From contig NZ_ARWE01000001.1 in assembly GCF_000384395.1 (NCBI RefSeq), positions 2,702,501-2,766,500 of the forward strand: 64,000 bases of DNA, read 5' to 3'. The stretch's first letter is position 1; the number at the start of each line of letters is the position of its first letter. The notes below the pieces were generated by a model. The model saw nothing but the letters and a program-made list of their open reading frames with translations, was not told where the DNA came from and did no database searches. The position numbers were made by a program, and so were the translations under genes. Shown here in pieces: positions 1 to 64,000 of this stretch. The stretch is from Geopsychrobacter electrodiphilus DSM 16401 (GTDB taxonomy: Bacteria; Desulfobacterota; Desulfuromonadia; Desulfuromonadales; Geopsychrobacteraceae).

Positions 1-239
1 CGTTTCAGCAGATTGGCTGCAACTTCATCCTTATGGCTGATCTCGGCGGCCGCCAGCTTGTCGGCCCCCATGATAGTCGCGACATAGTTGATCATAGCGG
101 CATCAACTTCAGGCAGCACATGCAGGATGTTGATCCGTGCATCGTTAGCGCGCGCGGCGGCAATAACATGCTTGAACACCGAAGGTGCGCTGACCGACAG
201 ATCGGTCGCGTAAAGGATTCTTCTGTAGACTGGAATCAT
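1..239 (-). CDS. Universal stress protein (UspA family), N-terminal part only
   Basis: The reverse strand from 239 to the window edge encodes a protein beginning MIPVYRRILYATDLS, the typical first beta strand of UspA domains with the ATD-x-S nucleotide-binding start. A later INILHVLPEVD segment matches the second strand. About 79 residues are visible and the rest lies outside the window. The ATG at 239 is supported by a GGAGG ribosome site about ten bases upstream. The gene starts 19 bp after the TRAP permease stop codon, so it is probably the third gene of that transporter operon. UspA proteins often accompany TRAP transporters, and in a few systems they bind nucleotide and modulate uptake. 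Function here is inferred from family and position only. Confidence 0.85.
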   Translation of the reverse strand, partial: MIPVYRRILYATDLSVSAPSVFKHVIAAARANDARINILHVLPEVDAAMINYVATIMGADKLAAAEISHKDEVAANLLK

Positions 240-258
240 AATGCTTGAACCTCCATGG

Positions 259-2349
259 TTATGCGCCTGCAGTGCCGGTTAATAATTTAGCCGTCTCACG
301 ATCGGCACGCGGCTTCTGCAGCAGATAGAGCAATATCCACAACCCGATGCCGATCAGGTAGAGCCAGTGTTTATTCGGTCCCAGGCCCATCGCCTCGGCG
401 AAGAATCCGGGGCGGAACATGATGGCGCTGATGGCGATCAGGATCGGCATCTCGTACCAGCGGTTGCGGGCGATAAAATAACCCTGGGTCAGGGAGGCGA
501 AGGCGAAAGTCCCCAGGCATGTCATGGCAAAGATGACCAGCGCCGTGGTCCAGCTGTTTATATGCCAGAGCAGGATATCGGTGTTGAAGATGAACATAAA
601 CGGCAGAATCGCGGCGCGGATATCGTAGTAGAAAGACTGGAAGCCGGTCTTGATCGGATCGGACTTGGCGATGGCCGCTGCGGCATAGGCCGCGAGCCCG
701 ACCGGCGGCGTGTCATCCGCAAGGATTCCGAAATAGAAGCAGAACAGGTGCGCCGAGATCAGCGGCACGAAGAAGCCCTGAGCCCCGGCGATATGAACGA
801 TGACCGGGGCGGTCAGCGAAGCCATGACAATGTAGGTTGCGGTGGTCGGCAGCCCCATCCCGAGCAGCAGGCTGGCGATGGCGGTGATCACCAGCATGAT
901 AAAGATGTTGCCACCGCTCAAACTGGCAATAATCTCGGTGATCATGCCGCCGATCCCCATAGTAACCCCACCGACGATAATCCCGGCGGCGGCACAGGCA
1001 GCCGCCACCCCCACCATATTACGTGCTCCGGCGATCATGCCATCGCGGATATCCCGCGCGCCCTGAAAGAAACCCGCGACCACATCCCCGCCTTTGAATT
1101 TGGCGCGCACCGCATGCTGGACGAGCATCACCAGAAACAGGGCGAGGGTCGCATGAAAGGCTGAAAGGTCAGGTGAGTGACGCGGAATGATCAGTTCATA
1201 AAGGAGAACCCCGACTGGCAGAATAAAGTGCAGCCCGCTGAGCAGGGTTTTGAAGAAGCGCGGCAGATCGGCCTTGGGCAGTCCCATCAGACCGAGCTTA
1301 CCAGCCTCGATGTGGGTCAGATAGAAGAGCGTGGCGTAAGAAGCAAAGGCCGGAATGGCTGCCGCCTTGCAGACTTCCAGGTAAGGGACGTTGACGTACT
1401 CGGCGATGATGAAGGCCGCGGCCCCCATGATCGGCGGCATAATCTGACCGTCGACGGCGGCGGCCACCTCGATCGCGGCGGCCTTCTCGGCCGGGTAACC
1501 GACCTTCTTCATCAACGGAATGGTAAAGGTGCCACAGGTCACCACGTTGGCAATTGACGAGCCCGAGATCATACCGGTCAGGCCACTCGACAGCACCGCC
1601 GCCTTGGCCGGTCCACCTTTGTAGCGTCCAAGCAGGCTCATGGCCAGATCGATGAAGAAACGCCCGGCGCCGGCACGCTCAAGCAGGGTTCCAAACAGCA
1701 CAAACAGAAAGACGATGCGCGCCGAGACATCGAGCGGAATACCGTAGATCCCTTCGGTGGTCAGCGCGATCTGTCCGATGAACCGCGTGACGCTAGCCCC
1801 CTTGAAGGCCATGAAATCGGGCATATGCGGGGCAAAGAAGAGGTAGCAACTGAAGGCGATGGCGATAGCCGGCAGGGCCACCCCCATGACCCGGCGGGTC
1901 GCCTCAAGCAGGATGAGGATCAGCAAACCGCCAATCAGTAGATCGCGGGAGATCGGCAGACCAACCCGGGACGCCAGCCCCTCATAGTCGAAAACAATGT
2001 ACAGCGCGGCGAGCACCGAGACGACGGCCAGAACCATATCGACGAGCGGAATCTTGTGCTTCTCTCCCATCCAGCGCAGCCCCGGTGTCGCCACGTCACG
2101 ACGCAGGGCCGGGTAGGAAAGAAAGATCAGCGACAGGGCGAAGGCGAGGTGAATGGCGCGGATATAGGTCGAATCGAGCATCAGCCAACTGGACAGCGAG
2201 AGCTGAAACAGGGACCAGCACATAGCGATGGTCGGCACCACCAGGCGCTGCCAGCCACCGGCACGACGCAGGCCAAGCTCTTCTTCCTCAGCGATCTTAC
2301 GCGCCGCCTCAATCCCATCATCCAATGGTAGATCGGTCACTCCGGACAT
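259..2349 (-). CDS. TRAP transporter fused permease (DctQ-DctM fusion), TAXI type
   Basis: This 696-residue, very hydrophobic protein is a TRAP permease in which the small (DctQ-like) and large (DctM-like) membrane subunits are fused. That is the usual arrangement for TAXI-type TRAP transporters. The large-subunit part shows repeated glycine-rich segments, including SGLTGMISGSSIANV near residue 255 and LGMGLPTTATYIVMAS near residue 510. The N-terminal 150 residues supply the extra DctQ helices. It would use a sodium or proton gradient to import an organic anion or amino acid delivered by the TAXI binding protein encoded just upstream. The ATG at 2349 follows an AAGGAGATAT ribosome site. Substrate cannot be read from sequence. 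Confidence 0.93.
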   Translation of the reverse strand: MSGVTDLPLDDGIEAARKIAEEEELGLRRAGGWQRLVVPTIAMCWSLFQLSLSSWLMLDSTYIRAIHLAFALSLIFLSYPALRRDVATPGLRWMGEKHKIPLVDMVLAVVSVLAALYIVFDYEGLASRVGLPISRDLLIGGLLILILLEATRRVMGVALPAIAIAFSCYLFFAPHMPDFMAFKGASVTRFIGQIALTTEGIYGIPLDVSARIVFLFVLFGTLLERAGAGRFFIDLAMSLLGRYKGGPAKAAVLSSGLTGMISGSSIANVVTCGTFTIPLMKKVGYPAEKAAAIEVAAAVDGQIMPPIMGAAAFIIAEYVNVPYLEVCKAAAIPAFASYATLFYLTHIEAGKLGLMGLPKADLPRFFKTLLSGLHFILPVGVLLYELIIPRHSPDLSAFHATLALFLVMLVQHAVRAKFKGGDVVAGFFQGARDIRDGMIAGARNMVGVAAACAAAGIIVGGVTMGIGGMITEIIASLSGGNIFIMLVITAIASLLLGMGLPTTATYIVMASLTAPVIVHIAGAQGFFVPLISAHLFCFYFGILADDTPPVGLAAYAAAAIAKSDPIKTGFQSFYYDIRAAILPFMFIFNTDILLWHINSWTTALVIFAMTCLGTFAFASLTQGYFIARNRWYEMPILIAISAIMFRPGFFAEAMGLGPNKHWLYLIGIGLWILLYLLQKPRADRETAKLLTGTAGA

Positions 2350-2388
2350 CTGATATCTCCTTAAATGCGTACAAAAACTCCTCCGTCA

Positions 2389-2473
2389 TTTTGGCAAAAG
2401 GCGTCCTTATGGAAGCCTTTTGCCAAAAAAACGGAAAGGTCTCGGAGGCAGGCAGCTGCCTGCCTCCGAGACC
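2389..2473 (-). terminator. Two hairpins between TAXI binding protein and permease (intra-operon terminator/attenuator)
   Basis: Two strong inverted repeats fill the gap downstream of the binding-protein stop. The first in transcription order is a perfect 36-bp palindrome (2438-2473) whose reverse-strand transcript runs into a T-rich tract. It is followed by a second stem with 14-bp arms at 2389-2402 and 2415-2428 and a 12-base loop. This is the usual device for making more binding protein than permease by partial termination or RNA stabilisation. The structure is seen directly; the role is inferred. Confidence 0.75.
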
Positions 2474-2482
2474 GGCAAGTCC

Positions 2483-3454
2483 CTACATCAGACCAGCTTC
2501 CTTATAGTACTTCATGGCACCGGGGTGAATCGGAGCGCTCATCCCTTCAAGCATCTGCTTCTTGGTCAGGTGCGCGTATGCCGGGTGCAGTTTTTTGAAA
2601 TCTTCGAAGTTCTCAAACACCTCTTTGGTGATCGCATAGACAATATCGTCTGGCACATCGGCGTTGGTAACCAGAGTCGCCTTAACCCCGAAGGTCGGGA
2701 CGTCGGTCGTATTGGCCACGCCAGGATACATTTCGACAGGGATATCGCCCTTGGCATAATAAGGGAATTTTTTGACCAGCTTGTCAGTGATATCGGCGGG
2801 GACTGCAACAAAATTGACCTTGCGCGCGCCGGCGACAGCTTCCTTAACCGAACCGTTGGGATGACCGACAGTATAGAAGAACGCATCAATGCGGCCGTCC
2901 TGCAGCATGCCAGCCGACTCAGCGGCCTTCAGGCCCTCGGCCTGGAGATCCTTGTTGTAATCAATGCCGGCAGCTTCGAACAGATCGATAGCGTTTCCAC
3001 GCTGACCGGAACCGGGGTTGCCGATATTTACGACCTTACCTTTGAGATCGGCGACGGTCTTGATGTTTTTGTCAGCAGCAGCCACGATGGTGACCAGTTC
3101 GGGGTGGATCGAGAAAACGGCGCGCAGCTTGGTCTGCGGCTTGCCCTCCCAATCAGCCGTGCCATGATAGGCCTGATACTGACGATCGGACTGAACGATC
3201 CCGAACTCCAGGTCTCCGGTCATGACCGCATTGACATTAAAAACCGAACCGCCGGTCGATTCGACTGTGGCGCGCAAATTGTATTCTTTGCGCTTCTGAT
3301 TCACCATTTTAGCGATAGCGCCGCCGGTCGGATAATAGACGCCGGTTACGCCGCCGGTGCCGATTGTCACATAACGTTGGGCAGCAAAGCCGTTTACCGG
3401 GACCATAGTGACGGCAATCGTCAACGCCAGGGCGATGTAAAGCAGGTTTTTCAT
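2483..3454 (-). CDS. TAXI-family TRAP transporter solute-binding protein
   Basis: This is a secreted periplasmic binding protein of the TAXI (TRAP-associated extracytoplasmic immunogenic) family, about 323 residues. The N-terminus MKNLLYIALALTIAVTM is a signal peptide, and mature sequence begins near AQRYVTIGTGGVTGVYYPTG, the family's characteristic opening. The ATG at 3454 is preferred because GGAGG lies six bases upstream; an in-frame TTG at 3466 would overlap that ribosome site. The protein captures the solute for the fused permease encoded next. Transcription very likely starts at the sigma-54 promoter at 3536-3550. TAXI proteins characterised so far bind glutamate or related organic acids, but the ligand here is unknown. 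Confidence 0.93.
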   Translation of the reverse strand: MKNLLYIALALTIAVTMVPVNGFAAQRYVTIGTGGVTGVYYPTGGAIAKMVNQKRKEYNLRATVESTGGSVFNVNAVMTGDLEFGIVQSDRQYQAYHGTADWEGKPQTKLRAVFSIHPELVTIVAAADKNIKTVADLKGKVVNIGNPGSGQRGNAIDLFEAAGIDYNKDLQAEGLKAAESAGMLQDGRIDAFFYTVGHPNGSVKEAVAGARKVNFVAVPADITDKLVKKFPYYAKGDIPVEMYPGVANTTDVPTFGVKATLVTNADVPDDIVYAITKEVFENFEDFKKLHPAYAHLTKKQMLEGMSAPIHPGAMKYYKEAGLM

Positions 3455-3535
3455 TTTATCCTCCAAAACTTCCGTTGTTGTGACGGCTCACGAAATGTGC
3501 CCGCCGGGGATGTCTCAATTCAGAACATTGGTTTA

Positions 3536-3550
3536 GCAATTCGGGTGCCA
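3536..3550 (-). promoter_or_regulatory. Sigma-54 (RpoN) -24/-12 promoter of the TAXI operon
   Basis: The reverse strand reads TGGCACCCGAATTGC, an exact match to the RpoN consensus TGGCAC-N5-TTGC. It lies about 80 bp upstream of the binding-protein ATG, which leaves a leader of about 70 nt. An NtrC-type activator is encoded immediately upstream, and palindromic sites lie at activator distance. Confidence 0.88.
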
Positions 3551-3627
3551 GATCAAGAAAACTCCTTAACCTATTGTTTTTAAAGCGATATTACGAAGAG
3601 TATTGAAAATCTAAAGAACAAGGGGGG

Positions 3628-3762
3628 TATAGCCAGGGTTATAGGAGCAAGAGCAAACGGAGGCGCCTCGAGCCTGGGGAGTCAGAATTGCCGAGAGATG
3701 GGAAGAAACAGGGTTATGATTTTGACGGTATAACCAGGGTTATTGCTATAGCCCTGGTTATA
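3628..3762. promoter_or_regulatory. Three palindromic upstream activator sites for the sigma-54 promoter
   Basis: Three copies of a near-palindrome with the pattern ATARCC-N2-GGTTAT occur at 3628-3643, 3729-3743 and 3747-3762. The last overlaps the stop codon of the NtrC-like regulator. They lie about 80-210 bp upstream of the -24/-12 element, the usual range for NtrC-type activators acting through DNA looping. The sequence repeats are plain; the assignment to the neighbouring regulator is inferred. A further half site, GGGTTAT, lies near 3711. Confidence 0.72.
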
Positions 3763-5176
3763 CCCCTTTGTCGTCGGGTTGACGTCGGAGTTTGAGACGT
3801 TTGCTGAGGGCTGGCTGGGAGATCCCCAGAAGTCGGGCCGCGAGAGACTGATTATCTCTGGCCCGCAGCAAAGCGGCATCCACCAACAGTTCGGTCGCGA
3901 CCGAAAGCGTTGGCAGTTCGTGCAGATCCGTAAACGGGTTGTCCGTCGCCAGGATCAACTGTTCCCGTGTGGTACCGGTCCGTTCAACAAAAGTCTGCAT
4001 CGACAACACGCCACCGCGATGCCGACTGACCGCATCCTGCACCATGGTCTGCAGTTCACGAATATTCCCCGGGAAGCTGTAGCTGCCGAGCAGGGCGCTC
4101 AGTTCACGGGGTGGGGTCGGTACCGATTTATCGAGCTCCGCAGCAGCAAGTTCCAAAAAATGCTCAAGCAGCAGTGCGATGTCCTCGCGCCGTTCGCGCA
4201 GCGGTGGAATCCGCACCTGGTGGGCGTGCAGACGATAATAGAGGTCATTGCGGAAATTTCCTGCGGCAACCGCCGCCGCCAGATCCTGATGAGTCGCGCA
4301 GATGACCCGCGCCTGAATATGCTGTGGGGTATCGCTGCCGAGGGGATAATATTCCCCCTCTTGCAGCAGACGCAATAATTTGACCTGACTCGCGGCCGAC
4401 AGATCACCGATCTCGTCCAGAAACAGGGTCCCACCAGTCGCCTGTTCGATCATGCCACGTCGGTCGCGCTCGGCGCCGGTAAAGGCCCCCTTACGATGCC
4501 CAAACAGGGTGTCGGCGAAGACGTTGTCATCGAGTCCGGCCACATTGACACTGACCAGTAGCCCCCCGGGTTGCGCCAGCCTGTGGGCAACGCGGGCGAT
4601 CAGTTCTTTACCGACGCCACTCTCCCCAAGAATCAAGAGCGGGTGACGCGAGGCGGCGATCGACTCAAGATAAGTAAAGACCGAAATCATCCGCGGATCA
4701 CGCGTGATGATTTCGCTGAAAATTTCAGGATGCTCCAGCTTGGGTGCCAGCAAACGCCGACGAATTTCATGGTTTTCACGCTGCAGTTCGACCATCCGCA
4801 CGGCACGTCTAACCCCGTCAAGTAGACGGTCCTCTTCAACAGTCTTGACGAAATAATCAAACGCCCCCTGCCGCATGCAGCCGACTGCAGTTTCCAGCTG
4901 GTTCATCCCCGAAAGGATTATGACCTGGGTCGCCGGGAAATCGCGCTTGATCAACTGCAGCAGTTCCTCCCCTCCCAGGTGTGGCATGGTCAGATCAAGC
5001 AGCACCACCCCGACATCATGCTGAGCCAGCAGTTTCATCACCTGACGACTGTCATCACACTGCATCAGATTTTCGAATCCACCGGGGCCTTCGAGGGTCA
5101 TCCCCAGGCTGCGCAGCCAGGGGAGCTCATCATCGACCATTAAAATCTTAAAGGCGGGATATTTGTCAGTGGTCAA
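3758..5176 (-). CDS. Sigma-54-dependent response regulator (NtrC/DctD type)
   Basis: This 472-residue regulator has three parts in the classical order. A receiver domain covers residues 8-125, with acidic pocket D15-D16 and phospho-acceptor D61 in VVLLDLTMP. An AAA+ domain follows, with Walker A GESGVGKE at 184-191 and the RpoN-contact loop GAFTGA at 230-235. The C-terminus carries a Fis-like helix-turn-helix (SLAARLLGISQPALSKRL). It therefore activates RpoN promoters when phosphorylated. The start overlaps the kinase stop by four bases, so the two are co-translated. The neighbouring sigma-54 promoter and palindromes suggest that the TAXI transporter is its target. The function class is certain; the target is inferred. 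Confidence 0.95.
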   Translation of the reverse strand: MTTDKYPAFKILMVDDELPWLRSLGMTLEGPGGFENLMQCDDSRQVMKLLAQHDVGVVLLDLTMPHLGGEELLQLIKRDFPATQVIILSGMNQLETAVGCMRQGAFDYFVKTVEEDRLLDGVRRAVRMVELQRENHEIRRRLLAPKLEHPEIFSEIITRDPRMISVFTYLESIAASRHPLLILGESGVGKELIARVAHRLAQPGGLLVSVNVAGLDDNVFADTLFGHRKGAFTGAERDRRGMIEQATGGTLFLDEIGDLSAASQVKLLRLLQEGEYYPLGSDTPQHIQARVICATHQDLAAAVAAGNFRNDLYYRLHAHQVRIPPLRERREDIALLLEHFLELAAAELDKSVPTPPRELSALLGSYSFPGNIRELQTMVQDAVSRHRGGVLSMQTFVERTGTTREQLILATDNPFTDLHELPTLSVATELLVDAALLRARDNQSLAARLLGISQPALSKRLKLRRQPDDKGV

Positions 5177-6894
5177 GAGGATTCTCCTTGTGCGGGCAGC
5201 AGCAGCAGGACAGAGGTGCCATGGCCCACAATCGAGGTAAATTCAAGCCGGCCGCCATGGTCCTGAACGATTCCGGCAGAAACAGAAAGTCCCAATCCGG
5301 TCCCGCCCTCTTCACGTCTGGTGGTAAAGAACGGATCGGTTAATTTCGGCAGGTGTGCCGCAGCAATCCCGCAACCCTGATCACGCACCTCGAGGAACAA
5401 CCAGCCATCAGCCTGCACCCCCGTACGCAGCTCAATCGCCTCATCCCGGCTTTTCAGGGCATGACAGGCATTGAGCAGCAGATTGACCAGAACCTGTTCA
5501 ATCCGTTGGGCATTGCCGCGAAAACGCGGCATATCCGGGGTCAACTCCGCCCGGAAATGATCGGTCGCCTGCTTCAATGAGTTATCGACCAGGCGGAGCG
5601 CCGTCTCTGCCACCTGGCTCAAGTCGACCGCCTCATCCAGTTCGGCGCTGTCCTGGCGGGTAAAGTCCTTGAGATCTTCAACAATCCGTTTGATGCGGCT
5701 GGCCCCCTGCTGCATCTCTTCGAGCATCTGCGGGATCTCATGGCGCATGCGTGAAAAGTTAAGCCAGCCGAGCTTGAAGTCACCCTGGAGTCGATAATGC
5801 TCCTGCAGCAGACGCAGGGCATCATCCCAGGATTTTTTAAGCAGGGGCAGATTGAGCAGAATCAGGCCGTTCGGGTTATTGATTTCATGTGCCACCCCCG
5901 AGGTCAGAATCCCCAGCGAAGAGAGTTTGTCCGCCTGGATCAGCTGTTGCTGCCGGACCTCAAGCTCACGAAATGCCTGACGATTTTTAGCGACTTCCTG
6001 TTCAAGATCCAAGGTACGCAGAGCAACCTGCCTTTTCAGGGTCCGCGACCAGAAGACAGTCAACCCCAAAATCAGCAATAAAGGCAGCAAGACAATGGCC
6101 CCGATTTGAACAATCTGGCTGAGAGCGATTCCTGGGCGGGGTAAAACTCCGAGCCATTTTTCATAGATCGGACGGTAACGACCAGATTTGTTGAGCAGCA
6201 CCAGCCCCTCATTGAAGCGTGCCAGCAGGTCGACATTCCCTTTTTTGACCGCGTAACCGTAATCCTGCGCCACCAACGGCTTGGCGATCGGGGTGATATT
6301 ATCTAACCCGTCCTTTTGAATCAGGTATTCACCCGGCAGCTTGGCAACCAGGGCGGCATCAGCGACTCCTGCAGAGAGGCTGCGCAGGGCGTCTTCCAGG
6401 GTTGCAACCAGGCGCAGACGCACCTTCAGTTTCGGGCGCTGCAGAATGTAGTCGTGCATCACGGAGCCACGCATGACGATCACCTCATGCCCGGCCAGAT
6501 CCTGTAAACTTCTGACGGTCGAACCTTTGCGGATCCAGATCGACTGATGGACCTTGGCGTGGGGTGTCGAAAAATCGACCTCCCGGGTCCGCTCACGTGT
6601 CCAGGCCATGCCCTGCAGAATATCAATTTTGCCTGAGGCCAGCCCCTGACGCATCTCCCCCCAGGGGCCGAGACGAATTTCGAGATCCATCCCCATCACC
6701 TCGGCGATGGCGCGCGTTAATTCAACATTGAAACCGGCCGGCTGGCCATCGGCATCGAGGAATTCGTAGGGCGGGTAGTTCCGGTCGCCGCCGACCACAA
6801 TCGTCCGGTCGGCGGCACCATTATCTTCAGCCAGGACGGCTGTCGCTGCCAGAAGGCAGAACAGCAGCGCCGCGAGCCATCTAGAAATCTGCAT
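5173..6894 (-). CDS. Sensor histidine kinase with periplasmic solute-binding sensor domain
   Basis: The 573-residue protein has a signal peptide (1-22) and an SBP_bac_3-type amino-acid-binding domain in the periplasm (about 30-255, beginning IVVGGDRNYPPYEF). One membrane helix follows (about 262-282), then a coiled linker, a HisKA domain with phospho-acceptor H336 in GVAHEINNP, and an HATPase with N-box (LVNLLLNACHAL), DQGCGI and GTGLGL motifs. It would sense an extracellular amino acid or organic acid directly and phosphorylate the NtrC-like partner encoded next. Its first 14 bases overlap the end of asnS, so it probably depends on translation of that gene. The sensor-domain ligand may be the TAXI transporter's substrate. 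Confidence 0.93.
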   Translation of the reverse strand: MQISRWLAALLFCLLAATAVLAEDNGAADRTIVVGGDRNYPPYEFLDADGQPAGFNVELTRAIAEVMGMDLEIRLGPWGEMRQGLASGKIDILQGMAWTRERTREVDFSTPHAKVHQSIWIRKGSTVRSLQDLAGHEVIVMRGSVMHDYILQRPKLKVRLRLVATLEDALRSLSAGVADAALVAKLPGEYLIQKDGLDNITPIAKPLVAQDYGYAVKKGNVDLLARFNEGLVLLNKSGRYRPIYEKWLGVLPRPGIALSQIVQIGAIVLLPLLLILGLTVFWSRTLKRQVALRTLDLEQEVAKNRQAFRELEVRQQQLIQADKLSSLGILTSGVAHEINNPNGLILLNLPLLKKSWDDALRLLQEHYRLQGDFKLGWLNFSRMRHEIPQMLEEMQQGASRIKRIVEDLKDFTRQDSAELDEAVDLSQVAETALRLVDNSLKQATDHFRAELTPDMPRFRGNAQRIEQVLVNLLLNACHALKSRDEAIELRTGVQADGWLFLEVRDQGCGIAAAHLPKLTDPFFTTRREEGGTGLGLSVSAGIVQDHGGRLEFTSIVGHGTSVLLLLPAQGESS

Positions 6895-8266
6895 GACCCG
6901 GAGTCCGCGGGAAGGGAATGACGTCGCGGATATTCTCCATCCCGGTCAGGTACATCAGCAGCCGCTCGAAACCCAGGCCGAAGCCGGCATGGGCACAGCT
7001 TCCCCAGCGGCGGATATCGAGATACCAGTCGAGGTCTCCTGCGGCGATCCCCTGGGCGGCCATCTTCTGCTGCAGGCGGTCGAGACGCTCTTCACGCTGA
7101 CTTCCGCCGATAATCTCGCCGACGCGCGGCACCAGCAGATCCATCGCCGCGACGGTCTTGCCGTCGTCGTTATCGCGCATGTAAAACGCCTTGATCCCCT
7201 TGGGGTAATCGGTGACAAACACCGGCCCGCCGTAGATCTTTTCGGTCAGATACCGCTCATGCTCCGATTGCAGATCGTTCCCCCAGACCACCGGAAATTC
7301 AAAGCTCTGCCCTGAATTCTGCAATTGACTGACCGCCGCGGTGTAGCTGACGCGATGGAATTCAGCCTTATACAGGCTCTGCAGTTTGTCGATCAGGCCC
7401 TTTTCGATGCGCTGATCGAAGAAGTCGAGATCTTCACGGCAATGCTCCAGCGCATAGCCAACCATGTAACGCAGAAAGTCCTCGGCCAGATCGCAGTTGC
7501 CAGTCAGATCACAAAAGGCCCTTTCGGGCTCGATCATCCAAAACTCGGCGGCGTGACGGCTGGTGTTGGAATTTTCGGCACGAAAGGTCGGACCGAAGGT
7601 ATAGATATCGGAGAAGGCGGTGGCAAAGAGCTCCCCCTGCAGCTGGCCGCTGACGGTTAAGCCGGTGCGCGCGCCAAAGAAGTCACGCGACCAGTCAACC
7701 TGTCCCGCTTTGTGTGGCGGATTTTGCGGGTCAAGAGTCGTCACCCGGAACATCTCCCCTGCCCCCTCGCAATCGTTGGCAGTGATGATCGGGGTGTGGA
7801 CATTGACAAAGTTGCGTTGCTGAAAATATTGGTGCACCGCAAAAGCGAGGGCACTGCGCATGCGAAAAACGGCGCCGAAACTGTTCGAGCGTGGGCGCAG
7901 GTGGGCGATACTGCGTAAAAACTCGAAGCTGTGACGCTTCTTCTGCAGCGGGAAACTCTCATCAACGCCGCCCAGCAGCTCGAGGGCGGTGACCGTCAAC
8001 TCCCAGTCCTGTCCCTCCGCCGGAGAGGCGATCAGATCACCGATCACGCTCAAACAGGCGCCGGTGCCAAGTCCGGGCGGGAGAGTCTCCAGCAGCTGCG
8101 GGTCAACCACCAGTTGCAGGGTCGCAAAACAGCTGCCGTCATTCAGCGCGATAAAAGAAACCTCTTTCCCGCTCCGCACTGAACGGACCCAGCCACACAC
8201 CTTCGTCTGGGTCTGCGGTTGATTTGCCGCCAGAATATTTTTTATGGGAATCCTTGTTTGCATCAT
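6881..8266 (-). CDS. asnS: Asparaginyl-tRNA synthetase
   Basis: The 461-residue class II aminoacyl-tRNA synthetase charges tRNA-Asn with asparagine. The N-terminal OB-fold anticodon-binding domain covers about residues 15-105 ([23 protein letters not shown]). The catalytic core shows motif 2 ([23 protein letters not shown]) and motif 3 ([22 protein letters not shown]). Length matches the E. coli enzyme (466). The AsnRS-type ending [10 protein letters not shown] distinguishes it from AspRS. Its presence suggests direct charging rather than sole reliance on the amidotransferase route. The 3' end overlaps the sensor kinase start by 14 bases. Confidence 0.97.
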
Positions 8267-8297
8267 CTTCTCCGTTGTTGGGAGTTGTAGCCCTTGT

Positions 8298-8331
8298 AAA
8301 AAGGCCCCAGCATCTCTGCCGGGGCCTTTTT
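8298..8331 (-). terminator. Rho-independent terminator after the OmpA-family lipoprotein gene
   Basis: Arms of 11 bp (AAAAAGGCCCC at 8298-8308 and GGGGCCTTTTT at 8321-8331) enclose a 12-base loop. The A and T tracts on both sides make it potentially bidirectional. It separates the lipoprotein gene from asnS, both on the reverse strand. Confidence 0.85.
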
Positions 8332-8354
8332 CGTGGTCTTTTTATATTCTGTGG

Positions 8355-9041
8355 CTACTTGATATCACTGTCCGGGACAATCAGCATCTCAACCCGGCGA
8401 TTCAACTGGCGACCCGCCTCGGTATCGTTGGTCGCACGCGGCTCAGACTCGCCGCGGCCACTGGTGATGATCCGGGAGGCGGCAACCCCACGTCCTTCCA
8501 GGACATGGCCTACAGCCATGGCACGCTTCTCGGAGAGCTGCTGGTTATAAACCTCGGAACCGACATTATCGGTATGACCGATGATTTTGATGCTGGTCCG
8601 CGGATAGCGGGTGAGAATATCGGCAACCTTGTCGAGGCTCCGCTCGAAGGCGGGTTGCAGGCGTGACGAATTAAAATCGAAAGAGACTTCAGAATTCATG
8701 GTAATTTTCAAATTTTCATTCTGTAAGCGTTCGACTTCAATCTGGTTGGCCGCACGCTCTGCGGACAGTGCCTGTTCGAACTCGGCTTGCTGTTTATCCA
8801 TGTAATAGCCGGCGCCAGCCCCCAGGGCACCACCAGCAGCGCCGCCGATCAGTGCGCCCTTGAGCGCGCCGCCTGAATGATCCGCCTGATAACCGATGAA
8901 CGCCCCGGCCAAAGCCCCAACGGCGGCGCCGATGCCAGCCTTCTGCTTGGTGTTTTTATTCGGGTCGTTGGGTTGGATACAACCAGCAAGGATCAGGGTC
9001 AAAAGAGAAAAGGCAATCAGGACTTGTTTCTGGATTTTCAT
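8355..9041 (-). CDS. OmpA/Pal-family lipoprotein with glycine-zipper segment
   Basis: The mature form is an outer-membrane lipoprotein: MKIQKQVLIAFSLLTLILAGC carries a lipobox (LAGC). A glycine-zipper region of about 60 residues follows (GIGAAVGALAGAFIGYQ, GGAAGGALGAGAGYY), then a C-terminal OmpA-like peptidoglycan-binding domain (SVSFDFNSSRL... IIGHTDNVGSEVYN... LSEKRAMAV) of about 110 residues. It probably ties the outer membrane to the cell wall. The start at 9041 has GGAGATAAA upstream and gives 228 residues; a longer in-frame start lacks a ribosome site and would hide the signal peptide. It appears monocistronic with its own terminator. Confidence 0.9.
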   Translation of the reverse strand: MKIQKQVLIAFSLLTLILAGCIQPNDPNKNTKQKAGIGAAVGALAGAFIGYQADHSGGALKGALIGGAAGGALGAGAGYYMDKQQAEFEQALSAERAANQIEVERLQNENLKITMNSEVSFDFNSSRLQPAFERSLDKVADILTRYPRTSIKIIGHTDNVGSEVYNQQLSEKRAMAVGHVLEGRGVAASRIITSGRGESEPRATNDTEAGRQLNRRVEMLIVPDSDIK

Positions 9042-9125
9042 TTTATCTCCTCGAATATTTCTGTATCTGCATGAAACCACGGTCAAGAAAGTCTAGCATA
9101 AATTGACCCTGTAAAAACACGTCCA

Positions 9126-10730
9126 TCAGCTATGTTCACGGGCCTTCAAAAAATCTATCCCGGGCCACTCTTCCATAGTATGTCCAAGTCGCCACTCACT
9201 GGCGGCGAGGTAAGTCAGATGTCCTTCGGCGTCCTCGGAGAGATCATTTAGATGTTTCTTCTGAAAATCGGCGAGGCGCTTCTTGTCGCTCGACTGAATC
9301 CAGCGTGCGGTGGTGTAATTGACCCCTTCATAGACAGCGTTGACATTGTATTCCGACTTCAGGCGCTCCATCGTAACCTCAAACTGCAGCACTCCGACCG
9401 CCCCCAGAATAAATTCTGAACCGGACAGGGGTTTAAACACCTGCACCGCCCCCTCTTCAGCGAGCTGAAAGAGACCCTTCTGCAGCTGTTTGGACTTGAG
9501 GGGATCCTTCAGCCGCACCCGGCGGAAATGCTCCGGGGCAAAATTGGGGATGCCGGTAAATTTCAACTCTTCCTTGGGGGTGAAGGTGTCACCGATCTTG
9601 ATCGTGCCGTGGTTATGCAGCCCGATGATATCCCCGGGGTAGGCCTCCTCGACGTTGGCGCGGTCCTGGGCCATGAAGATGGTGGCGTTGCCGAGCGCAA
9701 CCTCCTTGCCGATCCGGTGATGCCGGACCTTCATACCGCGGGTAAACTTGCCGCTGCAAATGCGTAAAAAGGCGATCCGGTCGCGGTGCGCCGGGTCCAT
9801 ATTCGCCTGAATCTTAAACACGAATCCGGAAAAATCCTCTTCACTCGGCTCAACCATGCGAGTCGTGGTCATGCGCGGTCCTGGCGCCGGAGCCAGTTCA
9901 CAGAAGGCGTCAAGCATCTCTTCTACCCCGAAGTTATTGATCGCACTGCCGAAAAAAACCGGGCTCTGGCTGGCTTTCAAATATTCGTCACGATTTAAGG
10001 GGGTGGCCGCACCTTTCAGCAGTTCGATATCTTCACGCAACTCATCGGCCTGCCGGCCGAGCAGTTCATCCAGGCGCGGATCGTTGAGGTCGGCAATCTT
10101 GATCCGTTCTTCGCTGCGTCCCGAACCGGGGTTAAACAGATTGAGCTCATTACGATAGAGATTGTATACCCCCTTGAAGCGTCTCCCCATGCCGATTGGC
10201 CAGGAGAGCGGCGAGCACTCAATCTGCAGCTTATCTTCAATATCAGCCAGCAGGTCGAGGGGTGCCAGACCTTCACGATCCAGCTTGTTGATGAAGGTCA
10301 GCACCGGGGTATTACGCATGCGGCAGACCTCCATCAGCTTTTCGGTCTGCGGCTCAACCCCCTTACCGCTGTCGATCACCATCAGCGCCGAGTCGACCGC
10401 CGTCAACACCCGATAGGTATCCTCGGAAAAATCCTGGTGGCCTGGCGTATCAAGCAGGTTGATCTCATAGTCGTGATGATTGAACTTCATCACACTGGTG
10501 GTGACCGAGATGCCGCGCTCTTTTTCGATACTCATCCAGTCACTGGTGGCATGCCGGCTGGTCTTGCGCGACTTGACCGCGCCGGCCATCTGGATGGCGC
10601 CGCCGAAGAGCAGCAGCTTTTCGGTCAGGGTAGTCTTTCCCGCATCGGGGTGACTGATAATGCCGAAGGTACGACGCTTGGCGATCTCTTTGAGCAGCCT
10701 GTGACTCAAGGGACTGATCCTTATCTGCAA
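9126..10730 (-). CDS. prfC: Peptide chain release factor 3
   Basis: This 534-residue translational GTPase recycles RF1 and RF2 after termination. The GTP-binding motifs are clear: G1 SHPDAGKTT near residue 27, G3 [14 protein letters not shown], and G4 INKLDRE. The RF3-specific C-terminal part ([18 protein letters not shown]-like segment, ending in [14 protein letters not shown]) and the length match E. coli PrfC (529). It differs from EF-G by lacking domains IV-V and by the RF3-specific segment after the G domain. It stands alone between terminators. Confidence 0.97.
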
Positions 10731-10750
10731 TATTAAGAAAAATAAAAAAT

Positions 10751-10781
10751 AATCGGCCCGACAACACTGTCGAGCCGATCA
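10751..10781 (-). terminator. Hairpin terminator downstream of the Ig-like lipoprotein gene
   Basis: An imperfect inverted repeat (AATCGGCCCGACA ... TGTCGAGCCGATC) with one internal mismatch and a four-base loop is flanked by A/T runs. The reverse-strand transcript from the lipoprotein gene would end here, about 20 bp before the prfC start. Confidence 0.65.
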
Positions 10782-10913
10782 TTATAGCTGAAATTACGGG
10801 GAGACTGAACTCCCTATTTTAATCTGCCGCCTGAATTATCACCCGTTGCACCCTCAATCCTCCCGCTCGGACAAAAGCCTGGAAGAGCGACGGAGGCGAT
10901 AAGTCCGGTGATG

Positions 10914-11870
10914 TCATCGATAGGCAGTGATTGTTGGGTGCAGGGTGTCAATCGCAACGCTGACCGGAATTGCCGCAGCATTTTCATTGCGTGCCGCATC
11001 GGTAAACTTGGCGGCGTTAACCGTTATAGAGCCACGTCCCACAAAATTTTTCGCCGCGGTAAAGGTCGCGTGGTAGTGGGTGGCATCATCCTTCACCAGA
11101 GAACCGATGACGCCATTTGCGACGCTGATGTCACTCTCGGAAAAATCGACCGGAGCTTCACTGAAGATGAAGTTTACGATGGAGCTGTAGGTCCCGTTTG
11201 CGACTGAGATGTCAGTCGTCGCGAAATCGACCGACGCACTCCCCAGAGCGGTGGGGTTGATATTGATCGCAACGGTGGGACGCAGACTGTCGATGCTGTA
11301 AGGGTTTGAATAGGTAATTCCGCTGCCAGGATTACTCACGGCATTAATAACGCCGGAATTGTCCAGGGCAATAACGTTATTAGCCGCTTCCACGCCAGGC
11401 GTGGGTGTCAGAATCGCCGTCCAGGTCAGGCCGCGATCGGTCGTTTTGACCTCTGACAACGTGCCGTTGGTAACGGTCAGGTCGCTCTTTTCCAGGCCGC
11501 CGACTGCCGTATTGAAGGAGATGGTCACCAGGGAGGTTTCTCCCGTCGTCAGGAAGGAATCGGCAACAATGACGCTGGTAGTCGTTTCATCGACCGTGAT
11601 TGATTCGCCCCTCTCGTAACCCTTTTTCAGCATACAGAAGTTGAAAACCTTCTTGCGCTGGAAATAATCCTTCATGTCAGCCATGGGATAATTATGCACC
11701 GGGCTCATATTGATAAAGCCGAACCGGTCGGCCACAGCCGCACACTCGCCAAGATCCACCGTGAGATCGGCCTTACCAGTTTTGGGGTGGGTATAGATCT
11801 GCTCAGGAGGCCTGGCACAACCGACCAGGGCCAACATGACCAGCAGCAACAGCAGAGATTTCATCTTCAA
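10914..11870 (-). CDS. Lipoprotein: small conserved domain fused to bacterial Ig-like repeats
   Basis: The protein (318 residues) starts with a signal peptide and lipobox (LALVGC). Residues 20-88 resemble the whole of the neighbouring 86-residue lipoprotein: both have a conserved Cys, a D/E-RFG(F/V)I segment and an ending of the form (F/M)CM-x4-KGY. Residues 90-315 are Thr/Ser/Val-rich beta sandwich sequence with at least two repeats of the type SDISVANG or SDLTVTNG followed by VDF or VTISF, as in Ig-like or RTX-associated adhesin domains. The short form was apparently duplicated and extended with surface repeats. The end (TLHPTITAYR) stops abruptly, so a downstream frameshift or truncation is possible. 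Function unknown; surface or outer-membrane location is inferred. Confidence 0.75.
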   Translation of the reverse strand: MKMKSLLLLLVMLALVGCARPPEQIYTHPKTGKADLTVDLGECAAVADRFGFINMSPVHNYPMADMKDYFQRKKVFNFCMLKKGYERGESITVDETTTSVIVADSFLTTGETSLVTISFNTAVGGLEKSDLTVTNGTLSEVKTTDRGLTWTAILTPTPGVEAANNVIALDNSGVINAVSNPGSGITYSNPYSIDSLRPTVAININPTALGSASVDFATTDISVANGTYSSIVNFIFSEAPVDFSESDISVANGVIGSLVKDDATHYHATFTAAKNFVGRGSITVNAAKFTDAARNENAAAIPVSVAIDTLHPTITAYR

Positions 11871-11892
11871 TTTTCCACTCCTCTTACGCAGG

Positions 11893-12153
11893 CTAAAAAC
11901 GATAGCCCTTCTCCTGCATACACATGAGAAACAAATAATTTTGACGTCGCCGGTCGGGTTGATTCTGGGCTTTGTTCCCCAACAGCGGGGCGAGACTTAT
12001 CACCCCGAAGCGTTCGGCATACGCAAGACAACGCGCCCGATCCGCTGCCAAATCAGGCGATCCGGGCGGCAATACCCGGGGTACGCGCAGCACAGGTGAC
12101 GCACAACCGGCTCCAAACAGCAGCAAACTCATCAGAAAAAATCGCACCACCAT
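11893..12153 (-). CDS. Small lipoprotein of unknown function
   Basis: This is an 86-residue precursor with a short signal peptide and lipobox (FGAGC). The mature part of about 70 residues carries RCLAYAERFGVISLAPL and ends LFLMCMQEKGYRF. The Cys pair plus the terminal KGY motif is shared with the N-terminal domain of the adjacent Ig-repeat lipoprotein. The two genes are 22 bp apart on the same strand and form an operon of paralogues. I do not recognise a characterised family member. Confidence 0.7.
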   Translation of the reverse strand: MVVRFFLMSLLLFGAGCASPVLRVPRVLPPGSPDLAADRARCLAYAERFGVISLAPLLGNKAQNQPDRRRQNYLFLMCMQEKGYRF

Positions 12154-12334
12154 GATTCAGCGCTCCATCGTCACGCCCTACGCAAGCAGATATCATGCCT
12201 CAAAATATTTTGACTCTTTTCTCCTGCAACCACGGCGTCAGCGGCAACATACATTCAGACGCTCCGTGATGAATCCCGTCATTTGAACGGTACTGGCGCG
12301 AAATCCCCAACCTCCTTGAGCAAAAAGTTCGATC

Positions 12335-12353
12335 TTGACCCTCGGCGGGTCAA
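12335..12353. promoter_or_regulatory. Inverted repeat upstream of upp
   Basis: TTGACCC and GGGTCAA flank a five-base spacer about 55 bp before the upp start. It could be an operator or leader stem. TTGACC also resembles a -35 element, but no good -10 follows. Low certainty. Confidence 0.3.
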
Positions 12354-12405
12354 ACGATTAAGGTGCTGGGGAATTTAATCAAAATACTTCCGGGAGAAAC
12401 GAAAC

Positions 12406-13032
12406 ATGGCCGTTTTTGAAGTGAACCATCCGCTGGTTAAACACAAACTGGGACTGATGCGACATGCCGATATCAGCACCAAGGCGTTTCGTGAACTGGC
12501 CTCTGAGGTCGCACGCCTGTTGACCTATGAGGCGACCAAGGATCTCGAAACCGAGAAGGAGATAATTGAAGCCTGGAGCGGCCCAGTCGAAGTTGATCGC
12601 ATTAAGGGGAAAAAAATCACCGTAGTGCCGATTTTACGAGCCGGTCTGGGGATGATGGATGGCGTCCTCGACCTGATTCCCAGCGCCAAGGTCAGCGTCG
12701 TCGGTCTCTACCGCAACGAAGAGACCCTGGAACCGGTCACCTACTTCGAAAAAATGGCCAGTGACATGGAGAATCGGACCGCCCTCATCCTTGATCCGAT
12801 GCTGGCAACCGGAGGCTCGCTGGATGCCTGCATCTGCATGCTCAAGCAGCATGGCTGCACCAGCATCCGCGGTATTTTTCTGGTTGCGGTCCCGGAGGGT
12901 ATCGAACGGGTCACCAAAGCACACCCCGACGTCGACATCTATGTCGCCTCCATCGATGAGCGCCTCAATGAAAATGGTTACATCCTGCCCGGTCTGGGTG
13001 ATGCCGGCGACAAGATCTTCGGCACCAAGTAG
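12406..13032 (+). CDS. upp: Uracil phosphoribosyltransferase
   Basis: The 208-residue enzyme salvages uracil by joining it to PRPP to give UMP. The PRPP-binding loop [14 protein letters not shown] near residue 130 and the C-terminal uracil-binding segment ([20 protein letters not shown]) are diagnostic. Length equals that of E. coli Upp. The start is supported by a GGGAG ribosome site. No uracil permease gene adjoins it; a strong terminator follows, so it is monocistronic. Confidence 0.97.
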
Positions 13033-13061
13033 CCAGCCCGGCCAGAGAACGTCTTCACCGA

Positions 13062-13095
13062 CAAAAGCCAATAACAGTGCATGTTATTGGCTTTT
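13062..13095 (+). terminator. Rho-independent terminator of upp
   Basis: Perfect 14-bp arms (AAAAGCCAATAACA and its complement) enclose a six-base loop and end in TTTT, 30 bp after the upp stop codon. Confidence 0.9.
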
Positions 13096-13389
13096 ATCGT
13101 CAGACCTCAGTGCCTCGCAGTCTGTTGATGTGAACGGGCGCTGTTTCTGGCCACAACAGGCGATCCAGAGAAGCAGGTGAACTGCTTGCTCCTCCGGTTG
13201 ATTTCTTCGGATACACTTCACCGCTTGCGCCAGGATGATTTCAATTTTTACTCGCACGGCATGAAGTTTGTCCGACCTGCTCTTTACAGGCTATTTTTAA
13301 GCGTTTAACCTGGTTCTCACGGTTCTCATCACTAAAAAAACATGATAGAAATATCCTTTATTTCACCCAACCCAAAGGATCACACCCAA
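13096..13389. other. Intergenic stretch between upp and the DUF1015 gene
   Basis: No convincing gene, RNA or repeat is visible here. An in-frame ATG at 13342 could extend the next gene by 16 residues, but it has no ribosome site. The promoter of the DUF1015 gene must lie here and is not identifiable by eye. Confidence 0.5.
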
Positions 13390-14721
13390 ATGAACTATCC
13401 CGGCATCGGGCTACAAGTCCCCCAGATTCTACTCCCTGAAAAGGGGAAAGACATGCACCACTGGGCGGTCATCGCCTGCGATCAGTACTCTTCGGATGAA
13501 GACTACTGGCAACGGCTGGCGGTTGAAACCGCAGGCGTCCCCTCGACCCTGAGGCTGGTGTTTCCGGAAGTCTACCTGGAAGCGCCGGACGGTGCGTCAC
13601 GAATCAGGGAGATCAATCAGACCATGGAGCACTACCTGGCCTCTGGCGTACTGATTGAGCAGCCCGCCGGTTTTATTCTGGTCGACCGCAAAACCTCCGA
13701 GGTCGAATCGCGCAAGGGGTTGATGGTAGCTCTCGATCTGGAACAGTACGATTACAACAAGGGCGCCACCTCACTGATCCGCGCCACCGAAGGAACGATT
13801 CTGGATCGGCTGCCGCCGCGGATCAAGGTACGCGAAAACGCCCCGATTGAACTGCCGCATATCATGGTGCTGATCGACGATCCGAACCGGACCGTAATTG
13901 AACCGCTGTTCAACACCCATCCCGAGCCGCTTTACGATTTTGAGCTGATCGCCAATGGCGGTCATATCAAAGGGTATCGAATCGATCAGCCTGCTCAGAT
14001 TGAGCAGGTGGTTGAGGCCTTGACCCACCTGGCCGATCCGCAGAGCTACCGTTCACGTTACCAGGTAGAGAGCGAGGTCATGCTCTACGCCATGGGGGAC
14101 GGTAATCACAGCTTTGCAACAGCCAAGGCGATCTGGGAAAACCTGAAAGCGCAGGCGACCGACCAGCAGGAGATTATGACTCATCCGGCCCGCTACGCGC
14201 TGGTCGAACTGGTCAACCTGCACGATCCGGGGCTGGAATTTGAAGCGATCCACCGGGTACTGTTCAATATCAACCCGGCGCATCTGCTGCAGGAAATGGA
14301 GCTCTGGTTCAACGGTCACGGCGAGCAATTCACCTATACCCCCTGCCAGACCCTGGCAGCGGCTCAGGCGCTGGCCGAAGCGGCCCATGAAGGTCAGGGC
14401 TTCTGCTGCATTCTGGCCGGACGATTCGGTTATTGCCATCTCAAAGCCCCGCAACTGAGCCTGGATGTCGCAAGTCTCCAGACCTTTCTGGATGACTATC
14501 TGACAAACCAGCCTCCCACCCGGATTGACTATATTCATGGCGAAGAGGCTGTAAGCTGTCTCGGCAAACATGCCAACAACGCCGGGTTCTATCTCCCCGC
14601 GATCTCGAAAGACAATTTCTTCCGCACCATCATTATCGACGGCGCCCTGCCGCGCAAAACTTTTTCGATGGGGGAAGCTGACGAGAAGCGATTCTATCTC
14701 GAATGCCGGCGCATTCGTTAA
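13390..14721 (+). CDS. DUF1015 family protein
   Basis: The protein has about 443 residues and matches the DUF1015 family, recognisable from the MGDGNHSFATAKAIWE segment (usually DGNHR). Only a family identity can be given: some relatives are fused or adjacent to serine-biosynthesis genes, but no biochemical role is established. The start at 13390 is chosen because AAGGA lies about ten bases upstream and MNYPGIGLQ resembles the family N-terminus. The ATG at 13342 gives 459 residues. It is soluble, with no signal peptide. The HAD hydrolase gene follows 63 bp downstream on the same strand. Confidence 0.8.
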   Translation: MNYPGIGLQVPQILLPEKGKDMHHWAVIACDQYSSDEDYWQRLAVETAGVPSTLRLVFPEVYLEAPDGASRIREINQTMEHYLASGVLIEQPAGFILVDRKTSEVESRKGLMVALDLEQYDYNKGATSLIRATEGTILDRLPPRIKVRENAPIELPHIMVLIDDPNRTVIEPLFNTHPEPLYDFELIANGGHIKGYRIDQPAQIEQVVEALTHLADPQSYRSRYQVESEVMLYAMGDGNHSFATAKAIWENLKAQATDQQEIMTHPARYALVELVNLHDPGLEFEAIHRVLFNINPAHLLQEMELWFNGHGEQFTYTPCQTLAAAQALAEAAHEGQGFCCILAGRFGYCHLKAPQLSLDVASLQTFLDDYLTNQPPTRIDYIHGEEAVSCLGKHANNAGFYLPAISKDNFFRTIIIDGALPRKTFSMGEADEKRFYLECRRIR

Positions 14722-14784
14722 GTTGAGCCGCTTGGCCCTGAAAATGAAGGGCATTCCCAGTTTTCAGCAAAGGACTGTCTTTTC

Positions 14785-15396
14785 ATGCAGCAGATCAATC
14801 ATGTGGTCTTTGATCTTGGCAAGGTGCTGGTCGATTTTTCGTACCGTCAATTTCTACCTTTGCTGCGCAGTCGCGGAGCACAGATTCGCGACGCTGAAGA
14901 CTTTGCCGAGCGGGTCAATCTGATCGACTACGAACACGGCCGGCTCTCGACCGGCGCTTTTCTGCGGGGGATCAATGCGCTGCTCCGCGCACCGCTTACG
15001 GAGCCTGAACTGCAGCTGGTCTGGTGCGGCATCTTTACTCCGATGCCACAGATGTTGCATCTGGCCCGGCAGCTGAAATCACGGCTGCAGGTCTATATCC
15101 TGTCAAACACCGGTGCCATTCACTGGCAGTATCTTTGTGAACGCTTCGCACTGATGGATATGTGTAAGGACGCCTTTCCTTCCTGTGAAGTCGGCCACAT
15201 GAAACCGGCGCGCGAAATATATACCCTCGCCGAAAAACGCTTCGGTTTTACCCCGACCGAGGTGGTCTTTATCGATGACCGGCTCGAAAACGTGATCGGG
15301 GCACAGAACTGCGGCTGGCATGGCATTCAACACCAGAGCTACGGTCAAACCTGCGAAGCTCTGCTTGAATTAGGGGTTCACCCCTCCGAAGTCTGA
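14785..15396 (+). CDS. HAD-superfamily hydrolase (subfamily IA, YihX-like)
   Basis: A 203-residue phosphatase-like protein. HAD motif I is FDLGKVLVDF (nucleophile D10, with Gly replacing the usual second Asp position as in YihX-like members). Motif II is LSNT, the lysine of motif III lies in GHMKPAREIY, and motif IV is VVFIDDRLENV. YihX relatives dephosphorylate sugar phosphates such as glucose-1-phosphate. The substrate here cannot be deduced. The start has AAGGA upstream. Confidence 0.88.
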   Translation: MQQINHVVFDLGKVLVDFSYRQFLPLLRSRGAQIRDAEDFAERVNLIDYEHGRLSTGAFLRGINALLRAPLTEPELQLVWCGIFTPMPQMLHLARQLKSRLQVYILSNTGAIHWQYLCERFALMDMCKDAFPSCEVGHMKPAREIYTLAEKRFGFTPTEVVFIDDRLENVIGAQNCGWHGIQHQSYGQTCEALLELGVHPSEV

Positions 15397-15525
15397 ACAA
15401 ACAGGGGTGTTACCCTGAGGTCAAAAAAAAACCGGCTGACCGCCAAATAATTTTTTTGAAAATTCAGAGAGGTTTACACTCAGCGTCGCTATCCCCCAGA
15501 ACCCGTATTCACTTAAGGAATACAG

Positions 15526-15876
15526 ATGAAAAACACCGACAACCGCCTGGTCTATTCAGACGAGATCGGGACCGACTGCCCCAGGTGCGGCAAGGCCCTG
15601 AAAAAATGCAGTTGCCAGGCCTCCCCAAAAAAGAGCGAGGGGCCGGTGCGGGTCGAACGTCAGACCAGAGGGCGTAAAGGCAAGGGGGTGAGTCTGATCA
15701 GTGGCCTGCCGCTGGCCGAGGCGCAACTCAAAGACCTGGCGAAGGAGTTGAAACAGCGCTGCGGCTGCGGCGGCACGGTCAAAAACGGCATCATTGAAAT
15801 CCAGACCGACCAGCGCGATCTGCTGATCGAAGAATTGCTCAAAAAAGGCTATCACGCCAAAAAAGCCGGTGGTTGA
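15526..15876 (+). CDS. SUI1/eIF1-like translation factor (YciH family)
   Basis: This 116-residue protein has an N-terminal Cys-containing segment (CPRCGKALKKCSC, a probable small zinc knuckle) followed by a SUI1 domain (SLISGLPL... LAKELKQRCGCGGTVKNGIIEIQTDQRDLLIEELLKKGY). YciH, the E. coli counterpart, acts on initiation fidelity in vitro. The start is preceded by AAGGAA. It sits 22 bp before the molybdopterin oxidoreductase, probably by chance of operon packing. Confidence 0.92.
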   Translation: MKNTDNRLVYSDEIGTDCPRCGKALKKCSCQASPKKSEGPVRVERQTRGRKGKGVSLISGLPLAEAQLKDLAKELKQRCGCGGTVKNGIIEIQTDQRDLLIEELLKKGYHAKKAGG

Positions 15877-15898
15877 ATCACTCAGTGGAGTCCGACAC

Positions 15899-17914
15899 AT
15901 GACAGCAAAGCTACTGCCTTCCGTCTGCCCCTACGATTGTCCCGACTGCTGCGGGCTGCTGGTCGAAGTTAAAAACGACCAGGTTTTGCGCGTCACGGGA
16001 GATCCGGACCATCCCATGACGCGCGGCAGCCTATGCGCCAAGATGAATCATTATGAAAAAACCGTTCATTCAGAGCGCCGCCTGACCACCCCGCTACTGC
16101 GCTGCGGAGCCAAGGGGGCAGGCCAATTCCGCCCGATCTCCTGGGACGAAGCGATCGCCAGCATCGCGACCCGCTGGCGCGAGATCATCGCCACCGACGG
16201 CCCCGAGGCGATTCTCCCCTACTCTTATGCGGGGACGATGGGCGTGATTCAACGCAACGCCGGGCACCCCTTCTTTCATCGCATGGGTGCATCACAGCTG
16301 GTGCGCGGGATCTGCACCCCTGCCAAGGGCGCCGGCTGGGAAGCGCTGATGGGTGAGACCCCGGCGCCGGACCCGACGGACGTGCTGCACAGCGACCTGG
16401 TCATCCTCTGGAGCAGCAATGCGGCGGCCACCAATATTCACTTCTTGCAGCTGGTCAAACAGGCGAAGCTGAAGGGGGCCAGGGTCTGGATGATCGATCT
16501 CTATCGCAACCAGACCGCCGGGCTCGCCGACCGAACCCTGCTGTTAAAACCGGGAACCGACGCGGCTCTGGCTTTGGGGTTGATGCATATCTGGACACGG
16601 GACGGACTCTGCGACCAGGAGTTTATCGCGCAGCAGGTGCTGGGATTCAGCGAACTTGAGGCACAGATCCTGCCCGCCTATTCACCCGCAGCTGTCAGCC
16701 GCATCACCGGACTGTCCAGCGCGCAGATTGAAGAACTGGCTCGGGTCTTCGCCGCGGCCAGGGCCCCCTTTATCAGCTTGGGCGGCGGCGTCTCCCGCTA
16801 CGCCAACGGGGCGATGTCGGTGCGCTGTATCGTCGCGCTCCCGGCGCTGATCGGGGCCTGGGGAAAACCGGGCGGCGGTTGTTTCGTCGGCACCAGCACT
16901 GGTGCGGCCTTCGATATGCAGCAGGTCGAACGGCGCGACCTGCTGCCAGAGCGGCCACCCCGCAGCATCAACATGAGTCAGCTCGGGGATGCGTTGAACA
17001 AGCTTACCGATCCGCCGCTCAAGAGCCTGTTCATCTACTGCTCCAACCCGGCGGTAGTCGCTCCCGACCAGAACCGGGTGCTCGAAGGCCTGGCGCGCGA
17101 GGATCTGTTTTGCGTCGTCCACGAGCGCTTCCTGACTGACAGCGCGCGCTATGCCGATATCGTCCTGCCGGCCTGCAGTTCGCTGGAGACCAGCGACATC
17201 TACCGCGCCTACGGCAGCTATACAGTGCAACGCACCCGCCCGCTCATCCCTCCAGTAGGTCAATCAAAATCGAATCTCGAAGTATTTGCTCTTCTGGCCA
17301 AGGCGATGGGCTATGAGGATGCCGGGTTTTATCAGAGTGCCGAGGAGAAGATCGAGCAACTCAGCACCAACGATTGGTGGCGGGGGGTCGACATGAAGTC
17401 CCTCGCCGCCGGACGCCCTGCCTTGCTCAGACCTCCTCCACAGGGTTCAGGCTATGCCACATCTTCCGGCAAAATAGAGATTCTGAACGCCAGTATCGAC
17501 GAGCCCCTGCCGCGCTATCTGCCTCCGACCACCAGCGGCTTCCCGCTGCAATTGGTGACTGCGCCGGCGTTAAAAACCTTAAATTCAACCTTCTTCGAAC
17601 GCGATGATCTGCGCGACACAGAGATGCAGGTCAAGATTCATCCCGGCGAAGCGGCCGAACGCGGTCTGACCTCGGGAGAACGAGTCACTGCTTTCAATGC
17701 CCTGGGCGAAGTTGATTTTTTACTGTTACTGGATGAAGGGGTACCTACCGGGTTGGCGATTGCCGAGGGGGTCTGGTGGTGTGAATTTGTCCGGGGGAGT
17801 CGCACAGTGAACGCCCTGACCGCGCAACACCTGACCGATCTGGGGGGTGGCAGCACCTTTTATGACAACCAGATTGAGCTGCGACGCGCGGCAGGCCGCC
17901 CGCCTCATAGTTAA
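15899..17914 (+). CDS. Molybdopterin oxidoreductase (DMSO-reductase family), cytoplasmic
   Basis: The 671-residue protein begins with a 4Fe-4S binding motif (CPYDCPDCCGLLVEV, then GSLCAK near residue 51). Molybdopterin oxidoreductase core segments follow, and a C-terminal dinucleotide-binding domain (VKIHPGEAAERGLTSGERV). There is no Tat signal, so it is cytoplasmic. No electron-transfer or membrane subunit lies beside it, unlike respiratory members. It belongs to the BisC/formate dehydrogenase-like group often annotated only as anaerobic dehydrogenase. The ATG at 15899 is preferred over an upstream in-frame start that overlaps the SUI1 gene. Substrate unknown. Confidence 0.9.
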   Translation: MTAKLLPSVCPYDCPDCCGLLVEVKNDQVLRVTGDPDHPMTRGSLCAKMNHYEKTVHSERRLTTPLLRCGAKGAGQFRPISWDEAIASIATRWREIIATDGPEAILPYSYAGTMGVIQRNAGHPFFHRMGASQLVRGICTPAKGAGWEALMGETPAPDPTDVLHSDLVILWSSNAAATNIHFLQLVKQAKLKGARVWMIDLYRNQTAGLADRTLLLKPGTDAALALGLMHIWTRDGLCDQEFIAQQVLGFSELEAQILPAYSPAAVSRITGLSSAQIEELARVFAAARAPFISLGGGVSRYANGAMSVRCIVALPALIGAWGKPGGGCFVGTSTGAAFDMQQVERRDLLPERPPRSINMSQLGDALNKLTDPPLKSLFIYCSNPAVVAPDQNRVLEGLAREDLFCVVHERFLTDSARYADIVLPACSSLETSDIYRAYGSYTVQRTRPLIPPVGQSKSNLEVFALLAKAMGYEDAGFYQSAEEKIEQLSTNDWWRGVDMKSLAAGRPALLRPPPQGSGYATSSGKIEILNASIDEPLPRYLPPTTSGFPLQLVTAPALKTLNSTFFERDDLRDTEMQVKIHPGEAAERGLTSGERVTAFNALGEVDFLLLLDEGVPTGLAIAEGVWWCEFVRGSRTVNALTAQHLTDLGGGSTFYDNQIELRRAAGRPPHS

Positions 17915-18022
17915 ATACCGGGTAAAAATACGCGGCGACCCCATGCACTTCTGACATGAATTAGTGAAAGACGGGGTCTATGCCGGTCTCAATTGTATGT
18001 GCTGCCAATTTATAAAGTCAGA

Positions 18023-19126
18023 TCATGCGTTGGATTCGAGAACCACTGCCGCAAATCCGCCGCCGACGGTGTTCAGGTTGGTCACTTGCCCCTGATAGAG
18101 CCGCGCCGCTATGCCGAGGGCATGATTTCGCCAGGCGTAGAGTCGCAGGTCCAGCTTGAAGGCGTTCCCTGCGGGGTCTGATATCTGCGACGGCGGCACC
18201 AGTTGCTGCACCAGGGTGTCAAAAGGCTCAAGTTCGGCAAAGCGTTTACGAGAGATAGTCTTGCCCAGCAATACCCCCTTGCTGCCATAACGGGCGACCG
18301 GCTTAAAGACCTTCTCCTTACGGAGTTCCCATAATTCATTTGGATCAAAATCAGCCAACAGGCAACTTGCCGGGATCAATCGCTGCAGAAGGCCAATCTC
18401 AACGACGGAGAGTCCCAACCCCGCCATTTTCTCGGCTTGAGTCCAAAGTTTCAAGCGTCGCTTGTCACCAAGTTGCCCATAAATAAACGGGTTGGGGGTC
18501 AGACAGACCTTCCGCGCCAGATAGGCGCTGCGAATACCCGCCATCGAGATATCATCCAGATAAAAATCACAGTGCCGATTATAGATCAGGTCGACCACTT
18601 TTCCGGCAAGGCTCACACCTCTCGCATCCGCCTCAAGCTCGACTGGGTCGACGATATGAACCTCAATGCCGGCTGCCTCCAGCCAACCGGCAAAGCGTTT
18701 CATTTCGGGATAAAGATGCTGCTGCTGCGGATTCTCATCGAGAATCACCAGCCTCTGCAGGGGACGCCGGGCCTCACAAAAATCGGACCATTCGCGCTCA
18801 AACATCTGCCCCAGGCGGCGCTTTAAGGACGGGGTCAGCGTCGGCTCACCATGACAGGCCCGTAGCGCAAGCGCTGACCCTCCGGCGTTGGTATTGATTT
18901 CGATCAGGCGTGGGCCATCTTCGGTGAGATGAAAATCGTACCCCATCATCACCCCCGCCGTACCCGTAACCATACGCGCGGAAGCCGGGAGCTCTGCTGC
19001 GATCAGCTGCTGATAGGCAGGCATTGCCTGTAACTTCCAGCTTAAGCGCAGCAGCTCCAGCATCTGTACCAGATCGGACTTTTTCAATGGAACCCGCAAG
19101 GGGCTGACCGGAAGACTGTCCATCAT
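18023..19126 (-). CDS. ATP-grasp-like protein, third gene of the ykgJ-LOG operon
   Basis: A 367-residue soluble protein. Visible ATP-grasp features are GVMMGYDFHLTEDGPRLIEINTNAGGSAL near the N-terminus (the E-x-N metal-binding segment) and KVFKPVARYGSKGVLLG further on (lysine and glycine-rich loop). The metal-binding segment coming before the lysine loop looks like a circularly permuted grasp fold. Such enzymes join a carboxylate to an amine or thiol. Its start overlaps the LOG gene stop by four bases, so the two are translationally coupled. The family is recognised only in outline and no substrate can be named. Confidence 0.65.
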   Translation of the reverse strand: MMDSLPVSPLRVPLKKSDLVQMLELLRLSWKLQAMPAYQQLIAAELPASARMVTGTAGVMMGYDFHLTEDGPRLIEINTNAGGSALALRACHGEPTLTPSLKRRLGQMFEREWSDFCEARRPLQRLVILDENPQQQHLYPEMKRFAGWLEAAGIEVHIVDPVELEADARGVSLAGKVVDLIYNRHCDFYLDDISMAGIRSAYLARKVCLTPNPFIYGQLGDKRRLKLWTQAEKMAGLGLSVVEIGLLQRLIPASCLLADFDPNELWELRKEKVFKPVARYGSKGVLLGKTISRKRFAELEPFDTLVQQLVPPSQISDPAGNAFKLDLRLYAWRNHALGIAARLYQGQVTNLNTVGGGFAAVVLESNA

Positions 19127-20181
19127 TCAAAAGAGTTGATGCGGCGAATAAACGCCTGGAGAAGACCGTAGCTACGACGATTGAACTCCATCGTAAGCCG
19201 CGGCAGCTGACTTAGATCGGGCTGATCAGCCTCTTCCGGGAGAGCACTCGTCAGTTGTAAATGACCTCCCGGGGTGATGATCTCACTGAATTCATCCCGC
19301 AGCACCTTGAGATGTTCGGAATCGAGCGCTCGATTGAGACGGATGACCAGCTTCCCCTTAACAAATCGTGTGCTGTGATAGTTTCGATAAAAGTCATCGA
19401 TCAGATTCACCGCCTCAAGCGGATCACGAGTGATGGTAAAGAGGCTGAAATCTTCGGCGCTGATCAGGCCACGCTTGAACAGCGGGTCACGAATAAAATC
19501 CAGAAACTTATCCCAGTAACCGCCGTTGTCATCATCAATCATCACCAACGGAATCGGCGGATTTTTCCCGGTCTGAATCAGGGTCATGATCTCCATCCCC
19601 TCGTCAAGGGTACCGAACCCTCCAGGAAAGAGCACGACAGCGTCAGCCTCTTTCAAAAAAGCGACCTTTCGGTTAAAGAAATACTTGTAGTTAATCGCCT
19701 TGTCACTACCATCCATCACCGGGTTGGTGTGTTGCTCAAAAGGCAGTTCGATATTGATCGCAAATGAATTTTCCGCTCCGGCGCCCTCGTTGCCAGCTTG
19801 CATGATCCCGGGACCGCCACCGGTAATCACCATGTAGCCACGTTTGACGAGAAGGCGTGAAAATTCGACGCACTTTCGATAAAGCGGATCCTCGGGTGAG
19901 ATCCTTGCGCTACCGAAGATGCTGACTTTCCGGCGGTTGCGATATGGCGCGAAGACCTTATTAGTGAAGCGCATCTCCTTCATGGTGGTGCGCATCAATT
20001 TTTGATCGGCCAAATAATCATTTTCCTGCCCGGACTTGAGCGCGCCCAGAATCATCTGACGAATCATTTCAGGATGATAGACCCCGACCCGTGCCATCAA
20101 TTCATCAATAAGACGATCGATTTCGCCATTGTGGCGATCAAAATGTAGCTCCATCTCATCAGCTCCAATAAAAAGGGTCAA
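19123..20181 (-). CDS. LOG-family protein (TIGR00730-type nucleotide phosphoribohydrolase)
   Basis: The 352-residue protein contains the LOG signature GGGPGIMQAGNEGA near residue 121 and PGGFGTLDE near residue 187. These loops bind nucleoside monophosphate and catalyse release of the base in characterised members (cytokinin-activating LOG, E. coli PpnN). It is longer than plant LOG (about 220) because of N- and C-terminal extensions, as in the PpnN class. It overlaps both neighbours by four bases (YkgJ-like upstream, ATP-grasp downstream), forming a tight three-gene operon. The old name 'lysine decarboxylase' for this family is misleading. Confidence 0.88.
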   Translation of the reverse strand: MTLFIGADEMELHFDRHNGEIDRLIDELMARVGVYHPEMIRQMILGALKSGQENDYLADQKLMRTTMKEMRFTNKVFAPYRNRRKVSIFGSARISPEDPLYRKCVEFSRLLVKRGYMVITGGGPGIMQAGNEGAGAENSFAINIELPFEQHTNPVMDGSDKAINYKYFFNRKVAFLKEADAVVLFPGGFGTLDEGMEIMTLIQTGKNPPIPLVMIDDDNGGYWDKFLDFIRDPLFKRGLISAEDFSLFTITRDPLEAVNLIDDFYRNYHSTRFVKGKLVIRLNRALDSEHLKVLRDEFSEIITPGGHLQLTSALPEEADQPDLSQLPRLTMEFNRRSYGLLQAFIRRINSFE

Positions 20182-20729
20182 ACGGTATCGATCCGGCGCA
20201 GAAAAGGTTGTCCCTGTAAACGACCAGCGACCAGCAGCAGGCCGGACATGCCGCCACCGGCGTAGCGCCGGGAGAAAGCATAATAAAGCCGGCGCAGTTC
20301 AGCTTCAAGAGCGTAAAAATGAGAGATCTGGTCAGGCGACAGCTGCGGTTCAAGTCTATCACACAGAAAACTGATACAGGCGTAAGGACGTTGCTGTGGC
20401 GTTAAAAGACATCCCTGGTCCCCTAAAAGGGGGCAGGTTTTCTTATAGTCGAGTGTCGGGACCGGGATTTCCTGGGACAGCAACAGCAACAGATTGGCGA
20501 GGGTCAGATGATTATGCCCGAGCTCGCAGCAATCCCCGCGGCAATCACTGCACTGTTGTGGACCATCCCCCCTTTGGAACAATTGATCAAGCTCGAGCTG
20601 TAATGCCGAAATGTTGAGACAGGTTGAATGAATCCAGCCTTTTTCAGCCTCGGGGAGCTGGATGTATTCAGCCTGAATCTGAGAGACAAGTTGCTGCCAA
20701 AGCTGTGTGCGCTTGAGTGATTGCGACAT
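20178..20729 (-). CDS. YkgJ-type cysteine-cluster protein (putative metal-chelating)
   Basis: About 183 residues, with the conserved cysteine pattern CSDCRGDCC and later CPLLGDQGCLL and CISFLC typical of the YkgJ/CxxCxxCC family, thought to hold zinc or an iron-sulfur cluster. The ATG at 20729 (MSQSLKR) is preferred; the longer open frame would run back through the rnpB terminator. It is the first gene of the operon with LOG and ATP-grasp and lies just downstream of rnpB. Exact function unknown. Confidence 0.8.
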   Translation of the reverse strand: MSQSLKRTQLWQQLVSQIQAEYIQLPEAEKGWIHSTCLNISALQLELDQLFQRGDGPQQCSDCRGDCCELGHNHLTLANLLLLLSQEIPVPTLDYKKTCPLLGDQGCLLTPQQRPYACISFLCDRLEPQLSPDQISHFYALEAELRRLYYAFSRRYAGGGMSGLLLVAGRLQGQPFLRRIDTV

Positions 20730-20745
20730 GGCATTGAACCTTAAA

Positions 20746-20788
20746 AAGAAGGCAGCACCACATGACTGCGGTGCTGCCGAAAAAAAGT
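20746..20788 (-). terminator. Rho-independent terminator of rnpB
   Basis: GGCAGCACC (20751-20759) pairs with GGTGCTGCC (20770-20778). The reverse-strand hairpin is preceded by a seven-T run directly after the rnpB 3' end and followed by more T's. It separates rnpB from the ykgJ-like gene. Confidence 0.8.
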
Positions 20789-21168
20789 GGTTAAAGAAGT
20801 CCGTAAGCCGGGTTCTGTTCCCTGAAGCAGTTACCCACCTCAGGGCGACGATCATTCATCTAGGGTCGCCGTTGCCGACGACCTCAAGCAACCAACCCGG
20901 GAACCTCGGACGAACCGCCCTCAATCGTTCCTCTATTCGGTCTTGCTCCGGATGGGGTTTACCTGGCCTCCGACGTCACCGCCGGAGCCGGTGAGCTCTT
21001 ACCTCACCCTTTCACCCTTACTCTGCAACGCAGAGCGGTCTTCTCTCTGTGGCACTGGCCCTAGGGTTGCCCCCGGTCCCCGTTAGGGACCATCCTGTCC
21101 TGTGGAGCCCGGACTTTCCTCCCGTCTGCCCTTACAGCAGACCGGCGATCGTCTGTCCTTCTTCAACC
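20789..21168 (-). ncRNA. rnpB: RNase P RNA, class A
   Basis: The reverse strand contains the universal 5' block GAGGAAAGTCCGGGCTCC, the central AGGGTGAAAGGGTGAGGT region and the 3' block ending GAACCCGGCTTACGG. The outermost ends pair as helix P1 (GGTTGAAGAAG with CTTCTTTAACC), which sets a size near 380 nt. This is the catalytic RNA that matures tRNA 5' ends. It follows the zinc-ribbon protein gene by about 16 bp and has its own terminator. Confidence 0.95.
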
Positions 21169-21184
21169 ACTGAAGTTCTCTGAG

Positions 21185-21892
21185 TTAGTCCCGATCCATA
21201 TAGAGCAGGCGGTTGCAGTGAGGGCAACTCTGGAGCTCTGTACCGCGCTGCAATCGATTATACTGCTGGGGAGGGAGTTGCATATTGCAGCCCAGACAGG
21301 CCCCTTCGATGACGCGGGCGACCGCCAGTCCACCGCGGCGGGTAAAAATCCGCTGATACTTACTCAGCAGTGATTTCGGCAGATCCTTCGCAAGACTGTC
21401 ACGCGTTGATTGACGTGCGCTGTATTTCTTGTCGCTCTCTTGCAGAAGACTGTCCACTTCGGCCTGCCGGGCAGCACATTTCTCGGAAATAGCAGTCAGT
21501 TCTGTCTGCTTTTCGTCAAAATCGGCCTGGAGTTCGGCGATCTCTTTATCTTTTGCCGCTATCTTGGCCTGGGTTTCGAGGCTGGCCTTCTTTGCCATGT
21601 CGATCTCTTTTAAGACGGCCACATACTCTTTCTGCGTCTGAATATCCGGCAAGCGGCTCTCGACCTTTATGATCTGGTCTTTTTCAGCCACCTGCTCCCG
21701 CCGGAATTGAGCTTCTTCGCCCTGGAGTTCATCCAATTGAGACTGCAGCTCGTCCACCATCCCCTGAACCCGTATTTTCTCATCGGAAAGTCCCTGAAGT
21801 TCACCTTCAAAGCCCGCGCGAGCGGTTGCCAGTTCGGCCAGTTCCTGATCGACTTCCTGCAGTTCCCTGAGAAGGTTCATCTTTTCGTACAC
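21185..21892 (-). CDS. Coiled-coil protein with C-terminal C4 zinc ribbon (CT398/DUF164 type)
   Basis: The 235-residue protein is almost entirely a heptad-rich coiled coil (residues 1-180, rich in Glu, Lys, Gln and Leu). It ends in a zinc ribbon with CLGCNM and CPHCNR pairs. This matches the CT398-like family, of which the chlamydial member binds the sigma-54 apparatus and a secretion-related protein. The general role is unclear. It lies 39 bp downstream of the Nif3-like gene, an association common in this bacterial group. Confidence 0.87.
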   Translation of the reverse strand: MYEKMNLLRELQEVDQELAELATARAGFEGELQGLSDEKIRVQGMVDELQSQLDELQGEEAQFRREQVAEKDQIIKVESRLPDIQTQKEYVAVLKEIDMAKKASLETQAKIAAKDKEIAELQADFDEKQTELTAISEKCAARQAEVDSLLQESDKKYSARQSTRDSLAKDLPKSLLSKYQRIFTRRGGLAVARVIEGACLGCNMQLPPQQYNRLQRGTELQSCPHCNRLLYMDRD

Positions 21893-21931
21893 ATTATCCT
21901 CCGTCTGTTGCCAAAGTTTATCCGTCAGTGA

Positions 21932-23059
21932 CTAGATCCACTGAAAGGGATCTTCCTCACCGGTCATTTCTATAATTTCGAGCGCCCACTGCTGATCGGT
22001 CGCAGCGCGCCTGAGTCGTTCACTCAAATGTTTCACCATCAGAATCTCTGTACCGAAATGCCCTGCATCTATCAGGACCAGGCCCTCGGCACGAGCCCTT
22101 TGGGCATCGTGATATTTTACATCTCCCGTGAGCAGGCAATCAGCCCCCTGCCGCAAGGCTTCAGAAATCAGCGAAGCTCCGCTGCCACCACAGACGGCGA
22201 CCTTTTTTATCAACTTGTCTGCAGGGCCTGCCATGCGCAGATGTTTCACATCCAGTGCTTGCTTGATCTTTATAATAAACTCGTTCAGCTGGAGCGCTTC
22301 CGGGAGCTGACCGATGCGCCCCAGACCAACATCAGAGCGCTGATTGACCAGCGGATAGAGATCGAAGGCCACCTCCTCGTAGGGATGGACCTTAAGCAGC
22401 TTCGCGACGACTTTGCTGGCCAGTGCCGCAGGGAGAACGGTTTCAACCCGGACCTCATCGACGGCCTCCTGTTCTCCCGGCGTGCCGATAAAAGGGGTGG
22501 TTTCTGTCCCGCAGCGGAAACCGCCATGACCCTTGCTTTGAAACGAAACACGGTCGTAAGCCCCGATCTCCCCTGCTCCGGCGCTAAAGAGTGCATCCTT
22601 GACCGCTTCTTCATGTCCGCAAGGAACAAACACCACCAGCTTGAGTAAATTTCCAACCCCTTGTTCCAAAGGGGTGACCTGCCTCAAGCCAACCCGCGTA
22701 GCCAGCCAATCGTTAAGCCCGCCCCTGGCCCGGTCGAGATTGGTATGGGCACTGATGACTGACACCCCCTGACGGAGTGCCCGAAAAATGGTGCGCCCTG
22801 GTTCATCAATCGGTGCGATGCGTTTTAGCGGTTTATAGATCAGCGGATGATGTGAAATCACCAACTGCGCGCCAAGCTCTTCGGCACGCAAGATCACCTT
22901 TTCTTCAACGTCAAGACATACCAGCACGCGCTCAACCGCAGTGGCGGAATCCCCTAGCTGCAAACCGACATTATCCCAATCGTCAGCCAATGCCTGAGGA
23001 TATAAGCGGTTGAGCAGTCCGCCAATATCCTGAACGCGAATGATTTTTGACTTTGCCAT
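21932..23059 (-). CDS. Nif3-like dinuclear metal centre protein
   Basis: About 375 residues. The N-terminal and C-terminal thirds form the Nif3 (DUF34) fold with metal-binding histidines (VISHHPLIYKPL, SAHTNLDRARGGLND, and C-terminal DAGHFGTE). A PII/CutA-like insert lies in the middle (FVPCGHEEAVKDALFSAGAGEIGAY), as in the long Bacillus YqfO form. The family is often annotated as GTP cyclohydrolase I type 2, but its role is not settled. The start at 23059 (MAKSKIIRV) has a purine-rich ribosome site. Upstream in-frame codons would cross the tRNA terminator. Confidence 0.9.
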   Translation of the reverse strand: MAKSKIIRVQDIGGLLNRLYPQALADDWDNVGLQLGDSATAVERVLVCLDVEEKVILRAEELGAQLVISHHPLIYKPLKRIAPIDEPGRTIFRALRQGVSVISAHTNLDRARGGLNDWLATRVGLRQVTPLEQGVGNLLKLVVFVPCGHEEAVKDALFSAGAGEIGAYDRVSFQSKGHGGFRCGTETTPFIGTPGEQEAVDEVRVETVLPAALASKVVAKLLKVHPYEEVAFDLYPLVNQRSDVGLGRIGQLPEALQLNEFIIKIKQALDVKHLRMAGPADKLIKKVAVCGGSGASLISEALRQGADCLLTGDVKYHDAQRARAEGLVLIDAGHFGTEILMVKHLSERLRRAATDQQWALEIIEMTGEEDPFQWI

Positions 23060-23083
23060 CTCTGCCCTCTGGCACAAAAAGAA

Positions 23084-23111
23084 AGAGTGCACCGGTTTCT
23101 CGGTGCACTCT
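23084..23111 (-). terminator. Terminator downstream of the CAU tRNA
   Basis: GAGTGCACCG pairs with CGGTGCACTC around a six-base loop, and the reverse-strand product is followed by a T-rich run (complement of AAAAAGAAA). It lies between the tRNA and the Nif3-like gene. Confidence 0.75.
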
Positions 23112-23266
23112 TCTATTTCAAATCTGGTTTTCCCCCTCGACGGCTTGAGCCGCTTTACCCTGGTGGTAAGCAATCCCGATGCGGGTTCGCTGCCACACAC
23201 TTGTCAATTTTCTTTTCAAGCTGTTTTCACCTGTGTCAGTAACGACCTGATGGCCGCTGGGAAAAC

Positions 23267-23343
23267 TGGTGGGCCCACCAGGACTCGAACCTGGGACCAG
23301 CCGGTTATGAGCCGGCGGCTCTAACCAACTGAGCTATAGGCCC
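23267..23343 (-). tRNA. tRNA with CAU anticodon (Met elongator or Ile2)
   Basis: The reverse strand folds as a complete tRNA. The acceptor stem pairs GGGCCTA with TGGGCCC (one G-T pair), the D-loop is AGCTCAGTTGGTTAGAGC, the anticodon loop CTCATAA gives CAU, and the T-arm is GGTTCGAGTCC. A genomically encoded CCA completes the 77 nt. A CAU anticodon means either elongator methionine or, after lysidine modification, isoleucine-AUA. I cannot separate the two by eye, but it is not initiator tRNA, which has a mismatched first acceptor pair. Confidence 0.95.
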
Positions 23344-23411
23344 GCGAAAAAACGACAAGAGCAGATACTAAGCAATATCACCTCAGGCTGTCAAGGAATT
23401 TTGCCTCTTGC

Positions 23412-25166
23412 TTAGCTATTAGAGTCCGTTTGCACGAACCCCTTTAACCGCTTGGCGCGACTCGGATGGCGCAGCTTACGCAGTGCCTTGGCTTCGATCT
23501 GGCGAATCCGCTCACGCGTAACATTGAAATCCTGTCCAACCTCTTCGAGGGTGTGGTCCGATTTTTCGCCGATGCCAAAGCGCATACGCAGGACCTTCTC
23601 TTCACGCGGGGTCAGTGAGGCCAGAACACGTGCCGTCTGATCGGAAAGATTGCCCTTGATGACCGCCTCGAGGGGCGAGATGACCCCCTTATCCTCGATA
23701 AAATCCCCAAGGGAAGAATCCTCTTCCTCGCCAATCGGGGTTTCAAGGCTGATCGGTTCCTTGGCGATTTTCAGGACGCGACGCACCTTTTCGAGCGGCA
23801 GATCCATCCGGTCAGCGATCTCCTCGGGGATCGGCTCCCGACCTAGCTCCTGAACCAGTTGGCGTGTGGTGCGGATCAGTTTATTAATCGTCTCGATCAT
23901 GTGCACCGGAATCCGGATGGTCCGGGCCTGGTCAGCGATGGCGCGGGTAATCGCCTGACGAATCCACCAGGTTGCGTAGGTCGAAAATTTATACCCTCGC
24001 TGATACTCAAACTTATCGACCGCCTTCATCAGGCCGATATTACCTTCCTGAATCAGATCGAGAAACTGCAGCCCGCGATTGGTATATTTCTTGGCAATCG
24101 AGACAACCAGCCGCAGGTTCGCTTCTACCAGTTCGGACTTAGCTTTTTTCGCCAGCCATTCCCCCTTGTGGACTTCTTTTAAATATTCAACCAGCTCTTC
24201 AGCCTCAAAGCCTGAATCATCCTTGACCTTCTTGAACTTCCGCTTGGCGCCCTTCAACCGTTTTTCAACTGTCAGCAGGGTGTCACCCGACACCTTAAGC
24301 TCTTCGGCAACGGCGCAGGCGTCTTCTTCGCTCTTGCGCATTTTACGCAACAGGCTGCGGATATCCTTATATGGCCGTCCCAGCTCCTGCTCGCAGGCCA
24401 TAATTTCAAGCTGGCCTTTTTTGACCTGATTCCCCATCTCCTTGAGGCGGTCGACAATTTTGGCGACCTGAAAGTCCTTAAGCCGGATCTTATGTAGATG
24501 ATCGGTCATTTCCAGCAGTACGGCGGCCCGGTCTTTTTCAAGGTTGGCGCGCGTTTTTAGTGGCAGTTCACCAGCCAACTCCTCTTGCAGTGCCAACAAG
24601 CGCACCTCAATCGGTCGCAGTATCTCGAGTATTTCGAGCAGACGCTGCCGCTGTCGCCCTTCGACCTCGCCACCTTCTTCCTCATCATACTCACGGGTAA
24701 TCTCGGAGACACCGATAGTCCCCTTTTCAAGTCGGGTGAGCAGGGTCATCACTTCGGTAAAGGCAACCGGCGTACGCATGACAACCTTGGTCACCTGCGT
24801 CTCGCCATCCTCTATCCGCTTTGCGATAACGACTTCGCCCTCACGGGTCAGGAGAGCAACCTGTCCCATTTCACGCAGATACATCCGCACCGGATCGCTG
24901 GTTCGGCCAAGGGTTCCCGCTTCAAGCTCGACATCCTCGTCATCGCTATCTTCGTCATCCGAATCACCTTTGTGCGGTGCCTTGGCCTCAGATTCCACAA
25001 TTTCGATATCCATGTCGCCGAACATCCCCATAATATCATCGAGCTGATCCGATGAAACCATGTCGGACGGGAGAACGTCATTGACCTCGTCATAGGTCAA
25101 GAAGCCCTTCTCTTTGCCAAGTTCGATAAGTTGCTGAACCTCTTCAGGATTGGTTTTTTTTGCCAT
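23412..25166 (-). CDS. rpoD: RNA polymerase primary sigma factor (sigma-70)
   Basis: The 584-residue housekeeping sigma factor has region 1.1 at the N-terminus, an acidic stretch ([19 protein letters not shown]), and region 1.2 ([23 protein letters not shown]). Regions 2.1-2.4 are near-invariant ([40 protein letters not shown]), and region 4.2 ([19 protein letters not shown]) recognises the -35 element. Length is typical of deltaproteobacterial RpoD. It is the last gene of a yqeY-cvpA-mutS2-dnaG-rpoD run; the dnaG-rpoD linkage is the classical macromolecular synthesis arrangement. Confidence 0.98.
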
Positions 25167-25296
25167 TTCTCTTCTCTTCTCCTCCGGTATCCGCCCGTAG
25201 CGGATATCTCGTTCAGAGCAAAATCTTACCCTAGTTTAACGTCTTCTGCCGAGGAGTAAACTCCCGCCAGAGCAAATAACCGATGAATCAACTCAA

Positions 25297-27036
25297 CTAT
25301 AGATCTTTCACCTGTTGCCGCCTGCGTTTGTCGGCCGTCTTGCGCCGATTATTTTCCAACATCTGGCGCCAGACGCCAGCATATTCAACCGAATCGTACT
25401 CCAGCGGCATCGGCAACTGAGCCAGCAATTCCGGCCGTTGTTGCAATCGGGTCAACTCCTGACCCGGGACAACTCCCGCCAATTGCTGAAGCAACTCTGA
25501 CGCCAACCGGCACGCGAAAGGCTCAAAAAAGAAGGTATCAACTCCCTGTACCTCGACCTGCCCGCGTCCATCTTTTTCAAAAATGATCATTTTCAGCAAC
25601 TTGCCGTCGGCCGGAGTCAACTTATCCGCTGACCTTCCCTTCACCGCCAGGTTTGCTTCTGCTGGTAGCGGTACTTGCGGCGCTATTTCAGAAGAAGATG
25701 CGGATCGTCTTGAGCGTGCCTCACGCTCATGTTGCTGATGCCTGACCTGTTCAAGCTGCTGGCGCAACAGATCGACTTCGATCTCCGTCCATTGAGCCAG
25801 CTCCTTCAGCGACAGATCAACCTCCAGCGGATTGGGCAGCAACACCAGCTTTTCCAGGACCTGTTGCGCGGCGCGCGACACCCCCGAGGGGTTCGCCGGG
25901 GCGGAGGCAAGCTGTTCCTGCATATAGAGTTCAAGCACAGGGCGGGCCGCCTGCAATCGCTCAGCGAAGGCCTCTTTCCCGCGTTTCTGCAGGAATGAAT
26001 CAGGATCCTCTCCCTCATCGAGCTCAATCACCGCCGTCTCAAGACCTCCTGGCAGCAAAAGCTCCATCGCCTTGAAGGTGGCGTTGCGCCCGGCCTTGTC
26101 ATTATCGAACAGCAGAAGCACCCGCTTGGCGTAGCGCTTAAGTAACTGGGCATGTTCGACTGTCAGTGCCGTGCCGCAAGTGGCGACAGCGTTGCCGACC
26201 CCGGCACGAGCCAGCGCCAGCTGATCGAAGTAACCTTCGACCAGGATGACTTCCGTCGCCTGCCGGATCGCCTGACGTGCCCCAAAAAGGCCGAACAACA
26301 CCTGCCCTTTGTGGTAGATCGGTGATTCCGTCGAATTAATATACTTCGGCTGGCCATCACCCAGGATCCGCCCGCCGAAAGCGACTATCCGCCCGCTTAG
26401 ATCATGAATCGGAAAGATCAGGCGACCACGGAACAGATCGTAATCTCCCTCTCCCTTGTCACGACGCCGGATCAAACCCAGCGTACGCGCATCATCCAAT
26501 TCGACCCCCTGCTGGCGGAAGTGCCCAGTCAGCGCATCCCAACGATCAGGCGCGTAACCCAGCTGATATTCAGCAGCGCTGGTCTTGCCATAGCCACGGC
26601 GATTGAGATACTGCCGACAGGCTTCAGCTTCAGGGGACTCGATCAGCTGACGATGAAAAAATTCCGCCGCGACCGCATTCACCCGTTGCAGCCGGTCCCG
26701 TTCCTGACGGCGCCGGTCCTCTTCGGGTGAGAGTTGGGTCTCCTCAATATCAACCCCCACCTCCCCTGCGATCCGTCGCGCAGCCTCAGGGAAGCTTAGC
26801 CCCTCTATTTTCATCAAAAATTCAAAGGCGTCGCCACCGACACCGCAACCAAAACATTTAAAGATCTGACGGCCGGGGTTGACACTGAAAGATGGCGACT
26901 TCTCACTATGAAAAGGACAAAGCCCGACATAATTTGCGCCTGAACGCTTCAGCTGCACATAGCGCGACACCAGCTCGAACATATCGGCCCCGTCACGCAT
27001 TTGCTGAATTTTGTCGTCAGGAATACTTCCCTTCAT
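25297..27036 (-). CDS. dnaG: DNA primase
   Basis: The 579-residue protein makes RNA primers for replication. The N-terminal CHC2 zinc finger (CPFHSEKSPSFSVNPGRQ then KCFGCGVGGD) spans residues 40-65. The catalytic TOPRIM core carries the conserved E in VILVEGYFDQLAL and DND in LLLFDNDKAG. The C-terminal helicase-binding domain is divergent, as usual. Its start overlaps the mutS2 stop by four bases. Confidence 0.97.
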   Translation of the reverse strand: MKGSIPDDKIQQMRDGADMFELVSRYVQLKRSGANYVGLCPFHSEKSPSFSVNPGRQIFKCFGCGVGGDAFEFLMKIEGLSFPEAARRIAGEVGVDIEETQLSPEEDRRRQERDRLQRVNAVAAEFFHRQLIESPEAEACRQYLNRRGYGKTSAAEYQLGYAPDRWDALTGHFRQQGVELDDARTLGLIRRRDKGEGDYDLFRGRLIFPIHDLSGRIVAFGGRILGDGQPKYINSTESPIYHKGQVLFGLFGARQAIRQATEVILVEGYFDQLALARAGVGNAVATCGTALTVEHAQLLKRYAKRVLLLFDNDKAGRNATFKAMELLLPGGLETAVIELDEGEDPDSFLQKRGKEAFAERLQAARPVLELYMQEQLASAPANPSGVSRAAQQVLEKLVLLPNPLEVDLSLKELAQWTEIEVDLLRQQLEQVRHQQHEREARSRRSASSSEIAPQVPLPAEANLAVKGRSADKLTPADGKLLKMIIFEKDGRGQVEVQGVDTFFFEPFACRLASELLQQLAGVVPGQELTRLQQRPELLAQLPMPLEYDSVEYAGVWRQMLENNRRKTADKRRRQQVKDL

Positions 27037-29405
27037 CCGCTCCCCAGCTCGGCTACCGTGATTTTTTCCCCTCCATCTTCAGCCGCCGCGGCATAAAAGG
27101 CAGTCACAAATCGCTGTCTGGCCAGATATTCACGCACAGCCTTACGCAGGGCGCCGGTGCCGCTACCATGGACGATCTCGATCTGCTCCAAACTGGCCAG
27201 CAGTGCATCATCCAGAAAACGCTCCAGGGCCTGCAGGGCCGGCTCGATCCGTTGCCCGACCAACACCAGCCGCATCGCCTGAGACTCGGATACCGCTGGC
27301 CTGCTGACCGAGGTCGCTTGCCGCTCACTACGCCGTGCAAAACGCCGTGGAGTCAGGGCCTCAACCTGCGCCAAAGGTTGGCGTATCCGCTTGCCACTAA
27401 TTTGCAGCTCCACGTCCTTCCCTTGAATCTTGACCACCTCGGCGGTCAGATCAAGAGGAATCACCCGAACCAGCTCACCCACTTCAGGGGCCTGCCCGCT
27501 GGTACGCCGAGGCTTTTGCAGGGGCCGAAAAGGCGCCAATTGCTGTCTGACCTCGTCGAGCTTGCCGGCAACCGCGACCTGCGCCTTGGCACTGGTGCCG
27601 ATGTCGGCATCGCGCTTCAAGCGGCGCAACTGCCGGGTTGTTTCGGCGATCAGCCCTTCCGCCTGCTGCACCGCCTGGGCATGAACCCGTGACTTGTGCT
27701 GTTGCAGTTTTTCAAGCTGATCACGACGCATCAGCCACAGTCGCCGCGCATCGACACGTTCCAGCTCAATCTGTTGATGTAACGCATCGAGCTCTTGCTG
27801 CCGCCGGTTAAGGCTGAGAATCAGTTCGTTCCCCTGCTGGGGTTGCTCGCCAAGGAGTTGCTGCGCCCTGTCCAGTAACGGCGTCGGGAGCCCCAGACGA
27901 CTCGCCGTGGCCATGGCACTGCTCGCTCCGGGCACCCCGTAGTTCAGCCGATATTTGGGTGCCAAGGTGTCGGGATCTATATCGACCGCGGCATTTTCGA
28001 CACCCGGCGTCTCGGCTGCCCAGTTTTTAAGCTGCCCAAGGTGGGTCGTCAATACCGTATGTGCACCAGCCTGCTGAAGCATCTCGAGCGCCGCGATGAC
28101 CAGCGCGGCGCCTTCGGCCGGGTCGGTCCCGGTCCCGGCTTCATCCAGCAAGACCAGGGCATTAGGCCCGGCCTGCCGAAGGATTTCCTTCAAACGGGTC
28201 AAATGCCCGGAAAAAGTCGAAAGCTGCTCACTGATGCTCTGTTGGTCACCGATATCGACGAACAGGGCATCAAACAAAGAGAGCCGGCTCCCTTCGGCGC
28301 AAGGAATCGGCAAACCGGCCCGCACCATCAACAGCAACAGGCCAAAACTTTTAAGCGCTACCGACTTTCCGCCGGTATTGGGTCCGCTGATGACCAGGGT
28401 CTGAGCGGGCGGCAGCAGACACAAATTGATCGGGATCGCTCGCACAGGTTCAAGCTCTTCGCCAGTCCCGACCATCAGTAATGGATGCCGCGCCTCACGC
28501 AGATCAATCAGAGGTTCATCGACCAGCAGAGGGATCTGACCGTTATACTCACCAGCCAGACGGGCCGTGGCAAATCGCAGATCAAGGCGCGCCAGCAATT
28601 CTTCATTTCGTGCAAGTTCAGTCCGATACTGGCGAACCAGATCGGTCAACTGCAACAGGATCCGACGCTCTTCGCGCTGCTCTTCCTGGAGCAGCTGCTG
28701 CAGGCGACTATTGCCGGCCAGAACCAACTCTGGTTCAAAATAGAGCGTCTGACCACTGGCTGACTCATCGTGAACCAGGCCCTTGATGCGACCCCGATAA
28801 TCTGCCTTAAGCGGCACGACATAGCGCCCGTTACGGACCGTAATCAATTCGTCCTGAAAACAGCCCGCGACCTCTGAACCGGCAAGCAGACGGGTCAATT
28901 GCTGTTTGATCTGACCGCGAAGCTGTCGTAATTCGCGGCGGATATCGCCAAGCTCAAAGGATGCACTGTCGAGGATCTCGCCACGCGCGCCGATCGATAA
29001 CTGCAAACGCCGCAACAGGCCGGATAAAGGATCCAATTCCAGACAAAGGCACGCCAGACGGCTCTCAACCTCCAGTGGATCCGCCCAGTTGCGACAACGT
29101 CCGGCCGCTTCAATCGCGTCACGGACCTGCTGTAACTGTTCTGCTCCGAGGAGACTGCCGCTCGCCGCCGAGCGTTTCAAGGTTGAGCTCAGTACCGCAT
29201 TATTCGCCAGAGGCGGCGTTCCATCCGCAAGTAAATGTTGCGCCTCACCTACTTCTTCCAGCGCGAGAAGCACGGCCTGATGTGATTCCAGCGGCACCAG
29301 CTGCTCAGCCAGAAGGCGGCCCGGCGCCGATGCCGTGCGTTTAGCCAGCAGGCCGCGCACGGCGTCAAATTCCAATCGGACTAAGGTGCTGGTTACGATT
29401 TCCAT
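27033..29405 (-). CDS. mutS2: Endonuclease MutS2 (MutS-type ATPase with Smr domain)
   Basis: The 790-residue MutS2 protein lacks the mismatch-recognition domain of MutS. It shows the core and clamp, the ATPase with Walker A ISGPNTGGKSVALK near residue 333 and Walker B LVLLDEAGTGTDPAEGAAL, and a long coiled region. A C-terminal Smr nuclease domain ends it (IVHGSGTGALRKAVREYL). MutS2 suppresses recombination in some bacteria and rescues collided ribosomes in Bacillus. It follows cvpA by seven bases and overlaps dnaG, so it belongs to the same operon. Confidence 0.96.
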   Translation of the reverse strand: MEIVTSTLVRLEFDAVRGLLAKRTASAPGRLLAEQLVPLESHQAVLLALEEVGEAQHLLADGTPPLANNAVLSSTLKRSAASGSLLGAEQLQQVRDAIEAAGRCRNWADPLEVESRLACLCLELDPLSGLLRRLQLSIGARGEILDSASFELGDIRRELRQLRGQIKQQLTRLLAGSEVAGCFQDELITVRNGRYVVPLKADYRGRIKGLVHDESASGQTLYFEPELVLAGNSRLQQLLQEEQREERRILLQLTDLVRQYRTELARNEELLARLDLRFATARLAGEYNGQIPLLVDEPLIDLREARHPLLMVGTGEELEPVRAIPINLCLLPPAQTLVISGPNTGGKSVALKSFGLLLLMVRAGLPIPCAEGSRLSLFDALFVDIGDQQSISEQLSTFSGHLTRLKEILRQAGPNALVLLDEAGTGTDPAEGAALVIAALEMLQQAGAHTVLTTHLGQLKNWAAETPGVENAAVDIDPDTLAPKYRLNYGVPGASSAMATASRLGLPTPLLDRAQQLLGEQPQQGNELILSLNRRQQELDALHQQIELERVDARRLWLMRRDQLEKLQQHKSRVHAQAVQQAEGLIAETTRQLRRLKRDADIGTSAKAQVAVAGKLDEVRQQLAPFRPLQKPRRTSGQAPEVGELVRVIPLDLTAEVVKIQGKDVELQISGKRIRQPLAQVEALTPRRFARRSERQATSVSRPAVSESQAMRLVLVGQRIEPALQALERFLDDALLASLEQIEIVHGSGTGALRKAVREYLARQRFVTAFYAAAAEDGGEKITVAELGSG

Positions 29406-29412
29406 CGTCGGC

Positions 29413-29898
29413 TCAATTCAGCGCCAGATCCTTGCTGCTGGAAAAAATTGTTGCTCCCAAACGACTAAAAGGCGGGGCCAATTCAGAACGCTTAAGCTGC
29501 TGGTTAAAATCCCCCGGCAGGTCGGTGGAATTCAAAGCAAACAGGATCAATGCTAAGAGGACGACACCCTGAGCCATACCGAAGATCGCCCCCAATATAC
29601 GGTTAACCCCGGTCATCAGGGTCAGGGTTGCAAAACGGTTCAGCAGATAACCCAGTACCCCGAAAACCAGCACAGAGAGCAAAAAGACCAACAAAAAACT
29701 GATCGTTACACAAAGTTGCGACGGCCAGTGAAGCATCTTAACGAACCATTGCGACAAGGGGATATGCAGGTAAAAGGCAAGCAACCCGCCAACAACCAGC
29801 CCGAGCAGGCTACAGACCTCGCGTAACAATCCACGCAACACACCCTTCAGCAGAAAAATCCCGAGGATCACCAGGATCAGAATATCAACCAGTCCCAT
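29413..29898 (-). CDS. CvpA family membrane protein
   Basis: A 161-residue protein with four predicted membrane helices (starting MGLVDILILVILGIFLLKGV) matching the CvpA family, named for colicin V production. In E. coli CvpA lies upstream of purF and affects envelope stress tolerance. The ATG at 29898 has a GGAGGGCAG ribosome site; the longer open frame starts inside yqeY. It sits between yqeY and mutS2 in one operon. Confidence 0.9.
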   Translation of the reverse strand: MGLVDILILVILGIFLLKGVLRGLLREVCSLLGLVVGGLLAFYLHIPLSQWFVKMLHWPSQLCVTISFLLVFLLSVLVFGVLGYLLNRFATLTLMTGVNRILGAIFGMAQGVVLLALILFALNSTDLPGDFNQQLKRSELAPPFSRLGATIFSSSKDLALN

Positions 29899-29909
29899 CC
29901 TGCCCTCCT

Positions 29910-30356
29910 TCAGCCCGCGAGCAGTTCCTTTACCAGCTGATTGACCAGCTTCCCCTCGGCGCAACCCCGGGTTTTGGCCATAACCGGCCCCATCACCTTA
30001 CCCATATCCTGCGGCGAGGTGGCGCCAACCCTGGCAATGATCTCCGAGATGATGGCCCGCAGTTCTGCTTCGTCAAGCTGGGTCGGCAGGTAGGCCTGCA
30101 GGATCACAAGCTCGGCGTCTTCCTTTTCCGCCAGTTCGAGGCGCGCGTTGTCGCGGAACATCTGTGAAGCTTCACGGCGCTGCTTGCACTGAGTGGTAAT
30201 CACCCCGATAACCGCGTCGTCTTCCAACGGTTTTCCGGTCTCAATTTCTTTGTTTTTAATCGCACTGCGAAGTTGGCGGATAGTGCCAAGGCGGATCGTA
30301 TCTTTCGCCCGCATCGCGTCTTTCATGTCGTTATTTAGTTGGTCCTGGAGACTCAT
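29910..30356 (-). CDS. GatB/YqeY domain protein
   Basis: A 148-residue protein made of one YqeY domain, related to the C-terminal tail of the amidotransferase subunit GatB. Typical segments are MSLQDQLNNDMKDAMRAKDTIRLG, AYLPTQLDEAELRAII and MGKVMGPVMAKTRG-A-G. It probably interacts with tRNA, but its role is unproven. The ATG at 30356 begins the conserved N-terminus; upstream in-frame codons are poorly conserved. It is the first gene of the five-gene run ending in rpoD and commonly neighbours dnaG in bacteria. Confidence 0.93.
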   Translation of the reverse strand: MSLQDQLNNDMKDAMRAKDTIRLGTIRQLRSAIKNKEIETGKPLEDDAVIGVITTQCKQRREASQMFRDNARLELAEKEDAELVILQAYLPTQLDEAELRAIISEIIARVGATSPQDMGKVMGPVMAKTRGCAEGKLVNQLVKELLAG

Positions 30357-30597
30357 GGAACCCTCTTGTGGCGGGGGGTGAGAAATGGACTCAAAGCGTT
30401 CAGTTATCTCTGTGCCCAAATTTAAACGAATTTGGCAGTATATGTATCCAATCAAAAGAATGCAAGGATAAAACATCAATTCCGCACATCAACCATCCTT
30501 GTTTGCCGGACCAATTGATTCTGATATCGCCAGGGAGAGATGTTATACTGATATCCCTCCAGAACCCGGACCCTATGTCACTCCAAGGAGTTTCCCC

Positions 30598-31182
30598 ATG
30601 AACAGATTCCTTACTTTTATCATCCTCACCTCATGCCTGATATTGAGCTCACCGGTGCTCGCCTCAGATGTCGCACCGAATCCAGAGGACCCACTCATGG
30701 TCTACCGCAGCTCTGAGGTTGCGGGGCCCTTCTTTAACAATTCCTATGGCTATGCTTTTTTCCCCACCGTCGGCAAAGGCGGGATCGGAATAGGCGGGGC
30801 TTATGGTCAGGGGCAGGTCTACCGCAACGGCAGGATTACTGGCACTGCGTCCCTTTACAAGCTGTCGATCGGCTTCCAGCTGGGTGGCCAGGTTTTCAGC
30901 GAAATCATCTTTTTTAAAGACAAACATGCCTATGACGAGTTTGTTAATGGTGGTTTCGAACTGGATGCCTCGGCCTCGGCGGTGGCCATTACCGCAGGCG
31001 CCCAGGCGACCACCGGTACCGCAGGGAGTTCGGCCGGAGTCAGTGTCGGGACTCACTCTGACAGACAACTGGGTGGAGAATATCGCAACGGTTCAGCTAT
31101 ATTTATCCATACCAAGGGAGGATTAATGTACGAAGCGTCTGTCGGCGGGCAGAAGTTCACCTATCGCCCGCTTATCAATTAA
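30598..31182 (+). CDS. SYLF-domain (YSC84-like) lipid-binding protein, exported
   Basis: The 194-residue precursor has a signal peptide (cleavage after VLAS near residue 21). One SYLF/YSC84 domain follows, recognisable from FFNNSYGYAFFPTVGKGGIGIGGAYGQG and the later FKDKHAYDEFVNGGFELDASASAVAITAGA. These domains bind phospholipids in eukaryotes; bacterial forms are periplasmic or outer-membrane associated and poorly known. The ATG at 30598 follows AAGGAG. It is divergent from yqeY and appears monocistronic. Confidence 0.88.
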   Translation: MNRFLTFIILTSCLILSSPVLASDVAPNPEDPLMVYRSSEVAGPFFNNSYGYAFFPTVGKGGIGIGGAYGQGQVYRNGRITGTASLYKLSIGFQLGGQVFSEIIFFKDKHAYDEFVNGGFELDASASAVAITAGAQATTGTAGSSAGVSVGTHSDRQLGGEYRNGSAIFIHTKGGLMYEASVGGQKFTYRPLIN

Positions 31183-31342
31183 CCGGAGCATCCCGAGGTC
31201 ATCCGTCCACCCGACCTCCGGGACAGGCTTTTTACAATCTTTTGACAAAGCCATGACGACCTTTACAGCCCGGCGGTGATCTACTGCCAGCATCGAAGAT
31301 CGGCCATTCCAGCTGGTCCCCCTTTCCATAAAGGAGCCCGTC

Positions 31343-32668
31343 ATGAAAGCGATGCTGAAAGTCCTCCTCCCCCTCCTGCTGCTGGCTTTGGCCACCCCGG
31401 TTCTGGCCCGACCGCTGGTCAACCTCAACCTTGATCTTGACCGCACTGTTCTCCCGGCGGGGCAGACAGTGAAAGCCATCATCAAGGTCTTACTCGATGT
31501 TCCGCAGCTTGAAAATAGCAGCCTGCGCCCACCGGTCAACCTGACTCTGGTTCTTGACCGTTCTGGTTCAATGGCAGGGGCTAAACTGCAAAAAGCCAAG
31601 GAAGCCGCGATAGTCGCCCTGAGTCGTCTTGGCGCACAGGATCTCTTCTCCCTGGTCACCTACGATCACAGTGTCATCACCCTGATCCCACCTCAGTCCG
31701 CGGCCAACAGCGAATGGATCACCTCAAGGATCCGCGCCATTACCCCCGGGGGCAACACAGCCCTGTTCGGTGCCGTCAGTCAAGGCGCCGCCGAGATCCG
31801 TAAACATCTCGATGACAACTACATCCACCGCATTATTCTACTTTCAGACGGGCTGGCCAACGTCGGACCGAGTTCAGCGTCCGATCTCGGTCGCCTTGGC
31901 GCAGCACTGCAGAAGGAAGGGATCTCGGTGACCACCATCGGTATCGGCGACGGCTTTAATGAAGACTTAATGACACAACTGGCCAGCCACAGTGACGGCA
32001 ACCACTACTTCGTCGAATCAAGTCAGGATTTACCCCGAATTTTTGCCAGCGAACTGGGTGATGTCCTGAGCGTCGCGGCCAGTCGGATACGTATTGAAAT
32101 CGACTGCCTCCCCGGCGTTCGCCCGCTACGCATTATCGGTCGCGAGGGGACCATCCGCGGCACTGGTGTCCAGTTGCGGATGAATCAGCTCTACAGCGGT
32201 CAGCAGAAATATGCTTTAATCGAAGTCCTTATCGAACCGGGGATTGCAGGACAGCAGAGGGAAATTGTGCAGGTCACCAGTCGCTATGAAAACGCCATGA
32301 CCAACAAGGCCGAAAAGATTCAACGCCTGGCCAGTATCAATTTCTCCGCGAGCCATGATGAGGTCCGGCAATCGGCCAGCCGAACAGTTCAGAAAGCCGT
32401 TGTCGAAAACGAAATGGCGACTGCGCGTGATCGCGCCCTTGACCTGTATAATGCCGGACGTAAAGAGGACGCGGTACGGGAGCTACAGCAGAGCAGCGAC
32501 GTCCTTGAAGCCAGCAGTGCCAACCTTGGCTTTAGTGATCTCGCCCAGAAAGCAAAATCACTCAACAAGGATGCGGTAGAATTTTCGGCCCCGAGTATTC
32601 CTAGTGCCCGAAAAAAGGAGCTCCGCTCTGAAAGTTACCAGGTGCGCAAGCAACAGAAGGCCCATTGA
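31343..32668 (+). CDS. Exported von Willebrand factor A domain protein
   Basis: The 441-residue precursor has a signal peptide (MKAMLKVLLPLLLLALATPV). A VWA domain with a complete MIDAS motif (DRSGSMAG at about residue 72, plus conserved Thr in GGNTALFGA and Asp in LLSDGLANVGPS) spans residues 60-250. A beta-rich middle and a helical C-terminal region follow. The intact MIDAS implies metal-dependent ligand binding. A two-component system starts 67 bp downstream on the same strand, so the protein may be part of an envelope-sensing module. Ligand unknown. Confidence 0.88.
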   Translation: MKAMLKVLLPLLLLALATPVLARPLVNLNLDLDRTVLPAGQTVKAIIKVLLDVPQLENSSLRPPVNLTLVLDRSGSMAGAKLQKAKEAAIVALSRLGAQDLFSLVTYDHSVITLIPPQSAANSEWITSRIRAITPGGNTALFGAVSQGAAEIRKHLDDNYIHRIILLSDGLANVGPSSASDLGRLGAALQKEGISVTTIGIGDGFNEDLMTQLASHSDGNHYFVESSQDLPRIFASELGDVLSVAASRIRIEIDCLPGVRPLRIIGREGTIRGTGVQLRMNQLYSGQQKYALIEVLIEPGIAGQQREIVQVTSRYENAMTNKAEKIQRLASINFSASHDEVRQSASRTVQKAVVENEMATARDRALDLYNAGRKEDAVRELQQSSDVLEASSANLGFSDLAQKAKSLNKDAVEFSAPSIPSARKKELRSESYQVRKQQKAH

Positions 32669-32735
32669 TCAAGGATGAGGGATCAGGCGTGAGCGGAGAA
32701 CACGTGGCTCAAGATAAAGGAAAGCTGACTTAAAA

Positions 32736-34409
32736 ATGATCCGCACCAGACTGATCATCGCCTCATGGCTTCTGCTGCTGGTTCCGGCCCTGCTCCTCGG
32801 GGTCGGAGCCTGGCGGTTGCTACAGAACGAAAACACGCGCCTGAACCAGCGCGAACGTCAGTCTGCCGCGGTACGACTAAACACCGTCGCCAGCAACCTG
32901 GAGCTGGCGATTGCGGAAGTCGAAGATGGTCTCATGCAGCGCTTAAAAACCTTCGCGGGCGGAGATCTGCCACAACTGCTCAGCGACTGGCGCGAAGAGA
33001 ACCCGCTGGTTCGCAACGTCTTTATCTGGCAGCCGGGAACGGGCCTGATTTTCCCCGACCGCAAACGTCCGGCCAGCGATGAAGAACGCCTCTTCATCAG
33101 ACGCTACCTGCCGCTCTTCTCGGGTGAAATTGCCTGGCAACCACCACCCGCAGATCAAATGCCGGCCCGCCTAAACGCTTCGCCGTCCCCAACCGATTCG
33201 GTGATAAATGAGCGCAAGGAGCTTCGCCTGCTCGCCAGCAAGGCTCCGACTTCCAGTGAATCCGTGGCAACCGCAGACCTCGCGGCGCCTACCGGGAAAA
33301 CACTCTGGCGGAGCTGGTACGCCGATGATCAGCTGCATCTTCTGGGCTGGTATCAACCCGCCGGAGGAGGACTGCGTTACGGCATAGAACTTGAGATGAT
33401 GGCCCTGCTCAGCCGTCTGCTCAGCACCCTCAGTCCTCCCCCCGGCAGCCACGAGGCCCTGGCGCTCATTGATGGCAACGGTCATATTTTTCACCAGAGC
33501 GGAGCCTTTGAAATCACCGACCAGGCCCCCGAGTTCAGCCACAGTATCGCCGGTCTGCCACACTGGCAATTGGGCTTCTTTACCAACCCTGACCAGCGCC
33601 AGGCAGATTCGGGGTTTCTGCTGATTGGCTCTCTGCTTGCGGGCAGCTTTATCGCTGCAATTCTGCTCGGCGGGTCCCTGCTGTTATGGCAAAGCCTGCG
33701 CCATCAACGCGACGCCCGTCAGAAGACCTCGTTTGTCTCCAACGTCTCACATGAACTCAAAACCCCCCTGACCACGATCCGCATGTACGCCGAACTGCTC
33801 GAGGAAGGGAAAATAGAGTCAGCCCAAAAACAGCGTGGTTATCTGCAGACCATCATCCGCGAGAGCCAGCGCCTGACGCGCCTGGTGAACAATATTCTCG
33901 ACTTCAGTCGGCTTGAGCAGGGGCACAAAGATTACAACCTCAGCGACTTTGACCTGATCGCGCTGCTGGATGAGATCCTGGACCGCCAGTCTCTTCGCCT
34001 TAAAGAAGCCGGGCTTGTACTGACCCGCCAGATTGACCTGGACAGTGTCCTGATCTGCAGCGACCGCGATGCCATCGAGCAGATCCTGCTCAACCTGATC
34101 GACAATGCCATCAAATACGCGGCAAGCGGCAAACAACTGACCCTCGAGGTGACCCGGACCAAAACGCAGGTCAACATTTCATTAACCGATCACGGCCCCG
34201 GTATCCCCTCGGCCCAACGACAGAAAATCTTCGCCAAGTTTCACCGCCTCGACAGCTCGCTGACCAGTTCGCAACCCGGGGCGGGCCTTGGTTTAAGCAT
34301 CGCACAACAACTGGCACGCGGCATGGGAGGCGATCTGAGTTGCAACCCCGGGCCAACCGGCGGTACCTGCTTCTGCCTGACTCTGCCACTTTTAAGGGGG
34401 AGAACATGA
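32736..34409 (+). CDS. Membrane sensor histidine kinase
   Basis: The 557-residue kinase has one N-terminal membrane helix (about 7-27), a periplasmic region of about 275 residues, and a second helix (about 303-328). A HisKA domain follows with phospho-acceptor near residue 338 in FVSNVSHELKTPLTTIRMY, then an HATPase domain (LLNLIDNAIKYA, DHGPGIP, GLGLSIAQQL). The sensor region matches no domain I can name. Its stop overlaps the response regulator start (ATGA), so the pair is co-translated. Confidence 0.93.
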   Translation: MIRTRLIIASWLLLLVPALLLGVGAWRLLQNENTRLNQRERQSAAVRLNTVASNLELAIAEVEDGLMQRLKTFAGGDLPQLLSDWREENPLVRNVFIWQPGTGLIFPDRKRPASDEERLFIRRYLPLFSGEIAWQPPPADQMPARLNASPSPTDSVINERKELRLLASKAPTSSESVATADLAAPTGKTLWRSWYADDQLHLLGWYQPAGGGLRYGIELEMMALLSRLLSTLSPPPGSHEALALIDGNGHIFHQSGAFEITDQAPEFSHSIAGLPHWQLGFFTNPDQRQADSGFLLIGSLLAGSFIAAILLGGSLLLWQSLRHQRDARQKTSFVSNVSHELKTPLTTIRMYAELLEEGKIESAQKQRGYLQTIIRESQRLTRLVNNILDFSRLEQGHKDYNLSDFDLIALLDEILDRQSLRLKEAGLVLTRQIDLDSVLICSDRDAIEQILLNLIDNAIKYAASGKQLTLEVTRTKTQVNISLTDHGPGIPSAQRQKIFAKFHRLDSSLTSSQPGAGLGLSIAQQLARGMGGDLSCNPGPTGGTCFCLTLPLLRGRT

Positions 34410-35143
34410 ACCGGCCACTGATCCTGGTTGCGGAAGATGACCACAGCCTGCGCCAGGGTTTAATTGACCTGCTCGAAGCCGAAAACTATCGGGTCTGCGC
34501 TGCGCCCAATGGCAGAGAGGCCCTTGAGCTATACCAACGGCTGAAGCCCGACCTGCTGCTGCTCGATGTAATGATGCCGGAGCTGAGCGGCTATGATCTG
34601 TGCCGCGAGGTTCGTCGTCATGATTCAGATACGCTGATTGTCATGCTGACAGCTAAAGGGGAAGAGATCGACAAGGTGGTCGGGCTTGAATTGGGCGCGG
34701 ATGATTACGTCACCAAACCCTTCGGCCTGCACGAGTTGCGGGCACGCGTGGCCGCAGTTTTGCGCCGGCAGCGAAAAGCCCCGTCGCTGGTAGACTTGTC
34801 GTCAACATTTATTTTTGGTCTAGCAAAGATTGACCGAAAAGCCTTCACCGCAGAACGTGAAGGGCGCCGATATAAACTCAGCAGCCGGGAACTGACCCTT
34901 CTTGAAACCTTCGCCGCCGCCGCCGGAGAAGTTCTCTCCCGCAATGACCTCCTCAACGCCGCCTGGGGAGTCGACTATTTCGGCACCACCCGCACCCTCG
35001 ACCAACATATTGTTCAACTGCGCAAGAAGATAGAAGTTGACCCTGCCCACCCCGCAATTATTGAAACCGTACACGGTATCGGCTACAGGTATAAAGGCCA
35101 ACACCAGACGGACCAAATTTCTTTCGGATCAAAACCTGAATAA
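34406..35143 (+). CDS. OmpR-family response regulator
   Basis: The 245-residue regulator has a receiver domain (acidic D11-D12, phospho-acceptor D54 in LLLLDVMMPELSG, conserved T and K in MLTAKG and YVTKPFG). A winged-helix DNA-binding domain (LSSRELTLLETFA... TRTLDQHIVQLRKKIE... TVHGIGYRYKG) completes it. It partners the overlapping kinase. The ATG at 34406 follows AAGGGGGAG. Target genes are unknown; the upstream VWA gene is one candidate. Confidence 0.95.
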   Translation: MNRPLILVAEDDHSLRQGLIDLLEAENYRVCAAPNGREALELYQRLKPDLLLLDVMMPELSGYDLCREVRRHDSDTLIVMLTAKGEEIDKVVGLELGADDYVTKPFGLHELRARVAAVLRRQRKAPSLVDLSSTFIFGLAKIDRKAFTAEREGRRYKLSSRELTLLETFAAAAGEVLSRNDLLNAAWGVDYFGTTRTLDQHIVQLRKKIEVDPAHPAIIETVHGIGYRYKGQHQTDQISFGSKPE

Positions 35144-35322
35144 AAACCATTTTGTGCATAAACCTCCACACCAGGGTGACCGTTCCTATTGATCAGGGGT
35201 TTTAATAATTCAAAATGTTCGGATAACACCCAAATATTTCATATTAATAGTTGCATCTATTTTAAATAGACCTATCATATATCCAGTCGGAGGGATCATC
35301 TCATATCAAAAAGGATAGAAAA

Positions 35323-35751
35323 TTGGCAACAATCACTGAATTAGCCGCAAAAATTGTATCAGCACATGCATCATCAACCGCTTTGACAAAAGATGAGCTT
35401 TTTGCTGAGCTAAAAGACCTTCATTCTGTACTATCAAAGTTGGAGAAGAGTGAGTCCTTACCTCCTGCAGAAGAAAGTACAGAGGAGATCCCGGCGATCT
35501 CTAAACGGAAAGCCTTTGGCAACAAGAAAATAACTTGTATGGTCTGTGGCAAGGAATTCACCACCCTTAAAAGGCATTTAAAAACTTCGCATGAAATGAC
35601 CGCCAAAGAGTATTGCACAAAATTTGACATCCCTGCAGGCACCGTACTCGCTGCCAAGGACTATTCTGCAAGCAGACGACAAATGGCACTTGATAAGGAT
35701 CTAGCCGGGGGATTAGCAAAGGCACGTGCCGAAAAGGCCAAGAAGAAATAG
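35323..35751 (+). CDS. MucR/Ros-family zinc-finger transcriptional regulator
   Basis: The 142-residue protein carries the MucR zinc-finger region CMVCGKEFTTLKRHLKTSH followed by MTAKEYCTKFDIP, the hallmark of the Ros/MucR family that represses exopolysaccharide or virulence genes in alphaproteobacteria. The N-terminal 50 residues are helical and the C-terminus is lysine-rich. The start codon is TTG with AAGGA nine bases upstream. Codon usage and base composition look more AT-rich than in the kinase/regulator pair upstream. It is a single gene; targets unknown. Confidence 0.88.
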   Translation: MATITELAAKIVSAHASSTALTKDELFAELKDLHSVLSKLEKSESLPPAEESTEEIPAISKRKAFGNKKITCMVCGKEFTTLKRHLKTSHEMTAKEYCTKFDIPAGTVLAAKDYSASRRQMALDKDLAGGLAKARAEKAKKK

Positions 35752-35837
35752 GCCTGAGTTTCCCCATCAAGTAGACGGTTATATTGCGGACACGAAAAAG
35801 CCGCGGCTTTAACTAAAACCACCATGATTGATCAAAG

Positions 35838-35871
35838 AAAAGCTCAACCTTAACTTCAAGGTTGAGCTTTT
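35838..35871. terminator. Bidirectional hairpin terminator between convergent genes
   Basis: Perfect 14-bp arms (AAAAGCTCAACCTT and its complement) enclose a six-base loop, with A's before and T's after. It serves the MucR gene on the plus strand and probably the L-2-hydroxyglutarate oxidase gene on the minus strand. Confidence 0.85.
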
Positions 35872-35946
35872 CTTTGAGTGGGATTCAAGAAGGATTTTCA
35901 GATCCGCAAAAAGAACAGAAAGATGGCTCATTTGTTAAAGAGAACT

Positions 35947-37158
35947 TCACCCTCTGCGCTCTTCAATCTGGTCACAGATGTAAGCCCCGATCGGCAGCGC
36001 CGAGGTTGCTGCCGGAGAGGGTGCGTTGCAGACATGCAGGCTGCGCGGGCTTTCAGCAAAGAGAAAATCGTGGACCAGACTGCCATCGGCCATGACTGCC
36101 TGAGCGCGGATGCCGGCGGGATATGGGCGCAGATCACTTAAGGCCAACTGTGGGCAATACTTGCGGACCAGTTGCAGGTAGCCCCGCTTCCAGAGTGAAT
36201 TCTTCATCTCGACCGTCCCCGAACGCAGGTGGTTGCGCATCACCCTCCAGAACCCCGGGAAACTGAGATTATCGATACTGTCGCGCAGGGAAAAGTTGAC
36301 CCGACCGTAGCCTTCGCGCTTCCAGCCGACGACCGCGTTCGGCCCGACGGTTACGCTGCCGTCGATCATGCGCGTCAGATGCACGCCTAAAAAGGGAAGT
36401 TCGGGATCAGGAATCGGGTAGATCAGGTGTGAGACAATATCGTTATAGTCGGTCGGCAGCTGATAGTATTCCCCACGAAACGGGACGATCCGAAAATCGG
36501 CGTCAATCCCGAGCATCGCCAGCACCCGGTCGGCCATCAAACCGGCGCAGCAAACCAGAAAGCGTCCCCGGATCCGTTCGGAACCGTAAACTACCTCGAT
36601 GAAATCCTCTTCCTCATAGAGCGCAGCGACCCTGGCGGACAAACGGATCTCCCCACCCAGCCTGGCAAATTCTTCGAGCATAGCCATGGTGATCTGGCGA
36701 TAATCAACAATGCCGGTGGCCGGCACCAGAAGTGCGCCCAACCCGGCAATGTTCGGCTCGGCCGCCTTGAGTTGCGTGGCACTGAGGATTTCGATCTCAA
36801 TCTCGTTCTGTCGACAGCGCTCGGCCAGATCCTCCATCCGTCCAAGTTCAGCGGCGTTCGTCGCCACCAGTAATTTTCCACAGCACTGGTAGGGGATCTT
36901 ATGGGCTTCGCAAAAGGCCATGGTCGCCCGCGAACCCTCGCGACAAAACTGCGCTTTGAGACTCCCCGGAGCGTAGTAGACTCCGGCGTGGATGACGCCG
37001 CTATTGTGCCCGGTCTGATGGCTGGCGGCGGTCGACTCTTTTTCGAGCAACAAAATTCGCGCGGCGGGAAAACGTTGTTGCAGCTGCAAAGCCGTCGAGG
37101 CCCCGACAATTCCGCCGCCGATCAGCAGATAATCGTAGAGAGTGGTTTCAGTCTTCAA
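35947..37158 (-). CDS. lhgO: L-2-hydroxyglutarate oxidase/dehydrogenase (FAD-dependent)
   Basis: About 403 residues. The N-terminal FAD-binding motif is YLLIGGGIVGASTALQLQ. The family's HNSGVIHAGVYY and FRGEYYQL segments identify the LhgO/L2HGDH group, which oxidises L-2-hydroxyglutarate to 2-oxoglutarate. The likely start is TTG at 37158 with AAGGAGG nine bases upstream; a GTG at 37179 would place the ribosome site inside the coding region. It overlaps the end of the APC permease gene by 11 bases. In E. coli LhgO works in lysine-glutarate catabolism, which is notable beside the lysine cluster, but no CsiD homologue is seen here. Confidence 0.88.
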   Translation of the reverse strand: MKTETTLYDYLLIGGGIVGASTALQLQQRFPAARILLLEKESTAASHQTGHNSGVIHAGVYYAPGSLKAQFCREGSRATMAFCEAHKIPYQCCGKLLVATNAAELGRMEDLAERCRQNEIEIEILSATQLKAAEPNIAGLGALLVPATGIVDYRQITMAMLEEFARLGGEIRLSARVAALYEEEDFIEVVYGSERIRGRFLVCCAGLMADRVLAMLGIDADFRIVPFRGEYYQLPTDYNDIVSHLIYPIPDPELPFLGVHLTRMIDGSVTVGPNAVVGWKREGYGRVNFSLRDSIDNLSFPGFWRVMRNHLRSGTVEMKNSLWKRGYLQLVRKYCPQLALSDLRPYPAGIRAQAVMADGSLVHDFLFAESPRSLHVCNAPSPAATSALPIGAYICDQIEERRG

Positions 37159-39268
37159 CGGGTCGCCCCTCCTTAACACTTAAGTACTCGCGCCGCAGCT
37201 GATGAATCGCTTCAGGCTCACCGATAATTGTCATGCGATCATTCTCCAGCAGCAGGGTATTGGAACGTGGCACCATCATATCATTACCACGACGCAGCAG
37301 GGCGACCAGGCTCCCCTGGGGCAGATTAATCTGATCGAGAGTCCGGCCGATCAATCTTGCCGTGAGCCCGGCGCTGTCCAGAATCATGGACAGACAATTC
37401 TCGTCGCGCAGGAGCAATTCTTTAATTTCCTGTTCATTGCTGGTGCGCTGCCAGATTTCGGCAAACCCTTCATTCTCAACCAAACCGGCGATCTGGGCCA
37501 GAAGTCGCAGATGCAAAGCGGGGTTGTCTTCAGGGCTGATCAGAAAAAACACCGCCTGCACCAGCTGGCTCGTGTGTGCCCCGGGCTGAAGAGGGTGTGG
37601 AACATCGATCTTAAGACCACGCGGGGCACGCACAATCGCCAGATGTGCGTATTCAATCCCCTCGGTCCGAAAATGAGGGAGGGCCACGCCACGGGCCACC
37701 GGAGTTGCACCGACGCGGGTTCCCTCAAGAAACTGCTCACCGATCTCGGTTGGAGAGTGTCCAATCCGGTCGGCGAACCATTCGGAAACAACCTCGACCG
37801 CGACCTCAAAGGTGGTGCGCTCGGCCAGGTTCACCACGTAACTGCTGGCGATGATCTGATCAAAGGGGTCTTTCTGACGCAACCCCTTCTCCTTCATGAT
37901 CTCGCGCAGTTCATAATCGAGTCCCTGCTGACTGAGGCGACCGAGCCGCGCAAAAATATGAAAGATTGCACCGCTGCGCTGGACCTTAAGCCGGGCATAG
38001 CTGCGGTACCAGAGCGTCCCGACGAAGATAAGACCCACAGTAAACAGGGTCGGCAACCAGCCCATCTCAACGATGAACCAGAGCGGGGCGAAGATCCCGA
38101 CCAGCTGCATCCAGGGGTAGAAAGGGGAACGATAGCCGGGATCGTAACTGTCGAGGCCGCTCTCGCGCATGACAATGACGGTGAAACAGATCAGCGCGAA
38201 CATCAGTAATTGAAAGGCACTCGCCAGCTTGGCGATACGCAGCGGATCGAGAAACAAAAGGATCATGACGATACTGCCCACCGTCACCAGAATCGACAAC
38301 ACCGGCACACCGTCACGCAGATGGCTGAAGGCTGACGGCAGCAGGCTGTCACGCGACAATGCCAGGGGGTAGCGGGAAGCGCTCATGGTGCCGGCATTCG
38401 CAACGCTGGTAAACGCCAGCACCGCGGCAAACGACATGATATAGAGCCCGGGTTTACTAAAGAAAACTGCCGTGGCATCCGCCACCGGCGTCATAGTCGC
38501 GGCAAGTTGCGCCATGGGCAGTACGCCGACCATGATGGCTGTCCCCAGGCCATAAACCACGAGCGCCGTCAGCAGCGACAAGAAGACCCCGCGCGGAAGG
38601 TTTTTTTCCGGATCTCTGACCTCTTCCGAGAGTGAGGTCACCGTGGTCACACCCACATAACTGATATAGACAAGTCCGGCGGTGGAGATAATCGAATCAA
38701 AACCGGCCCCAAAAAAGCCATCAAAATGAACCGGATTGATGCTCGGCAGGCCAACCCCGATAAAACCGGCCAACAGCGCCAACAGAAAAAAGACCAGATA
38801 AATCTGCATGCGACCGCTCTTTTTAGAGCCGAACAGGTTCAGAACCCCGATCGCCAGAGCCAGGATAACGGCCAGGGTACGGATATGTCCTTCGCCGATT
38901 TCGGGAATAAAGAGCGCGAGATAATAGCCCATCCCCATCAGGGCGAATGAAACTTTCAGGATCAGCGCCAGCCAGGTCCCCATTCCGCCGATGGTACCGA
39001 ACAGTGGGCCGAGGCTGCGATCGAGGAAATAGTAGACCCCGCCGGCTTTTGGCATGGCGGTACAAAGTTCAACGATACTGAACATCGCCGGAATCAGCGG
39101 GATCGCCGCCAGCATATACGCCAGAACCATGGCCGGACCAGCCTGTGAAGCGGCAATCCCCGGCAACAGGAAAAACCCCGCGCTCAGAGTGGTGCCGGTG
39201 GCGATAGCGTAGACACTGAAGAGGCCGAGCTCTTTTTTCAGTTTCTGTTGTTTGCGAACCGGGAGCAT
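37148..39268 (-). CDS. APC-family amino acid permease with C-terminal EIIA-like and TrkA-C domains
   Basis: About 706 residues from the preferred ATG at 39268 (719 from 39307, which lacks a ribosome site). Residues 1-430 form an APC-type permease of about 12 helices (YAIATGTTLSAGFFLLPG motif in helix 1). The cytoplasmic tail contains a PTS EIIA-type domain with a histidine in VALPHFRTEG, the position phosphorylated in EIIA-Ntr proteins. A TrkA-C-type ligand-binding domain follows (GRTLDQINLPQGSLVALLRRG... LLLENDRMTIIGE). This suggests transport gated by nitrogen-PTS phosphorylation or a small ligand. The substrate is probably an amino acid or amine. It precedes lhgO in one operon. Confidence 0.88.
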   Translation of the reverse strand: MLPVRKQQKLKKELGLFSVYAIATGTTLSAGFFLLPGIAASQAGPAMVLAYMLAAIPLIPAMFSIVELCTAMPKAGGVYYFLDRSLGPLFGTIGGMGTWLALILKVSFALMGMGYYLALFIPEIGEGHIRTLAVILALAIGVLNLFGSKKSGRMQIYLVFFLLALLAGFIGVGLPSINPVHFDGFFGAGFDSIISTAGLVYISYVGVTTVTSLSEEVRDPEKNLPRGVFLSLLTALVVYGLGTAIMVGVLPMAQLAATMTPVADATAVFFSKPGLYIMSFAAVLAFTSVANAGTMSASRYPLALSRDSLLPSAFSHLRDGVPVLSILVTVGSIVMILLFLDPLRIAKLASAFQLLMFALICFTVIVMRESGLDSYDPGYRSPFYPWMQLVGIFAPLWFIVEMGWLPTLFTVGLIFVGTLWYRSYARLKVQRSGAIFHIFARLGRLSQQGLDYELREIMKEKGLRQKDPFDQIIASSYVVNLAERTTFEVAVEVVSEWFADRIGHSPTEIGEQFLEGTRVGATPVARGVALPHFRTEGIEYAHLAIVRAPRGLKIDVPHPLQPGAHTSQLVQAVFFLISPEDNPALHLRLLAQIAGLVENEGFAEIWQRTSNEQEIKELLLRDENCLSMILDSAGLTARLIGRTLDQINLPQGSLVALLRRGNDMMVPRSNTLLLENDRMTIIGEPEAIHQLRREYLSVKEGRPVED

Positions 39269-39360
39269 CCTCACCTCATTACATATGTCAGCTGATTCAA
39301 AGGACATAAATCATATCATAGAAATTTGGTCATCTGTCTTGAGAGCAGAGCATGCCAGAC

Positions 39361-39400
39361 ACAAAAAAACCGGACCCATTTTTCAAGGGGCCCGGTTCAG
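39361..39400 (-). terminator. Rho-independent terminator downstream of the lysine-type operon
   Basis: On the reverse strand AACCGGGCCCC-type and GGGTCCGGTT arms form a stem with one mismatch, followed directly by seven T's. It lies about 160 bp after the thiolase stop and before the APC permease gene, so it should end the seven-gene operon. Confidence 0.8.
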
Positions 39401-39460
39401 CAGTTACGTTATTGTGTTTCATCACCCATTATTCAAGGTGGTCTTTCAAGCCAGGAGGCC

Positions 39461-39559
39461 TTTTTGACCTATAGCTATGGTTATGAGCCTGCAAACGAGC
39501 TAAAAATTGTACTCAAATCTCCGAATCTTCACTTCAGTCCGTATAGTCCGACAGTCTCC
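39461..39559. repeat. Half copy of the MITE-like element found at 46306-46468
   Basis: About 99 bp align with the right part of the longer element, sharing TATGAGCCTGCAAACGAGC and ending TATAGTCCGACAG. Identity is roughly three quarters by eye. The left terminal repeat is absent. The copy ends exactly at the thiolase stop codon. Confidence 0.7.
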
Positions 39560-40758
39560 TAGACCCTCTCGATGACCAGCGCGATCCCCTGCCCGACCCC
39601 GATACACATGGTGCAGAGCGCACGTTTTCCACCCGTTCGCTGAAGCTGATAAACGGCCGTCGTCACCAGACGTGCGCCGCTCATCCCCAGGGGATGACCC
39701 AGGGCGATCGCCCCACCCAGCGGATTGATTCGCGGGTCATCATCGGCTAACCCGAGCTGCCGGGTACAGGCCAACGCCTGCACAGCAAAAGCTTCATTGA
39801 ATTCCAGAAGGTCAAAATCATTCAAACTCAGGCCGAGTCGTGCCAGCAGCTTTTGGGTTGCCGGCACCGGCCCTATCCCCATAACGCGCGGCGGCACCCC
39901 GGCGGCGGCCATACCCAGTACCCGCGCCCTGGGAGTCAAGCCATGCCGCGCAGCCGCCTGCTCTGTCGCCAGCAGCAAGGCCGCGGACCCGTCGTTGATC
40001 CCTGAAGCGTTGCCGGCAGTGATGCTCCCATCGACAAACATCGCCTTCAACTGAGTCAGCTTCTCCAGCGTGGTTGCACGCGGGTGCTCATCCTGCTCAA
40101 CCCTGAGCGGCTCCCCTTTACGCTGCGGAATGCTGACCGCTACGATCTCATCATCCAGGCGGCCATCAGCCTGTGCCGCGGCCGCCTTCTTTTGGCTCCA
40201 GAGGGCGAAACGATCCTGATCCGCACGGCTGATATTGAACTCACGGGCCAGGTTCTCGGCGGTTTCCGGCATCGAATCGGTGCCGTAAACACTTTTCAGC
40301 TGCGGATTGACGAAGCGCCAGCCGATGGTGGTATCAAAGATCTCTGCAGTGCGCGAGAAAGAAGTGGTCGCCTTGCCCATCACAAAAGGCGCACGCGACA
40401 TGCTTTCAACTCCACCGGCGATGACCAGCTCGGCGTCCCCCGCCTTGATCGCCTGCGTGGCGCTGCCGACCGCATTCATTCCCGAGCCGCACAACCGGTT
40501 AATGGTGCAGGCCGAGACGGTCTCCGGCAGCCCCGCGAGCAGCAAGGACATCCGTGCCACGTTGCGGTTATCTTCACCGGCCTGGTTGGCACAGCCGAGG
40601 ATGACATCATCCACCGCACTCCAGTCCACCGCCGGATTGCGCGCCATCAGGGCCTTGAGCGCAATCGCGGCCAGATCATCGGTACGCACCGCAGACAGGG
40701 CACCGCCGTAACGGCCAATCGGGGTGCGGATCGCGTCACAGATAAACACTTCATTCAT
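39559..40758 (-). CDS. pcaF: 3-oxoadipyl-CoA thiolase (PcaF-like)
   Basis: The 399-residue thiolase cleaves a 3-oxoacyl-CoA with CoA. Catalytic residues are visible: C90 (INRLCGSGMNAV), H355 (IALGHPLGMSGAR) and C385 (CTMCIGVGQG). It is not a generic acetyl-CoA acetyltransferase: segments such as GCANQAGEDNRNVARM, ESMSRAPFVMGKA, DTTIGWRF and ARVLGMAAAGVPPRVMGIGPVPA are characteristic of PcaF/PaaJ, which split 3-oxoadipyl-CoA into acetyl-CoA and succinyl-CoA. It is the last gene of the operon, 20 bp after the aminotransferase, with a GAGGGACG ribosome site. With no aromatic pathway genes near, its 3-oxoadipyl-CoA probably comes from the upstream amino acid enzymes. Confidence 0.93.
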   Translation of the reverse strand: MNEVFICDAIRTPIGRYGGALSAVRTDDLAAIALKALMARNPAVDWSAVDDVILGCANQAGEDNRNVARMSLLLAGLPETVSACTINRLCGSGMNAVGSATQAIKAGDAELVIAGGVESMSRAPFVMGKATTSFSRTAEIFDTTIGWRFVNPQLKSVYGTDSMPETAENLAREFNISRADQDRFALWSQKKAAAAQADGRLDDEIVAVSIPQRKGEPLRVEQDEHPRATTLEKLTQLKAMFVDGSITAGNASGINDGSAALLLATEQAAARHGLTPRARVLGMAAAGVPPRVMGIGPVPATQKLLARLGLSLNDFDLLEFNEAFAVQALACTRQLGLADDDPRINPLGGAIALGHPLGMSGARLVTTAVYQLQRTGGKRALCTMCIGVGQGIALVIERV

Positions 40759-40778
40759 GGGTCGTCCCTCTTTAGTTT

Positions 40779-42101
<1,323 letters not shown>

Positions 42102-42109
42102 TTTGTCCT

Positions 42110-42796
42110 TTAGTCGTTGAGCGCTTCGGCCAGTTGAGGGCCGAGGAGCAGGCTGCAGGCGGTGCGCTGTTGTACATATTTGAAATTAACCCCCGGGGCC
42201 AGTTCGACAACTTCCAGACCCCGGTCCGTAACCGCGATGACGGCCAGGTCGGTATAGATCCGGTCGACCACCGCTTTGCCGGTCAGCGGATAGCTGCAAC
42301 GCTCGACCAGCTTGGCCTCACCGTCCGAGGTGCAGTGCTGGGTAATCACGTAGATTGTCTTAACCCCGGCGACCAGGTCCATCGCCCCGCCCACCGCCGG
42401 GATGGCGTCCGCTTCGCCGGTCGACCAGTTGGCCAGGTCACCCTGTGCCGAGACCTGCATCGCCCCCAGCACACAGATATCGATATGCTCACCACGAATC
42501 ATCGCAAAGCTGTCGGCATGATGAAAGAAAGCTGCCCCGGGGATAGCTGTCACCGGTTTTTTACCCGCGTTGATCAGCTCGGGGTCTGCCTCGCCTTCTG
42601 CCGGAACCGGGCCCATGCCGAGCAGGCCGTTTTCAGTGTGATAGATCACCTCGCGCCCCTCGGGGACATAGCGGGCGACCAGCTCGGGGATGCCGATGCC
42701 CAGATTGACGTAGGAGCCGTCGGGGATATCGAGGGCGGCGCGGCGCGCCATCTCTTCCCGCCCCCAGCCGATCTTCTGTTTTTCGACGGCGGTCAC
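42110..42796 (-). CDS. pcaJ: 3-oxoadipate CoA-transferase, beta subunit (PcaJ-like)
   Basis: The subunit has about 228 residues. The catalytic glutamate is E55 in YHTENGLLGMGP, the (S/T)ENG motif of family I CoA-transferases. The stretch INAGKKPVTAIPGAAFFHHADSF and GDLANWSTGE resemble PcaJ closely. The start is GTG at 42796, overlapping the alpha-subunit stop (GTGA) with GGAGGC upstream; longer reading back into the alpha gene is out of the conserved region. With PcaI it moves CoA from succinyl-CoA to 3-oxoadipate. SCOT and acetate CoA-transferases share the fold, but the adjacent PcaF-like thiolase favours 3-oxoadipate. Confidence 0.9.
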   Translation of the reverse strand: MTAVEKQKIGWGREEMARRAALDIPDGSYVNLGIGIPELVARYVPEGREVIYHTENGLLGMGPVPAEGEADPELINAGKKPVTAIPGAAFFHHADSFAMIRGEHIDICVLGAMQVSAQGDLANWSTGEADAIPAVGGAMDLVAGVKTIYVITQHCTSDGEAKLVERCSYPLTGKAVVDRIYTDLAVIAVTDRGLEVVELAPGVNFKYVQQRTACSLLLGPQLAEALND

Positions 42797-43503
42797 GGGT
42801 AGCGCCTCCCTTCGGCAATCAGCTGAGCTTCCTGGGCAGGGTTGGTTACTGTAACAACCCGATCGACGAAGATTCCGGGGGTCACCACCACTTCCGGGTC
42901 GATAGCGCCAAGTTCGAGCAGGCTGCCGGTCTGGACGATGGTCGTGGCGGCTGCCATCGCCATGATTGGTGCAAAGTTGCGGGCGGTCTTGTTGTAGATC
43001 AGATTTCCATAGCGATCGGCAGCGACACATTTGATCAGGGCGAAGTCGGCCTTCAAGCCCCGTTCCATGACATAGTCGCGACCATCGAAGTTGCGCAACT
43101 CCTTGCCTGCGGCGAGGGGGGTGTTGACCGAGGTCGCGGTGTAGAAGGCGGGGATTCCGGCGCCACCAGCGCGGATCCGCTCCGCCAGAGTCCCCTGGGG
43201 GACCAGCTCCAGTTCGATTTTGCCGCTGCGGTAGAGCTCCGGAAAAACCGTGGAGCCGAGGGTGCGTGGATAGGAGCAGATCATCTTGCCGACCCGGCCG
43301 TTTTCGACCAACGCCGCCAGACCGACATGGCCGCTGCCGGTGTTGTTGTTGACCACGGTCAGATTTTTTGCCCCCTGATCGATCAGGGCGTGAATCAATT
43401 CAATCGGGCTGCCGGCTTCGCCGAAGCCACCAATCATCACCGTCGCGCCATCGAAGATGTCGGCCACAGCGGCGGCAGCTGAGGCGATCCGCTTATCAAT
43501 CAT
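42793..43503 (-). CDS. pcaI: 3-oxoadipate CoA-transferase, alpha subunit (PcaI-like)
   Basis: The 236-residue alpha subunit has the CoA-binding glycine-rich segment GATVMIGGFGEAGSPIELI and the family stretch GKIELELVPQGTLAERIRAGGAGIPAFYT. RNFAPIMAMAA and VVTPGIFVDRVV are shared with PcaI of Pseudomonas. It pairs with the beta subunit encoded next with a four-base overlap, giving strict stoichiometry. A GAGAGG site precedes the ATG. It follows the KamA-like gene by 34 bp. Confidence 0.92.
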   Translation of the reverse strand: MIDKRIASAAAAVADIFDGATVMIGGFGEAGSPIELIHALIDQGAKNLTVVNNNTGSGHVGLAALVENGRVGKMICSYPRTLGSTVFPELYRSGKIELELVPQGTLAERIRAGGAGIPAFYTATSVNTPLAAGKELRNFDGRDYVMERGLKADFALIKCVAADRYGNLIYNKTARNFAPIMAMAAATTIVQTGSLLELGAIDPEVVVTPGIFVDRVVTVTNPAQEAQLIAEGRRYP

Positions 43504-43537
43504 GGCTATTGCCTCTCATCTGCTTGAATCCTCCGCA

Positions 43538-45133
43538 TCAGGCCAGCCGCCGGCGCAGGGTTTCAGCCAGACGTGCTTCGATCTCCTTCAGCTCTTCGGC
43601 GAAGAAATACTTCTCGGTATCGAAGGGAAGCAGCAGGTCAATCTTGTTCTTCTGCTCGTCGTACTTGGCGTGGAAAACCTGGTTCATCCATTCCATGTTG
43701 CGCCCTTCGGTAAACTGCAGGGCGAAACACTTCTCGCCTCCGATCACCGATGTACCCAGGATCGCCAGCTTGCCGGCGGAGATGGTCATGGAGATGTGCC
43801 GTGACGGGCGATTGATGGAGGAGAGTGAATTATAGATCTTGCTGAAAATCCGCTCGATGTCGGCCAGGGGGGCGGCAAAGTAATGATGCTCGCCGGTCGG
43901 TCTGGCGGCGTACATGGAATGGAAGCCGATGCCCAGCATAGCCAGGATATTGGCCAGGTCGATCCAGTTCTGCGCCGACCTTTCGACATCCACCTTGCCC
44001 TCTGCATCAGAGAACAGGCTGATGTGGTTCATGATCGGACTCTGGCTGCGAACCATCACATGATGAGCTTTCAGGCGCCGAATCGCCGCCAGGGTGCGTG
44101 GATTGAGCAGCTCGCGCGGGGTGGAGAAATGCGCCATCCAGGCCATCTGAATACCGTTGTCGTAGAGCAGATCGAAGAGCTCCAGCATCCTGTCGTATTT
44201 ACTCGAGAGGATCATCTCCGGGTGAAAGGTCAGGGCGCGGGAGCCGAGGCGAATGTTGCGGATGTGCCCCAGAGCCGGGTCTTCAATGATCGGGCGGATA
44301 TACGCCTCAAAACGGTTAGCAGGCATGAAGCCGCCGTCACCGCCGGTGATCAGCAGGTCGCTGACTTCAGGATGCTGTTTGACGTAACGATGCAGTTGAT
44401 CAATGTCCTGCTGCAGGAACATGTCCTCATCGCCCCGCACCTGGGCATGCCGAAAGCAGTAGGTGCAGAAGGAGAAGCAGTTCTGGGTGCTGGTGTCGAA
44501 CACCAGCTGACACTGCGGGTACTTGTGCTGGCTGCCGTCGAGAAACTCGACCTCGCCAGTGTCATTTTCAAACCAGGGTTTGTTGAGCTGCTGGTTACCG
44601 TCATGGGGATTGGTCTTCGCGCTGTATGCGGCGACAATGCGGGCACGCTCCCCGGCAGACCCGGCCTTGACATAAGCCGCTGTCGGTTCCGCAGCGATCA
44701 TGCCGGGCTGCGGCAGCACCAGCTGGTAAACCGCGTCGGTCTCATAGTCGTCCCAATTGATGCTGTTCAGGGAATGACTGGTCGCCAGAAAGCGGTAAAC
44801 CTCGATATAGAATTCGCGCTCCCTGATCTGGCTGAGCTCAATCCCGTTCTCTTTAAGAATTTCGCAGACCCGCCGGAAACCGTCGAGCCCCGCGTAATTC
44901 GTACCAACCTTGAACAGAAACGGCTTGGTCTCCAGCAATCCAGAGTGCTGTGGATAAGCGGCCTGCAGACGGCTCAGCAGACCGACCGGCAACAGGTTCT
45001 CCTGCTCAACGAGACGTCTGGCATCAGGCGAGAACTGGTATCGTTCCAGCATCGCTTCAACATCTGCAGACTGCACCGCGCGGTGAAATTTATTCTCGAC
45101 GCCTGACTGCTCGGCCGTGTTCGAACTCTTCAT
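43538..45133 (-). CDS. Divergent KamA-family radical SAM aminomutase (proposed 2-aminoadipate 2,3-aminomutase)
   Basis: The 531-residue protein has the radical SAM cluster motif C219-x3-C223-x2-C226 (CFSFCTYCFRH) and the KamA-like SAM/PLP segment LLITGGDGGFM (260-270). It is over 100 residues longer than classical lysine 2,3-aminomutase (about 416), with an N-terminal extension. The PLP lysine motif PGGGGK of known members is missing; ISAGKLAILG with K455 is the best substitute. It should move an amino group from C2 to C3 of an amino acid using SAM, PLP and a 4Fe-4S cluster. Flanking genes make and use C6 dicarboxylates, so 2-aminoadipate is the predicted substrate. Family is firm, substrate inferred. 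Oxygen-labile chemistry suits an anaerobe. Confidence 0.85.
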   Translation of the reverse strand: MKSSNTAEQSGVENKFHRAVQSADVEAMLERYQFSPDARRLVEQENLLPVGLLSRLQAAYPQHSGLLETKPFLFKVGTNYAGLDGFRRVCEILKENGIELSQIREREFYIEVYRFLATSHSLNSINWDDYETDAVYQLVLPQPGMIAAEPTAAYVKAGSAGERARIVAAYSAKTNPHDGNQQLNKPWFENDTGEVEFLDGSQHKYPQCQLVFDTSTQNCFSFCTYCFRHAQVRGDEDMFLQQDIDQLHRYVKQHPEVSDLLITGGDGGFMPANRFEAYIRPIIEDPALGHIRNIRLGSRALTFHPEMILSSKYDRMLELFDLLYDNGIQMAWMAHFSTPRELLNPRTLAAIRRLKAHHVMVRSQSPIMNHISLFSDAEGKVDVERSAQNWIDLANILAMLGIGFHSMYAARPTGEHHYFAAPLADIERIFSKIYNSLSSINRPSRHISMTISAGKLAILGTSVIGGEKCFALQFTEGRNMEWMNQVFHAKYDEQKNKIDLLLPFDTEKYFFAEELKEIEARLAETLRRRLA

Positions 45134-45175
45134 TATTTCTGCTCCTGTCGCGAATTAGATTGGACTCTGGGACCT

Positions 45176-46264
45176 CTAAAGTTTTCCCCCATGCGGGAGG
45201 CCAGAATACAAACGGCCGTTGTGCGTCAGCAGAAATTTATCCAGAGCAATCTCTTCCTGCTTGATGAACCCCTTGTCGGACAGGGTGCCGTTACTCACCA
45301 GCTCGATTACCGCGCAAGCGGAGGCAGCAGTCGTCCAGGAGATGGCCCGCCAGCGACGTCCGCCGATTTCTACTGGCCGATAGGCGTTGACGAACTCCTC
45401 ACGCACCAGATTGCCGAATTTCCAGCCTTCCGCCGAGGCATGGACATAGACCACATCATCGCTCACCGGCGGCTTGGCATTCACCAGAATCTCGCCGGCC
45501 TTCAGGCGGTCTTCGCGCATCAATAGTTCGTGAAAATAGAAGTTCATCAATTGCGCATGGCCGGGATAGCGCATCGTCTTGTAGTCCAGATTTTCGACCA
45601 CGCCGGCGTAGGTCTCACACATGGTGCCCAGACCACCAGAGGTGGTAAAGGCCTCCAGTTCGATGCCATCAATGACGATCTTCTCCAGCCACTCCAGGGG
45701 GGAGACCCACTTGTGTTGCCCGCCTTCGATCACCTCGCAGTCGTTGAGATACTCGTTAACGACCCCTTCGGGTGACCAGTTAAAGGCATAAGAGAGCAGA
45801 CCGGTCGGATTGCTGGGCAGCGCTCCGACCCGCAGCTTGATGTTTCTAATTTTATCCAGTCTGTTCGCCAGAGAAGCGCCGACGATCGCGATGAATCCTG
45901 GGGCCAGACCGCATTGAGGGGCCATGACCGCGCTGGAGGAATGGCTCATTTCGATGATCGCTTTGGTTGTCGGCACATCTTCGGTGAGGTCAAAATAGTG
46001 GATACCCAGTTGACTGGCGATGCTGGCGACGCTGATGTTGAAACTGTACGGCAGACAGGAAATGACCGCGTCGAAGCCGTGCATGTTCTTTTTCAGCGCC
46101 TCACTGCTGCTGACATCCAGAGTCTTGACCGCAAAGGGGTAATCTTCTCGAATCTGCATATCGGCACCCGTGACCTCGAATCCGGTTTCATGGAGCATGA
46201 ATGCCATCAACGAGCCAACCTTGCCCAAACCGAAAACCAGAATTGAATTTATTTTTCTCTGCAT
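45176..46264 (-). CDS. Lysine 6-dehydrogenase-like oxidoreductase (saccharopine dehydrogenase fold)
   Basis: About 362 residues. The Rossmann motif is VFGLGKVGSLM (G12, G14, G17). Later segments GLAPGFIAIVGASLANRLD, LEAFTTSGGLGTM and LDYKTMRYPGHAQL closely parallel Geobacillus lysine 6-dehydrogenase (GVAPG..., LEAFHTSGG..., LEYKTIRYRGHA). That enzyme oxidises lysine with NAD to 2-aminoadipate 6-semialdehyde and ammonia. The ATG at 46264 has GGAG nine bases upstream; an in-frame TTG at 46282 precedes that site. It is separated from the aldehyde dehydrogenase gene by a MITE-like insertion and followed by the KamA-like gene after 42 bp. A saccharopine substrate is the alternative. Confidence 0.87.
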   Translation of the reverse strand: MQRKINSILVFGLGKVGSLMAFMLHETGFEVTGADMQIREDYPFAVKTLDVSSSEALKKNMHGFDAVISCLPYSFNISVASIASQLGIHYFDLTEDVPTTKAIIEMSHSSSAVMAPQCGLAPGFIAIVGASLANRLDKIRNIKLRVGALPSNPTGLLSYAFNWSPEGVVNEYLNDCEVIEGGQHKWVSPLEWLEKIVIDGIELEAFTTSGGLGTMCETYAGVVENLDYKTMRYPGHAQLMNFYFHELLMREDRLKAGEILVNAKPPVSDDVVYVHASAEGWKFGNLVREEFVNAYRPVEIGGRRWRAISWTTAASACAVIELVSNGTLSDKGFIKQEEIALDKFLLTHNGRLYSGLPHGGKL

Positions 46265-46305
46265 TTGCTGTTCTCCATTCAAACTTTTTTAAGAGTGAGA
46301 TTTTA

Positions 46306-46468
46306 GGAACCTGTCCGACTATCCATGAGCTGGCTGCATATGCGACTGTTTGGCCCAGATTCCAGCTCCTTTTTGCCCAATAGCTATAGCTATGAGCCTG
46401 CAAACGAGCCAAAATCTGATCTCAAACATCCGCATTTTCGCCTCAACCCTTATAGTCCGACAGGTTCC
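46306..46468. mobile_element. MITE-like 163-bp element with perfect 17-bp terminal inverted repeats
   Basis: The left end GGAACCTGTCCGACTAT (46306-46322) is the exact complement of the right end ATAGTCCGACAGGTTCC (46452-46468). The inside has no gene but contains a GAGCTGG/CCAGCTC stem and the segment TATGAGCCTGCAAACGAGC, shared with the half copy at 39461-39559. No clear target duplication is visible. It occupies most of the gap between the aldehyde dehydrogenase stop and the lysine dehydrogenase start in an otherwise tightly packed operon. It may form a hairpin in the mRNA. Confidence 0.8.
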
Positions 46469-46484
46469 GAGGCCGCAATCAAAC

Positions 46485-48017
46485 TCAGATATCAAACTTG
46501 ATCCCCTGAGCCAGGGGCAGAGTTCTGCCATAGTTTATGGTGTTGGTTTGACGCCGCATGTAGGCCTTCCAGGCATCGGAGCCTGATTCACGTCCACCGC
46601 CGGTCTCTTTCTCACCACCAAAGGCTCCACCGATCTCAGCGCCGGAGGTGCCGATATTAACGTTGGCAATGCCGCAGTCAGAGCCGATGACTGAGAGAAA
46701 TTCTTCGGCCTCGAGCATGTTCTGGGTGAACACCGCCGAGGACAGACCCTGTACCACGTCATTGTGCAATACAAGCGCATTCGCAATCTCGCCTTCATAC
46801 CTGATCAAATAAAGGATCGGAGCGAAAGTTTCTTCCTGCACGATTGCGTAGCTGTTTTCAACTTCGACGATGGCGGGGACCACGTAGCAACCAGAGGCAT
46901 AGCCCTCACCTGCAAGGATATCACCTCCATAGGCCAGCGTTCCGCCTTCCTCACCAGCACGCGCCAGCGCGTTTTTGAAATCACTGACCGCGCCTTTGTC
47001 GATCAGAGGACCAACATGGTTGTTCTCATCCAGAGGATTGCCGATTTTCAGGCCACCATAGGCCTTGACCAGCGCCTCTTTGACCTTGGCGTAAATGGAA
47101 TCATGAATAATCAGACGCCGGGTCGAGGTGCAGCGCTGACCTGCGGTGCCGACCGCGCCAAATACAATAGCGGGGAGCGCCATGTTAAAGTCGGCATTGG
47201 GCGTCAGAATAATCGCGTTGTTCCCCCCCAACTCAAGGATCGCCTTGCCGAAGCGGCTGGCAATGGCCTGGGCACCATGACGTCCGACTTCGGTCGAACC
47301 GGTGATCGAGACCAAGGGGAGGCGTTTGTCATTGAGCAGCTTTTCACCAATCGACGCACCCCGGCCGACGATGAGATTAAACAGTCCCTCGGGGAGGTCG
47401 TTTTCGCGGATAACGTCGGCCAGAATATGTTGTACGGCGATGGCGCTTAACGGGGTTTTTGAGGAGGGTTTCCACAGGCTGGGATCACCGCAGACCGCCG
47501 CGATCATGGCGTTCCATGACCAGACCGCAACCGGGAAATTGAAAGCAGAAATTATTCCGACAACTCCAAGGGGATGGTACTGATCATACATCCGGTGAAA
47601 TTCTCGCTCCGAGACGGTTGTCGAACCGTAAAGCTGACGGGACTGACCGACGGCAAAATCACAGATATCGATCATCTCCTGAACTTCACCCTTCCCTTCC
47701 TGCAGGGATTTACCCATTTCGTAGGAGACCAGAGAACCAAGGGCATCCTTATGTTTACGTAACTGCAGCCCGATCTGGCGCACGATCTCACCACGCTTGG
47801 GGGCTGGGACCATTCTCCACTGCTTAAAGGCCTCAACACCCTTGGCGACAAGCCGCTCATAGTCTTCTTCCGAAGCAAGGTAAACGCTCGCGATCTGCTG
47901 ACCATCAACCGGCGAAACGATATTCAGCTCCCCCTGGTCGGTCGTGGTATTCCATTCAATCCCGGTGGAGGCACCGTAGTTTTTAGCCTTAATTCCAAGC
48001 TCTTTCAGAAAATTCAT
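46485..48017 (-). CDS. ALDH7/antiquitin-type aldehyde dehydrogenase (2-aminoadipate semialdehyde dehydrogenase)
   Basis: About 510 residues, matching antiquitin (ALDH7A1) in length. Catalytic residues are N160 (SAFNFPVAVWSWN), E262 (LELGGNNAI) and C296 (GQRCTSTRRLI). The ALDH7 signature includes the GRHGAQAIASRFGKAILELGG region. ALDH7 enzymes oxidise 2-aminoadipate 6-semialdehyde to 2-aminoadipate in lysine breakdown. The ATG at 48017 with GGAG six bases upstream is preferred to the ATG at 48029. This is the first gene of the operon and is divergent from the LysR gene, whose palindromic sites lie in the 200-bp gap. Confidence 0.93.
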   Translation of the reverse strand: MNFLKELGIKAKNYGASTGIEWNTTTDQGELNIVSPVDGQQIASVYLASEEDYERLVAKGVEAFKQWRMVPAPKRGEIVRQIGLQLRKHKDALGSLVSYEMGKSLQEGKGEVQEMIDICDFAVGQSRQLYGSTTVSEREFHRMYDQYHPLGVVGIISAFNFPVAVWSWNAMIAAVCGDPSLWKPSSKTPLSAIAVQHILADVIRENDLPEGLFNLIVGRGASIGEKLLNDKRLPLVSITGSTEVGRHGAQAIASRFGKAILELGGNNAIILTPNADFNMALPAIVFGAVGTAGQRCTSTRRLIIHDSIYAKVKEALVKAYGGLKIGNPLDENNHVGPLIDKGAVSDFKNALARAGEEGGTLAYGGDILAGEGYASGCYVVPAIVEVENSYAIVQEETFAPILYLIRYEGEIANALVLHNDVVQGLSSAVFTQNMLEAEEFLSVIGSDCGIANVNIGTSGAEIGGAFGGEKETGGGRESGSDAWKAYMRRQTNTINYGRTLPLAQGIKFDI

Positions 48018-48049
48018 GACCCACTCCATTGACTCTTAAATAAGGGTTA

Positions 48050-48163
48050 TTCAGGATGAAGGCACCCTGAATCTCAGTAGCTGGATGATGAGCAGGCTAC
48101 TGGTTCACTCTAGAGTGAACTTAAGGCCTTAGCTGAGGGAATGTAAAATACAGCTTTACTGTA
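48050..48163. promoter_or_regulatory. Palindrome-rich divergent control region between the lysine-type operon and lysR
   Basis: The gap holds a perfect 18-bp palindrome GTTCACTCTAGAGTGAAC (48103-48120), which fits the T-N11-A pattern bound by LysR proteins. TACAG-CTTTA-CTGTA (48149-48163), TAAGGCCTTA (48122-48131) and a TTCAGG/CCTGAA pair (48050-48071) are further inverted repeats. One strong and one weaker site between divergent LysR and target promoters is the classical layout. The palindromes are seen; binding is inferred. Confidence 0.65.
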
Positions 48164-48243
48164 GGGGGTAAAGGAATAAACTATGATGTGAGGCCGATAG
48201 CCTGGCCGGTTCTGTCCACAAACAACCACAGAGGACTTACACT

Positions 48244-49086
48244 ATGGAACTACGCGCCCTGCGTTATTTTATCGCGGTCTATGAGGAGTTGAGCCTGACC
48301 GGAGCGGCCAAGCGCTGTTTCGTTGCTCAGCCTTCGATCTCGGCCGCCATACAGCAACTGGAAGCTGAACTGGAACGTCCGCTGTTCATTCGCCATCCCA
48401 AAGGGGTCACCCCGACCCGGGCCGGGAATAACCTGTATCCCTATGCCCATAAAATGCTCACCGACGTCCAGACAATCAAAGATCTCTTTCACGAGCAGGC
48501 GCCGAAAATCTCCTTGCGGCTGGCAATTATGCCGTTCTTGTCAGGCCAGAACATCAGCCTGATCATCAAAGACCTGCTGTCCACGATTCCAGGACTGAAT
48601 TTGACTGTCGTCGATTTGAGCGAAGAAGCAGACATGCGCATCATCTCCAGCAACCTTGCCAGGCAGGATGAAGCCTTTCATAAGCTCTGGCATGATGAGT
48701 TTGTGCTGGCACTCCCCCTTGGCCACCCGTTCGCCCTGCTGAAATCTGTGCCAATGGCGATGCTGGATCATGTCCCGTTTATCAGCCGGCAACCCTGTGA
48801 TGTCAACGATGCCTGGAACTTCGCTATCCAGAAGAGCAAAATTACCCTCGACACCAAAGCTACGGTCAAAACCGAAGAGTATGCGCTGGACCTGGTTGCC
48901 GCGGGGTTGGGTCTTTCCGTCGTACCAAGCCATTCAACCGGCCTACGCTCAGACATAGAGACCTGTGAGGTCAGCAATCTCAAGCTGGAACGAATTGTCG
49001 GACTGGCCCACAAAAAGGAGCATCCGCTACCGGCTCAATTATTGGACATTATCAACAATGCCAAAATCCGTCTTACCCCGTTGTAA
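48244..49086 (+). CDS. LysR-family transcriptional regulator
   Basis: The 280-residue regulator has an N-terminal winged helix-turn-helix (MELRALRYFIAVYEELSLTG, then KRCFVAQPSISAAIQQLEAEL) and a C-terminal effector-binding domain from residue 90. The start has AGAGGAC upstream. It is transcribed divergently from the seven-gene lysine-type operon and probably activates it in response to a pathway intermediate such as lysine or 2-aminoadipate. Its 3' end overlaps the end of the convergent DMT transporter gene by 14 bases. Confidence 0.93.
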   Translation: MELRALRYFIAVYEELSLTGAAKRCFVAQPSISAAIQQLEAELERPLFIRHPKGVTPTRAGNNLYPYAHKMLTDVQTIKDLFHEQAPKISLRLAIMPFLSGQNISLIIKDLLSTIPGLNLTVVDLSEEADMRIISSNLARQDEAFHKLWHDEFVLALPLGHPFALLKSVPMAMLDHVPFISRQPCDVNDAWNFAIQKSKITLDTKATVKTEEYALDLVAAGLGLSVVPSHSTGLRSDIETCEVSNLKLERIVGLAHKKEHPLPAQLLDIINNAKIRLTPL

Positions 49087-49975
49087 AAACCATTGATACC
49101 CCGATGACAACCGCGAGTGCGGCCCATGCAGAGGCAATATGTGGTCGCTCTTTAGTCAGAAGCCAGAAGGCAGGCAGCACCAATACAGGTGTTGTGGAAG
49201 ACAAGGTCGCAACAATCCCGACAGGGGCAACTTTAATCGCCCATAACAACAAACTCATTCCCACACCCATGCCGAGTAAACCACTGGCCATAATTTGCGC
49301 CGCTACCGCCAGGTTCATGGTGCGATAAGCTGAAAAAATAGTCGTACCCCTCGTCAATAACAGGGTCAGAAAGAGGCAGCTAAATGAAATCCACACACGA
49401 ATAGCTGTTGCCAATACCGGGTTTGTGCCCGCCTGCATCGCATCAAGAGCGATAAAAGTGCCTATTGACTGACAAACTGCAGCAAGAACCCCGGCCGCAA
49501 TACCAAAACCAACCCTGCCAACGGATTGCTCCCAGTGGTGCTTGCCCGCATTTCTACGGAACGCGAGAGCCAGCATGACGCCACTGGTAACGAGTGCAAC
49601 ACCGAAAAAATTTATAAATTGGAAGCTTTCATCAAACCAGCATATTCCGATCAAAAAGCTGATCGGGGCATTGGCCGCGAAAAGTAACCCGGCAAGGCGC
49701 GGGCCCAGCCGTTTAACACTGCTGTATAAAAAAGTATCGCCCATGTAAATGCCGACAAAACCTGACAGCACCAGGGAAATTGTCAGGTCATGCGTCGGCA
49801 GATCCCATTGCCCGGTCAAAATGAGGGACAGAGACAAAATCAGTGCAACACACAACATTCTAAAGGCATTGAATGATATCGCGCCCAATTGCCTGACTGG
49901 ACCAACATTCAAAAAACTGCTAAAGGCCCATACTGACGCAGCACCTAGTGCCGCCAAATAGCCAAGTGATTGCAA
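49073..49975 (-). CDS. DMT-superfamily (EamA) transporter
   Basis: A 300-residue protein with ten predicted membrane helices in two EamA halves (first half starts LAALGAASVWAFSSFLNVG; second half from about residue 155). The start is TTG at 49975 with AAGGAC upstream. EamA proteins commonly export amino acids or metabolites. Substrate is unknown; nearness to lysine and saccharopine genes suggests an amino acid. It converges on lysR. Confidence 0.87.
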   Translation of the reverse strand: MQSLGYLAALGAASVWAFSSFLNVGPVRQLGAISFNAFRMLCVALILSLSLILTGQWDLPTHDLTISLVLSGFVGIYMGDTFLYSSVKRLGPRLAGLLFAANAPISFLIGICWFDESFQFINFFGVALVTSGVMLALAFRRNAGKHHWEQSVGRVGFGIAAGVLAAVCQSIGTFIALDAMQAGTNPVLATAIRVWISFSCLFLTLLLTRGTTIFSAYRTMNLAVAAQIMASGLLGMGVGMSLLLWAIKVAPVGIVATLSSTTPVLVLPAFWLLTKERPHIASAWAALAVVIGVSMVFTTG

Positions 49976-50041
49976 TGCTGAGTCCTTGTTCTGCTTACTA
50001 AGCTATTGACAATTAAACGTATTTTTCACTAATCAAAAAAG

Positions 50042-51376
50042 CTACAAATAGATCTCTTCCTCAACGAATCTGATCCCCAGGCTCTCTAGTTCATCCAGGA
50101 TAGGAACATACATTTCGGGCATAATGGGGATGTGCACCCCGGCTTGCTTAATGCCACCAGTAATGAGCAGCTTTGTCGCAATCGCCAGAGGGGTCCCTAC
50201 GGTGTACGACATGGCAGTATTGGCCTTATTCTCGCCCTCACAACTCATGGAAGAGATAATGCGCTTCTTTTGCCCATCCAACACAAAATCAAACTGATGT
50301 TGCATGACCAATAGATCCCGATCTTCTGGCCCCATAGCCCACTTCTGTTCCAGAATTTTTTGCAACACCATCGCAGGAGTCGCATCTTTGATCCCACTGA
50401 CCTCATCCGAGAATATACCCAGCCAACGCAGCTTATCCATTACCCCTGAATCCATGGAGAGCCCGAAATATTCGGCCAGATTTTCTTCAGTGCTTTGTCC
50501 TTCCCGGAAGGGAAGAAAACTCTCCAGATACTGGCGATAGCTGAGCAGATGTGAATCGCGCATGACATAGCTGTCGTCGGTGCAACCCAATTGGACGAAG
50601 ATGTCCCAGGCTTCCGAGTAACCGGGGCGGCGCATGGTCCCCCTGATGATGGAAGGGATATCTTTAAGGCCGTACAATGCGCAATAGGGAAGTGAATCCC
50701 GGTTTGGGTAAACCTCGAAAGCACCATAACCGGGGACCTCAACCTTGCTGAGCGTCGAGAAAAGTTTCTGATAGGGAACGTATTTATACTGTCCGTTCTC
50801 TTTGTACTTTGCCACGCCCTGACCGGCAACCACGACGTTGCGTGGGTTCCACGAAAATTTGTAATTCCAGGGATTATCGTCGCTGGTGGGGGCGACCAAC
50901 CCGCCACAAAATGATTTAAAAGACAGAATTTCTCCACCCCTGTGCTTAATCCTGTCGATAACGCGCATGGCTGACATGTGATCAATACCTGGGTCCACCC
51001 CCAGTTCGTTCAGAAAAGACAGCCCTTTTTCACGCACAGCGCCATCAATCCGCTGCATCTCGGGGGAAACATAGGAAGGAGTAAGCAGGTGTTTACCGTA
51101 CTTGAGGCACTCCCTTGCGACAATCGAATGCAGTGACCCAGGCAACATAGATACGACGACATCTGTCTGGGAGATTTCCCTGGCTCTAAGCTTTTGCTGA
51201 TTAATGTTAAATTGAATTGCACGTCCATTGGGATGGTCGGCAATCTTTGTCTGAGCTGTTGCCAATGACATATCACCCACGGTGACTTGCCAGTCATGTT
51301 GCTGAGAATATTTCAGCAGATAATCGATCAGACTGGTCGCCGACAAGCCTGCTCCAATGATAAAAATATTTGTCAT
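50042..51376 (-). CDS. Saccharopine dehydrogenase, Lys9 type (L-glutamate-forming)
   Basis: The 444-residue protein has the length and landmark segments of yeast Lys9. These are GAGLSATSLIDYLL (Rossmann), VVSMLPGSLHSIVARECLKYGKHLLTPSYVSPEM, ELGVDPGIDHMSAM, SFCGGLVAPTSDDNPWNYKFSW, and a C-terminal AMSYTVGTPLAIATKLLITG. Lys9-type enzymes interconvert saccharopine with 2-aminoadipate semialdehyde plus glutamate. In a catabolic direction this feeds the same semialdehyde as the lysine dehydrogenase. No lysine-ketoglutarate reductase partner is encoded in the window. A truncated copy lies at 59767-59936. Confidence 0.87.
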   Translation of the reverse strand: MTNIFIIGAGLSATSLIDYLLKYSQQHDWQVTVGDMSLATAQTKIADHPNGRAIQFNINQQKLRAREISQTDVVVSMLPGSLHSIVARECLKYGKHLLTPSYVSPEMQRIDGAVREKGLSFLNELGVDPGIDHMSAMRVIDRIKHRGGEILSFKSFCGGLVAPTSDDNPWNYKFSWNPRNVVVAGQGVAKYKENGQYKYVPYQKLFSTLSKVEVPGYGAFEVYPNRDSLPYCALYGLKDIPSIIRGTMRRPGYSEAWDIFVQLGCTDDSYVMRDSHLLSYRQYLESFLPFREGQSTEENLAEYFGLSMDSGVMDKLRWLGIFSDEVSGIKDATPAMVLQKILEQKWAMGPEDRDLLVMQHQFDFVLDGQKKRIISSMSCEGENKANTAMSYTVGTPLAIATKLLITGGIKQAGVHIPIMPEMYVPILDELESLGIRFVEEEIYL

Positions 51377-51468
51377 CGCTTACTCAATCCTTATCTGTGT
51401 AATTGCCAATTCCAACCCATCCCTAACGAGAAATACCCAAGCTATCCGGAAGAAAAATATTTTCAAAC

Positions 51469-52647
51469 TCAGTCCAGTTCCTCCACACGATAATCCACAT
51501 GCATCCCACGCGCTTTAACCTCCGACAGAAAGGTCACAGGGGGAACATGACGCACCGGGGAGAGCACTCCAGCGCCGGTTATCTCGCCAGACAAAATCAT
51601 CAAGGCACCAATGCTCGAGGTGAAGCCCACCGTGCGATTCATGGCGAAAAGGCCTGTAGTAAGGTCACGGTAATCGACCAGATCATAGATCACCTTGATC
51701 TTCCGGCTGGCCTTGATACCCCAGGCTTCGACCCTGAGAAGTGCAAGGTCCTGTTGTTCAGCTGTGTACTGTAGACGGGGTGTAAGCAACTGGGTAATAA
51801 AGCTGCGCGGCGATATTTGGGCGCCACCAACGCTGATAGGAGTGTCGGCGAGCAGGCCGAGATCCACAAGCTTACGCCAGAACTTCGAATGCCCGGGCCA
51901 TCTCAGGGCAAACCGCCCCATTTCTACAAGTTCTTTGCCCAGCCCGAATATCTCCACATACCGTTCCGCATCACCGTTTGGGTAGGCCTCCACCATGCCG
52001 ATTCCTGGGAATTCAATTTCGTGAACGTTTTCGGGTCTGAAAATCTCATTCCCGGGAACAACATGCAGTCGTCCACCTTTAAAAAGCCTGGCCTCGCGCG
52101 TGTAAACCGCCAGGACCCTATCAAATATCCAGGAGATCTTATAGCGAATGGGGCTGTCATCGGCACATTCTGCCGCAGGGATCCCACCACCGTAGGAATA
52201 GAGACCGTGAACTTCATCTAATTCGTCCACAGCCAGTCGCCCGAGGACAAGATCAATACCCGGATCAAGCCCCATTTCCGGCAAGATAATACAGCCCTTT
52301 TCCTTTGCAAGCGCGTCCAGTTCTTGGAGTTGGTAGGTGTAGTTGGAACTCACAAAAGGAATGCCGGCGTTCATGGCGGCCGTAGCAGCAGTGAGGGCAA
52401 GTTCGATGGGCAGCATACAGATGACGATGTCGATACCCAGCGTAGAATATGTCCCGGATAGATCGTTATCCCGGGAGATATCAAGTTTGAGCACTTCTGT
52501 TTTGGTATATCCCATCCGCTCCAGGTACGTTTCGGCATTGTCGAGATTAATGTCAGCAGCAAAAATTTTACTGATCAAGTTACTTTGTTCAAGATCATGG
52601 ATGACGGCCTTGCCTTGAAGGCCCATTCCAAGCACGATTGCTATCAT
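51469..52647 (-). CDS. Saccharopine-dehydrogenase-like oxidoreductase, paralogue A
   Basis: The 392-residue protein has a Rossmann motif VLGMGLQGKAVIHDLEQS and the family segments PEMGLDPGIDLVLGRLAVDELD, LYSYGGGIPAAE and FAMNRTVGFTSSIGALMILSG. It is closest to its downstream neighbour at 52793 and resembles the protein at 61176. It is shorter than Lys9 because the C-terminal substrate domain lacks an insertion. It probably cleaves or forms a secondary-amine (opine-like) amino acid, or deaminates an amino acid as lysine 6-dehydrogenase does. The ATG has GGAG nine bases upstream. Substrate unknown. Confidence 0.8.
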   Translation of the reverse strand: MIAIVLGMGLQGKAVIHDLEQSNLISKIFAADINLDNAETYLERMGYTKTEVLKLDISRDNDLSGTYSTLGIDIVICMLPIELALTAATAAMNAGIPFVSSNYTYQLQELDALAKEKGCIILPEMGLDPGIDLVLGRLAVDELDEVHGLYSYGGGIPAAECADDSPIRYKISWIFDRVLAVYTREARLFKGGRLHVVPGNEIFRPENVHEIEFPGIGMVEAYPNGDAERYVEIFGLGKELVEMGRFALRWPGHSKFWRKLVDLGLLADTPISVGGAQISPRSFITQLLTPRLQYTAEQQDLALLRVEAWGIKASRKIKVIYDLVDYRDLTTGLFAMNRTVGFTSSIGALMILSGEITGAGVLSPVRHVPPVTFLSEVKARGMHVDYRVEELD

Positions 52648-52792
52648 TTATTTTAACTCCAGTTCCATTCTCTCCGCCGTATTACGTAGATTGCGTTGTC
52701 ATATTATTGGTGAAGCTTCAGGATAAGGGTGTCCGCCCAGGCCACCACCTGTTTTTGATAACAGGCTTTGATGCCATACCGGCTGACACCGT

Positions 52793-54001
52793 TTATGCCA
52801 CGGGCGTTGAAGTTGGCTCATACCGACCAAGATCAATATCTTCAACCCGGCACTGCGACCGGATGCCAACCAGTTCAAGTTCCCTTAAAAAATCTTCTGT
52901 GGGAACGTCTTTTATTGGCGAAAGGACCCCTGGTGCATTGATTTTCCCGGAGAGGATCATCTTCGCTGCTATGGCGGTGGTGTAACCAACAGTACGATTC
53001 ATGGCAAAAAGCCCGGTTTCAAGGTCCCGGCTATCGATAAGATCCCAGGTAACCCGCTTTCCGACACCATCTTTTTCACCCCAGGCCTCTACACGTATAA
53101 TTACAATGTCTTTTTCCCCATCGGCGTATTGCAGTTTGGGGGAGAGGGCTTTGACCAGAAACTCCCGAGGAGATACAGGTAGAGTATCTGCGGGTTTATC
53201 TGCCAGCAGGCCCAAGTCGGCCATGGTCCCCCAGAAGCCGCAATGTCCGGGCCAGCGCAACGCAAAACGGCCCATGTGACGAATGTTTTTATCCAGGCCG
53301 AAGGCTGAGATGAACTTTGCGGCGTCTCCGTTGGGATAGGCCTCCATCGATCCCAGCCCCGCAATATCAACCATGTGGGTATTTTCCGGCTTAAAAATCG
53401 AGTTTCCAGGGATATCGATCTGTTCTCCCTCCCTGATGACAACGGCATCCCGGGCGTAGGCTTTCAGTACCCCTTCAAATGACCAGGAGATCTTGTAACT
53501 CAGAGGGTTATCATCTTTGTGGGCTGGCTCGGGCACCCCACCCCCGTAAGAGTAAAGGCCATCCACCCGATCCAGCATGCCCACGGCAATTCCGCCCAGG
53601 ATAAGATCGATTCCAGGATCCAATCCCATTTCCGGGAGCATAATAACCCCTTTAGCCTTAGCCTCTCGATCCATAAGGGCAATTTCTCCAGCATATCCAG
53701 AGGAGACGAAATGGATACCCGCATCGAGTGCGGCCCGGGCCACGCTGCTCCCGAACTCCACCGGCAGCATCATGATAACGAGATCAGCACCCGACTGGCT
53801 GACGCTTTTGTGCAACTCGCTCTCACTTTTGGCATTCAGCGCCCCGGTGGTTATCTTCTTAAAGCCGATCTCAGCGACATATTTATTAATCGAGTCCAGG
53901 TTATTATCCAGAACCAGAATCTCTTTCACCAGAGGACTCTTTTCCAGACTTTGCGCAACAGCTTTCCCCTGTAACCCCATCCCCAGTAGTAATACTTTCA
54001 T
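52793..54001 (-). CDS. Saccharopine-dehydrogenase-like oxidoreductase, paralogue B
   Basis: The 402-residue protein starts MKVLLLGMGLQGKAVAQSLEKS and shares MLPEMGLDPGIDLILGGIAVGMLD, LYSYGGGVPEPAHKDDNP and GLFAMNRTVGYTTAIAAKMILSG with paralogue A, with about half the residues identical by eye. The ribosome site is AAGGAAG. It is followed 43 bp later by the ABC ATPase gene that starts at 54815 in reverse, and it lies downstream of the Aap-like transporter genes, so uptake and oxidation of one substrate may be coupled. Substrate unknown. Confidence 0.8.
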   Translation of the reverse strand: MKVLLLGMGLQGKAVAQSLEKSPLVKEILVLDNNLDSINKYVAEIGFKKITTGALNAKSESELHKSVSQSGADLVIMMLPVEFGSSVARAALDAGIHFVSSGYAGEIALMDREAKAKGVIMLPEMGLDPGIDLILGGIAVGMLDRVDGLYSYGGGVPEPAHKDDNPLSYKISWSFEGVLKAYARDAVVIREGEQIDIPGNSIFKPENTHMVDIAGLGSMEAYPNGDAAKFISAFGLDKNIRHMGRFALRWPGHCGFWGTMADLGLLADKPADTLPVSPREFLVKALSPKLQYADGEKDIVIIRVEAWGEKDGVGKRVTWDLIDSRDLETGLFAMNRTVGYTTAIAAKMILSGKINAPGVLSPIKDVPTEDFLRELELVGIRSQCRVEDIDLGRYEPTSTPVA

Positions 54002-54044
54002 AAGTCATCTTCCTTTAAGTATTTGTAAAGATTTCATCCGTTGC

Positions 54045-54815
54045 TTACAAAATCTGGTTTAAAAACTGCTTGGTCCGTTCGTGTTGAGGATTATTAAAAA
54101 ATACGTCCGGACTGTTCTGCTCAACGATCTCGCCGCGATCCATAAACATGACCCGGTCGGCGACACTTTTAGCGAAACCCATCTCGTGGGTGACGACCAG
54201 CATGGTCATTCCTTCACCGGCCAGATCAATCATGACATCGAGAACTTCTTTTATCATCTCAGGGTCAAGGGCCGAGGTCGGTTCATCAAACAGCATCACC
54301 TGCGGGTTCATGCAGAGGCTGCGGGCTATGGCGACGCGCTGCTGCTGTCCACCGGAAAGCTGGCCGGGAAACTTCCGCGCCTGCTCGGCAATCTGCACCT
54401 TTTCCAGGTACATCATGGCGGTTTCCTCGGCCTCTTTCTTTGGGGTCTTGCGGACCCAGATCTGCCCGAGAGTAAGATTGTCTATGATTGTTAAATGAGG
54501 GAATAGATTGAAGTGTTGGAAAACCATACCGACCTCAGCCCGAACCTTTTCGATATTTTTAATATCGTTGGTCAGTTCGATTCCATTCACGTTAATCTGA
54601 CCGCTCTGGTGCTCTTCCATGCGGTTAATACAGCGGATTAACGTAGACTTCCCGGAGCCTGAAGGACCGCAGATAACAATCTTTTCCTGGGATTGCACCA
54701 GAAGATTGATATCTCTCAGAACATGGAAATCTCCATACCATTTATGCATCCCGCTGATTTCGATGATCGGCTGGATGGCACTCTCAGAACGGACTTTTAG
54801 CTGCGACTCATTCAT
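54045..54815 (-). CDS. Polar amino acid ABC transporter ATPase (GlnQ/AapP type), copy 1
   Basis: The 256-residue ATPase has Walker [11 protein letters not shown]-loop in [15 protein letters not shown] signature [15 protein letters not shown], Walker [15 protein letters not shown] and H-loop VVTHEMGFA. It has a 20-residue N-terminal extension compared with GlnQ. It lies 40 bp downstream of a second ATPase gene and of the AapQ/AapM-like permeases, so it could be the AapP component or serve a different permease set. Confidence 0.93.
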
Positions 54816-54855
54816 GGCGTTCCCACTTACTCAATGCAACTATCCTGAGACAGTC

Positions 54856-55644
54856 CTATGATTTATGACTCAAGACGTGTTGAAAAAATTGCGCAGTCCT
54901 GTCCCATTTTGGATGTTGGATGACCTGCCCAGGTGGCCCCTCCTCGACGATTTCCCCTTCTGCCATAAAGATCACCCGATCAGCAACCTGATACGCAAAT
55001 TGCATTTCATGGGTTACACAAATCATGGTCATTCCCTGAGTCGCCAAATCGATCATCACATCCAGCACCTCTTTAATCATCTCAGGATCCAAGGCGGAGG
55101 TGGGTTCGTCCAGCAGCATAACTCTGGGTTCCATGGCCAGAGTGCGGGCAATCGCAACCCGTTGCTTCTGCCCACCCGATATCTGGCCAGGGTATTTAGC
55201 CGCCAGGTCGGCAATTCCAACCCTTTCGAGTAACGCGGTAGCTTGTTCATTGGCCCGCGTTTCAGGTATTTTGCGTAATTGGATTGGCCCGAGCGTACAA
55301 TTTTCCAAGATGGTCAAATGGGGAAACAGATTAAAATTCTGGAACAACATCCCAATATTATCCCGGATGGTATCGGCACTTTTTTTACCCTTGCCAAGCT
55401 TTTCACCGAAGATAGAAATGCTTCCTTCCTGATATGTCTCCAGATGGTTGACACAGCGGATAAGAGTCGATTTTCCAGAGCCAGAAGGTCCGCAAACAAC
55501 AATAATTTCTTTTTCTGAAACAGACAGTGAGATATCTTTCAAGACATGAAATTCATCAAACCATTTATTTAATCCATCGATCTTAATTGCAGTGTGGCTG
55601 AGTTTATCGTCGCCTGCTTTATTTTCTATATTGTTATTTTTCAT
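54856..55644 (-). CDS. Polar amino acid ABC transporter ATPase (GlnQ/AapP type), copy 2
   Basis: The 262-residue ATPase has Walker [22 protein letters not shown], signature [15 protein letters not shown], Walker [15 protein letters not shown] and CVTHEMQFA. Its ATG lies two bases after the AapM-like permease stop with no ribosome site of its own, so it depends on coupling and is the natural ATPase of that permease pair. Copy 1 differs throughout, so the two are not a recent duplication. Confidence 0.93.
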
Positions 55645-55646
55645 GA

Positions 55647-56990
55647 TTATTTATTTTTCTTTAATTTTTTTTCTAAATACAAACTGTATTGAGACATAGA
55701 GTAACAAAATATAAAGAATATAATTGAAATTGCTATAAGAGGTTCGCTATGAAGACCAAGCCATTTCTTATCATTTGATATATTTCGTGCCATCAACATA
55801 ATGTCAAAAAGACCAATGATTGATACCAATGTTGTATCTTTAAATAGACTGATAAACGAAGTAACGATATTTGGAATCATGTCTCTTAATGCCTGGGGCA
55901 GAATTATAAACGCCATAGTGTACCAATAACCTAAACCTAATGATTTCGCCGCCTCGTATTGTCCACGCGGGATCCCCTGCAAACCGCCCCTGACGGTTTC
56001 TGCCATATAGGCTCCAGCAAATATGCAAACAGCGACAAGCACCTGAACCAGCTTGTTCAACTCAATCGTATTGGGAAAGAATAGGGGCATCATTGTTACA
56101 GACATGAACAAAACGGTTATCATCGGCACTGAGCGAACAAGTTCGATAGTGCAAATTGAAAACCAGCGAAACACAGGCATCTGCGAGCGCCGTCCAAGAG
56201 CAAGGAGGATACCGATCGGCAATGCCATCACAATCGCAAAACCGGAAATGATTAAAGTCAGAAACAGCCCCCCCCAGACATCAACTGGAACCAGCACCAG
56301 AGTCAGGTCCTGAAAGATCAAGGCGAACAGAACAGTCACAAGCAGCCAACTGCTCAAATACCCCCAAAGAGCACCTCTTTTTTTGTGGATACGCCTAAAC
56401 AATGGTTCAAGATATTCTCCCATCGTTTTACGACTCAAATAAACAAAGGCAATATCAACGTATAAGATCAGCAAGTAGGCCAGGGCAATGCAGGCAATGA
56501 TGAAGTTAAAACTGCTGTTCTCTCCACCTAGAAACAGATAATTACCCAGAAAAGGGAAGAGTATAATCGCCATAATGGCAATCACCATTTTACGTTTTAC
56601 TTTTTTCAATGCCAGGGGGGCTAGCCAGATCATGCCAAGACAAAAGCCAAGGTTTACCCGCCACTGCAACTCATTCGGATAGCGGCCGTAGATCAGATTA
56701 TTGAACCATCGAATAACCCCTGACCAGCAGGCGCCATCAGGACTATCGGTCAGACACTCGCGCCGGTCAGCGGCGGACCAGTTGGCGTTTAAAATAGCCC
56801 ATTCAAAAAAAGGCTTTAACAACAGGATAAGCAAAGCGAAGACCACAAGCGTTAACAGAGTATTCCAGACATTGCCAAACAGATGTTTTCTCATCCAGCC
56901 AAAAACGCCATACGTATATACAGCCGGGGCGCGACTTGGGCGAGGAACAAATTTGTGCAGTTCGGTCTTTGCCGTTGGTTGACTGTTCAA
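55647..56990 (-). CDS. aapM: General L-amino acid ABC transporter permease (AapM-like)
   Basis: The 447-residue permease shows the long form of the Aap/YhdY type. N-terminal helices and a periplasmic segment with Cys residues precede the standard HisM-type permease domain in the last 220 residues (EAA loop in [25 protein letters not shown]). It forms the membrane channel with AapQ. The start is TTG at 56990, with GAGGG inside the end of aapQ as ribosome site, so the two genes are coupled. Its coding region is noticeably AT-rich. Confidence 0.9.
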
Positions 56991-56991
56991 C

Positions 56992-58155
56992 TTATCCCTC
57001 CTGCATCTGGATATGGGTGTTGTAAAGATTCAGTAAAAACGAGATCAGCAAGCTGATACACATGTAAAATCCCATAACCATCAAGACAATTTCGATGGCA
57101 CGCCCGGTTTGATTGAGTGAGGTCTGCATAAACACTGAGACGAGTTCAGGAAAGCCAACCGCGACGGCCAAAGAAGATTCTTTAACAATTGTCAGCCAGG
57201 CATTAATCATTGGTGGCAAAATAGCCCGTGCCGCTTGAGGTCCAATAATCAAGCGCAGGGTCTTAAAGGGTGGAAACCCGATTGCCGAGGCTGCTTCACG
57301 TTGACCCTTATCGATCGACTGGATGCCGGCACGAACCGCTTCACCAATTGTCGCTGAGCGGTAGATGGTCATGGAGACAAAAGCTGCCAGAAAGGAGATA
57401 GGGAAATTAAACCCATCGTGAAAGTTGAACCCTTGCAGGGTCGGGACCGCCCAATGCAAAGGTTTTCCTGTAAATACAAAAATCAGTGCCACGAAAAGCA
57501 CCAGGGCAAAAAGGCTGGGGAGCAATGCGGCGCGGTGCTTACCGCTGTATTTTCGGTACCGTTGAGACCACTTAAGTAAAGCGAATGCACCGACGAGCGC
57601 GGAAATAATGGCCAAGAATGACCAGAGGAAATTTGCTTCAAATATTGGCGCGGGGAAGTAAAATCCACGGTTGTTTAAAACTAATGTGTCAAAAAGACGA
57701 TAACTTTGCCTTGGGGAGGGAAGGGTAGAGAATACGACGATAAACCAAAATACAATTTGAATCAGTAAGGGCACATTCCGCACAAACTCTACATACCAGC
57801 GCGCAAGTTGAGAGACCATGAAATTTTTCGACAACCGCATGATACCGACCACGAAGCCGAGTACAGTCGAAAAAATAATAATCAATACAGACAATAGCAG
57901 GGTATTGACGATGCCAACCAGATACACCCGACCGTAGGACATGGTCGGATCATAGGGGATAATTGACCAGCCAATATTAAAACCAGCAGTAGAACCGAGA
58001 AAATCAAAACCAAAGGGAAGCTCCATCTGACGGAGATTTTCAACCGTATTGGAGTACAGATAATACCCGACACTGAGGATAAGAATTACGATTAGACCCT
58101 GAAAAAAATTTGCGCGGAAAGATGAATTATAAATCAGTTTTTTAAGTGCACGCAT
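56992..58155 (-). CDS. aapQ: General L-amino acid ABC transporter permease (AapQ-like)
   Basis: The 387-residue permease has an N-terminal helix, the typical AapQ stretch MELPFGFDFLGSTAGFNIGW, and the permease core with EAA loop (GEAVRAGIQSIDKGQREAASAIGF). It pairs with AapM. It follows aapJ after a 147-bp gap that contains a strong hairpin, so expression is probably lower than that of the binding protein. Confidence 0.91.
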   Translation of the reverse strand: MRALKKLIYNSSFRANFFQGLIVILILSVGYYLYSNTVENLRQMELPFGFDFLGSTAGFNIGWSIIPYDPTMSYGRVYLVGIVNTLLLSVLIIIFSTVLGFVVGIMRLSKNFMVSQLARWYVEFVRNVPLLIQIVFWFIVVFSTLPSPRQSYRLFDTLVLNNRGFYFPAPIFEANFLWSFLAIISALVGAFALLKWSQRYRKYSGKHRAALLPSLFALVLFVALIFVFTGKPLHWAVPTLQGFNFHDGFNFPISFLAAFVSMTIYRSATIGEAVRAGIQSIDKGQREAASAIGFPPFKTLRLIIGPQAARAILPPMINAWLTIVKESSLAVAVGFPELVSVFMQTSLNQTGRAIEIVLMVMGFYMCISLLISFLLNLYNTHIQMQEG

Positions 58156-58246
58156 TGTCTTCGATTTCGATTTTTATTGGTCAGATTAATTTCAGCAAAG
58201 TGACAAGCGTCTCGCTCGGTTGTTGCGCTCACAAGAAAGCTGTAAA

Positions 58247-58295
58247 AAAGGACGGGAAAAGAATCCTGTGGAGGAGGGAAACCTCCACAGGATTC
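58247..58295 (-). terminator. Attenuating hairpin between aapJ and aapQ
   Basis: GAATCCTGTGGAGG (58261-58274) pairs perfectly with CCTCCACAGGATTC (58282-58295) around a seven-base loop. The reverse-strand transcript continues TTTTCCCG and then a run of T's. It lies just after the aapJ stop, the same design as in the TAXI operon. Confidence 0.8.
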
Positions 58296-58302
58296 TCCAG
58301 CT

Positions 58303-59346
58303 CTAACGGAAGGATTTTGCGTATAGCAAACCACCATGTGTCCACAATTCGTTCAGAGTGCCCTTACGATCTAGAGCCAAAGCGGTATTCGGACCAAGAT
58401 TGCGATCATAGACTTCCCCATAGTTGCCGACCTGTTTGACCACCTGGTAGGCCCAGTCTGCCGGCAAACCGAGGCCCTTGTTGAGATCTCCCTCTAAACC
58501 AAGGAAGCGTCTGATTGTCGGATTGGTGGTGGTCTTACGAATTTCATCAATATTCTTGGAGTTAATTCCCAACTCTTCGGCCTCAACGAGCGCGGCAAAG
58601 GTCCATTTCACAACATTAGCCCAGGCACTATCGTTTTGACGGACAGCAAAGGCGAGAGCTTCTTTTGAAATTGTCTCAGGCAAAACAATATAGTCGTCTG
58701 GCTTGGGGGCGGCCGAGCGGGCAGCGGCTAAACCGGATCTATCGTTTGTCATTACATCGCAATTGTTTTTGAAAAAGGCGTCATTGCGCAAACTCGAATC
58801 ATCAAACACAACCGGCTTCATATTCAGGTTGTTCGTGCGGTTGTAGTCGGTCAGATTGAGTTCCGAGGAGGTCCCGGTCAACACGCAAACAGTTGCCCCC
58901 TTGAGTTCACGCGCGGATTTAATCCCACTATCCTTGCGAACCATAAAACCCTGGCCATCATAAAAATAGGTGTCCAGAAAATCGAGACCCTGACTGGTAT
59001 CACGGGATAAGGTCCAGGTCATCCCTTTAGACATCAGATCTCCAGCACCGCTCTTAATCGAGGTGAAACTTTGCGCCCATTGCACGGGATTAAACTTCAC
59101 CTTGTCTTTATCTCCGAAAACAGCGGCGGCAACACTGCGGCAGATATCAATATCCATACCCGACCATTCGCCCTCTTTATTGACGGTATAAAAACCGACA
59201 AATGAATTGCCAATTATACAATTCAGATACCCACGCTCCTGCACGGTTTTCAAGACAGATTCTTCTGCATTTGCTTGACCTTGCGAAAACATCATTCCAA
59301 AAACAACGAGCAATGCAATTGACAGGATCCTGGTCATTTTCTTCAT
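58303..59346 (-). CDS. aapJ: General L-amino acid ABC transporter substrate-binding protein (AapJ-like)
   Basis: The 347-residue precursor has a signal peptide ending near QANAEE. The SBP_bac_3 domain is of AapJ/YhdW type (VLKTVQERGYLNCIIGNSFVGFY, GMDIDICRSVAAAVFGD, and AAPKPDDYIVLPETISKEALAFAVR). Aap systems take up a wide range of L-amino acids. The ATG at 59346 has GGAGGAAAG upstream. It is the first gene of aapJ-aapQ-aapM-ATPase. Confidence 0.93.
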   Translation of the reverse strand: MKKMTRILSIALLVVFGMMFSQGQANAEESVLKTVQERGYLNCIIGNSFVGFYTVNKEGEWSGMDIDICRSVAAAVFGDKDKVKFNPVQWAQSFTSIKSGAGDLMSKGMTWTLSRDTSQGLDFLDTYFYDGQGFMVRKDSGIKSARELKGATVCVLTGTSSELNLTDYNRTNNLNMKPVVFDDSSLRNDAFFKNNCDVMTNDRSGLAAARSAAPKPDDYIVLPETISKEALAFAVRQNDSAWANVVKWTFAALVEAEELGINSKNIDEIRKTTTNPTIRRFLGLEGDLNKGLGLPADWAYQVVKQVGNYGEVYDRNLGPNTALALDRKGTLNELWTHGGLLYAKSFR

Positions 59347-59766
59347 AACTTTCCTCCAGATAAGGTTGATTAAGCTTGAGGTGCATCTCTTTAAGGATGC
59401 TGAAAATAGATATTTTGTCTTCTAACACTAACCTGGAAGCAGTACACCAATTGTCTAATTATAACAATATTCTACCTAGCACCCAGATTCAGAAATAAAG
59501 CAACCATAAATAATAGAATCCCCTTAATTAAAAAGGAATATTAAAGGGCGCATAAAGGGATATGCGGAAGGTACAATACCTTAATATTAAACAACTTTTC
59601 CGAAATATAGATAGATTGACCTGAAATCCAGATTGTCGTCAGACAAGTTAAAGACAATACAGAAAAATAGATAATACTGTTTTGCTAGATGGGGTATAGA
59701 AGCGGACTATGGGTAAATATGATGCTGTTTGAATTCATTGTCTAGCAGCAGATAGATCGATAAAAG
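59347..59766. other. AT-rich non-coding stretch upstream of aapJ
   Basis: About 420 bp with no credible gene. It holds the probable aapJ promoter and leader. The far part is very AT-rich and runs into the saccharopine dehydrogenase relic at 59767, suggesting that it is debris from an earlier rearrangement. Confidence 0.5.
59458..59466 (-). promoter_or_regulatory. Possible extended -10 promoter of aapJ
   Basis: The reverse strand reads TGTTATAAT, a perfect extended -10 element, about 110 bp before the aapJ start. No convincing -35 is seen, which extended -10 promoters tolerate. Confidence 0.4.
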
Positions 59767-59936
59767 TTAATATTGAATCGCGCGTCCGTTGGGATGGCTG
59801 GCCACTTTACGCTGGGCCGTCTCCAATGACATGTCGCCCAGGGTGACTTGCCAGCCATATTCTTGCGAATGCTTCAAGAGGTAATCAATCAGACTGGTCG
59901 CCAACAATCCCGCTCCAATGGTAAAAAATTTCAGCG
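59767..59936 (-). pseudogene. Relic of a Lys9-type saccharopine dehydrogenase gene (N-terminal 57 codons)
   Basis: The reverse strand encodes GAGLLATSLIDYLLKHSQ and, further on, GWQVTLGDMSLETAQRKVASHPNGRAIQY before a stop. This aligns residue by residue with the first 60 residues of the intact protein at 50042-51376 (GAGLSATSLIDYLLKYSQ...). The start codon is degraded, the stop follows immediately after the similarity, and nothing downstream matches. About 70% of bases agree over 170 bp, so it is an old duplicate fragment. Confidence 0.88.
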
Positions 59937-60021
59937 CTGATTAATTTTCACCGTCCATATAAACCTTATGGCTCATAATGCGAAGACCTGCAGGGAGATG
60001 GTCTCTCCATGGAGACCAGAC

Positions 60022-60048
60022 CAAAAAAAAACACTCCAGGGGAGAGTG
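60022..60048 (-). terminator. Terminator of the D-cysteine desulfhydrase-family gene
   Basis: CACTC and GAGTG arms around TCCCCTG on the reverse strand are followed by nine T's, directly after the stop codon at 60050. An imperfect inverted repeat (TGGTCTC/GAGACCA at 59999-60018) follows. Confidence 0.82.
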
Positions 60049-60049
60049 A

Positions 60050-61042
60050 TTACAACAGTTCGCGATAGGCAAAGAGTCCCGGGCTCCCACCCGTGTGCAA
60101 AAAAAGAATATTCTGGCCAGAGCTGAAGACGCCACTGCGACACTTATCAATGAGACCGGCCATCCCTTTGCCGGTGTACACCGGATCGAGCAATATACCT
60201 TCTACCCGAGCACACATTTTCACGGCCTCCAGCGTCGCGGGTGTCGTTATACCGTAACCCTCGCCAAAATAACCACCATCCGCCACAACACGGCCAGTAG
60301 CTAGCGCAGGGTCGAGCCCCAGGTACTGAAGTGTCTTCTCCAGCAAGGCCTGAACCAGCGCCTGCTGTGCTTCGGTATCACGGCTTACGGCGATACCCAG
60401 CACCGGAATATCAGCCCCCGCCGCAATGAGACCTGCCAACAGACCGGCTTGCGTCCCCGCGCTGCCCGAAGCGTGAACAATTTGATCCACCTGGATGTTC
60501 TGCGTTGTGATCTGCGCCAATATTTCATGTGCGCAGCGAACATACCCGAGGCTGCCGACTTCGTTAGAACCACCCACCGGGATAAGATATGGTTTTCTCC
60601 CCGCTTCAGCCAACCTGGCCATCAATTGATCAGCGACTACGACGCCATCTTCACCCTCAACCACAGGATGAATATTTGCCCCGAACAACCTGTCGAGCAG
60701 CAGGTTGCCATTGTTGTAGTAATCCTGTTTAGGAGTCCCTGCGACATCCTCAAGGACCAGTTCACAGACAAAACCACATTTAGCTGCCGCTGCAGCCGTC
60801 TGCCGAGCATGGTTCGACTGCAATCCGCCAATAGTGACTAATGTATCGGCCCCCTCATCGCGGGCGGCAGCGACCAGATATTCCAACTTACGGGTTTTGT
60901 TGCCACCAGCTCCCAGGCCGGTGCAATCGTCGCGTTTAATATACAGATTGCAACCAACCGCCTGTGACAATCTAGGCATTGCCTCGAGCGGGGTTGGTCC
61001 ATGACCGATTGTCATGCGGGGGATGGAGTCAAAGTCAGGCAT
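60050..61042 (-). CDS. D-cysteine desulfhydrase / ACC deaminase family PLP enzyme
   Basis: The 330-residue fold-type II PLP enzyme has the Schiff-base lysine in GAGGNKTRKLEYL (near residue 52), TIGGLQSNHARQTAAAA and the phosphate-binding VHASGSAGTQAGLLAGL. Family members include D-cysteine desulfhydrase, ACC deaminase and L-cysteate sulfo-lyase; these cannot be separated by eye. The likely outcome is release of ammonia and pyruvate or a keto acid from a small amino acid. It is followed by its own terminator and sits between amino acid uptake and saccharopine-dehydrogenase-like genes. Confidence 0.85.
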   Translation of the reverse strand: MPDFDSIPRMTIGHGPTPLEAMPRLSQAVGCNLYIKRDDCTGLGAGGNKTRKLEYLVAAARDEGADTLVTIGGLQSNHARQTAAAAAKCGFVCELVLEDVAGTPKQDYYNNGNLLLDRLFGANIHPVVEGEDGVVVADQLMARLAEAGRKPYLIPVGGSNEVGSLGYVRCAHEILAQITTQNIQVDQIVHASGSAGTQAGLLAGLIAAGADIPVLGIAVSRDTEAQQALVQALLEKTLQYLGLDPALATGRVVADGGYFGEGYGITTPATLEAVKMCARVEGILLDPVYTGKGMAGLIDKCRSGVFSSGQNILFLHTGGSPGLFAYRELL

Positions 61043-61175
61043 TCGGGGAGGGTCTCCTTTGGTGCTGACGAGCGGCCGTCAGCACCAAAATAATGCAGCA
61101 CGAGGAAACGGTCTCGGTTGGTCGGGCAGATCATCTACCCATTTCAGCAAATCAGTCAGTCGACATCTACGCGTT

Positions 61176-62351
61176 TCAATCCAGATCCTTCATCTCAGTA
61201 TCAATTTTGATTCCGCGCTTTGATAATTCAGAAAAAAAGGTTTCACAGGGGATGTCCAGGGCTGGAGATAATAGCCCCTTTTTGGTTATTTCCCCCTTAG
61301 CGATCATTTGGGCCACAACACTTACGGGATAGCCGACACCCATATTCATGGCAAAAAGACCCGACTCAAGATCCCTTTCGATCAATAAATTCGAGACAAG
61401 CGATTTCCGTTTTCCATCCTTAATTCCTTCAAAAACATTTTGCATAACGACAATATCTTTTTCGGTTTTCTCGTACTGGACCTGCGGCCCGATAAGGGTC
61501 GTGAGGAACTGCAAGGGACTGACCTGACCACAAGGAAAGTCGAGCGCCTCATCAGAAAGAAAACCCAACTGCTTTAATGGACGCCAGAAATTACTCCACC
61601 CGGGCCAACGCAAGGCGTAGCGGGTGGTCTCTTCAATGGTAGCGGCAATGCCCAAGAGATCTGCATATACCGCGGCATCGCCGTTGGGAATGCACTCCAA
61701 CTCACCAAGCCCGGGGAACAATATCGTACCGACATTCTCTGCTTTATGCTGGTCGGCAGCCGGGATAGCCAACCTCTGGCCATCCTTGATAAACAACGAA
61801 TTCCGCATCGAGCTGCGCAGGACCATTTCCCAATTCCAGGTGACCTTATAATTGAGAGGGTTGTTGCAGGCGCTTTTCTCGGGGAAACCGCCACAGTAGG
61901 AGTTAAGCACCTTGACTTCATCAAACTGCCTGACACCATGGCCGAAGAGCACCAGGTCGATTCCGGGGTCCAGGCCGCATTCAGGCACCAGGGTAACCCC
62001 GGCATCCAGAGCCTGCTGGTGCAGATGGCGCAAGCTGTGCGCATAATTGGTACTGACCAGAGGAACTCCTGATGCAATCGCCGCTTCAAATGCATTGGAC
62101 ATAAAACTGACCGGAAGCAGATCGATGGCGACATCAACGCCTTGCTTAAACAGGTGGCACAAGGCTTCTGGCGAAGACGCATCCATCTTTACTGGTGTAA
62201 TTTTTTTGGTATCAACTGTTTTGGCAAACTGTGCCCAGCCAGCGAGATTAGCATCGGCACAAATTACCTCGTCAACGGCGGGACTTCTTGCCAGATCAAT
62301 GAGTACGGCACGACCCTGAGAACCCAGACCACCCAAAACAACAATCTTCAT
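61176..62351 (-). CDS. Saccharopine-dehydrogenase-like oxidoreductase, paralogue C
   Basis: The 391-residue protein starts MKIVVLGGLGSQGRAVLIDLARS and carries PECGLDPGIDLVLFGHGVRQFD, LNSYCGGFPEKSACNNPLNYKVTW and GLFAMNMGVGYPVSVVAQMIAKG. It is clearly related to paralogues A and B but more distant than they are from each other, and it keeps the Cys of the Lys9 SYCGG motif where A and B have Gly. The ATG has AGGAG upstream. It lies 83 bp downstream of a GlnQ-like ATPase gene, again next to an amino acid transporter. Substrate unknown. Confidence 0.8.
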   Translation of the reverse strand: MKIVVLGGLGSQGRAVLIDLARSPAVDEVICADANLAGWAQFAKTVDTKKITPVKMDASSPEALCHLFKQGVDVAIDLLPVSFMSNAFEAAIASGVPLVSTNYAHSLRHLHQQALDAGVTLVPECGLDPGIDLVLFGHGVRQFDEVKVLNSYCGGFPEKSACNNPLNYKVTWNWEMVLRSSMRNSLFIKDGQRLAIPAADQHKAENVGTILFPGLGELECIPNGDAAVYADLLGIAATIEETTRYALRWPGWSNFWRPLKQLGFLSDEALDFPCGQVSPLQFLTTLIGPQVQYEKTEKDIVVMQNVFEGIKDGKRKSLVSNLLIERDLESGLFAMNMGVGYPVSVVAQMIAKGEITKKGLLSPALDIPCETFFSELSKRGIKIDTEMKDLD

Positions 62352-62434
62352 TATCCAGCTCCTATTTCTGTAAAAAGCTCATTCAAATGGCAGCTCACAA
62401 CTGGTTATCAGAGGTGATGAGGCGGCCAATCTGA

Positions 62435-63163
62435 TCAATGGGACAGAATTTTACTGATAAAATCAGCAGCACGTTCCGTTTTAGGATTATCAAAAAAATC
62501 TACCGGCCGGCCGGTCTCGATAATCTTGCCTTCATCCATAAACAGAACCCGATCGGCGACCTTTTTAGCAAAGCCCATTTCATGGGTTACGACACACATC
62601 GTGATCCCTTCAGAAGCAAGGCTCACCATAACGTCCAAAACCTCACCGATCATTTCCGGGTCTAAGGCAGAGGTGGGTTCATCAAAGAGCATAACCTCCG
62701 GTGACATTGCAAGCCCACGTGCAATAGCCACCCGTTGTTGTTGCCCACCAGACAGCTGAACAGGATAGGCATCAGCTTTTTCAGCCAGCCCGACCCTGTC
62801 CAATTTTTCTCTGGCGATTTTTTCAGCTTCACTTTTTGGAATTTTTTTTACGTTGACTGGTGCCAACATAATATTTTGGAGTGCGGTCATGTGGGGATAG
62901 AGATGAAATTGCTGAAACACAAAACCTATTTCACCCCGGAGTTTGGTCAGGTTTGTGGATGAATCATGGACGGACATATCGTTAACAAAAATTTCACCTC
63001 GCTGAATTGGTTCAAGTTTGTTGATACACCTGATGAGGGTCGATTTGCCTGAGCCGCTGGGACCGCAGATGACCAAAACCTCCCCCTTGGGTATAAACAA
63101 ATCTATTTGGTTTAAGACGTGAAGTTCGCCGAACCATTTGTTGACGCCTTTAAATTCAATCAT
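62435..63163 (-). CDS. Polar amino acid ABC transporter ATPase (GlnQ type), copy 3
   Basis: A 242-residue ATPase of standard GlnQ length: Walker [22 protein letters not shown], signature [15 protein letters not shown], Walker [15 protein letters not shown] and VVTHEMGFA. It belongs with the two permease genes upstream (63249-63902 and the partial gene at the window end), forming a second, separate amino acid importer. Confidence 0.94.
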
Positions 63164-63248
63164 TACTCCTTGAGCCCTTTCCTGCTTTGTTGCTTGGACC
63201 TCATTAAATAATCAGCCGGGTCACAACAGAGAACTACTTAGCTACTGC

Positions 63249-63902
63249 TTATACCGCCATCTTCTTCTCCAGATAATTGGAAAGAAGAATCAGGGGGTAT
63301 GAAATGGAAAAATAAAGAACTCCAACCAGTGCAAAAACCATCAGCCCTTCAGGGATTCTCATCACCGTCACCCAACCCACCCGGGTTAAATCCATCACCC
63401 CGATAACCGAGACAACGGAGGTGTCTTTAATCAAAAGCACATACTGCCCCACCAATGGTGGCACGATCACCTTCATCGCCTGAGGGATGATAACCAAACG
63501 CAGTTGTTGAAATTTAGTTAATCCGGAAGAGGTGGCGGCTTCGTGCTGACCCTTAGGGATTGAGTCAATCCCACTTGCAACAATTTCACAGATGAATGCC
63601 GACCCCATAATCGCCATGGCCAGCAACGCGGCAGAAAACGGTTCGAGCTGGATTCCCCATTCAGGGAAGATAAAAAAGACGATAAAAATCTGAACCACAA
63701 ATGGAGTTCCCCGAGCAAAAGAGATGTAGACTCCGATAAGGCGTTTTAACCAGATATTATTGCTTGATCTGATCATCCCAAGGACAAATCCGATCAGGGT
63801 ACAGACCGCAAGACTGATAAAGGCAATCTTGGTGGTCATCCACAAGCCTTGAAGAAAGAAGGGGAAGATCTCCACCAGACGGCCGAAATAGAAGGAGATC
63901 AT
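63249..63902 (-). CDS. Polar amino acid ABC transporter permease (GlnP/HisQ type)
   Basis: A 217-residue inner-membrane permease with about five helices and the EAA loop (EIVASGIDSIPKGQHEAATSSGLT). It matches the His/Glu/Gln/Arg/opine permease family. Its ATG at 63902 is two bases from the stop of the next upstream permease, with GGGAGG inside that gene as ribosome site. The family includes opine permeases, which is of interest beside saccharopine-dehydrogenase-like genes. Confidence 0.93.
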   Translation of the reverse strand: MISFYFGRLVEIFPFFLQGLWMTTKIAFISLAVCTLIGFVLGMIRSSNNIWLKRLIGVYISFARGTPFVVQIFIVFFIFPEWGIQLEPFSAALLAMAIMGSAFICEIVASGIDSIPKGQHEAATSSGLTKFQQLRLVIIPQAMKVIVPPLVGQYVLLIKDTSVVSVIGVMDLTRVGWVTVMRIPEGLMVFALVGVLYFSISYPLILLSNYLEKKMAV

Positions 63903-63903
63903 T

Positions 63904-64000
63904 TTAATAGACCTCCCTGAAAATCAGCTTCCGCTGCGACCAGTCAGCCAGGGCTTTGAGGCAAAAATAAATACACATGTAAAAAAAGGTAACCGTTAAA
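63904..64000 (-). CDS. Amino acid ABC transporter permease, C-terminal end only
   Basis: The reverse strand reads TVTFFYMCIYFCLKALADW followed by about a dozen residues and TAA. This is the typical last helix and short basic tail of a GlnP-type permease. The gene continues beyond the window edge. It is the partner permease of the 63249-63902 gene, with stop and start two bases apart. Confidence 0.8.
   Translation of the reverse strand, partial: LTVTFFYMCIYFCLKALADWSQRKLIFREVY

Follow-up and report, generated by a model that had tools for sequence, protein, structure and literature searches.

3-Oxoadipate is best known as a product of aromatic ring cleavage. In the classical lower half of lysine breakdown, 2-aminoadipate is deaminated to 2-oxoadipate, which is then decarboxylated to glutaryl-CoA. 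For lysine 2,3-aminomutase (KamA/AblA) with the solved structure 2A5H, we take Lys337 to be the residue that holds PLP and Arg134 the one that holds the carboxylate, and we assume Asp293 and Asp330 to be the numbers of the two lysine-binding aspartates. According to the available part of PMC3965090, two aspartates bind the lysine side chain in this enzyme, and glutamate 2,3-aminomutase has Lys and Asn in their place. In the window, i.e. the analysed stretch of 64,000 nucleotides from Geopsychrobacter electrodiphilus DSM 16401, whose genome is a single contig of 4.24 Mb, a gene termed KAM encodes a protein that resembles lysine 2,3-aminomutase in its fold, its CX3CX2C motif and the columns of the PLP lysine and of Arg134. 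It differs from KamA/AblA by Arg and Ser/Thr in the places of Asp293 and Asp330, by scores far under the family cut-off and by its linkage to pca genes. In the best-supported reading, which we consider probable, KAM would be a radical SAM, PLP-dependent 2,3-aminomutase acting on L-2-aminoadipate.

Table 1 Features of the KAM gene cluster, with coordinates in the window
Feature	Coordinates	Strand	Length, domains or model match
LysR-type regulator, divergent, adjoining P6CDH	48244..49086	plus	Pfam HTH_1 + LysR_substrate
P6CDH, L-piperidine-6-carboxylate / 2-aminoadipate semialdehyde dehydrogenase	46485..48029	minus	NF050084, 797.2 bits (cut-off 730)
SDH1, lysine 6-dehydrogenase-like	45176..46282	minus	368 aa; Sacchrp_dh domains (Pfam); best solved relative 3ABI
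KAM, proposed L-2-aminoadipate 2,3-aminomutase (radical SAM, PLP)	43538..45133	minus	531 aa
PcaI, 3-oxoacid CoA-transferase subunit A	42793..43503	minus	TIGR02429, 344.2 bits (cut-off 128.5)
PcaJ, 3-oxoacid CoA-transferase subunit B	42110..42796	minus	TIGR02428, 297.9 bits (cut-off 243.55)
AT3, class III aminotransferase, glutamate-1-semialdehyde aminomutase / beta-amino-acid transaminase type	40779..42101	minus	
PcaF, 3-oxoadipyl-CoA thiolase	39559..40758	minus	TIGR02430, 699.8 bits (cut-off 597)
APC-type amino acid permease	37148..39307	minus	C-terminal PTS_EIIA_2 + TrkA_C domains
LhgO-type L-2-hydroxyglutarate oxidase	35947..37179	minus	NF008726, 592.4 bits (cut-off 299)

The open reading frame of KAM, which had been proposed from the sequence alone, is real, but its orientation had to be corrected to the minus strand (45133 to 43538); the plus strand of the same interval contains three stops. 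A promoter scan gave 2 sites versus 6.1 in shuffles and was not used as evidence. KAM is indeed 115 residues longer than the 416 residues of 2A5H. The long N-terminal extension described earlier accounts for about 65 of these, since the structural alignment begins at model residue 68 versus chain residue 3, whereas the remainder consists of insertions and a longer C-terminus. Three further KamA-like proteins encoded in the genome are shorter (350–363 aa), and no protein of this genome matched the lysine 2,3-aminomutase model TIGR03820 at E 1e-150.

The AlphaFold model of KAM, built from 45 sequences with a mean pLDDT of 83.8, has 2A5H as its nearest solved structure (Z 26.0, 318 aligned residues, rmsd 2.9); the second-best match reached a Z of 10.7 only, and Foldseek concurred on 2A5H (E 3.6e-12). 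Radical SAM structures rank among the best structural matches, and the Pfam model PF04055 scored 19.8, under its cut-off of 29.5. Judged from the model, the structural relationship of KAM to lysine 2,3-aminomutase is distant but clear. The radical SAM motif noted in the sequence-only reading (C219, C223, C226) and the segment T263-G264-G265-D266 are present, and together with R228, Y408, R411 and K455 they are identical in all 45 aligned sequences of the KAM clade. The PGGGGK motif is missing, as that reading had stated, with SAGK in its position. Its description of an altered PLP-lysine motif holds for the surroundings of the lysine only: the lysine itself is kept, because K455 shares its alignment column with the PLP lysine (K337) of 20 out of 20 KamA proteins. 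A loss of the PLP lysine was thus ruled out.

A direct comparison of KAM and KamA by profiles yields an alignment that stops at residue 365, short of the PLP motif, and the intermediate proteins introduced below were therefore taken as a bridge in a joint alignment of the KAM clade, these intermediates and 20 KamA proteins from related genomes (those with loci, out of 47 KamA matches). The 2A5H residue numbers assigned to KAM positions were counted on a KAM alignment. In the joint alignment, R228 falls in the column of Arg134. R411, present in 45 of 45 sequences of the clade, occupies the column of Asp293, and position 448 (29 Ser, 16 Thr) that of Asp330; both columns hold Asp in all 20 KamA proteins. 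The loss of both substrate-binding aspartates, predicted beforehand, was thereby confirmed. KAM shares with glutamate 2,3-aminomutase the absence of the same two residues and the gain of a basic one, although it carries Arg and Ser/Thr where the available part of PMC3965090 gives Lys and Asn. Because glutamate 2,3-aminomutase alters the same two positions, a side-chain carboxylate is expected for the substrate of KAM, and the exchange of Asp for R411 and Ser/Thr448 would turn the side-chain pocket from acidic to basic, as judged from the alignment alone. R411 also occurs in all six intermediate proteins and is therefore not specific to the KAM operon.

In the phylogenetic tree 45 KAM sequences group together on a single branch (support 100/100) that is separate from KamA, in agreement with the distinct clade postulated earlier. 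The closest row to the KAM of the window is from a Geopsychrobacter metagenome-assembled genome. Five of the six intermediate proteins neighbour the KAM clade and one (L166) is placed elsewhere. The main alignment comprised the sequence of the window and 44 of the 52 KAM loci described below (L027, L029, L030, L032, L063, L066, L075 and L076 were left out), and it was made without the KAM loci from the scan of 195 related genomes. KAM scored 65.7 bits with TIGR00238, the KamA family as curated (cut-off 199.2), 52.1 bits with TIGR03820 (525.4), 46.4 bits with the glutamate 2,3-aminomutase model TIGR04368 (650), 42.7 bits with the EpmB model TIGR03821 (369.3) and 56.2 bits with the arginine 2,3-aminomutase model TIGR04468 (600). 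Since the curated cut-offs are missed by far, the name "lysine 2,3-aminomutase" is unfit for KAM. An assignment as lysine or glutamate aminomutase proper was rejected on the basis of residues and cut-offs.

The genes of the cluster are arranged on the minus strand in the order P6CDH, SDH1, KAM, PcaI, PcaJ, AT3, PcaF, permease and LhgO, and PcaJ begins with a GTG at 42796 that overlaps the stop codon (TGA) of PcaI. The best solved relatives of P6CDH include alpha-aminoadipic semialdehyde dehydrogenases (antiquitin), and its predicted product is 2-aminoadipate. SDH1 is related to 3ABI (PH1688; E 2.1e-19), to 3ic5, a putative saccharopine dehydrogenase of 118 residues (2.2e-13), and to a saccharopine reductase (1.3e-5). 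PH1688 is presumably a lysine 6-dehydrogenase; the structure entry itself says 'putative uncharacterized protein'. SDH1 gave no match to the lysine 6-dehydrogenase model of NCBIfam, though 3ABI ranks first among its solved relatives. The models matched by PcaI and PcaJ describe broad 3-oxoacid subfamilies; of the three proteins, PcaF alone matches a model specific to the adipyl compound. Each of the 14 PcaF proteins scanned, i.e. that of the window and 13 of the 30 found at related loci, passes E 1e-179, which is about the 3-oxoadipyl-CoA thiolase cut-off. The best solved relative of AT3 is 6K8H (E 1.2e-119), a transaminase whose substrates are beta- and gamma-amino acids according to the available part of PMC10589169, and AT3 scored 328.2 bits with the hemL model TIGR00713, under the cut-off of 527.3. 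We propose that AT3 is a 3-aminoadipate transaminase. The permease is a probable uptake protein; its fusion to PTS EIIA-like and TrkA_C domains is a combination that we judge unusual. Among the 52 related loci, 8 contain a match to the regulator.

With P6CDH upstream and PcaF downstream in the operon, 2-aminoadipate, already suggested as substrate in the sequence-only reading, is strongly favoured. That the operon as a whole outlines a pathway goes beyond that reading. Were KAM instead a lysine 2,3-aminomutase, it would form beta-lysine from lysine; transamination at C3, activation and cleavage would then lead to 4-aminobutyryl-CoA and acetyl-CoA. The fold matches that enzyme and lysine genes are close by, but both lysine-binding aspartates are gone, one in favour of an invariant Arg, the TIGR03820 score is about a tenth of the cut-off, the adjacent P6CDH works on a lysine carbon already oxidised at C6, and every PcaF scanned is assigned to the 3-oxoadipyl-CoA thiolases. 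We consider this alternative very unlikely.

For KAM as a 2-aminoadipate mutase we propose the following mechanism. As in lysine 2,3-aminomutase, SAM would be cleaved by a [4Fe-4S] cluster bound to C219, C223 and C226. K455 would hold the PLP that carries the substrate, R228 would bind the alpha-carboxylate, and R411, the replacement of the lysine-binding Asp293, would bind the C6 carboxylate. The 5'-deoxyadenosyl radical would then cause the amino group to migrate to C3 from C2, giving 3-aminoadipate. AT3 would transaminate this to 3-oxoadipate, PcaIJ would activate it, and PcaF would split the product to succinyl-CoA and acetyl-CoA. In the genome of the window, 2-aminoadipate would be formed from lysine by SDH1 and P6CDH. 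The types of the domains, the match in fold, the corresponding residues, the clade and the conserved order of the genes are observed; the use of PLP and SAM, the substrate and its origin from lysine are inferred. In this order, which we infer from the predicted functions, each cluster enzyme fits one step from lysine via 2-aminoadipate semialdehyde, 2-aminoadipate, 3-aminoadipate, 3-oxoadipate and 3-oxoadipyl-CoA to succinyl-CoA and acetyl-CoA. The same genes could also work in reverse, succinyl-CoA and acetyl-CoA being condensed and KAM providing 2-aminoadipate for biosynthesis. Aminomutases are reversible, and direction is not given by gene order alone. However, thiolases and CoA-transferases of the PcaF/PcaIJ type serve breakdown, and the cluster contains a permease as well as a dehydrogenase yielding 2-aminoadipate from lysine, which makes the reverse direction highly improbable.

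The proposed breakdown of 2-aminoadipate would share its last two steps from 3-oxoadipate with the lower beta-ketoadipate pathway (PcaIJ, PcaF), but 3-oxoadipate would derive from an amino acid and not from ring cleavage. Of the 50 KAM genomes searched, that of the window included, only 9 had a match to intradiol dioxygenase (PF00775), and the window genome was not one of them; the pca genes were therefore rejected as ring-cleavage genes. Likewise, the upper half would be shared with the known routes of lysine breakdown via 2-aminoadipate (saccharopine, lysine 6-transaminase, lysine 6-dehydrogenase), whereas 2-aminoadipate itself would be isomerised. The LhgO gene, which closes the cluster, is a likeness to the glutarate/L-2-hydroxyglutarate pathway (CsiD-LhgO), as far as this is described in the available part of PMC6265302. 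In contrast to that pathway, a search of the window genome yielded no CsiD, and the CsiD glutarate route was rejected for this reason.

A scan of genome contigs revealed at least 52 KAM loci at 52–88 percent identity, a lower bound because the scan requires short exact patterns. By their tree labels they belong to nine named phyla: Thermodesulfobacteriota, Pseudomonadota, Acidobacteriota, Bacteroidota, Ignavibacteriota, Planctomycetota, Actinomycetota and the candidate phyla Eiseniibacteriota and Sumerlaeota. A tenth label, Myxococcota, probably reflects the old name 'Deltaproteobacteria'. With relatives across nine phyla, the KAM reading frame does not exist by chance. Since most carriers are metagenome-assembled genomes, phyla represented by a single genome may reflect binning errors; named strains are Motiliproteus, two Pseudoalteromonas and Photobacterium obscurum. 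For the operon count, 31 of the 52 loci had at least 4.8 kb downstream and the 21 with less were left out; a gene was counted if it had the same orientation, was no more than 9 kb away and showed at least 45 percent identity. PcaI was found in 27, PcaJ in 28, AT3 in 29 and PcaF in 24 of these loci, and 24 have all four. These 24 loci with mutase, PcaI, PcaJ, transaminase and PcaF are distributed over seven of the nine phyla. Close relatives are among them, and one genome contributed both L025 and L075. The Eiseniibacteriota locus (L050) has all four genes on a short flank, and the Actinomycetota locus (L060) PcaJ and AT3 only. Among the incomplete loci, L045 and L063 (Colwellia) have none of the genes, L046 has AT3 only, and L034, L040 and L051 are without PcaF. 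Altogether four Colwellia loci (L043, L044, L045, L063), two of them long enough to count, have KAM but no pca genes in the flanks examined; in three of the four a LysR-type gene (family f4) adjoins KAM. L057 encodes AT3, P6CDH and SDH1 and no pca genes within 4.5 kb of flank. At L066:5036-6768 (G050) the KAM gene is split in two frames, either a pseudogene or an assembly error.

Among the 195 related genomes, 13 including that of the window contain a member of the KAM clade, one of them (G024) as a fragment, and six further matches are the proteins of intermediate type. P6CDH exceeds its cut-off in 11 of these 13 genomes versus 15 of the 182 others (Fisher p 1.8e-9, kinship uncorrected). The two KAM genomes below the cut-off have a truncated copy (G004) or reach 691 of 730 bits (G063); the 15 other relatives carry P6CDH without KAM. 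Of the 52 loci, 37 were traced to genomes (all except L025-L033, L039, L042, L052, L063, L066 and L075). In these 37 further carriers P6CDH is over the cut-off in 13 and near it or truncated in 3, lysine 6-transaminase occurs in 4, and an SDH1 relative (at least 41 percent) in 4, one with an internal stop. LKR was found in 16 of them, 11 at 42 percent or more with the query's own genome counted, and in none of the ten Desulfuromonadales genomes searched alongside. A saccharopine dehydrogenase gene adjoins LKR in six of eight LKR regions (L214-L217, L219, L220), and no aldehyde dehydrogenase was present among the ten neighbour proteins scanned from five carriers.

Around the best P6CDH-type gene of the further carriers, an adjacent enzyme leading from lysine to the semialdehyde was found in 4 of 15 regions, the neighbours of which were scanned only in part. 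This enzyme is SDH1 in G200, lysine 6-transaminase in G210 and G216, and LKR with saccharopine dehydrogenase in G208. SDH1 lies beside P6CDH in the window, L027, L028, L057 and G200, and in L057 both genes directly follow KAM and AT3. Thus, with the SDH1, lysine 6-transaminase and LKR/saccharopine routes each found beside P6CDH, three ways to the same semialdehyde converge on the KAM module. In the Bacteroidales genomes G227-G230 LKR is present, with P6CDH not over the cut-off. At least one of P6CDH, SDH1, lysine 6-transaminase and LKR occurs in 24 of the 37 further carriers, and none of the four was found in the other 13, which include two Pseudoalteromonas, one Photobacterium and three Colwellia. 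These 13 carriers are the chief hole in the argument for 2-aminoadipate. They would agree with another acidic amino acid as substrate, e.g. glutamate converted to 3-aminoglutarate, with the downstream genes taking a five-carbon keto acid. R411 suits any side-chain carboxylate, the CoA-transferase models are broad, and, according to the available part of PMC3965090, the known relatives include glutamate 2,3-aminomutase. However, KAM stays far below the cut-off of the glutamate 2,3-aminomutase model TIGR04368, PcaF is typed for the six-carbon 3-oxoadipyl-CoA, and P6CDH and lysine genes accompany KAM, so that we regard such a substrate as unlikely.

With L-2-aminoadipate as the substrate, KAM would be the basis of an undescribed, oxygen-independent and carbon-conserving breakdown of lysine (or 2-aminoadipate), which we term the 3-aminoadipate pathway. 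We think it reasonably likely that this pathway exists, with its mutase in nine phyla, the five-gene block in at least seven of them and a connection to any of the three lysine routes. It appears new but made of known parts. No description of a lysine route via 3-aminoadipate was found in the open-access literature searched, a scope that leaves most subscription journals and preprints outside; in the available part of PMC9854754, a reference title on lysine 6-aminotransferase prints 'beta-aminoadipic'. If our proposal is correct, the few known radical PLP aminomutases would gain a new substrate, and an abundant amino acid could be burned in a complete new way that is open to anaerobes. By stoichiometry, all six lysine carbons would end up in succinyl-CoA and acetyl-CoA, and 2-oxoacid dehydrogenase, glutaryl-CoA dehydrogenase and oxygenase would all be dispensable. 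The presence of pca genes in bacteria without ring cleavage would be explained. A selective 2-aminoadipate mutase would moreover yield 3-aminoadipate, possibly useful for six-carbon diacids.

Current database labels would also call for caution. A plasmid search with KAM gave 19 records, all below 60 percent identity and with less than 80 percent of the query covered. These distant relatives (29–34 percent identity) are from Streptomyces, Nocardia, Rhodococcus, Mycetohabitans and others, and 13 of the 19 records bear the label 'lysine 2,3-aminomutase', which may be wrong. No KAM relative was detected on viral contigs among 27 matches to two sequence patterns. Sister proteins of about 460 aa with the same Arg and Lys (33–38 percent identical) are encoded at L161:7803-9191, L162:8666-10090 and L164:7950-9326, in three genomes of one family, and adjoin a CmoB-type methyltransferase gene (PF08003). 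Another KamA-like gene (L165:7447-8766) lies near a thioesterase gene and adjoins genes for a beta-lactamase-fold protein and an open frame of 2199 residues, surroundings that look like a natural-product cluster. In the window itself, five saccharopine-dehydrogenase-like genes occur within about 17 kb (45176-46282, 50042-51376, 51469-52647, 52793-54001 and 61176-62351), two of them typed by search and the rest by similarity to those two, with amino acid ABC transporter genes interspersed among them.
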